Assembly (NCBI GenBank): GCA_903876615.1
Contig: CAIRAS010000411.1
Coordinates: 1-30,953, forward strand
DNA from: an uncultured Holophagaceae bacterium
Lineage (GTDB): Bacteria > Acidobacteriota > Holophagae > Holophagales > Holophagaceae
Direction: 5' to 3'
Length of the DNA: 30,953 nucleotides
Part shown: positions 1 to 30,953 of the stretch, piece by piece
How positions within the stretch are numbered: the first letter of the stretch is position 1
How the letters are laid out: each line of letters starts with the position of its first letter
The notes under the pieces: model-generated
Told to the model about the DNA's origin: nothing
The model's input: the letters and a program-made list of their open reading frames with translations, nothing else
The model's database searches: none
Program-made: the position numbers and the translations under genes

Positions 1-333
1 GAGCAGGCGCAGGTAGTCGTAGATCTCGGTCACGGTGGCCACCGTGGACCGGGGGTTCTTGCTGGTGGTCTTCTGCTCGATGGAGATGGCCGGGGACAGC
101 CCCTCGATGCTGTCCACATCGGGCTTCTCCATCTGGTCCAGAAACTGGCGGGCGTAGGCCGACAGGCTCTCGACGTAGCGCCGCTGACCTTCGGCGTAGA
201 GAGTGTCGAAGGCCAGGCTCGATTTGCCCGAACCCGACAGGCCCGTGATCACCACCAGCTGGTTACGAGGCAGCGACAGGTCCAGGTTCTTCAGGTTGTG
301 CTCGCGGGCACCCTTGATGTGGATGTGTTCCAT
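1..333 (-). CDS. uvrA: UvrA, excinuclease ABC subunit A (N-terminal 111 residues, cut by window edge)
   Basis: UvrA is the damage-recognition ATPase of nucleotide excision repair; it forms a dimer and loads UvrB on lesions in the cytoplasm. The visible N-terminus starts [19 protein letters not shown] and contains the Walker A segment [20 protein letters not shown], followed by [15 protein letters not shown] and [13 protein letters not shown], all hallmark UvrA sequence. The ATG lies at 331-333 with GGAG five bases upstream, which fixes the start. The reading frame is open to base 1, so the remaining approximately 800 residues lie outside the window. It is divergent from the CHAD gene at 394 across a 60-bp gap that contains a run of nine T (354-362). 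No other family fits this sequence. Confidence 0.97.
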
Positions 334-381
334 AAGTTCTCCAGCTTACTCCGTTTTTTTTTCGCTTTCACGCCTTGCGTC

Positions 382-387
382 TAGAAT
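382..387 (+). promoter_or_regulatory. Possible -10 element (TAGAAT) of the CHAD/histidine kinase operon
   Basis: TAGAAT matches the sigma-70 -10 consensus at five of six bases and ends only six bases before the ATG at 394, so transcription would begin at or next to the start codon and give a leaderless or nearly leaderless mRNA. There is no convincing -35; the expected position falls in the T-run. No Shine-Dalgarno precedes the ATG, which fits a leaderless start. Confidence 0.35.
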
Positions 388-393
388 CATGGG

Positions 394-1305
394 ATGCATC
401 CAGCCGACCTGGCGATCCTGCTCCACCGCGCCCTCGAGGTGCGCCTGGCGCGCCTGCAGGAGCTGCTCGGCCAGACGCACTGGGCTGAGGACATGGAGCA
501 GCTGCACCAGGTCCGGGTGGCGGCCCGGCGCCTGGGCGCCGTGCTGGACCTGGTGGATCCGGAGGTCTATCCGGGCCACAAGGGCCAGCGGCGAGCGCTG
601 AAGGGCCTGGTGGACGTCCTGGGCCTGCCCCGGGAACTCGATGTCCATGCGGACCACCTCCGGGCGCACCATCTCGAGGCCAGGAGCAACACCCAGGCCG
701 CCGTCCTCGAGCACCTGCTGGAGCAGGTGGACCGGGGCCGCGCGAAGGCCCGGCGGACCATGGCCAAGGAGCTGCATCGCCTCCGGCTGCCGGACCTAGC
801 GCGACTGCGGTCGGTGCCCTCCCTGCCCGATCCCTTCCAGGCCACCTCGCTGCAGGAGGCGGCCTGGAGCTGTCTGGAGCCCCGCATCGCCGCCGCCCTG
901 GGCGACCTGGCGGCGCTCTCGGCTCAGGAGGATCCGACCGCCCTGCACAAGGCCCGGGTCCGGATCAAGAAGCTGCGCTACGCCGTGGAGGCCCTGGAGG
1001 GAGCCTTCGCCCTGCCTCCGGAGACGGTGCAGAAGAAGCTGCGGGAGCTGCAGACACTGCTGGGGAACCACCATGACCTGGCGGCCCTGGAGGCCCTGCT
1101 CTGGAAGGCCGAGGCCCGCCTCCGCACCCACGACCGCGCCACGCTGTGCGGGGGCGTCCTGGAGCTCATTGGCGATGTGGCCGAGGCCCGTCGCTCGGTC
1201 TTCTATGCCTTCGTCACCGCCGCCGAGGGGCAGGCTCCCGCAGCCTTCGCTGATGACCTGAGGCCGGCCCTGGGCCTGCCTCTGCTCAAAGAGAGCCGGC
1301 CATGA
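394..1305 (+). CDS. CHAD domain-containing protein
   Basis: CHAD (conserved histidine alpha-helical domain) proteins are all-helical and bind inorganic polyphosphate. This 303-residue protein is essentially one CHAD domain: the first signature [10 protein letters not shown] is at residues 38-47, the second [13 protein letters not shown] at about 184-196, and LGNHHDL at 223-229. There is no signal peptide or membrane segment, so it should be cytoplasmic. The start at 394 keeps the first helix before the HxxR signature. Its stop overlaps the start of the histidine kinase at 1302 (ATGA), so the two are almost certainly co-translated. No adenylate-cyclase-like CYTH domain is fused, although CYTH often accompanies CHAD. 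The polyphosphate role is family knowledge; the link to signalling is inferred from the overlap. Confidence 0.9.
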
Positions 1306-2927
1306 GCTTCTGGCAGGTGCGGCTCCGCCCTCTGGCCTGGCTGCGCAGCCTCCACGCGAAGCTGTTCCTGCTGCTGGGGCTGGTCACCAGCGTGCTCACC
1401 GTGGCCGTGGCCTACTCCATCGTGCGCAATAGCCGGCGCGAGCTCGAGAACTACTCCAAGCGGTTGACCATCGAGACCGCCGCCACGGTGGAGACAGACA
1501 TCCTGGAGCGGGACCCCACCTTCAAGGATCCCGACAAGCTGGACCAGGTGCTGGCGAGCATTGCGGGGCCTGACCGCAGCATCTTTCAGATCGATGTCTT
1601 CCGCCGAGTGGGCAAGGGCAACGAGGTCGATCTGGTCCGCTCCTCCGGGGACGAGACCCTGGTGGACTGGGGCCCCGAGATCGGCTCCTACCTGTCCCTG
1701 CCCGGTCCCCAGGCCGAGCTGGTGGACCTGAACACCGGGCGGCAGGCCTGGAAGGTCTACCTGCCCATCCGCAGCCGCAAGGGGAACCAGCCCCCCCTGG
1801 GCCTCATCCGCGCCTACTGCGATCTGGAGCGCTGGGAGGTGGTCTGGGACAACAACCTGAAGCGGACCTACCGCACCCTGCCCGGCGTGTTGCTGGGCGA
1901 GTTCATCCTGCTCTGGCTCATCCTCCGCGTGCTCATCAGCGACCCCATCGAGGCCATGGCGCTGACCATGCAGCGGCTGGAGCGGGGCGAGTCCGGCGCC
2001 CGCGCGCCGGTGCGACGCAGCGACGAGCTGGGCCTCATTGCCGCCCGCTTCAACGACATGGCCGTGCAGCTGGAGCTGGCCGGGGAAGAGCGCGAGGCGC
2101 TCATCCGCGAGATCCGCGGCCTCAATACCAACCTGCAGGACCGCATCGATGTGGCCCTCTCGGAGCTGCAGACCAAGAACCGCGAGCTGGCCGCCCTGGT
2201 GGAGCGCAACGCCCTCCTCCGGGAGGAGCTGGGGGCTCAGGAGCGCCTGGCCGTGGCCGGCCAGCTCACGGCCACCTTCGCCCATGAGGTAGGAACACCC
2301 CTGAACCTCGTCACCGGCCACCTGCAGCTGCTGGACGCCCAGAAGGACCTGCCGGACAAGACCCGGGAGCGCCTCCGGGTGATCCACGCACAGATCCAGC
2401 GGGTGGGCGACATCGTGCGGCGCCTGCTGGACCTCACGCGGCGCCCCCAGCTCCAACAGCAGCCCCAGTCCTTCGCGGACCTGTTCGAGGATCTGCAGCA
2501 GCTCTGGGCCCCCACCCTGGCAGCCCACGGCATCACTGTGGAGGCCATGGCCCCCACCGACTGCGGCCTCGACGTGGACCGCAAGCAGATGGAGCAGCTG
2601 TTCCTGAACCTCATGAACAACGCCATCGACGCCATGCCCAGCGGGGGTTCGGTCCGGATCTCGGTGGCCCCCGGCGAGGAAAGTTCCCCGGGCGGACTCT
2701 GGTGGGAGCTGCGCTTCCGTGACTCCGGGCAGGGCATCCCCGCCGAACTCATGGGCCAGGTCTTCCGCCCCATGTTCACGACCAAGCCCGAAGGCGAGGG
2801 CACGGGCCTCGGCCTCAGCATCTGCCGCGAGATCGTGCGGAACCACGGTGGCGAGATCCGTATCGACAGCACCGAAGGCAACGGCACCGCCGTCGTCTTC
2901 ACCCTGCCAGGTGCCCTGCCCGCCTGA
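1302..2927 (+). CDS. Membrane-bound sensor histidine kinase (HAMP, HisKA, HATPase)
   Basis: A 541-residue two-component sensor kinase. Transmembrane helix 1 lies at about 19-41, an extracytoplasmic sensor region of about 150 residues follows, and helix 2 is at about 192-213. A HAMP-like segment (SDPIEAMALTMQRLERGE) and a coiled linker lead to the H-box FAHEVGTPLN with phospho-acceptor His328. The ATP-binding domain has an N-box NLMNNAIDAMPSGG, DSGQGIP, FRPMFTTK and GEGTGLGLSI. The family senses a signal outside the membrane and phosphorylates a response regulator. No response regulator with an intact receiver is adjacent; the sigma-54 activator at 4609 is the nearest regulator but seems to lack the Asp. 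It overlaps the CHAD gene by ATGA and ends three bases from the convergent murI. The ligand and partner are unknown. Confidence 0.93.
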   Translation: MSFWQVRLRPLAWLRSLHAKLFLLLGLVTSVLTVAVAYSIVRNSRRELENYSKRLTIETAATVETDILERDPTFKDPDKLDQVLASIAGPDRSIFQIDVFRRVGKGNEVDLVRSSGDETLVDWGPEIGSYLSLPGPQAELVDLNTGRQAWKVYLPIRSRKGNQPPLGLIRAYCDLERWEVVWDNNLKRTYRTLPGVLLGEFILLWLILRVLISDPIEAMALTMQRLERGESGARAPVRRSDELGLIAARFNDMAVQLELAGEEREALIREIRGLNTNLQDRIDVALSELQTKNRELAALVERNALLREELGAQERLAVAGQLTATFAHEVGTPLNLVTGHLQLLDAQKDLPDKTRERLRVIHAQIQRVGDIVRRLLDLTRRPQLQQQPQSFADLFEDLQQLWAPTLAAHGITVEAMAPTDCGLDVDRKQMEQLFLNLMNNAIDAMPSGGSVRISVAPGEESSPGGLWWELRFRDSGQGIPAELMGQVFRPMFTTKPEGEGTGLGLSICREIVRNHGGEIRIDSTEGNGTAVVFTLPGALPA

Positions 2928-2930
2928 GGC

Positions 2931-3722
2931 TCAGATCTCGACGACTTCGATGTCGCCCAGTTCTTCCTCGAGGAAGCGGCTGCCCACTTCCTTCAGGCGG
3001 CTGCTGGCGTCCGTGAGCTGGACCCGCAGGGACCCCCGGGCGCTCTCGGTGCGGTAGCCGAGGCTGCCTTTCAGGAGCCGATCCACGGCCTTGGCGGTGA
3101 CGCGGCCGCTGTCGATCCAGTGGGTGCCTGGGCGGCTCCGCTCCAGGCTCGTCATCAGGGTCGGGTAGTGGGTGCAGCCCAGAACCACCGTCTTGACCTC
3201 GAAGGGGAGCTGGTTCATGTAGCGGCGGCAGATGCTGTCCGTGACGGGATCGTCGAACCAGCCCTCCTCCGCCAGGGGCACCAGCAGAGGGCAGGCCACG
3301 CTGAAGATCACCTTGCCGGGATCACGGCGGCGGATGGCGACCTCGTAGGCCTCGCTGCTCACGGTGGCCAGGGTGCCGATGATCCCGACGGCACCGGAGT
3401 GCTCGGCCGCGGCCTCCGCGCCAGGTTGGATCACGCCGATGACCGGGCAGGGACTGACGGCCTGCAGGGCATCCAGGCCGTGGGCGCTGGCGGTGTTGCA
3501 GGCGATGACGACGAGCTTGGGATCGTGGCGCTGGAGCAGCTCACCCATCTGCAAGGTGTAGCGCTCGATGGTCCGGTGACTCTTGGTGCCGTAGGGCAGC
3601 CGCGCCGTGTCTCCGAGGTAGACGAGGTCCTCCTGGGGCAGCAGCTGGCGCAGCGCATGGATCACCGTCAGGCCGCCGATGCCCGAGTCGAAGACGCCGA
3701 TGGGCCGGTTGGAGCGCGTCAT
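2931..3722 (-). CDS. murI: Glutamate racemase
   Basis: MurI interconverts L- and D-glutamate to supply D-Glu for peptidoglycan, without cofactor, using two cysteines. With the start at 3722 the protein is 263 residues, normal for the family. Visible motifs are IGVFDSGIGGLTV with Asp12/Ser13, LVYLGDTARLPYG, ACNTASA with catalytic Cys75, and LGCTHYP with catalytic Cys183 and His185. The ATG at 3722 overlaps the prmA stop as ATGA; the in-frame ATG at 3755 would lie inside prmA and add eleven atypical residues (MDCDSRRAGAR), so 3722 is preferred. It is the third gene of a minus-strand run (sigma-54 activator, prmA, murI), and its 3' end nearly touches the convergent histidine kinase gene. Confidence 0.96.
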   Translation of the reverse strand: MTRSNRPIGVFDSGIGGLTVIHALRQLLPQEDLVYLGDTARLPYGTKSHRTIERYTLQMGELLQRHDPKLVVIACNTASAHGLDALQAVSPCPVIGVIQPGAEAAAEHSGAVGIIGTLATVSSEAYEVAIRRRDPGKVIFSVACPLLVPLAEEGWFDDPVTDSICRRYMNQLPFEVKTVVLGCTHYPTLMTSLERSRPGTHWIDSGRVTAKAVDRLLKGSLGYRTESARGSLRVQLTDASSRLKEVGSRFLEEELGDIEVVEI

Positions 3723-4588
3723 GCGGGCACCCGCACGGCGAGAATCGCAATCCACTCGCCTTCAGTCAGCACCTTCTCGGGCCGGAAGCCCTGGGTGACC
3801 AGGCTCACCAGGGCCTCGTCCGTACGCTCCGCCAGGATGCCGCTGGCGATGAGCCAGCCCCCGGGCGCTGTGACCTCCGCCATGCGGGGCAGCAGCTCCT
3901 GGATGGTTACGAGCAGGATGTTGGCGAGCAGGCCCATGTAGGGGCCGGTCACCCGCGGATGGTCGAGGGTGCCAACGAAGCTCGCATAGGGGGTAACGCC
4001 CTTCAGCAGGTGCGCATTCAGCTCCATCAGCTCCTGCATGGCCGGGCCGCAGTCCGGGTCGATGTCGAAGGCTGTGAGGCCCTGTCCGCCCAGCAGGAAG
4101 GCCGCCAGCGACAGGATGCCCGTCCCCGCGCCGATGTCCAGGACCGGGCCCTGCAGGCGGCCGGCGTCAGCGAGCTCCTCCAGCAGGGTCATGCAGAGCC
4201 GCGTAGTCTCGTGGCCTCCGGTGCCGAAGGCCAGGCCCGGGTTCACCACCAGGTCCAGACGGTCCGCGGGTCCCGGCGTTGGCTCCCAGAGGGGACGTAC
4301 GTGGAACCGCGAACCCACCTCGAAGGCGCCGAAGCCCTCGCGGCTCTTGGCCAGCCAGTCCTCGTCGCCGAAGCGCTCGGCCGCCAACAGGCAGACGCCG
4401 GGAAAGGCCGCCAGGCCCCCGGTGTCCGGAGGCGCCAGGTCCGGCGGGAAGTAGGCATAGCAGGCCCGGGGCGGATCCGCCTCGCGGTAGAAGGCCGAGG
4501 AACCCACCGCCTCCAGCCAGGCGCAGAGGCCTTCCTCCTGGGGATCCGGCACGCCCAGTTTCCATCGCAGATGTATCGCGCTCACCAT
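3719..4588 (-). CDS. prmA: Ribosomal protein L11 methyltransferase (PrmA family)
   Basis: PrmA uses S-adenosylmethionine to methylate ribosomal protein L11 on lysines and the alpha-amino group. The 289-residue product has the family signature NPGLAFGTGGHETT (116-129), SAM motif I VLDIGAGTGILS (149-160), an acidic motif II segment AFDIDPDCG, and LLANILL near motif IV. In typical PrmA the first signature begins DPG; here it is NPG. The N-terminal L11-recognition region (about 1-100) is weakly recognisable. The start at 4588 has no strong Shine-Dalgarno but lies 20 bases after the sigma-54 gene stop, suggesting read-through or coupled expression. Other class I methyltransferases are less likely given the AFGTGGHETT signature. 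Confidence 0.9.
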   Translation of the reverse strand: MVSAIHLRWKLGVPDPQEEGLCAWLEAVGSSAFYREADPPRACYAYFPPDLAPPDTGGLAAFPGVCLLAAERFGDEDWLAKSREGFGAFEVGSRFHVRPLWEPTPGPADRLDLVVNPGLAFGTGGHETTRLCMTLLEELADAGRLQGPVLDIGAGTGILSLAAFLLGGQGLTAFDIDPDCGPAMQELMELNAHLLKGVTPYASFVGTLDHPRVTGPYMGLLANILLVTIQELLPRMAEVTAPGGWLIASGILAERTDEALVSLVTQGFRPEKVLTEGEWIAILAVRVPA

Positions 4589-4608
4589 GCGGAGATCTTA
4601 GCAGGAGG

Positions 4609-6033
4609 CTATTCCGCCTCCGCCTCGGGGGGATCCTCAAGGTCCAGGCGCTTCATCTTCTCGAGGAAGGTGGTGCGCTTGAGGCCCAGGAGATCCGCCG
4701 CGCGCTTCTTGTTGCCGCGGGTGATGGCGAGGCTCTGCAGCATCAAGGTCTTCTCCATGCCCGACACCACCTGGTTCAGGTCCAGGCCTTCTGGCGGCAG
4801 GTCCATGCCGAAGGCCGGGGCCGGTTCGCGGGGAGCGAAGGCTTCGGTGAACCGAAGCTCGGCCACAGGGCCCGGCTCCGTAGCCAAGTCGCCGCGGCGC
4901 TCGGCAAGGAAGGCGAAGTCCTCCCGGGTGAGCACGGGCCGCTTGTCGGACAGGACAATGGCCCGCTCGATGGCGTTCTCCAGCTGGCGGACATTCCCGG
5001 GCCAGGGCAGCGCCATGAGCAGCGGATCCACGCTGGGGTGCAGGGCCTTGGGGTAGAGTCCGTGCTCGCGGGCCTTCCGGTTCAGGAAGTGCTGGGCTAG
5101 GAAGGGCACCTCCTCCGGCCGGGCACGCAGGGGCGGCATGGTGATGGGCACCACCTCGAGCCGGTAGAAGAGGTCCTCCCGGAAGCTGCCGTCCTGCACC
5201 TTCTTCCACAGGTCCACGTTGGAGGCGGTCACCACCCGCACATCCACCTTGACCGGAGCGCCGCCACCGAGCGGCTGCACCTCGCGCTCCTGGAGCACCC
5301 GCAACAGGCGCACCTGGGCCGCCAGGGGCATGGTGCCGACCTCGTCGAGGAAGATGGTCCCGCCATGGGCCTCGCGGAACTTGCCCGGGGTGTCCTTGCG
5401 GGCATCCGTGAAGGCGCCCTTGTTGTAGCCGAACAGCTCCGACTCCAGCAGGTTCTCGGGAATGGACCCGCAGTGCACGGCCACGAAGGGCTGGCTCGCG
5501 TCAGCGCTCATGCGGTGGATGGCGCGGGCGATGACTTCCTTGCCCGTGCCGCTTTCGCCCAGGAGCAGGACCGTGGCCCGGGTGGCAGCGGCGCTGCGGG
5601 CCCGCGCCAGGACATCCTGCATGGCCGTGCTGGCGCCCACCAGCCCGAAGGCCAGGGCCTGCGAGGCACTCAGCTGAGTGGTGGGACTGGAACGGGGACG
5701 CAGGCCCGGCACCGGCGGCTCCGGTCCCAGCACCCCCCAGCGCACGGAACCCAGGGCGCCCCAGGCGGCCAGTGCCTTCGGTTCCAGGGCGGGTCCGTCG
5801 GCCTTCAGGGCGAGCAGGATGGGCAGGGCGCCCACCTCGGCCATCATGTGGTTCAGTTCCGGCGGGGGCAGGGGGCTCTTGACGCTGATCACCCAGAGGT
5901 CCACCTCCCGGGGCGCCAGCGCGGGCAGCGCGCCGCGATCCGCGGTGACCTCCCAGAGCGCAGCCCACCGATGCTCCAGCCCCCCGGTGTCGTCCCCGAG
6001 GGTGGACCAGTGCAGGCGGGGAAGCGGGGCCAT
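4609..6033 (-). CDS. Sigma-54-dependent transcriptional activator with degenerate receiver-like N-terminus
   Basis: A 474-residue bacterial enhancer-binding protein that would use ATP hydrolysis to open sigma-54 promoters. The AAA+ domain spans about 130-365: Walker A GESGTGKE (159-166), sigma-54 contact loop GAFTDA (206-211, canonical GAFTGA), and Walker B GGTIFLDE (224-231). The C-terminus has a Fis-type helix-turn-helix ([20 protein letters not shown]). Residues 1-115 resemble a receiver fold: [10 protein letters not shown] (45-54) aligns with the usual DLVLLDVRMP block, placing Ser50 where the phospho-Asp should be, and GALGSVRWG resembles the region before the conserved Lys. This receiver assignment is inference. 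GGAG lies three bases before the ATG at 6033. It heads the prmA-murI run and is divergent from the thioredoxin-fold gene. Confidence 0.92.
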
Positions 6034-6153
6034 AAGCTCCTTGGATGAAATCTGCCTGGACGGCGGTCAGGGATGTCGGGTCAGAAAAATGACTACAGAA
6101 AAAAGATACTTGCTTCTCGGCGTACGATGGAAGAAACACTACCGGAGGTTTCC

Positions 6154-6705
6154 ATGTCCCTCACGGAATCCACCATGGTTGCCCTAGGCTCGGCCTGCCC
6201 TGACTTCACCCTGCCCGGCGTGGATGGTCGCCTCTGGTCGCTGCACGACTTCCATACCCCCGCGCTCCTGGTGGTGGCCATGTGCAACCACTGTCCCTAC
6301 GTGCAGGCCATTGATGACCGCCTGAACCAGCTGGCCCAGGCCTATGCGGGGCGCTGCGCCGTGGTGGGTCTCAACGCCAACGACGCCGTGACCCACCCCG
6401 AGGACAGCTTCGAGGCCATGCGCCGCCGCGCCCTGGCCCGGGGCTATGCCTTCCCCTACCTCTGGGACGAGGAACAGACCGTGGTGCGGGCCCTGGGCGC
6501 CGTCTGCACGCCTGATTTCTTCCTCTTTGATTCCCACCGCCGCCTGGCCTACCGCGGGCGCCTGGACAACAACTGGAAGGACCCCGCCCGGGTCACCCGC
6601 CAGGACCTGAGAGAGGCCATCGAGGGCGTCCTCACGGCCCAGCCCCCCCTCGAGCTCCAGCATCCCAGCATGGGCTGCAGCATCAAGTGGAGGGCCCGAT
6701 CCTGA
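6154..6705 (+). CDS. Thioredoxin-fold / AhpC-TSA (redoxin) family protein
   Basis: A 183-residue thioredoxin-fold protein of the redoxin (AhpC/TSA-like) group, expected to carry out thiol-disulfide chemistry or peroxide reduction. Visible features are the peroxiredoxin-like start ACPDFTLPGVDG, a CxxC active site MCNHCPYV (Cys44, Cys47), and the cis-proline loop GAVCTPDFFLF (Thr119-Pro120). No signal peptide is seen, so it is probably cytoplasmic. The start at 6154 is chosen because GGAGG (6144-6148) sits five bases upstream; an in-frame upstream ATG at 6127 has no ribosome site. The substrate is unknown. It is the first gene of a plus-strand run and is 41 bp ahead of the outer-membrane protein gene. 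Confidence 0.88.
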   Translation: MSLTESTMVALGSACPDFTLPGVDGRLWSLHDFHTPALLVVAMCNHCPYVQAIDDRLNQLAQAYAGRCAVVGLNANDAVTHPEDSFEAMRRRALARGYAFPYLWDEEQTVVRALGAVCTPDFFLFDSHRRLAYRGRLDNNWKDPARVTRQDLREAIEGVLTAQPPLELQHPSMGCSIKWRARS

Positions 6706-6746
6706 GCCTGCGGCCGGGTATGATCGATGTTTCCGCCGGAGCCCTC

Positions 6747-7388
6747 ATGCGCCTCGCCCTTGTTCCGCTCTGCCTCGCGGCGCTGCCGCTCTGCGCCCAG
6801 TGGGACCTGCGGCTGGAGCTGCCCCGGCCCTCGGGCCAGAGCCTGCCCCAGACCCTGCTCTCCGGCACGGGCCAGCTAGTGGCCGGCGACCTCAGCACCG
6901 GCGGCGGCTTCATCGCTTCCGCGAACCGTCAGCTCTTCCAGGTGGGCCCTCTCCTCAAGGTGGAGGGCGGGCTGGAATACAGCCAGCTGAGCGCTGACGG
7001 CAGCCTGTCGAGAGGCACCGCGGCCCAGGGCACGAAGCTCCAGCAGAAGGGCCTGGGCGTGGGCCTGAGTGCCCAGGTCTGGGTGCCCTTCGTGGGCCTG
7101 GCCGGCGAGATCGGCCTCATCCAGCGCCTCCAGCGCTACACCTTCGATACCGCCGGAGCCTCGAGCGCGAAGGATCTGAGCCGCACCTGGCTGCGGGTCG
7201 GCGCCCGCTGGCGGATCCCCGCGGTGATCGTCAGTCCCTACCTGGTCGCCAGCTACCAGCAGCCGGTCACCAAGGATCGCCCCGTGAAGCTCAGCAGCGT
7301 GTCGGATCTGGCCACCTATTTCGCCGCCCAGGGCAACGGGCAGGAGTTCGAGCGCATGTGGACTTTCGGCGCGGGAGTATCGTTCTGA
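6747..7388 (+). CDS. Secreted hypothetical protein, probable small outer-membrane beta-barrel
   Basis: I do not recognise a named family. The 213-residue product begins with a clear signal peptide (MRLALVPLCLAALPLCA, predicted cleavage before QW). The mature part has alternating hydrophobic strands with aromatic girdle residues (VGPLLKVEGGLEYSQL, LGVGLSAQVWVPFVGLAGEIG, TWLRVGARWRIP) and ends in WTFGAGVSF, a terminal phenylalanine typical of BAM-assembled outer-membrane barrels. The ATG at 6747 is preferred over an upstream in-frame ATG at 6687 because it places the signal peptide at the N-terminus and avoids overlap with the preceding gene. Its stop overlaps the next start as TGATG, so it is translationally coupled to the phosphatase at 7388. 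Confidence 0.75.
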   Translation: MRLALVPLCLAALPLCAQWDLRLELPRPSGQSLPQTLLSGTGQLVAGDLSTGGGFIASANRQLFQVGPLLKVEGGLEYSQLSADGSLSRGTAAQGTKLQQKGLGVGLSAQVWVPFVGLAGEIGLIQRLQRYTFDTAGASSAKDLSRTWLRVGARWRIPAVIVSPYLVASYQQPVTKDRPVKLSSVSDLATYFAAQGNGQEFERMWTFGAGVSF

Positions 7389-9058
7389 TGTTGCAGCCCC
7401 GGTTCAGCCTCCTCTGCCTGCTGCCCCTCGTGTCGACCCTGGTGGCCGCCCCGCCCGCACGACCGCGGCCCAAGCTCGTGGTGGTCATCTCCGTGGACCA
7501 GCTCTCCGCGCAGCTCATGCAGGCCTTCGGCCCAGAACTGACCGGCGGCATCGGGCGGCTGCGCAAAGAGGGGGTCTTCTTCACCGAGGCCTACCACGAC
7601 CACGGCTTCACGGAGACCGGCCCCGGCCACTCCGTGCTCCTCTCGGGCCGGTTTCCCGCCCACACGGGCATCGTCGAGAACCGCTGGGTGGAACGCAGCA
7701 CCGGGAAGTTCGTCTACTGCGTCGAGGATCCCCAGGCCAAGCCCCTGCATGCTCCGACCCAGCGCGGCGCCTCCAACATTCGGCTGCTCGGGGACGAGCT
7801 GGGCGACTGGCTCCAGGCCCAGGTGCCGGGCAGCCGGGTCTTCGCCCTCTCGGGGAAGGACCGCGCGGCCATCCTCATGGCCGGGCGCAAGCCCACGGGG
7901 GTCTACTGGTTCACCGGCCCGGCGGGGTTCACGAGCTCCAGTGTCTATCAGGACCGCCTCCCGGCCTGGCTGGTGGCCTACGACCAGGGGCTGTCGGAGC
8001 GGATCGCCGTGGACAGCTGGCTCTGGCTCAAGGACCCCGAGACCCCCGAGGGGCGGACGGGCCAGTGGGTGTTCGGGGCGCAGACCGTGCGGAATGGGGG
8101 CCTGCCCCGGCTCATCCAGGGCGTGGGCATGCCCCTGGACAAGGGCTTCGAGGCCCGATTCCGGCCCTCGCCCTTCCTGGACCAGGTGACCCTGGAGGCC
8201 GCGGAGGCCCTGCTGGACGGTGAGCATCTGGGCCAGGGCCCCGGCACCGACCTGCTGGCCCTGAGCTTCTCCTCTACCGACTACATCGGGCACCAGTACG
8301 GCATGCTCGGCACCGAGATGCGCGACCAGCTCCACCGCCTGGATCGGGGGCTGGGCCGTCTCCTGGACCGGATCCGCCGCCAGCATCCTGGAGCCTGGGT
8401 GGTCCTGTCCGCCGACCACGGTGCCCTGGACATGGTCGAGGCGCTCGCCGAGCAGGGCTTCCCGGCCCGCCGCCTGCAGATCGAGCCCTTCATGGCCGCC
8501 CTGCAGACCGAGCTGCGGACCGCCTTCAAGGTGGACCGCGACCTGCTGAAGCCCGTCCAGGAACCCAGCGTGCTCTACCTGGATGAAGCGATCCTGGCGG
8601 CCGCGAAGCTGGACCGCGGCGAGGTGCTGCGCCGGGCCCAGGGCTGGCTGCGCGCCCGCCCCGAGATCGCCGACGCCTTCACCTACGAGGAGATGCTCGC
8701 CACGGATCCCGCCGCCCTCGGCAGCCCGCGAGACAGCACCTTGCGCGTCCTGCTCCGCCGCAGCTTTCACGCGGAGCGCAGCGGCGACCTCCTGCTGGCG
8801 GTGAAACCCTTCGTGGTCATGGGCGCGCCTCCGGCTGCCTATCCGGCGAGTCACGGCACGCCCAACGCGTATGACCGGCGCGTGCCGCTGATCTTCTGGG
8901 GCCCCTGGAAGGCCGGCGAGCGGCGGGAACCCGTGCGCATCGTGGACCTGGCCCCCACCCTCGCCCGGGAGCTGGGCCTGAAGCCCGGCCCCGTGGACGG
9001 CCGGGCCCTCGACTTGGGCGCCCCGCCCACCGGAAAGCCTGCCTCGTCGAAGCCATGA
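7388..9058 (+). CDS. Alkaline phosphatase superfamily, PafA-like phosphatase/phosphodiesterase
   Basis: A 556-residue secreted metallo-phosphatase of the type I phosphodiesterase/nucleotide pyrophosphatase branch, similar in motif layout to the phosphate-irrepressible PafA. A signal peptide covers about 1-21. The metal and catalytic set is visible: Asp37 in VVVISVDQLS, nucleophile threonine in FTETGPGHS (Thr75 or, more likely, Thr77), Asp298 and His302 in STDYIGHQYG, Asp343-His344 in SADHGALDM, and His489 in ASHGTPN. The spacing of these residues agrees with the two-zinc family arrangement. It should release phosphate from monoesters in the periplasm, though diesterase activity cannot be excluded from sequence. 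The ATG at 7388 overlaps the preceding stop (TGATG), and its own stop overlaps the sirtuin start by ATGA. Confidence 0.9.
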   Translation: MLQPRFSLLCLLPLVSTLVAAPPARPRPKLVVVISVDQLSAQLMQAFGPELTGGIGRLRKEGVFFTEAYHDHGFTETGPGHSVLLSGRFPAHTGIVENRWVERSTGKFVYCVEDPQAKPLHAPTQRGASNIRLLGDELGDWLQAQVPGSRVFALSGKDRAAILMAGRKPTGVYWFTGPAGFTSSSVYQDRLPAWLVAYDQGLSERIAVDSWLWLKDPETPEGRTGQWVFGAQTVRNGGLPRLIQGVGMPLDKGFEARFRPSPFLDQVTLEAAEALLDGEHLGQGPGTDLLALSFSSTDYIGHQYGMLGTEMRDQLHRLDRGLGRLLDRIRRQHPGAWVVLSADHGALDMVEALAEQGFPARRLQIEPFMAALQTELRTAFKVDRDLLKPVQEPSVLYLDEAILAAAKLDRGEVLRRAQGWLRARPEIADAFTYEEMLATDPAALGSPRDSTLRVLLRRSFHAERSGDLLLAVKPFVVMGAPPAAYPASHGTPNAYDRRVPLIFWGPWKAGERREPVRIVDLAPTLARELGLKPGPVDGRALDLGAPPTGKPASSKP

Positions 9059-9771
9059 GCCCCTCCCGCCTGGCCCCCTCCCGCGACGCCCGGCTGGTGC
9101 TCCTGACCGGCGCCGGGATCTCGGCGGAGAGCGGCGTGCGCACCTTCCGGGACGGCGACGGACTGTGGGAGCGGCACCGCCTGGAGGATGTCGCCACCCC
9201 GGAGGCCTTTCGGCGCGACCCCGGCCTGGTCCACCGCTTCTACAACGAGCGCCGGCGGAGTCTCGCCACCGTCGAACCCAATGCCGCCCACCGCGCCCTC
9301 GTCCAGCTCGAGAGCGCCTGGGCGGGCGACCTGCTGGTCGTGACCCAGAATGTGGACGACCTCCATGACCGGGCGGGATCGAAGCACCTCGTCCACATGC
9401 ATGGCGAGCTCCTGAAGGGCCGCTGCCTGGGCTGCCGGACGGTGGTGGCCTGGCCCGGGGACATGGATTGCGACAGCCGCTGTCCGGTCTGCGCCACGGG
9501 TGGCATGCGCCCCCACATCGTCTGGTTCCACGAGCTGCCCCTGGGCCTGGATCCGATCTACGAGGCCCTGGAACGCTGCGACCTCTTCGTGGCCATCGGC
9601 ACCAGCGGCCACGTCCATCCCGCGGCCAGCTTCGTGGAGGCCGTGGGTCCCCGTTGCCGCACCCTCGAGCTGAACCTGGAACCCAGCCGCATGGTCAGTG
9701 CCTTCCAGGAGGGGCGTACCGGCCGTGCCACGGACCTGGTCCCGGCCCTGGTGGCAGAGCTGCTGAGCTAG
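9055..9771 (+). CDS. cobB: NAD-dependent protein deacylase (Sir2 family, CobB/SIRT5-like)
   Basis: A 238-residue sirtuin that removes acyl groups from lysine using NAD. Motifs are GAGISAESGVRTFR (19-32), TQNVDDLH (97-104), catalytic His116 in HMHGEL, and zinc ligands Cys124, Cys127, Cys143 and Cys146. The segment FYNERRR carries Tyr63 and Arg66, the Tyr-x-x-Arg pair that marks class III sirtuins and binds the carboxyl of succinyl- or malonyl-lysine in CobB and SIRT5; desuccinylase or demalonylase activity is therefore likely besides deacetylation. The start overlaps the phosphatase stop (ATGA at 9055-9058). It is the last gene of the plus-strand run and faces the convergent beta-propeller gene. 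Confidence 0.95.
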   Translation: MSPSRLAPSRDARLVLLTGAGISAESGVRTFRDGDGLWERHRLEDVATPEAFRRDPGLVHRFYNERRRSLATVEPNAAHRALVQLESAWAGDLLVVTQNVDDLHDRAGSKHLVHMHGELLKGRCLGCRTVVAWPGDMDCDSRCPVCATGGMRPHIVWFHELPLGLDPIYEALERCDLFVAIGTSGHVHPAASFVEAVGPRCRTLELNLEPSRMVSAFQEGRTGRATDLVPALVAELLS

Positions 9772-9810
9772 AAAATCCCACGCGGTCCCGTCAGGTCTTG
9801 CGGGGACCGC
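9772..9810 (-). terminator. Candidate terminator between the sirtuin and beta-propeller genes
   Basis: GCGGTCCC (9782-9789) and GGGACCGC (9803-9810) form a perfect 8-bp stem with a 13-base loop, directly at the stop codon of the minus-strand gene. On the minus strand a short T-run (complement of AAAA at 9772-9775) follows six bases after the stem. The U-run is short and displaced, so efficiency is uncertain; the hairpin could also serve the convergent sirtuin transcript. Confidence 0.45.
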
Positions 9811-11114
9811 TAGGCCTGGCCTACGGCCGTGAGGATGGCCCCGTGGTCCGGATCGCCCTGCCTCCAGATGACCCCGACCTGATCCCCCGGCGAGAGCATC
9901 GCGGCTGGCGTCTGGACCTCCCGGTGGCTGGGCGAGCCGAGCAGGATGGGCTGAGAACCCCAGGTGCGCCCATCGAAGCGCCGGGCGCACACCAGAGACT
10001 GGTCGCCCTGATCCTGCAGCCAGACCACCAGGGCATGTCCCTGCTCGTTGGTCGAGAGGGCGTGGGCCTGGCTCTGGCCCAGGTCCTCGACCAGGAGGGT
10101 GCGCTGGGGTTCCCACTGGCCCCGGAGGAAGCGCTTCGCGTAGAGCTTCGTGCGGCCCGCGGCCTCCTGTCGCCAGACCGCGTGGGCCTGTCCCTGGCCG
10201 TCGATGCCCACCTGGGGCCAGAGGATGCCGCGTCCCACCGCCAGTGGAGCGGCGGGTCTCCACTCGACGCTGAGCCCATCCAGGTGGCTGGCATGGAGCT
10301 GCTGCTCGCCCCTTCCCGCTTCATCCACCCACAGGACGATGGCATTCCCGCGGGCATCCAGGGCCAGGCGCAGGTGGGCGGCCCGCCCGGGAGCCACGGC
10401 GGTGGGCCGGTCACTCCAGCAGCGGCTGCCGGGATCGTAGTGGCAGGCCACCAGGCCATCCCCCTCCGGTTCCCCTTCGGTGCTCCAGACCGCCAGCCCT
10501 GTCCCGGTGCCGTTCACGGCGAGCTGGGGGAAGAGCGGCCTCCGGGAAGGACTGCCCAGCGGCGTCGGCTGCAGCGCCCAGGTGGCCTCCTCGGCGCTGT
10601 AGCCGCTGGTGTAGACCTGGTAGGACCCAGGCTCCCCGAGGCACCACACCGCCAGGATGTTCCCCTGAGGATCCATGGCCGTATGCAGGCTGCTGACGTG
10701 CCCGGGCGCCTCCTGCAGGTGCACGGGGTAGGGCACCCAGGTGTCCTCGGAACCCAGCATGTGCCGGGCGCAGACTCGGGCCTGACCGCCCTCCTGCTCG
10801 TGCCAGATCACCGCCAGTTCGCAGCGGCAGTTCATGGCGATCTCCGGGGCCTGGGCCTGGGTGCGGGCGCTGTCGAGGCGGCGGGGCACCAGGTCCCAGC
10901 CGCGACGGTCAGGGTGGTAGCGGCAGATGTAGATGCCCTCCCCGTCCTCACTCCGGTGGTGCCAGGCTGCCAGCGCGTTCCCCCGGTCATCCAGGGCAAT
11001 CTGGGGACGGCCCACCTGCCCCCGGTCCAGCACGCGCGGCTTGGCCCAAGGCAGCTTTAGTGGGTCTGAAGTCGACTCTGGCAGCCACCGTCTGAGCAGG
11101 GATTGGAGCGACAC
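9810..11114 (-). CDS. Hypothetical protein with eight beta-propeller-like Trp repeats
   Basis: No named family is recognised. The 434-residue protein is made of about eight repeats of roughly 50 residues, each with a core of the form Gly-x-Ala-x-x-x-Trp followed by acidic/polar residues and then an aromatic-rich strand: ALAAWHHR, LAVIWHEQ, ILAVWCLG, GLAVWSTEG, AIVLWVDEA, AHAVWRQEA, ALVVWLQDQ and VGVIWRQGD. This spacing suggests a beta-propeller with sialidase/Asp-box-like or similar blades. No signal peptide or membrane helix is present in MSLQSLLRRWLPEST, so it looks cytoplasmic or is exported by an unknown route. Translation starts at GTG (11114) with GGAGG six bases upstream. It is a single gene, preceded by an AT-rich 120-bp gap. 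Binding or scaffold function is only inference. Confidence 0.8.
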   Translation of the reverse strand: MSLQSLLRRWLPESTSDPLKLPWAKPRVLDRGQVGRPQIALDDRGNALAAWHHRSEDGEGIYICRYHPDRRGWDLVPRRLDSARTQAQAPEIAMNCRCELAVIWHEQEGGQARVCARHMLGSEDTWVPYPVHLQEAPGHVSSLHTAMDPQGNILAVWCLGEPGSYQVYTSGYSAEEATWALQPTPLGSPSRRPLFPQLAVNGTGTGLAVWSTEGEPEGDGLVACHYDPGSRCWSDRPTAVAPGRAAHLRLALDARGNAIVLWVDEAGRGEQQLHASHLDGLSVEWRPAAPLAVGRGILWPQVGIDGQGQAHAVWRQEAAGRTKLYAKRFLRGQWEPQRTLLVEDLGQSQAHALSTNEQGHALVVWLQDQGDQSLVCARRFDGRTWGSQPILLGSPSHREVQTPAAMLSPGDQVGVIWRQGDPDHGAILTAVGQA

Positions 11115-11235
11115 GGCCAGCCTCCGTCGCAGGGCCGGCCGCAGGAATCCGACCGGATCTCCATATTACGCCGTGTCTAAAATTATCCTTACTATTCCTT
11201 TCTATCTCTAGTCATTTTCCGCGATCTATCTGCAA
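11115..11235. other. AT-rich gap between the hydrolase and beta-propeller genes
   Basis: The half nearer the hydrolase stop (about 11160-11230) is markedly AT-richer than its surroundings and probably holds the promoter of the GTG-start gene at 11114. TAATAT and GATAAT-like hexamers are visible on the minus strand, but no -35 with proper spacing could be assigned. Confidence 0.3.
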
Positions 11236-13164
11236 TCAGGGCACCACCGGCAGGGCCACAAAGCTGGCCTTTCCGGGGGCGTGCCAGACGCGCTGGGTGG
11301 CGGCCTGGTAGTCCCCGGGCTTGGCAAAGAAGATGTTGGGCACATAGGTCTGGGGGTTGCGGTCATAGAGCGGGAACCAACTGCTCTGGACCTGGACCAT
11401 GATCCGGTGGCCCGGCAGGAATACGTGGTTGGCCGTGGGCAAGGAGAAGCGGTACAGGAGGGGTTCGCCAGCTGTGATCGCCCTCGGTGCCTCCAGGCTC
11501 TCCCGGTAGCGGCCCCGGAAAATGTCCGCCGAAACCATCAGCTGGTAGCCGCCCAGACCCGGCTGTCTGGCCACTTCATCCGGATAGACATCGATCACCT
11601 TCACCACCCAGTCCGAGTCGGTGCCTGTGGTGGAGGCCACCAGGTTCACCAAGGGCTCACCGCTAATCTTCAGCGGCGCTTTCAGCGGCTCCGAGGTAAA
11701 GACCAGCACATCAGGCCGACCCGAGGCCTCCCGCTGATCGTCCGTGAGCCACTGGGGCCAGGTGAGGCCCTTGTCTGAGCCCATGGGCTGGATGGGCCGA
11801 GCTCGATAGGGCACGGGCTTGGCGGGGTCCGAGACGTAGGCGTCGAAGGAGGTATCTGCAGGGGTCGGGGCTGCGGTGGTCACCTTGAGGCCCGCGCCAA
11901 GGTAGTAGTTGGTGGCGGCCGTGGCCGTGCCCTCGCCGGCCTGGGGCCAGCCTGTCAGGCGGCGCCAGGTGTTGGTCCCGGTCTCGAAGGCGCTGACCGG
12001 CGGCAGGCCCGCCTTGGGGGCCCCCACTCGAAGGTGCTGCTCCAGGAAGGGCCGCAGGATCTCCCGCCGAAACTGGAGTCCCGTGTCCTGGCCGAACTTC
12101 AGCGGGCCCAGGCTGCTGCCATCGTGGATCTCGCCGCCATGGTTCCAGGGACCCATGGCCAGGAAGAGCAGGTCCCCGCCCTTGTCCTTGGGTTTGAGGG
12201 CCTTCCACACGGCGATGGCGCCGTAGATGTCCTCGGCGTCATAGAGGGAGTGAACCAGCAGCACCGGCACCCGGAGCGGCTGCCGGGCCAGCACCTGGTC
12301 CATGGCCTGCTGCTGCCAGAAGGCATCATAGGCAGGGTGTTCGGCTACTTTGCGCCAGAAGCCCAGTTGCTCCATGCCCCGGCGACGGGCCAACTCACCC
12401 GTGGACCCGGCCTGCATGAAGGTGTCGTAGTCATCAAAGTGGCTCGTCCACCACTTCACCTCATTGGCGCGGCTGGCTTCCTGGTCGTAGATGTACCCCA
12501 GGTTCTGGGCCCGAAAGGCACCGTTATGAAACCAGTCGTCACCCCTCCAGCCGTCCACCATCGGGTTCATGGGCACGGCCACTTTAAGCGCCGGGTGGGG
12601 CCCCACCAAGGCCATCAGCGGCAGGAAGCCGTCGTAGGAGATGCCCAGGATGCCCACCCGACCATTGCTCTCGGGCAGATGCTTCACCAGCCAATCGATG
12701 GTGTCGAAGCTGTCTGTGCTGTGGTCCACCGGCGTGGGGTTCAGCGGTCCACTGAGGGGGCGGTTCATCACATAGTCGCCCTCGCTGCCGTGCTTGCCCC
12801 GCACATCCTGCATTACCCGGATGTAGCCTCCCTCGACGATCAGGTCTGTGACGTTGTCGTAGCCCTGGAGCACCGGTCCTAGGTGGGAGCTGGACGCGTG
12901 ACCCACGAGCTCCGCGGCGTTGTAGGGCGTGCGCGTCAGCAGGATGGGTGCGTCCTTGGCCCCCTTCGGCACGAGGATGATGGTGCGGAGCTTCACCCCG
13001 TCCCGCATGGGAATCAGCTCCTCCCTCCGAACGAAGTCCCAGCTGTCGGTGACGACCTGGAACGCCGCCGGTGTCTCGCTGGGCAAGGTCGGCGTCTGGG
13101 CCGACAGGGACCAGACCGCGGCGAGCGACAGCAGCAGGAACTTCAGGAATCGCAGGCGCATCAT
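11236..13164 (-). CDS. Secreted CocE/NonD family (peptidase S15-like) hydrolase
   Basis: A 642-residue alpha/beta hydrolase of the X-Pro dipeptidyl-peptidase/cocaine esterase/glutaryl-7-ACA acylase group. A signal peptide (MMRLRFLKFLLLSLAAVWSLSA) precedes the mature enzyme. The nucleophile elbow GILGISYDGF contains Ser176; the likely acid is in SLYDAEDIYG and the histidine in GPWNHGG. The C-terminal approximately 230 residues match the jelly-roll domain of this family (SGEPLVNLVASTTGTDSDW, FLPGHRIMVQVQSSWFP). The ATG at 13164 is chosen because GAGGAG lies six bases upstream and gives a proper signal peptide; a further in-frame upstream start at 13203 does not. It probably cleaves an ester or amide outside the cytoplasm; the substrate is unknown. 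It appears monocistronic. Confidence 0.92.
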   Translation of the reverse strand: MMRLRFLKFLLLSLAAVWSLSAQTPTLPSETPAAFQVVTDSWDFVRREELIPMRDGVKLRTIILVPKGAKDAPILLTRTPYNAAELVGHASSSHLGPVLQGYDNVTDLIVEGGYIRVMQDVRGKHGSEGDYVMNRPLSGPLNPTPVDHSTDSFDTIDWLVKHLPESNGRVGILGISYDGFLPLMALVGPHPALKVAVPMNPMVDGWRGDDWFHNGAFRAQNLGYIYDQEASRANEVKWWTSHFDDYDTFMQAGSTGELARRRGMEQLGFWRKVAEHPAYDAFWQQQAMDQVLARQPLRVPVLLVHSLYDAEDIYGAIAVWKALKPKDKGGDLLFLAMGPWNHGGEIHDGSSLGPLKFGQDTGLQFRREILRPFLEQHLRVGAPKAGLPPVSAFETGTNTWRRLTGWPQAGEGTATAATNYYLGAGLKVTTAAPTPADTSFDAYVSDPAKPVPYRARPIQPMGSDKGLTWPQWLTDDQREASGRPDVLVFTSEPLKAPLKISGEPLVNLVASTTGTDSDWVVKVIDVYPDEVARQPGLGGYQLMVSADIFRGRYRESLEAPRAITAGEPLLYRFSLPTANHVFLPGHRIMVQVQSSWFPLYDRNPQTYVPNIFFAKPGDYQAATQRVWHAPGKASFVALPVVP

Positions 13165-13286
13165 GGCGGGCTCCTCTAGGCTCAACCCACCTTGCCCCCT
13201 CACGGGTAAGCCAGCAGAGCTGCAAGTTCGGGGGTGGGATGGCGGCGGTCAGTCTAGCGCGAGTCGCTGAGCCGGGGCAGCCCTAG

Positions 13287-14297
13287 CTAGCCCCTCAGCA
13301 GTCGCTCTTCCGCCAGCCGCAGCAGGTGCTCGCTCGCCAGGACGCCGTCCTGGTGGTTCATGCGCTGGAAGTGTTCGCAGAGGTGCCGCAGGGTGCGGGG
13401 GATCGCCGAGGCGAACAGGGCCTTCTTCCGGTGCACGATCTGGTGCCCATAGGTGCCGAGGATCTTGAGGTTCCGTTGGATGGCGCTGAGGGTCAGCTCC
13501 TCGAGCAGGGCCTCGTGGTTCCAGCCCAGCTCCTGCTGGAGAGGACGCACGAGGGCCCGGCCGGCCTCCGGGGACCAGTCCCAGTAGCCGTCGTAGAGGA
13601 TGCTGGCCAGGTCGTAGGTGGCTGCGCCGCGGCGAGCATCCTGGAAGTCGATGACCACCAACCGGTCCCCGTGCACCATGAGGTTGCGCACGTGGAAGTC
13701 CCGGTGGGCGAAGAAGCGTGCCCGGGTCTCCAGGCTGGCGTGGGCCTCCTCCATCAGGCGGTCCAGCCAGCGGGGGGGCTCCTTCTGCAGGAAGTCCTGG
13801 AAGAAGTTCGTCCGGCAGTAGTCCCACTCGAACTGGAACTTGGCCTGGTCGAAGGCGCGCTGCATGAAGAAGGCATGGCCCGGCGCCCCCAGGGTCAGGG
13901 GTCCCGCCAGGGTGGCCAGCAGCCAGCCCGCCCGCTCGGCCCAGGCCAGCTCTTCCTCGGGATGCTCGACGAGTCGGCGCTCCAGGGTGGTGTCGCCCAG
14001 GTCCTCCACCAGGAGGCAGCGGTCCTCGTCGTCGGTGTGGATGATGGTGGGCACCCGCAGCAGGGGATCCAGGTAGGCCTGGATGGCCCGGAACTCGAAG
14101 TAGCTGTCGTCAGTCTTCTCCGGAGTATCCACCGGATGCAGCACCACCATGGCGGTGCCCAGCTGCTCATGGGCCACCCGGATGTACTGCCGGCCGCCCG
14201 CATCCCCAACCAGGGGCCGGGGGTCCGACACACTCCAGCGATCCAGGGCACGAGGCAGGCGGGCATCCATCCCCTCAGGGTACTCCCGCCGGGGCAT
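13287..14297 (-). CDS. amgK: Aminoglycoside-phosphotransferase-fold kinase, AmgK-like (MurNAc/GlcNAc anomeric kinase)
   Basis: A protein of about 336 residues with the APH kinase fold: nucleotide-loop region PLVGDAGGRQYIRV (29-41), hinge LLVEDLGDTTLERRL, catalytic loop HRDFHVRNL with Asp200, and metal-binding VIDFQDA (Asp217). AmgK phosphorylates the anomeric carbon of N-acetylmuramic acid (and GlcNAc) in a salvage route that bypasses de novo UDP-MurNAc synthesis. The assignment rests on fold motifs plus the immediately preceding MurU-like gene, the same pairing as in Pseudomonas. The start is uncertain: ATG at 14297 avoids overlap with the upstream gene; ATG at 14270 is also plausible; neither has an ideal ribosome site. 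Another small-molecule kinase of this fold remains possible. Confidence 0.8.
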   Translation of the reverse strand: MPRREYPEGMDARLPRALDRWSVSDPRPLVGDAGGRQYIRVAHEQLGTAMVVLHPVDTPEKTDDSYFEFRAIQAYLDPLLRVPTIIHTDDEDRCLLVEDLGDTTLERRLVEHPEEELAWAERAGWLLATLAGPLTLGAPGHAFFMQRAFDQAKFQFEWDYCRTNFFQDFLQKEPPRWLDRLMEEAHASLETRARFFAHRDFHVRNLMVHGDRLVVIDFQDARRGAATYDLASILYDGYWDWSPEAGRALVRPLQQELGWNHEALLEELTLSAIQRNLKILGTYGHQIVHRKKALFASAIPRTLRHLCEHFQRMNHQDGVLASEHLLRLAEERLLRG

Positions 14298-14341
14298 TCT
14301 GGCACGGAGGTCGCCTCGGCAGGTTAGCCCTGGCAGCGGCC

Positions 14342-15172
14342 CTACAACCCCAGGCGCACCTGCTTCCCGTGCTCCTCGAACCACAGGGCCTCGCAGTCCG
14401 TGAGGGCGGGCGGGGGCGCGGCGCCGGGACCCAGGACACAGCGGGTGAGCCGCCCCGAAGGAACCGCAGCCGGGTGCACGTAGCAGCCGGGCAGCCGGCC
14501 TTCCTGCTCCGGCGCCAGCTCCGCGGCGGCCTGGATGAGCCCCTCAGCCGTGCCCACCTCCTGCCAGGGAAAGGGTTCAACCACCACCCCCAGGTGCAGG
14601 GGGAGGCGGGGACGCAGCTCCGTGACTTCGCTGGGACCCTCGGGCAGCAGGGCCAGGGCCTCGGGCGACCAGACTGCGGCGCCGGTGAAGTGGTAGGGGC
14701 CCTGGGGTCCCACGACGCCCCGCGGCAGGACCCGGTCATCCGCATCCAGCCAGACGGGGTTCCAGCCTCCGCCGGGGTGGGGGATGAGCAGCCAGCTCAG
14801 GGTCGCGCCGACCGCGCGGTGCCGTGCCCGCAGCCGGGCGAAGGGCACGCCCTCGGCCCAGATATCGGCATTCCACGTCAGCAGCTCGGATGCCACGCGA
14901 CCACGGGCGTGCAGGAGCCCCCCGGCTCCGCCCAGCAGCGCGGGTTCCTCGCAGACCTCGATGCCGACCGCCACTTCCCGGAGCCGGTCCGCGTGGTGGT
15001 GCGCGTTGCAGGCGAGGCGCCGCGCCCCGGCCTGGCGCAGCTGGTCGGCACCCCACTGGAGCAGGGGGCGCCCCTGCAGGGTCCAGGCGGGCTTGGGCAG
15101 GCACTGGCTGAGGGCGCCCATGCGCAGGCCCAGGCCCGCCGCCAGCAGGAAACCGTCGATGGGCTCAGTCAT
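14342..15172 (-). CDS. murU: Nucleotidyltransferase, MurU-like (MurNAc-1-phosphate uridylyltransferase)
   Basis: A 276-residue sugar-nucleotide pyrophosphorylase-type enzyme. The NTP-binding signature LAAGLGLRMGALSQ is followed by LPKPAW with the conserved Lys27, and the metal-binding Asp lies in LLTWNADIW; EEPALLGGAGGLLHARG is the usual substrate-loop region. MurU couples MurNAc-1-phosphate to UTP to form UDP-MurNAc in peptidoglycan recycling. Naming as MurU depends on pairing with the AmgK-like gene just downstream (45-bp gap with the chosen start); another NDP-sugar product such as mannose-1-phosphate guanylyltransferase cannot be excluded. The protein is somewhat longer than Pseudomonas MurU and has a C-terminal extension of about 50 residues. 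Its ATG overlaps the stop of the CorC-like gene by eight bases. Confidence 0.8.
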   Translation of the reverse strand: MTEPIDGFLLAAGLGLRMGALSQCLPKPAWTLQGRPLLQWGADQLRQAGARRLACNAHHHADRLREVAVGIEVCEEPALLGGAGGLLHARGRVASELLTWNADIWAEGVPFARLRARHRAVGATLSWLLIPHPGGGWNPVWLDADDRVLPRGVVGPQGPYHFTGAAVWSPEALALLPEGPSEVTELRPRLPLHLGVVVEPFPWQEVGTAEGLIQAAAELAPEQEGRLPGCYVHPAAVPSGRLTRCVLGPGAAPPPALTDCEALWFEEHGKQVRLGL

Positions 15173-16478
15173 GGTCCCCTTCGGCCTCCACCGACAGAGG
15201 TTTCAGCAGGAACTGGCTGGGCGCCAGCCCCCGCATGGACAGGACGCGGATCCGCCAGCCCTGGATGCGGAGCTCGTCGCCGGGCTTGAGCACGCGGCCC
15301 AGGCGCTCCTGGAAGTAGCCGCCCAGGCTCACGGAGCCGGCCTCGGCCTCGAGGTTCAGGCTCAGGTGGTCCTCCAGCTGCTCGAGGGTGACGTTGCCCT
15401 GGGCCAGCCAGGCGCCGCCCCGGGTCTTGCGCAGCTGGATGGCCTCCCGGTCGAACTCGTCCTGGATCTCGCCCACCAGCTCCTCGAGCACGTCCTCGAG
15501 GGTCACCAGGCCGTCCACGCCGCCGTGTTCGTTCACCACCAGGGCGAGGTGCTGCTTCCGCTGCTGGAACTCCAGCAGGAGGCCCTGGATCGGCTTCATC
15601 TCCGGGACAAAGAAGGCGGGACGGGCCAGGGCCCGCAGGTCCAGCAGGCCGTCCTGCTCGTGGATGGCCCAGAGCAGCTCCTTGAGGTGGACGATGCCCA
15701 CCACCCGGTCGAGGTCGCCCTCCACCAGGGGGATGCGGGTGTGCGGCGTCACGCGGGCCAGGGCGAGGTTCTGCTCGAGGCTGTGCGTGAGGTCAAAGCA
15801 GACCACCCGGGCCCGGGGCACCGCGATCTCCTTCACCATGCGACGGCTGAAGTCGAAGAGGTTCTCGATGAGCTCCTTGCGGTCGAGCTCGAGGCGGCCC
15901 CCCTCGTGGCTGCGTTCGAGCATGCGGCGAAACTCGGCCTCGCTGGGCAGCAAGTCCTCGGCATCCGCCTCGGGGGTGACGCCGAGCAGCCGCAGCACCA
16001 GGCGACTGAGGTGGGTGAGCCCCCAGGTGAGGGGCCGCACCAGGCGCGACCAGGCCAGCAGGAGTCCCGAGGTACGCAGGGCCCAGGGCACGGCGGAGCG
16101 GATGGCCAGGCTGCGGGGTACCAGCTCCGCCAGCACCACGTGGAGGGTGGTCATCACCAGGAGGGCCATGCCGGTGCTGAGCGGTAGCACCAGCCTGGGC
16201 CAGGGCAGCGAACCGAAGAGGAGACGGAAGGCGTGGCCAAAGAGTCCCTCACCCACGGCGCCGAGCGCCAGAGCGCAGAGCACGATGCCCGCCTGGATCG
16301 CCGAGAGGTGGTGGGAGAGTCCCCGATGGACTTCCAGCGCCCGGCGGGCGCGGAAGTCTTCGTCGATCAGGGCCTCCAGCTGCGTTTCCCGCACGCGCAC
16401 GGCCGCAAACTCCGCCAGCACAAAGAAGCTGCTGATGAAAATGAGGACAGCGCAGAGCAGGGCGGCAGCGAACGTCAC
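15165..16478 (-). CDS. HlyC/CorC (CNNM/DUF21) family membrane protein with CBS pair
   Basis: A 437-residue inner-membrane protein. An N-terminal DUF21/CNNM domain (about 1-175) has several hydrophobic helices (FAAALLCAVLIFISSFFVLAEFAA, ILVLCALALGAVGEGL-like region, GMALLVMTTLHVVLAELVP). A pair of CBS domains follows (about 195-325; VPRARVVCFDL, HTRIPLVEGDLDRVVGIVHLKELL, LALVVNEHGGVDGLVTLEDVLEELVGEI), then a CorC_HlyC cytoplasmic domain to the C-terminus. Members of this family act in magnesium or cobalt export and some in membrane or hemolysin-related phenotypes. Translation starts at GTG 16478, one base after the preceding stop codon (TAG-C-GTG), so it is tightly coupled to the pseudo-receiver gene. 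Extending the frame upstream gives non-hydrophobic, Arg/Ser-rich sequence, which argues against an earlier start. Confidence 0.9.
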   Translation of the reverse strand: MTFAAALLCAVLIFISSFFVLAEFAAVRVRETQLEALIDEDFRARRALEVHRGLSHHLSAIQAGIVLCALALGAVGEGLFGHAFRLLFGSLPWPRLVLPLSTGMALLVMTTLHVVLAELVPRSLAIRSAVPWALRTSGLLLAWSRLVRPLTWGLTHLSRLVLRLLGVTPEADAEDLLPSEAEFRRMLERSHEGGRLELDRKELIENLFDFSRRMVKEIAVPRARVVCFDLTHSLEQNLALARVTPHTRIPLVEGDLDRVVGIVHLKELLWAIHEQDGLLDLRALARPAFFVPEMKPIQGLLLEFQQRKQHLALVVNEHGGVDGLVTLEDVLEELVGEIQDEFDREAIQLRKTRGGAWLAQGNVTLEQLEDHLSLNLEAEAGSVSLGGYFQERLGRVLKPGDELRIQGWRIRVLSMRGLAPSQFLLKPLSVEAEGDHD

Positions 16479-16479
16479 G

Positions 16480-18399
16480 CTAACAACCGGTGAGATCTGA
16501 GCCGCGGCGCAGCTGCTCCTGGATCTCCGCCAGCAGCCCATGGAGGCTCTGCAGGCGGTCCCGATGCTCGGCCAGCTGGCCCTGGACAACCTGCTTCTCC
16601 CGCTCAGCCGCCTGGCCGGTCTCCTGCAGCTCGGCCACCGCCTGGTTCCGCTCAGCGACCTCGGCATCCTTCAGGTCGAGGCTGTTCATCAGCTCCAGGC
16701 GCTCGCCCTCATGCTGGAGCCTCGTCTGGTCGAGCTCCTGGCGCAGCTCGGCCTGCTGGGCCGCAAGCCGGGCGATCTCGTCGAGACGCTGCTGCAGGTC
16801 CTCGGCCCTGGCCACCAGCTGCTGGTCCCGCTCGAGGACCTGGGCCCGGATGGCTTCTGCTTCCTGCTCCCGCTGTTGCAGGAGGACGCCCTGCGAGGCC
16901 AGCTCGCGGCCCTGGCCGCGCACGGTGGCCTCCAGCCCGGCGAGCTCCAGCTGCAGGCTCTGCACCTGCGTCTTGGCTTCCGCGACTTCCAGCAGGGCGG
17001 CCTGGTACAGGTCCTCCCGGCCCGCCTGCTGCTCGACCAGCCCCTCAAGGGTGGCCGTCAGCTGGCTCTGGGCCGTGAGGGCCTCTTCACGCTCCTGCAG
17101 GCCCGCGCGGAGTTCTTCCTGGCAGGCCGTCAGCGCCGCCTCCCGGGCGCTGGCTTCCCCCTGACACTGCGTCAGGGCTTCCTGTTCCAGGGCCAGCTCG
17201 CGCCGGGCGTCCTCGCGCTCCTGCTCACCCGCGGCCAGGGCTTCCCTGCAGCTGCGCAGGGCCTCTTCCTGGCTGGCGAGTTCCGCCTGGCACAGGACCA
17301 GCTGCTGCTGAGCCTCCTGGGCTTCCAGCTCCCGCGCCGCGAGCGCCTCGAACCGCGCGCCGACCTCGCCCCGAAGCTCGACCAACTCTTCCCGAGCAGC
17401 GCTCAGAGAGGCCTCCAGATCCTGGGCCTTCGAGCGGAAGCCTTCCAGGTCCAGGTTCTCCCCCTGGAGGCGATCCCGCTCCTTGAGCAGCTCGATGGCC
17501 CGCAGAGCCTTCTCGCCGACCTGGCGGTTCAGCGCCTCCACCTGCTGGATCAAGTCCGTGCGCTCCTGCAGGGACTCCTTGAGCTGGGCCTTGAGGGTCT
17601 CGGCGTTGTCGCCTTCGCGGCCCCGGGTCTCCTCGAGGTTGCGCAGGGCGCTCTCGGTCTCGGTGAGGCGGGCCTTCAGGGTCTCGGCCTCCCGGTTGCT
17701 CCGCTCCAGCTCATCGAGGTTGACGGTCACCGAGCTGAGCTGACGCTGGACCTGCTGCGCCTCGGCCTCGGCCATCAGCAGCCGCTGGTCCCTGGTGCTC
17801 AGCTCCTCCTGGAGGGTCGCGATCTGAGCCTCAAGGAGCTGCACCTTCAGGGTGTCTATGAACTCGGTGGGAGACGCCGCCGAGGCGGGCGAGGAAGGGC
17901 GCACGCCGAAGACAGGCGCGGAGGAACTCACCTCGGGGCCATCCAGCGCCTGCTTGATGCCCTCCAGCCAGTCTTCGCCCAGGTCCATGTCCGAGAGCTC
18001 TCCCAGAGGCTTGTCGGGGTCCAGTCTTCGGCTGGGCACCAGGGCCGAGAGCTCGCCCACCAGGGCGCTGGGGGAGATGGGCTTGTGCAGGTAGAGATCC
18101 GCGCGGCCCTTCAGGCCCTGGTGCCGCCGGTATTCCTCTTCCGTGGCCTTGGCGCTGATCAGGGCGAGCTTCACGCCGTCCAGCGCCGGGGTCTTGCGGA
18201 TGGCGGTGCAGAGGGAATAGCCCTTGTTGTCCGCCACCTCCGCGCAGACAAGCACCGCGGCAATATCACCGGTCAGCAGGCGCGCGAGGGCCGCCTCCGG
18301 GGTGGCCGCCACCTCTGCGTCAAAGGCTGCTTCCAGGCTGACCTGATGGTCCTTGAGGAAGCCCCGGTCGGTGTCCACGAGGAGAAGGCGCTGGCCCAT
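16480..18399 (-). CDS. Pseudo-receiver plus long coiled-coil protein, FrzS/AglZ-like
   Basis: The 639-residue protein has an N-terminal response-regulator-type receiver (about 1-120), a Pro/Ser-rich linker (about 125-175), and a coiled coil from about 185 to 630 that is rich in Glu, Gln and Leu (LEELSTRDQRLLMAEAEAQQ and many similar heptads). The receiver keeps Asp9/Asp11, Ser82 and Lys106 but has Cys52 in VLVCAEV where the phosphorylated Asp belongs. The block NKGYSLCTAIRKTPAL and the end HQGLKGRADLYLHKPIS resemble the receiver of FrzS, a Myxococcus polarity/motility protein that also lacks the Asp and has a coiled coil. AAGGA lies six bases before the ATG. The function here is unknown; polar scaffold or cell-envelope organiser is inference. 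It is coupled to the CorC-like gene. Confidence 0.88.
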   Translation of the reverse strand: MGQRLLLVDTDRGFLKDHQVSLEAAFDAEVAATPEAALARLLTGDIAAVLVCAEVADNKGYSLCTAIRKTPALDGVKLALISAKATEEEYRRHQGLKGRADLYLHKPISPSALVGELSALVPSRRLDPDKPLGELSDMDLGEDWLEGIKQALDGPEVSSSAPVFGVRPSSPASAASPTEFIDTLKVQLLEAQIATLQEELSTRDQRLLMAEAEAQQVQRQLSSVTVNLDELERSNREAETLKARLTETESALRNLEETRGREGDNAETLKAQLKESLQERTDLIQQVEALNRQVGEKALRAIELLKERDRLQGENLDLEGFRSKAQDLEASLSAAREELVELRGEVGARFEALAARELEAQEAQQQLVLCQAELASQEEALRSCREALAAGEQEREDARRELALEQEALTQCQGEASAREAALTACQEELRAGLQEREEALTAQSQLTATLEGLVEQQAGREDLYQAALLEVAEAKTQVQSLQLELAGLEATVRGQGRELASQGVLLQQREQEAEAIRAQVLERDQQLVARAEDLQQRLDEIARLAAQQAELRQELDQTRLQHEGERLELMNSLDLKDAEVAERNQAVAELQETGQAAEREKQVVQGQLAEHRDRLQSLHGLLAEIQEQLRRGSDLTGC

Positions 18400-18443
18400 G
18401 CTTGATCCTTAGCCCTGGTTGAACCCTGAAGTCTACCCTGAAC

Positions 18444-18475
18444 TGAAGGGGCCCCGTCAGGACAGGGCCCCTTCA
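18444..18475 (-). terminator. Strong intergenic hairpin between htrA and the pseudo-receiver gene
   Basis: TGAAGGGGCCC (18444-18454) and GGGCCCCTTCA (18465-18475) form a perfect 11-bp stem with a 10-base loop. It lies 26 bases after the htrA stop codon in the direction of minus-strand transcription. No U-run follows, so it may be a processing or attenuating structure, or a terminator of a non-canonical type. Confidence 0.5.
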
Positions 18476-18501
18476 TGTTCACACTCTGGATTTTCCCACC
18501 A

Positions 18502-20007
18502 TCAGCGCGGGGGGATGGCCAAGGTGATCTTCTGGCTCCCATTCGGGGACTGGATGAAGAGCAACAGGGTGCGGCCTCCGGCCTTTTTCACCTGGGCGTT
18601 GAACTCCGCCAGGTTGTTCACGGGCTGGCGGCCCACTTCGGTGATGACCATGCCCTGCGCCAGACCCCGGTTGGCCGCGGGCGAGCGAGGATCCACCGTG
18701 GTGACCACCACTCCCTTCAGGCGATTCTTCACGTCCAGAGATTCGACGTTGAAGCCGTAGCTCTTCTCCAGGTTCAGGCTCTTCGGATCGCCCTGGGGCT
18801 TCTGGCCCTGCTCGTCCTCGGGCTCTTCACCAGCCTCGCGGCGGCGCTGGTCCTCCAGGGCCTTCCGGTCGCCCAGGGTGACCGTCAGGGTGAGGGACTT
18901 CCCGTCCCGCCAGAGGGCAAGCTTGAGGGTTTCTCCCGCCCGGCGGCTGGAGACCATGGCCACCAGCTCGTCCGGGTTGTGCACGGGCTGGCCGTCCACC
19001 GCCGTGAGCACATCCAGGCGCTGTACGCCGGCCTTGTCCGCCGCCTGGCCCTTCTCGACCGTGCTGACCACCACGCCTTCCTTGGCCCCCAGGGCGTCCT
19101 GGTAGGCCTGATCCAGCTCCATGGGGCCGATGCCCAGGTAGCCCCGGCTCACGGGCTTGCCGCTGCGCAGATCCTTCAGGATGCGGTTGACCTGGCTGAT
19201 GGGCACCGCGAAGCCGATGTTCTGGCCAGCGGGATTGATGGCCGTGTTGATGCCGATCACCTCGCCGCGCAGGTTGAGCAGCGGGCCGCCGGAGTTGCCG
19301 CGGTTGATGGCGGCGTCCGTCTGCAGGAAAGAGCTCACGCCCGTGTCGAGCTTGCGGCCCTTGGCGCTGATGATGCCCTGGGTGACGGTGTGCTCCAGAC
19401 CGAAGGGGTTGCCGATGGCCACCACCCACTCGCCGATGCGCAGCGAGTCCGAGTCGCCGAGCTTGGCGAAGGGCAGGTGCGCCCCGTCGATCTTGATGAG
19501 GGCGATGTCCAGCTCCTTGTCCTTGCCCAACACCGTGGCCTTGTAGGCCTTTCCATCGTTGGTCTTCACTTCAAGGGAATTGTCCGAGCCCCCGCCCATG
19601 CTGGCGATGACGTGGTAGTTCGTGAGGATCTCGCCCTGGGGGCTGATGATCACGCCGGAGCCACCGGACACGGAGCGCTGCTCATCCTCGCCCCCCCGGG
19701 GGGCGCGCCGCTGCTGGGGCCCACCGGGGCCGAAGAAGAAGTCGAAGAAATCCTGCCCGCCCACCTGGGGGTGGTCGAAGGAGCGGCCCTTCACAAAACT
19801 TGTGTTGGTGATGGCCACCACCGTGGGGTTCAGTTTTTCGGCCACATCCGCAATGGGCGGCAGCCGGTCCAACCCCTTGGCGTCCACCACCACGGGTTTC
19901 TCTTCCTGGGCCGTGGCGACCCAGCCATGGCTCAACCCCATCCCAAGGGCCATGCACCCGGCCGCGAAGGCCGACAACCCCAGAACCTGCTTCAACTGAC
20001 GATTCAT
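18502..20007 (-). CDS. htrA: Do/HtrA-family periplasmic serine endopeptidase (DegP/DegQ-like)
   Basis: A 501-residue envelope protease that degrades or refolds misfolded periplasmic proteins. A signal sequence or anchor lies at about 1-33 (MNRQLKQVLGLSAFAAGCMA...). The trypsin-like domain has the triad His132 (TNYHVIAS), Asp167 (LDIALIKID) and Ser239 (NRGNSGGPL). PDZ1 begins about 285 (VSRGYLGIGPMELD) and PDZ2 about 420, separated by a charged linker rich in Glu, Gln and Lys (about 372-400). A Gly/Arg-rich insert (GPGGPQQRRAPRGGEDEQ) before the protease core matches the LA-loop region. The ATG at 20007 has GAGGAG four bases upstream; a further in-frame start at 20037 would spoil the signal peptide. 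It is divergent from tRNA-His and separated from the next gene by a strong hairpin. Confidence 0.95.
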   Translation of the reverse strand: MNRQLKQVLGLSAFAAGCMALGMGLSHGWVATAQEEKPVVVDAKGLDRLPPIADVAEKLNPTVVAITNTSFVKGRSFDHPQVGGQDFFDFFFGPGGPQQRRAPRGGEDEQRSVSGGSGVIISPQGEILTNYHVIASMGGGSDNSLEVKTNDGKAYKATVLGKDKELDIALIKIDGAHLPFAKLGDSDSLRIGEWVVAIGNPFGLEHTVTQGIISAKGRKLDTGVSSFLQTDAAINRGNSGGPLLNLRGEVIGINTAINPAGQNIGFAVPISQVNRILKDLRSGKPVSRGYLGIGPMELDQAYQDALGAKEGVVVSTVEKGQAADKAGVQRLDVLTAVDGQPVHNPDELVAMVSSRRAGETLKLALWRDGKSLTLTVTLGDRKALEDQRRREAGEEPEDEQGQKPQGDPKSLNLEKSYGFNVESLDVKNRLKGVVVTTVDPRSPAANRGLAQGMVITEVGRQPVNNLAEFNAQVKKAGGRTLLLFIQSPNGSQKITLAIPPR

Positions 20008-20114
20008 GGAACTCCTCACTGGCCGGACCCCCGGCAAGCCATTCGATGACAGCAGTCCCCCGAAGGTTCCCGCTGGCCTTCCCGAATCGCCCAGGTTAAT
20101 CTGGATGGTCCAAC

Positions 20115-20192
20115 GGCGGCTGTAGCTCAGTTGGTTAGAGTACTGGATTGTGATTCCAGATGTCGCCGGTTCGAGCCCGGTCAGCCGCCCCA
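20115..20192 (+). tRNA. tRNA-His (anticodon GTG)
   Basis: A complete cloverleaf can be drawn: acceptor GCGGCTG/CAGCCGC, D-stem GCTC/GAGT, anticodon stem CTGGA/TCCAG with loop TTGTGAT (anticodon GTG), T-stem GCCGG/CCGGT with loop TTCGAGC. The extra 5' G (20115) pairs with C73 (20189), the histidine-specific G-1 identity element encoded in the genome, and CCA is encoded at 20190-20192. Confidence 0.96.
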
Positions 20193-20197
20193 GATCG

Positions 20198-20222
20198 AAA
20201 AGGCCCCCAAACGGGGGCTTTT
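20198..20222 (+). terminator. Intrinsic terminator of tRNA-His
   Basis: AAAAG-GCCCCC-AAAC-GGGGGC-TTTT: a stem of six G/C pairs (20203-20208 with 20213-20218), extended by A-T pairs around one unpaired G and followed by a T-run, starting a few bases after the tRNA. This is a canonical rho-independent terminator. Confidence 0.88.
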
Positions 20223-20427
20223 CCTATTCTGGCCAGGATGGCGGGCAAGGCTTGCCCTTTCCCCTTGTCACACAAGCATCTGGCCGCCAAAAACCGTCAC
20301 AACCCACCCCTTTGTCATCTTTTTGTCATCAAAACCACAGAGCCTTCTGCCACCATCCAGTCGACACGATTGAGGCACACAACAACACGCCTGGGATCGC
20401 CAGCCGCCATCCCTAGGAGTTCCCTTG
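20223..20427. other. Intergenic leader of the hybrid kinase gene
   Basis: About 200 bp with no gene. It holds TGTCA-containing repeats (see the Pho-box-like entry), a C/A-rich stretch, and the Shine-Dalgarno AGGAG (20415-20419) of the kinase. No convincing -10 hexamer could be placed after the repeats. Confidence 0.5.
20313..20330 (+). promoter_or_regulatory. Pho-box-like direct repeat (TGTCATC x2, 11-bp period)
   Basis: TGTCATC occurs at 20313-20319 and again at 20324-20330, exactly 11 bp apart with a T-rich spacer. The PhoB binding box has two TGTCA half-sites with the same 11-bp period and an A/T spacer. Additional GTCA elements lie upstream at 20267 and 20296. The downstream gene has a PhnD-type periplasmic domain, which makes an OmpR/PhoB-family regulator site plausible; binding is inference. 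Confidence 0.45.
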
Positions 20428-23028
20428 ATGAAACCGTTCCTTCATCCTTCCTGGCCCACCGGCCGCCGCCTCACGGTGGGGACCACCCTCCCGGGGGGAA
20501 GATTGCTGCTTCGTGGAATGCTCCTGCTTGCAGCACTCCTGGCCCTACCCCTCGCGGCCGAAGCGCCGCTCCGTTTTGGCGTGCTGGCCTTCCGCCCCAA
20601 GGCGCAGGCCCTGGCGCAGTGGCAACCCCTGGCCGATAGCCTTGAACGGGCCCTAGGCCAGAAGGTCGAGCTGCGCGCCTACAGCTACCCCGAGCTGGAC
20701 AGCGCCATGGCCGCCAAGGCCGTGGACGTGGTCCTCACCAACCCGGGGCACTTCGTCGTCCTCAGCCGCCGGTATCACCTGTCGGCCCCCCTCGTCACCC
20801 TGGTTGGCCAAGAAGGACCGTACGCCCCGGCCTCCTTCGGCGGCCTGATCTTCACCCGGGCCGATGCCGCGGGCATCGACACCCTCACCGACCTGGCGGG
20901 AAAGCGCATCGCCACCGCGGATACCCAGTCCCTCGGCGGCTATCAGATGCAGGCCTTCGAGCTGCTGGAGGGGGGGGTGCCACTCCCCCCCCGGGACCGG
21001 CTCCTCCTCACCGGCATGCCCCACGACAAGGCTTTCGAGGCGGTCCTCGCGGGCCAGGCCGAGGTGGGCTTCGTCCGCAGCGGGGTGCTGGAGGCCATGA
21101 CCCGGGAGGGCCGCCTGGATCCGGCCCTTGTGAAGGTCCTCCACCGCCAGGACCTCCTCGACTTCCCTTATATCAGCTCCACGCCCCTCTACCCTGAGTG
21201 GCCCGTGGCGGTGACTCCCCAGGTAGAAGATCGGCTCGCCCGGAGGCTGGCCATCGCGCTGCTGTCCCTGCCAGCCGAGAGCCCCGCAGCCCGCAGTGCG
21301 GGCATCCATGGCTTCACGGTCCCGGCCAACTACGGTGGCGTGGAGACCGTCCTGCGGCGCCTCCGCCTCCCACCCTTCGATGCGGCCCCCGACTTTACCC
21401 TCGCCGACCTGTGGCAGAGGCATCTCCCGGAAACCGCGGCCTTTGCGGTGCTGCTGCTGCTCCTGGCGGCGACAAGCGCTGGATTCGCCCTCCAGAACCG
21501 CCGGGTCCGCCAGGCCCGGCAGCACTTCGCCACCCTTTTCGAGCACTCGCCGGAACCCATGTGGATCATCGCCGACGGCCGCTTCATCGACTGCAACCCC
21601 GCGGGTGTCCGCATCTTCGGCCATACCGACAAGGCCTCCCTGCTGGCCCGCCATCCAAACGATCTGTCGCCCCCGCACCAGCCCGACGGCGAGGCCTCCC
21701 GGAGCAAGGCCCGGCGCATGCTGGGCGCCGTGGCAGAGGGGGAGCCCCAGCGCTTCGAGTGGGTCTACCTCCGCGCTGACGGCAGCCCGTTCAGCGCCCT
21801 CCTCAGCCTCATGTCGACCACCCTCGAGGGGCGTCCGGTCGGTCTGGCCGTGGGCCATGACATCTCGGGACTCAAGCGGGCCGAGGAGGATCGGCGGGTG
21901 CTCGAAGCCCAGTTCCAGCAAGCCATGAAGCTGGAGAGCCTGGGCAGCCTGGCCGGCGGCGTCGCCCACAACATGAACAACGTGCTGGGCGCAATCCTCG
22001 GCCTGGCCTCGAGCCTGCGAGCCCAGACCGAGCCCCTCTCGGCCACCGCCAAGAGCCTCGACACCATCGTCAACGCCTGCCTTCGGGGCCGCGGCGTGGT
22101 GAAGGGCCTGCTCTACTTCGCCCACAAGGACCTCCAGGAGGAGCGGGGCATCCAGCTCAACGACCTGGTCCGCGAGATGGCCCTCTTGCTGGGGCAGACC
22201 ACGCTCAACCGGGTCCAGCTGCAGCTGGAGCTGGACGAGAGCCTCGGCGAGCTCCGCGGCGATGCCGGCGCGGTGAGCCATGCCCTCATGAACCTCTGCG
22301 TCAACGCCATGGACGCCATGCCTGCGGGCGGGACCATCTGGATCCAGACACGCTGCAGCCCGGATGGTGGCGCGGTGCTGGCCGTGCGCGACTCCGGCGA
22401 GGGGATGCCCCCAGAGGTGCTGGCCAAGGCCATGGAACCCTTCTTCACCACCAAGCCCCACGGCAAGGGCACCGGGCTTGGCCTGTCCATGATCTACGGC
22501 ACCATGAAGGCCCATGACGGCAGGTTCGAGCTGAAGAGCCAGTTGGGCCTCGGGACCGAGGCCATCCTCACCTTCCCCGCCACCCGCGTGGCCTGCGTCA
22601 GGCCCGCCCCGGGCATCGCTGCCGGCGTTGTGCCCGCCGGAGTCCCCTCCCTGAGCATCCTCCTGGTGGATGACGACGACCTGATCCGCGAGTCGGTCAC
22701 CGAGGTCCTGCAGTTCCTGGGCCACCAACCCTTCAGCGCCCCCGGCGGGCTGGAGGCCCTCCACTTGCTGGAGGATGGCCTCTCGGTGGACCTGGTGATC
22801 CTCGACATGAACATGCCGATCATGAATGGCGCCGAGACCCTGCCGAGGCTTCTGGCCCTGCGCCCGGGTCTGCCGGTTCTGATGGCCACGGGCTACAGCG
22901 ACGAAGACATCATCCCGCTGCTTGTGGGCCGGCCCAGCGTCCAAAGCCTCCGGAAGCCCTTCAGCATCCAGGAGCTCTCGGATCGGCTGGCGGGCTTGCG
23001 GATCGAGGCTGCGGAGCCTGCGGGCTGA
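20428..23028 (+). CDS. Hybrid histidine kinase with PhnD/TtrS-type periplasmic sensor, PAS, kinase and receiver
   Basis: An 866-residue membrane sensor. Order: signal segment (about 29-45), a periplasmic binding domain of the phosphate/phosphonate-binding PhnD type (about 46-330; LRFGVLAFRPKAQAL, VDVVLTNPGHFVVL), one transmembrane helix (about 338-357), PAS (about 372-480), HisKA with His514 in GGVAHNMNNVL, HATPase (NLCVNAMDAMPAGG, DSGEGMP, FFTTKPHGKGTGLGLS), and a C-terminal receiver (LLVDDDDL, phospho-acceptor Asp793 in LDMNMP, LRKPFS). The same sensor type occurs in the tetrathionate kinase TtrS, so the ligand may be an oxyanion or sulfur compound rather than a phosphonate. The ATG at 20428 follows AGGAG by eight bases; a TTG at 20425 is less likely. 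No transporter or DNA-binding regulator is adjacent, so it is an orphan. Confidence 0.93.
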   Translation: MKPFLHPSWPTGRRLTVGTTLPGGRLLLRGMLLLAALLALPLAAEAPLRFGVLAFRPKAQALAQWQPLADSLERALGQKVELRAYSYPELDSAMAAKAVDVVLTNPGHFVVLSRRYHLSAPLVTLVGQEGPYAPASFGGLIFTRADAAGIDTLTDLAGKRIATADTQSLGGYQMQAFELLEGGVPLPPRDRLLLTGMPHDKAFEAVLAGQAEVGFVRSGVLEAMTREGRLDPALVKVLHRQDLLDFPYISSTPLYPEWPVAVTPQVEDRLARRLAIALLSLPAESPAARSAGIHGFTVPANYGGVETVLRRLRLPPFDAAPDFTLADLWQRHLPETAAFAVLLLLLAATSAGFALQNRRVRQARQHFATLFEHSPEPMWIIADGRFIDCNPAGVRIFGHTDKASLLARHPNDLSPPHQPDGEASRSKARRMLGAVAEGEPQRFEWVYLRADGSPFSALLSLMSTTLEGRPVGLAVGHDISGLKRAEEDRRVLEAQFQQAMKLESLGSLAGGVAHNMNNVLGAILGLASSLRAQTEPLSATAKSLDTIVNACLRGRGVVKGLLYFAHKDLQEERGIQLNDLVREMALLLGQTTLNRVQLQLELDESLGELRGDAGAVSHALMNLCVNAMDAMPAGGTIWIQTRCSPDGGAVLAVRDSGEGMPPEVLAKAMEPFFTTKPHGKGTGLGLSMIYGTMKAHDGRFELKSQLGLGTEAILTFPATRVACVRPAPGIAAGVVPAGVPSLSILLVDDDDLIRESVTEVLQFLGHQPFSAPGGLEALHLLEDGLSVDLVILDMNMPIMNGAETLPRLLALRPGLPVLMATGYSDEDIIPLLVGRPSVQSLRKPFSIQELSDRLAGLRIEAAEPAG

Positions 23029-23049
23029 GCAGGGGGATGAGTCCGAGCG

Positions 23050-26000
23050 CTAGTTCCAGGTGTATTTCGTATTGGTGGGGTAGTCGTGCGTCTGGCTGTG
23101 GCAGGAGAGGGCGCAGCCGCCTTGTCCCTGAGTGGCCCTCACCGTGTAGATCATGGCTCCGGAGGCCGGCGTGGCGCCGCCCCCAAACTTGATGGTGTCG
23201 CTGGAGAGCTGGTCTGTGACCGTGCGGACGGCCGTGGTGTCCAGATACTTGAAGTGGTTGACCACCCCGGTGCGGTTGTTGGTGCTGGTGGACATGTCGT
23301 GGCAGTGGTCGCAGGTCTGGGTGTGATTGCCCGGACTGACATGCCGGCCGGTGGCATCGTTGTATTGGGTGGAATTGGCTGTAGATATGGCCTTGTGGCA
23401 GGCGATGCAGTAGGTATCTGCATTCACCGTGAGGGTGCCAGTCGGCCAGGCAGGAGTTACCTGCCCGCCGTGGCAGCTGACGTTGGAGCAGGTGAGGGGT
23501 GGCAAGGGGGAGGGGCCGTTAAAAGCCGCGCCCAGCCCAGGCTGTGCGTTGAAAGTGGGGTGGATACTCACAGAGGCGGGTCCCGAAATGATGGGAGCGC
23601 CCACCCGCTTGCTGGCGTTGGAATAGTGGGTGTTGGTCGAGTCGCCTGGCAGGGAATCTAAGTGGCAGGCGACACAGGCAGGATAAGGCGAGGTCGGGTA
23701 GGGCGTGGCCGCGGGCCCTGTGATCGGGGTCCCGCGGGTGAAGGTCAGCAGGGAGAGGTGCTTGAGGTGAGCCCCCTTGAGGCTCGGCCAGGCCGCCCCC
23801 GAGGGCCCCTGGGTGGTAAAGGCCGTGCCCACATGACAGGACAGGCAGGTTCCAGCGGTCTTGCCCGCCGCCAGGGGAGAGCCCAGGGTGTGGCAGATCG
23901 TGCACACGGGACCAGACTTGAAGCTGGTTCCGCTCTCGTCATGGCAGCCCAGGCACTCGGTATTGAACTGGGTCAGGGTGGTGGTCTGGTGGTGGTTGCC
24001 CGCACTGCTCAGCCCTGCGCTGTAGAAGGGCACGGGGTGAGCCGCCGCGCCCTTGGGGGCATCCCAGTGGTTGGTGGCAGGCACATGGCTGAGGCTGTGG
24101 CAGGTCAGTGCGCAGCCGCCATCACCTTCCGGGGTTCCTGTCGTGATGGCGTAGGTTCCCGCTCCCGTAATGGGGTAGGTGGCATCGTTGGTCTTGAACT
24201 TGATCGTGGTACTGGGGAGCTGGTCAGCCGGGGAGCCCGTGGCCACCCCACTGACCGCGGTGGTTTCCAGGTAGGCGAAGTGGCGGGCCGTGCTCATGTC
24301 GTGGCAGAGCGTGCAGCCCGCGCCCGGGGCGACAGCCCCAGCAGCCAGGGCGTGGGTGCCCCAGGCGTGGCGCCCGGTGGCGTCGTTGAACTGGGCGGCG
24401 AGGCTGCCCCCGTTGATGGCGTGGCAGGCCCCGCATTGGGTCGCACTGTTGAGGGTGCCGGACTGCCAGCTGGGGGTGGTCTGGCCCCCGTGACAGCTCA
24501 CTGTTGAGCAGGTGAGCGCCGTGGGATTAAAGGAAGCCGTGCCGCCGCTCTGGGCGTTGTAGGTGGCAGAAATCTGGACGGTACCCGGACCCGTGGGAGC
24601 CGCAAGCCGGGCATTGGCGTTCCGGTAGTGGATCGAGCTGCCGGTGCTGGCGTTGGTGTGGCAGGTATCGCAGGTCAGCACGGTCGGCAGGGCCATGTGC
24701 TTGGCGTGCTTGCCACTGAGGCTGGGGAACGCTGCACCGGTGGGACCGGCGGGCAGCCCCGAAGCGCCCACATGGCAGGAGAGGCAGGTGCCCGTCCCCG
24801 TGGCTACCGCCGTGGGATTCGCCAGGGTGTGGCAGACGTTGCAGGAGGGCGCCAGCGCGTTGGGCGAGGTGCCCGAATACGCGTGGCAGAGGCTGCAGTC
24901 CTTGGTGAAGGTGTCCTGAGTGGCCGTGAAATGACCGTTGCCCTGGGTGTCCGTATTGCCCCCGAGGAACGAGACCGGGTGCGGGGGGCCGTTATAGGTC
25001 CAGGTCTCCACCGTGGCCACGTGGATGTGGGAATGGCAGGTCAGCGCGCAGCCGCCATTGCCCTGGGTGCCAGCATTGACTGAGTAAGTGCCAGGACTGG
25101 TAAGGGCCGCGGGGTCGAAGACAATGGTGTGGCTGGGCAGCTGATCCGCGGGAGTTGCGCTGGGGTTGAGACCGTCCACGGCCGGGGTGTTGAGGTACTT
25201 GAAGTGGGCCAGGGCCCCCAGGGTGCCGTTGTTCATGTTGTGGCAGGTGGTGCAGGCGATGGTGCTGCCCGCAGCCGTGACATTGTGGGTACCCATGCTG
25301 TGGCGGCCATAGGCGTCGTTGTACTGGGTGGCGGTGCCGGCCTGGACCGTCGTGGCATGGCAGGAGGTGCACTGGGTGCTGGCGTTGAGGCTGCCCGACT
25401 GCCAGTTGGGGGTCGACTGGCCCCCGTGGCAGCTCACGTTGCTGCAGGTGAGGAGGGAGGGGTTGAAGGCGATGCTGCCACCGGTCTTGGCGACGAACGC
25501 GGGATCGATGGACACGGTCGCCGGCCCTGTGGGGACCGCGATCCGGGCATCAGCGTTGAGGTAGTGGGTGGCGCTACCGGTTCCTGCGTTGGTGTGGCAG
25601 GAGTCGCAGGTCAGCTGGGTCGCCAAGCCCAGGTGCTTGGCGTGGGCGCCGGCCTTGCTGGGGAAGCTGGTGCCGCCCGGCCCGCCCACCAGCCCGCTGG
25701 CGCCTTCATGGCAGGACTGGCAGGTGCCGGTGCCATACCCATCAGACACAGGGTTCCCGCGGCTGTGGCAGACGCTGCAGAGGGGCGCGGAGGGGTTGGG
25801 AGAGGTCCCCGAATAGGTGTGGCAGATGCTGCAGTCTGAGCTGAAGGTGGTGGCCGTGACCTGGAAGTGCTCATTGAGCTGGCTGTCGATCTGCCCCGCC
25901 CCGAAGGGGATGGGGTGGGGCGACCCACTGGCATTCCAGGTCTCGTAGGTGGGGGTGTGGAGGTGGGTGTGGCAGGTCAGGGTGCAGCCGCCGTTGCCCT

Positions 26001-29000
26001 GGGTGTTGGTGGTCACGGTATAGGTCTTGAGGCCCGTCACGGTTGCATCAAATTCAATCGTACCGCTGGGCCGCTGGTCTGACGGCGAGCCCGTGGCCAC
26101 TCCGTCCACCTCGGGAGTGTTCAGATACTTGAAGTGGGCCAGCGCCCCAGGCGATCCGTTGGCCATGTTATGGCAGGTGATGCAGGTGTGGGCGGCGTGG
26201 GTGCCGATGCTGTGGCGGCCGAAGGCGTTGTTGTACTGGGGGTCCCCGGCGGTGAGGCTCACGGCATGGCACTTGGTGCAGTCCGCAGCGCTGTTGATGC
26301 TGCCGGACGCGGTCCAGGCCGGGGTGGTCTGGCCGCCGTGGCAGCTCACATTGCTGCAGGTCAAGGCGCTTGGCGTGAACGCCGCGGTGCCCGATTTGGC
26401 GTTGAAGGTGGCCTGGATGCTCACCGGCGCCGGTCCGGCGGGGATTCCTGTCCGGGCATTGGCGTTGGTGTAGTGGTTGGCGGTACCTGCTCCGCTACCG
26501 GCGTGGCAGCTGTCGCAGGTCAGGGTCGTGGGCAGGCCCAGGTGCCTGGCGTGCGCCCCGGCGATGCTCGGGAAGGAGGCTCCCCCGGGTCCCGTCGGCA
26601 GGCCTGCCGTGCCCGTGTGGCAGGACAGGCAGGTCCCCGCCCCACTGGCCGTCAGCGTCGGATCCGCCGCCTTGTGGCAGACGCTGCACAGCGGCGCCGT
26701 TGCCATCGGGCTCGTTCCCGAAACGCCATGGCAGCTGGAACAGTCGCTCGTGAAGGTGCTGGCGCTGGCGGAGGTGTGCGCCCCCCCCAGGAAGGGGACC
26801 GTATGGTTCGGCTGGCTCGGACCGTTCACATGGCAGGCCACGGCATTCGCCGAGGCCGAGAAGCAGCTCGGGGCGGTGACGTCCGGGGCGGTGCGGCCCT
26901 TGGTGTTGTCATGGCACAGCGCGCAGGCCACGCTGCGGTTTCCGGCATCCCGGTGGGACGCCACGTAGCTCGGGAACGCCCCGGGAGCCTGATACCAGCG
27001 ATCGGAGTGGGCCCTGGCCTGGCTGTGGCAGCTGCTGCACTTGGTCGTGGCTGCCGCCCCACCTTCAAAGCCCGTGGAGCCAGCGTTGCCATGGCAGGAC
27101 TGGCAGTAGGCCAGGTCCCGCTTGGCGGCGATGCCGTGGAAGGCCGCGCTGGTCGCCGTGGTCCAGACCGCGCCCAGGGCATGCGGCGTCGCTTCGGTCC
27201 CATGGCACAGGGTGTTGTTGAAGCAGCCTGGCGCCGTGCCCGCCGGGGCGGGCGTGGCGGGATGCCCCGCCGGGTTGGCCACCGCGCCCGGGTAGTGGCA
27301 CTGGGCGCAGACGGGCGCGTTCGTGGCATCCGTCGTGGCATGGTTGGAGCCCGTGGCGTTGTGCCAGGGCTTCGCCGGGTGCGGCGCCGCCACCCCATGA
27401 CAGGTCGTGCAGGCCTTGGTGGTGCCATCGGAGGCGGTGAGGCCCGAGGCGAAGGCCGTCCCATGGCAGGCCTGGCAGGAGGCCAGCCCGCCGCCCGAGG
27501 AACCCTGGGCCAGCTTCGCCCGGAGGCCGTGGCTACCCGCCAGGGCATAGCCCGGCTGGGTGTTGTGGTGACAGGCGGCCGTGAAGCAGGAGGGCTCGCT
27601 GAAGGGTCCACCCGCCAGCGTGGCGCCGTGACAGGCCTTGCAGCCGTTGAGTCCCGCCAGAGCGCTGCCGGGATGGCTCGCGATCCAGCCCGTGGGATGG
27701 ACCCCGCCGTTCCCGGTCCAAGTAAACGCCGCGTGGGTCTTGCCGTGGCAGGTGACGGTGCAGGTCTTGGCCGCGGCACTGTAGGTGCCACCGCTCAGCG
27801 CGATGGTCTCCCCCGCTGCGCCTTCCATGGCGGCGGTTCCCAGGCTCGTCAGGTGGCCCAGTGCGCCGCTGCTTCCGTTCGCCATGCTGTGGCACTCGGT
27901 GCAGAGCAGCTTCGCCGGCGAGTTCATGTGCAGCGCGTGGAACCCGGAATAGGCGCTGTTGTTCTCGGGCACTCCCGGGGCCGTCCCCAGCGCATGGCAC
28001 TTGGCGCAGTCGGTGGCCGAGCTGAGGCTGCCGGTCGCAGTCCAGGCTGGGGTGGTCTGGCCGCCGTGGCAGCTCACGTTGCTGCAGGTCAGGGTCGCCG
28101 GGTTGAAGGTCGCCGGGCCCGCATTCCCGTTGTAGGAGTTCAGGAAGGCCACGAGGCCCGGACCCACTCGCAGGCTGTCCTTGCCCGCCCGGCCGTTGGC
28201 GTGGTCGTAGTGGGTCTGGGTACCGGTGTCTGCATTCTGGTGGCAGGTCGAGCAGGCTCCCGCCCCGCCTGTCAGGGCGTTGTGCTTCCCGTGGGCTCCG
28301 GCCACGTTCGGGAAGCTGGCGCCCGTGGGCGGCTTCCCGTGACAGGAGGCGCAGTTCGCCATGACCAGCGGCGAGCCTGCCTGATGACAGGCACTGCAGA
28401 GTGGCGCCGAGGTCACCGGCGAGGCCCCGGACACGGCGTGGCAGCTCGCGCAGGAGCCGTTGAAACCCGTCTGGGTGATGCCGGTATGCCCACTGCCAAC
28501 GAACGGAACCAGGTGGGAGGCCAGGGTGGCCCCGTGGCAGAGGGTGTTGTTGGTGCATCCGGGGGCCGTGCCCGCCGGGGCGGGTGTCGCGGGGTGCCCC
28601 GCGGGGTTCGCGGCCGCTCCGGGGAAGTGGCACTGCGCACAGATGGCGGCGTTCACCGGATTGGTGGTGGCGTGGTTCGATCCGGCGAGGTCATGCCAGG
28701 GCTTGGCCGGATGCGGCGCGGCCACGCCGTGGCAGCTGGCACAGGCTTTGGCACCCCCCCCTCCGGAAAAATCCTTCCCATGGCAGAGCTGGCAGGAGAC
28801 CAGGCTCCCGCCGTCCGTCCCCGAGGCCAGCTTGGCCCGCGAGCCGTGAATGGCCACCGTGCCCCACGTAGGAATGGTCCTGTGATGGCAGAGGGTGGAC
28901 GTGCAGGTCGGAACATTGCTGCCCGCGGTGGCGACGGAAAGCTGATGGCACTTGGTGCAGGCATCCAGCCCGGCGATGGCGCTGCCGGGATGGCTGCCGA

Positions 29001-29190
29001 TCCAACCGGCGGGGTGGTAGTTCTGGGTAAGGTTCGCCGTCGGGGTGCTCGCACTGCCCCCGCCACCGCCACAACCGAGGAGGGCCAGCGAAAGCGTGAA
29101 GGCGAGACCAAGTAGGCCAACAACCCCTGAAAAGCTTTTCCAGGCAAGGAGGTCAATGGTCAATTTTCGGCAAACCTGTGTTGGGGGCAT
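23050..29190 (-). CDS. Giant multiheme c-type cytochrome lipoprotein (CxxxxCH/CxxCH family, 41 CxxCH)
   Basis: The protein of about 2046 residues carries 41 CxxCH heme-binding motifs by my count, plus seven CxxxxCH, five CxxxCH, two Cx5CH and one Cx8CH. A lipobox LALLGC (Cys40) followed by a Gly-run indicates an outer-membrane lipoprotein, so it probably acts in extracellular or cross-envelope electron transfer, as in Geobacter-type metal respiration. Sequence between motifs is Ser/Thr/Gly/Ala/Pro-rich and repeats: two N-terminal modules and five larger modules (see repeat entries). ATG 29190 is chosen because a promoter -10 lies at 29230-29235 and GAGG precedes it by eight bases; a TTG at 29229 would lie in the promoter. 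No porin or assembly gene is adjacent. The gene ends shortly after the last CALSCH motif, with YTWN. It is convergent with the hybrid kinase. Confidence 0.93.
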   Translation of the reverse strand: MPPTQVCRKLTIDLLAWKSFSGVVGLLGLAFTLSLALLGCGGGGGSASTPTANLTQNYHPAGWIGSHPGSAIAGLDACTKCHQLSVATAGSNVPTCTSTLCHHRTIPTWGTVAIHGSRAKLASGTDGGSLVSCQLCHGKDFSGGGGAKACASCHGVAAPHPAKPWHDLAGSNHATTNPVNAAICAQCHFPGAAANPAGHPATPAPAGTAPGCTNNTLCHGATLASHLVPFVGSGHTGITQTGFNGSCASCHAVSGASPVTSAPLCSACHQAGSPLVMANCASCHGKPPTGASFPNVAGAHGKHNALTGGAGACSTCHQNADTGTQTHYDHANGRAGKDSLRVGPGLVAFLNSYNGNAGPATFNPATLTCSNVSCHGGQTTPAWTATGSLSSATDCAKCHALGTAPGVPENNSAYSGFHALHMNSPAKLLCTECHSMANGSSGALGHLTSLGTAAMEGAAGETIALSGGTYSAAAKTCTVTCHGKTHAAFTWTGNGGVHPTGWIASHPGSALAGLNGCKACHGATLAGGPFSEPSCFTAACHHNTQPGYALAGSHGLRAKLAQGSSGGGLASCQACHGTAFASGLTASDGTTKACTTCHGVAAPHPAKPWHNATGSNHATTDATNAPVCAQCHYPGAVANPAGHPATPAPAGTAPGCFNNTLCHGTEATPHALGAVWTTATSAAFHGIAAKRDLAYCQSCHGNAGSTGFEGGAAATTKCSSCHSQARAHSDRWYQAPGAFPSYVASHRDAGNRSVACALCHDNTKGRTAPDVTAPSCFSASANAVACHVNGPSQPNHTVPFLGGAHTSASASTFTSDCSSCHGVSGTSPMATAPLCSVCHKAADPTLTASGAGTCLSCHTGTAGLPTGPGGASFPSIAGAHARHLGLPTTLTCDSCHAGSGAGTANHYTNANARTGIPAGPAPVSIQATFNAKSGTAAFTPSALTCSNVSCHGGQTTPAWTASGSINSAADCTKCHAVSLTAGDPQYNNAFGRHSIGTHAAHTCITCHNMANGSPGALAHFKYLNTPEVDGVATGSPSDQRPSGTIEFDATVTGLKTYTVTTNTQGNGGCTLTCHTHLHTPTYETWNASGSPHPIPFGAGQIDSQLNEHFQVTATTFSSDCSICHTYSGTSPNPSAPLCSVCHSRGNPVSDGYGTGTCQSCHEGASGLVGGPGGTSFPSKAGAHAKHLGLATQLTCDSCHTNAGTGSATHYLNADARIAVPTGPATVSIDPAFVAKTGGSIAFNPSLLTCSNVSCHGGQSTPNWQSGSLNASTQCTSCHATTVQAGTATQYNDAYGRHSMGTHNVTAAGSTIACTTCHNMNNGTLGALAHFKYLNTPAVDGLNPSATPADQLPSHTIVFDPAALTSPGTYSVNAGTQGNGGCALTCHSHIHVATVETWTYNGPPHPVSFLGGNTDTQGNGHFTATQDTFTKDCSLCHAYSGTSPNALAPSCNVCHTLANPTAVATGTGTCLSCHVGASGLPAGPTGAAFPSLSGKHAKHMALPTVLTCDTCHTNASTGSSIHYRNANARLAAPTGPGTVQISATYNAQSGGTASFNPTALTCSTVSCHGGQTTPSWQSGTLNSATQCGACHAINGGSLAAQFNDATGRHAWGTHALAAGAVAPGAGCTLCHDMSTARHFAYLETTAVSGVATGSPADQLPSTTIKFKTNDATYPITGAGTYAITTGTPEGDGGCALTCHSLSHVPATNHWDAPKGAAAHPVPFYSAGLSSAGNHHQTTTLTQFNTECLGCHDESGTSFKSGPVCTICHTLGSPLAAGKTAGTCLSCHVGTAFTTQGPSGAAWPSLKGAHLKHLSLLTFTRGTPITGPAATPYPTSPYPACVACHLDSLPGDSTNTHYSNASKRVGAPIISGPASVSIHPTFNAQPGLGAAFNGPSPLPPLTCSNVSCHGGQVTPAWPTGTLTVNADTYCIACHKAISTANSTQYNDATGRHVSPGNHTQTCDHCHDMSTSTNNRTGVVNHFKYLDTTAVRTVTDQLSSDTIKFGGGATPASGAMIYTVRATQGQGGCALSCHSQTHDYPTNTKYTWN
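23090..28455 (-). repeat. Module B, five protein-level repeats in the cytochrome
   Basis: Approximate copies: B1 27740-28455, B2 25965-26745, B3 25030-25840, B4 24095-24900, B5 23090-23955. Each follows the pattern CxxCHxxSGTSP, CSVCH, CLSCHxG, GAHxKHL, CDSCH, CSNVSCHGGQTTPxW, CxxCHA, CxxCHxM, HFKYL and CALTCHSxxH. B1 lacks the HFKYL block and has a shorter middle. B2 to B5 are spaced about 910-1020 bp apart at the CSNVSCH anchor, so the array probably grew by duplication. Confidence 0.85.
27199..29016 (-). repeat. Module A, two protein-level repeats in the cytochrome
   Basis: Copy A1 is at 28531-29016 and copy A2 at 27199-27699. Each runs from HPxGWIxSHPGSAxAGL through CxxxxCHH, a CHGVAAPHPAKPWH block and NPAGHPATPAPAGTAPGC to NNTLCHG. 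The copies share most residues but the DNA has diverged. Module B1 lies between them. Confidence 0.85.
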
Positions 29191-29229
29191 GCTGAGGACC
29201 TCGATATTGGGAAGGGCTTGAATTATCAA

Positions 29230-29257
29230 AGCATAATTGAGTCTTTTGGTTTGGCAA
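29230..29257 (-). promoter_or_regulatory. Sigma-70-like promoter of the multiheme cytochrome
   Basis: On the minus strand TTGCCA (29252-29257, five of six matches to TTGACA) and TATGCT (29230-29235, four of six matches to TATAAT) are separated by 16 bp. Predicted transcription start is near 29223, giving a leader of about 33 bases before ATG 29190. Confidence 0.5.
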
Positions 29258-29285
29258 GCGCAAGATTAATAATTGCTGATTTTAA

Positions 29286-29304
29286 ATTGATCATCATTCT
29301 CAAT
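29286..29304. promoter_or_regulatory. Fur-box-like 19-bp palindrome upstream of the cytochrome
   Basis: ATTGATCAT-C-ATTCTCAAT is an interrupted palindrome; its central 15 bases match 13 of 15 positions of the 7-1-7 Fur core TGATAAT-C-ATTATCA. It lies about 30 bp upstream of the predicted -35 of the cytochrome promoter, so it would fit an activating or distal site, or it may act on an unmapped promoter on either strand. Confidence 0.45.
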
Positions 29305-29351
29305 GTCGCTACATAGAAGTACCTAGTGTTATGAAAATAACGAGCACAAAT

Positions 29352-29360
29352 TTATCCACA
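29352..29360 (+). other. Single perfect DnaA-box match
   Basis: TTATCCACA matches the DnaA consensus TTATNCACA exactly, in an AT-rich intergenic region. I found no second box nearby and no dnaA, dnaN or gidA gene, so this is not evidence for an origin; it may be chance or a DnaA regulatory site. Confidence 0.3.
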
Positions 29361-29521
29361 CAGCGGGTCCCAGCATGGGCAGTCTAAGGGAGCACGCTGG
29401 CACCCTTGAGCGCAGTCATTCATGGGGCCTCACGGTGTGTGACCCCCGCCCCGGGGACTTGAAGGCGCCCAGAGATCTTTCGCTTCGGGTCGTCCTTTCA
29501 TGGCCCCCCTCCGCCACGCTG

Positions 29522-29548
29522 CCTGGGCTTCACCCCAGGACTCTTTTT
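29522..29548 (+). terminator. Possible attenuator hairpin in the uraA leader
   Basis: CCTGGG (29522-29527) and CCCAGG (29534-29539) form a 6-bp GC stem with a six-base loop, followed four bases later by TTTTT (29544-29548), just before the uraA Shine-Dalgarno. An upstream CCCAG (about 29469-29473) could pair with CTGGG to form an alternative structure. Pyrimidine-linked attenuation is inference; no PyrR-binding signature was recognised. Confidence 0.4.
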
Positions 29549-29559
29549 CCTGAGGACCC

Positions 29560-30837
29560 ATGCTGCGCCGAACCATCGATGTCGACGAACGCCTGCCCAT
29601 CCTGCAGACCCTGCCCCTGAGCCTCCAGCATCTCTTCGCGATGTTCGGGGCCACCGTGCTGGTGCCCTTCCTGTTCAAGGTGAACCCGGCTACCTGTCTG
29701 CTGATGAACGGCGTCGGCACCCTCATCTACCTGGCCGTGGCCAAGGGCCGCATCCCCGCCTATCTCGGCTCGAGCTTTGCCTTCCTCTCCCCCGTCTTTG
29801 CCGTGCTGGCCTCGGGTCTCAGCTACTCCGCGGCCCAGGGCGGCTTCATCGTCTTTGGCCTCATCTTCATCCTGCTCTCCCAGGTGGTCAGGGTTGCGGG
29901 CACCCGCTGGATCGAGGTCATCTTCCCGCCCGCGGCCATGGGTGCCATCGTGGCCATCATCGGCCTGGAGCTGGCCCCTGTCGCCACCAACATGGCAGGC
30001 CTGACCGCCAGCAGCACGCCCCTGGGCATGTCGGTGAAGCTGGCGCTCATCGTGTCCCTCTCCACCCTCGCCGTGACCATCCTGGCCTCCGTGCTGCTCC
30101 GCGGGTTCATGGCTGTCATCCCCGTCCTGCTGGGCGTCATCGCCGGCTACGTGCTCTCCCTGGGCCTGGGCGTCGTGGACTTCGAGGCGGTCCGCCTGGC
30201 GCCCTGGTTCCAGGTGCCCACGCTCTACGCGCCAGTCTTCAACGTCCAGGCCATCCTCATCATCCTCCCCGCGACCCTCGTGGTCCTGGCCGAGCATGTG
30301 GGGCACCTGGTGGTGACCGGCAACATCGTCGGCAAGGACCTCGTGAAGGATCCGGGGCTGCACCGCTCCCTGCTGGGTGACGGCATCTCCAACGTGCTCT
30401 CCGGCCTCGTGGGCGCCACCCCCAACACCACCTACGGCGAGAACATCGGCGTCATGGCCATCACCAAGGTCTACAGCGTGTGGGTCATCGCAGGTACCGC
30501 CATCATCGCCATCGTGGTGTCCTTCTCCGGCAAGCTCGCGGCCATCATCCGCAGCATCCCGGTGCCGGTCATGGGGGGCGTCTGCATGCTGCTCTTCGGC
30601 GTCATCGCCGCCGCTGGCATCCGCATGCTGATCGAAAAGAAGGTGGACTACACCAAGTCCCGCAACCTGATCCTCACCTCCGTCGTGCTCATCAGCGGCA
30701 TCAGCGGCGCCGCCGTCAAGCTGGGTACCGTCGAGCTGCGCGGCATGGCCCTCGGCACCGTCGTCGCCATCTGCCTCGCCCTGCTCTTCTGGTCCTTCGA
30801 CAAGCTGGGCATCAGCACCGACGGCGGCGCCCACTAA
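29560..30837 (+). CDS. uraA: Uracil permease, NCS2 family (UraA)
   Basis: A 425-residue, probably 14-helix inner-membrane uracil:proton symporter. It follows E. coli UraA closely: LPLSLQHLFAMFGATVLVP, GRIPAYLGSSFAFLSP, FPPAAMGAIVAIIGLELA, LAEHVGHLVVTGNIVGKDL and TPNTTYGENIGVMAITKVYS. The two glutamates that bind uracil and couple protons are present at Glu245 and Glu294, with the same 49-residue spacing as in E. coli. The ATG at 29560 follows TGAGGA closely. It imports uracil for pyrimidine salvage. It stands alone, with tRNA-Arg downstream, and is possibly controlled by the hairpin in its leader. Confidence 0.96.
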   Translation: MLRRTIDVDERLPILQTLPLSLQHLFAMFGATVLVPFLFKVNPATCLLMNGVGTLIYLAVAKGRIPAYLGSSFAFLSPVFAVLASGLSYSAAQGGFIVFGLIFILLSQVVRVAGTRWIEVIFPPAAMGAIVAIIGLELAPVATNMAGLTASSTPLGMSVKLALIVSLSTLAVTILASVLLRGFMAVIPVLLGVIAGYVLSLGLGVVDFEAVRLAPWFQVPTLYAPVFNVQAILIILPATLVVLAEHVGHLVVTGNIVGKDLVKDPGLHRSLLGDGISNVLSGLVGATPNTTYGENIGVMAITKVYSVWVIAGTAIIAIVVSFSGKLAAIIRSIPVPVMGGVCMLLFGVIAAAGIRMLIEKKVDYTKSRNLILTSVVLISGISGAAVKLGTVELRGMALGTVVAICLALLFWSFDKLGISTDGGAH

Positions 30838-30870
30838 GCCGGCTTCCAAAACCCGCTAGACTGGACCTGC

Positions 30871-30947
30871 GTGCCCATAGCTCAGGTGGATAGAGCAGCA
30901 GCCTTCTAAGCTGCAGGTCGTTGGTTCGAGTCCAACTGGGCGCACCA
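30871..30947 (+). tRNA. tRNA-Arg (anticodon TCT)
   Basis: A cloverleaf is visible: acceptor GTGCCCA/TGGGCGC (one G-U pair), anticodon stem GCAGC/GCTGC with loop CTTCTAA (anticodon TCT, reads AGA/AGG), T-arm GTTGG-TTCGAGT-CCAAC, discriminator A and encoded CCA. A possible -10 (TAGACT, 30857-30862) lies nine bases before it. Confidence 0.95.
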
Positions 30948-30953
30948 GCGCCC

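Follow-up and report, generated by a model that had tools for sequence, protein, structure and literature searches.

Among the closest described systems are cytochromes of the TIGR01904 type (Pfam counterpart PF09698, 'Geobacter CxxxxCH...CXXCH motif'), in which CxxxxCH and CxxCH motifs occur in succession. The protein analysed here shares this pattern, but its motif pair sits in a fixed octaheme module that is repeated as a unit, and its host belongs to the Acidobacteriota. Geobacter conduits (OmcB type, ExtABCD and ExtEFG) are encoded, according to passages of PMC6148476, by genes for a porin, a small cytochrome and a lipoprotein cytochrome; by gene make-up they resemble operons present in relatives of our locus, whereas the lipoprotein studied here is encoded alone and is far larger than ExtC and ExtD, for which the same passages give 5 and 12 hemes. 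Large multiheme cytochromes (MHCs) of Burkholderiales and Anaerolineales gain and lose heme-bearing stretches between close relatives, as ours do; as portrayed in excerpts of PMC7399161, they differ in that the step here is one fixed module of eight sites and the end modules are distinct. Giant MHCs with 112-113 heme motifs, likewise very rich in heme and, compared by motif count, about twice the size of ours, appear in PMC7082337 (Methanoperedenaceae) and PMC11495043 (Paludibaculum), so that record size is no novelty. With MtrC/OmcA-like cytochromes the protein shares a whole-protein score for PF22113 (69.1 against a cut-off of 30, no single stretch passing alone), but with 56 candidate sites it is not a decaheme. 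A single-sequence PDB search with the protein (E 0.001) gave no match, and thus no sequence relation to the solved filament proteins of the cytochrome nanowires OmcS, OmcE and OmcZ. Finally, PMC6344600 reports, from metagenome-assembled genomes of Geothrix, putative novel porin-cytochrome complexes and MHCs of the outer surface, and parts of the present system may already be counted there.

The locus lies in a 30,953-nucleotide stretch (the window) from an uncultured Holophagaceae bacterium. We read its giant gene product, with a probability of about 55%, as an outer-membrane lipoprotein cytochrome that relays electrons at the outer surface as an arm of a porin-cytochrome conduit, its gene standing apart from that of the porin.

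A giant predicted lipoprotein with 56 candidate heme sites

The preliminary description reported 41 CxxCH motifs in a lipoprotein of about 2046 residues, and the length and the motif tally both hold exactly; the ORF has an ATG start (Table 1). As a total of heme sites, this tally is too low: with seven CxxxxCH, five CxxxCH, two Cx5CH and one Cx9CH (residues 776-787) added, there are 56 candidates, of which counting CxxCH alone would overlook about a quarter (15/56). Only two of the 114 cysteines, residue 7 and the lipobox cysteine, fall outside any motif, and 1000 residue-shuffled versions of the protein contained on average 0.4 CxxCH (maximum 4). We infer from these motifs that all 56 candidate sites would carry heme.

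The lipobox claimed in the preliminary description has Cys40 as its cysteine and matches a PROSITE-like pattern; this pattern is fitted by 58 of the 61 proteins of the homologue set with an intact N-terminus, and Cys40 is common to P0004, P0005, P0013, P0015, P0016 and P0017. A stricter pattern requiring a small residue at -2 is failed by the window protein and passed by 19 of the same 61. The giant cytochrome is probably membrane-anchored, and its role is probably to deliver electrons from the cell to minerals or to other acceptors outside.

The proposed CxxxxCH/CxxCH type is borne out by TIGR01904, which matches four stretches of the protein with a whole score of 72.3 bits (cut-off 27), and Pfam c3/c7 whole-protein scores also exceed their cut-off; PF09698 is absent from the Pfam matches of the protein. 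The Geobacter affiliation did not stand: by its named relatives, the host is Holophagaceae/Geothrix-like.

Judged from codon substitutions, the giant gene is under purifying selection, with a dN/dS of 0.20 against the nearest ortholog fragment (L006; 1136 aligned codons); in the aligned part, 56/56 cysteines and 65/68 histidines are retained. A plus-strand ORF of 993 residues overlapping the gene was judged to be a GC-rich shadow frame, and a promoter-like match at 29257-29230 is at chance level (one found, 0.5 expected).

Table 1. Positions of the giant gene, its modules and neighbouring genes in the window.
Feature	Coordinates	Strand	Basis
Multiheme cytochrome with lipobox, 2046 aa, 56 candidate heme sites	23050..29190	-	ORF, ATG at 29190
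Putative lipoprotein signal peptide (residues 1-40), lipobox LALLG/C, Cys40	29071..29190	-	Pattern match
Module A1 (residues 56-222), 6 sites, spacings 2-4-2-2-2-5	28525..29025	-	
Module B1 (residues 223-494), 8 sites, spacings 2-2-2-2-4-2-2-3	27709..28524	-	
Module A2 (residues 495-670), 6 sites	27181..27708	-	61% identity to A1
Insert after A2 (residues 671-789), three CxxCH and one Cx9CH	26824..27180	-	
Module B2, interior class, 8 sites	25924..26823	-	
Module B3, interior class, 8 sites	24988..25923	-	
Module B4, penultimate class, 8 sites	24046..24987	-	
Module B5, terminal class, 8 sites	23053..24045	-	
Xanthine/uracil permease, divergent neighbour, slot marker	29560..30837	+	PF00860
Hybrid histidine kinase, phosphonate-binding-type domain, convergent	20425..23028	+	
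Trypsin-like/PDZ (HtrA-type) protease, other slot marker	18502..20037	-	Synteny

Modular architecture and heme ligation

The protein has the architecture A(6 sites)-B(8)-A'(6)-insert(4)-B4, and the "two plus five" internal repeats noted earlier are its two A and five B modules. The B modules are 42-60% identical to each other and are visible also as DNA repeats. The Cx9CH of the insert stands at the same place in all 12 other insert-bearing sequences examined.

An alignment of 280 B modules, in which motif residues are invariant by construction but other histidines are not and some rows are near-duplicates, contains nine non-motif histidine columns conserved at ≥99% for eight hemes, as expected for bis-His ligation. 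This bears on a reading of the giant as a terminal reductase or oxidase, with an active site in one module and the others as wiring. The terminal and penultimate B modules do form distinct conserved classes, as such an enzyme might have, but the histidine columns leave no obvious open-site heme and no solved enzyme is related by sequence; we consider this the least probable of the alternatives. A structural model of B3-B4-B5 (957 aa, 39-row alignment) was unusable (mean pLDDT 38.2, pTM 0.20), and we therefore make no claim of heme stacking.

Module number varies in whole octaheme steps

The preliminary description suggested that the heme chain was lengthened by module duplication and that module number be compared between related genomes. 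In this comparison, 55 of 68 proteins, including that of the window, divide without remainder into whole modules. Forms of the type A-B3/4/5/6/8 have 30, 38, 46, 54 and 70 sites, and forms of the type A-B-A'-insert-B4/5/6 have 56, 64 and 72, each step of the ladder being one whole octaheme module. Among the 13 that do not parse, seven are N-terminally cut, one has one extra CH, four have motif strings like that of G009 and one is distant. The set was drawn from 7986 scored candidates of about 1125-3580 aa, in which shorter forms are under-represented (one of ~800 aa, L014, exists), and the module totals leave out two genomes in which a gap between contigs divides the gene (L007/L010 and L009/L011). 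Among the open-licence PMC papers surveyed, we found no description of a ladder of octaheme steps.

Between the proteins P0016 and P0005 the difference is a single interior B module, and the six B modules common to both are 93-99% identical. In a midpoint-rooted tree of 113 of the 280 B modules, from 24 selected proteins, terminal and penultimate modules group largely by position and interior ones by lineage, with the exceptions of B2 of P0020 and the modules of P0064. By this tree and the module identities, the penultimate and terminal B modules are largely specific to their position, and it is the interior ones that appear to have been amplified. The ladder, the P0016/P0005 pair and the grouping in the tree all back lengthening by module duplication.

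Length variation might instead reflect neutral drift or repeat mis-assembly, devoid of functional meaning. At the DNA level the modules form tandem repeats, metagenome assemblies make up many of the records, several contigs end inside the giant gene, and P0001 has two modules with 94% identity. We nevertheless regard this explanation as very unlikely: the A-B6 form is found in a single-contig genome (G029), the window modules are too divergent for collapse to be likely, and both the dN/dS value and the predominance of whole-module proteins argue against it.

A further possibility is an electron capacitor that would store tens of electrons at the surface, its module number selected for capacity, with no need for a full through-path. 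Such a role has been proposed for large MHCs in PMC7399161 and PMC11495043; the heme inventory would be identical and capacity would grow in steps of eight. The largely position-specific last two modules suggest direction rather than mere storage, and relatives occur in porin operons; although both observations are compatible with storage, we hold the capacitor to be unlikely.

Relatives in porin-cytochrome operons

No porin was found among the scanned neighbours in the window, in line with the preliminary description. The further suggestion of a free-standing wire or capacitor is weakened by three of the 47 genus genomes (G009, G034 and G038), in each of which a related lipoprotein is encoded third in an operon, directly after genes for a beta-barrel and a pentaheme cytochrome. 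The large lipoproteins of these operons contain module A, and in G009 the lipoprotein adjoins the same permease as the giant of the window.

The barrel family (~460 aa) is present in 40/47 genus genomes, including eight of the nine in which a giant was seen, and porin, pentaheme and hexaheme genes are clustered in all seven giant-carrying genomes opened. Structure prediction gave the porin with confidence as a 22-strand barrel (pLDDT 83.6, pTM 0.75), with outer-membrane porins and pilus ushers as best PDB matches. We prefer this barrel as partner because the MtrB-type porin (PF11854) was present in G010 alone among 21 genus genomes, and there on a small contig. A separate MtrC/OmcA-like gene also belongs to the genus conduit-like operon; the two carriers closest to the window's type (G043 and G047) do not have it behind their hexaheme genes. 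The small hexaheme cytochrome of this operon aligns with A1 (33% identical, E 5e-18) and A2 (37%, E 1e-27), and by these alignments module A is homologous to it. A conduit in the window's own strain is assumed from these relatives.

Two expectations about the partners were not borne out. The pentaheme cytochrome as a soluble periplasmic protein is at odds with a lipobox-like start in 2/3 cases, and the small hexaheme as a lipoprotein with the fit of only 24/120 homologues to the lipobox pattern, which that of L036 also fails. Each partner may therefore lie on either side of the membrane, which would leave room for the giant as a periplasm-facing outer-membrane lipoprotein that reaches across the periplasm to the porin. 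The leaflet is not fixed by a lipobox alone and no porin adjoins the giant gene, but a chain that can run to 72 sites seems rather long for the periplasm, and we judge such a bridge to be quite unlikely.

Proposed mechanism and significance

For the preferred reading, an outer-surface relay arm, we propose that a conduit arm became separated from its porin and was lengthened by octaheme duplication. The lipid-anchored N-terminal A module would lie near the conduit exit and take electrons from a porin and its pentaheme partner, which the genus-wide operon would provide in trans. Electrons would then run outward along the bis-His octaheme B modules to Fe(III) oxides, humics, electrodes or partner cells. 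Each duplication of an interior B module would shift both reach and capacity for electrons by eight hemes; fixed roles would stay with the first module at the docking end and with the two final B modules at the distal end. Three points here are inferences: that the sites of the giant are loaded with heme, that it lies at the surface and that it docks. More tentatively, the small cytochrome of the conduit (module A) may have been fused to an octaheme relay block, giving a single-chain, membrane-anchored wire whose length is set in steps of exactly eight hemes (30-72 sites) as interior blocks are copied, with distinct docking and terminal blocks kept and with heme also at CxxxCH, Cx5CH and Cx9CH.

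The system touches on the question of whether long heme chains in single proteins serve reach or storage. With the natural series of 30-72 sites and the porin-operon relatives, current or Fe(III) reduction could be measured against length at nearly constant chemistry, and the repeated octaheme units are on offer for structural work.

Genomic neighbourhood

The hybrid histidine kinase beside the giant gene was considered as its regulator and dropped. With the 20 best candidates scored per genome, near full-length matches at 85-86% were found in 4/47 genus genomes, a 275-residue piece in a fifth and weaker matches (45%) in others, and the giants of G029 and G042 have no kinase alongside; the kinase is probably not part of the cytochrome system.

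The permease and the HtrA-type protease mark the chromosomal slot of the giant gene, and a gene for the giant or for a relative of it also sits beside the permease in L008, L010, L011, L034 and L069. Of nine permease regions examined that lack the giant, three have the protease and the permease 2.2 kb from each other with no cytochrome between them, and the giant is thus dispensable in the genus.

Candidate heme sites and module architecture

The giant lipoprotein cytochrome predicted in the window (start codon ATG at 29190) is 2046 residues long, and a recount gave exactly the 41 CxxCH motifs announced in the preliminary description, against a mean of 0.4 and a maximum of 4 in 1000 composition-matched shuffled proteins. 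The protein also contains seven CxxxxCH, five CxxxCH and two Cx5CH motifs, as well as a single Cx9CH motif (residues 776-787) that is kept in all 12 other sequences bearing the same insert, for a total of 56 candidate heme sites using 112 cysteines. Just two cysteines lie outside these motifs, one being that of the lipobox and the other Cys7 of the signal region; past residue 66, the sole unpaired cysteines of the 63 closest proteins (P0001-P0063) are the two of Cx9CH. Because nearly no cysteines are left unpaired, there is a strong but indirect case that the variant motifs also bind heme. The giant scores 72.3 bits with TIGR01904 (cut-off 27), and its whole-protein scores with the Pfam c3 and c7 models exceed the cut-off. 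The lipobox proposed earlier, LALLG followed by Cys40, matches a PROSITE-like pattern that is found in 58 of the 61 set proteins with an intact N-terminus; a stricter pattern is matched by 19 of these 61, the window's giant not being among them.

Most sites fall into two repeated modules, A with six sites (spacing 2-4-2-2-2-5, where 2 is CxxCH, 4 is CxxxxCH, etc.) and B with eight (2-2-2-2-4-2-2-3), arranged in the giant as A-B-A'-(2,2,2,9)-B-B-B-B, A' being a second copy of A and the bracketed sites an insert. Whole modules could be parsed in 55 of the 68 proteins of the homologue set, which includes the window's own; the 13 others comprise seven N-terminally cut sequences, one with an extra CH, four motif strings resembling that of genome G009, and one distant protein.

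Module architectures in the homologue set
Architecture	Candidate sites	Proteins
A-B3	30	35
A-B4	38	3
A-B5	46	3
A-B6	54	6
A-B8	70	1
A-B-A'-insert-B4	56	2 (one is the window's)
A-B-A'-insert-B5	64	3
A-B-A'-insert-B6	72	2

Across 280 B modules, some of them near-duplicate rows, nine non-motif histidines are conserved at 99% or more, and bis-His ligation of eight hemes would need eight; module A shows seven such columns above 90% across 76 modules, for six hemes. These conserved histidines suggest a role in relaying electrons rather than in catalysis at an open heme. The predicted structure of the B3-B4-B5 stretch of the giant was unusable (pLDDT 38.2).

Apparent growth of the module chain

Between the proteins P0016 and P0005 the difference is a single interior B module, and the six B modules that they share are 93-99% identical. 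A tree built from 113 B modules of 24 proteins places terminal modules largely in one cross-protein group and penultimate ones in another, the exceptions being the modules of P0064 and B2 of P0020, which lies within the penultimate group; in proteins of the A-B-A' type, the first B makes up a group of its own. Interior modules cluster mostly by lineage, and within P0001, B4 and B5 share 94% identity. Since interior modules group by lineage and end modules by position, the chain appears to have grown in the middle with both ends retained. Both the one-module difference and the tree pattern agree with the lengthening by module duplication suggested in the preliminary description. The window's own B modules share 42-60% identity and, by this measure, are old duplicates. 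Compared with the nearest ortholog fragment, the giant has a dN/dS of 0.20 and retains 56 of 56 cysteines in the aligned stretch.

Relationship to porin-linked cytochromes

In three genomes (G009, G034 and G038), a gene for a giant-related lipoprotein (1165, 1121 and 1167 aa, the second ended by a contig edge) lies directly behind genes for a ~460-aa barrel protein and a pentaheme cytochrome; its motif string begins A-222?-, and the trio of G009 adjoins the same permease as the window's giant. In the porin-linked relatives on L034 and L078, a B-like module has Cx7CH or Cx9CH at its eighth site in place of the CxxxCH of B, so that a single heme position varies in spacing. The ~460-aa protein matched no Pfam family; the G009 copy is confidently modelled as a beta-barrel (22 long strands, pLDDT 83.6), its best PDB matches being outer-membrane porins and pilus ushers (TM-scores 0.3-0.6). 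The barrel family is present in 40 of 47 genus genomes and in eight of the nine giant carriers, the ninth (G045) being 71% complete. Barrel, pentaheme and small hexaheme genes occur together in all regions opened (seven giant carriers, four other genomes), followed directly by an MtrC/OmcA-like gene in five of the seven carriers and by a second hexaheme gene instead in G043 and G047. Lipobox-like starts are found in two of three pentaheme proteins and 24 of 120 hexaheme homologues.

Sequence comparison shows module A to be a homologue of the small hexaheme cytochrome encoded in this conduit-like operon (A1: 33%, E 5e-18; A2: 37%, E 1e-27). Given this homology and the porin-linked relatives, the simplest reading would be that A is a conduit-side module, and that the protein of the window's lineage was lengthened and is encoded away from the porin. 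A conduit in the window's own strain is assumed from its kin.

The portions of published work considered here describe variable heme numbers among closely related multiheme cytochromes of Burkholderiales and Anaerolineales, as well as MtrB- and ExtB/E-type conduits in Holophaga (PMC7399161), expression of extEFG homologues by a Holophaga (PMC11748539), and putative new conduits and outer-surface multiheme cytochromes in Geothrix (PMC6344600). They also give larger counts than the 56 candidate sites of the giant, namely 113 hemes (PMC7082337) and 112 in another acidobacterium (PMC11495043). In the open-licence literature searched, we found no description of an octaheme ladder with distinct end modules, of the kinship of the first module to a conduit cytochrome, or of porin-linked relatives of the giant.

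Genomic context and second locus

Coordinates of the features discussed
Location	Strand	Feature
Window 23050-29190	-	Giant cytochrome
Window 20425-23028		Hybrid kinase: phosphonate-binding-type domain, PAS, receiver
Window 13287-15172		Phosphotransferase (APH fold) adjoining MobA-like nucleotidyltransferase
Window 2931-6033	+	ORFs without Pfam match; opposite (-): racemase, PrmA, sigma-54 activator
L034:8001-11498; L078:7113-10616		Porin-linked relatives; eighth site of B-like module Cx7CH or Cx9CH (CxxxCH in B)
L036:7568-14145		Common genus operon: Pfam-less barrel, pentaheme, small hexaheme, MtrC/OmcA-like (10 CxxCH), small helix-hairpin-helix protein
L027:8784-14646		Second locus: paralogous A-B3 (30-site) cytochrome with its neighbours

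Named relatives belong to uncultured Holophagaceae (Acidobacteriota) and Geothrix; the nearest genome compared has 26% of the window's sampled words. The window's order of HtrA-type protease, kinase, giant and divergent xanthine/uracil permease recurs in G047, and in further genomes the giant still adjoins the protease or the permease. From the match table, nine of 47 genus genomes were judged to carry the giant, whole or in part (G001, G016, G028, G029, G036, G042, G043, G045 and G047), that of G028 being only a fragment adjoining the kinase; a fragment in G035 that may be a further piece is left out of this count. Among nine giant-less permease regions opened, three (G003, G026 and G039) have a protease-permease gap of ~2.2 kb with no CxxCH in any intervening frame of at least 100 residues, and in the other six the protease was not found within the examined stretch.

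The locus of the A-B3 paralogue has equivalents in L028, L029, L031, L035, L070 and L076; the genes beside the paralogue, assigned by Pfam on the copy of G003, encode a monoheme c-type cytochrome, a beta-barrel of the DUF5777 type, and a sensor kinase (Reg_prop) with a response regulator. This locus is possibly another barrel-cytochrome system. The corresponding gene is shorter in G018 (L032) and G007 (L033), with 13 CxxCH.

The hybrid kinase has near full-length matches (85-86%) in four of 47 genus genomes. The order of the phosphotransferase and nucleotidyltransferase genes is kept in several genus genomes, and the pair resembles sugar-nucleotide recycling pairs. Because the Pfam-less plus-strand ORFs lie opposite minus-strand genes with Pfam matches, they are probably shadow frames.
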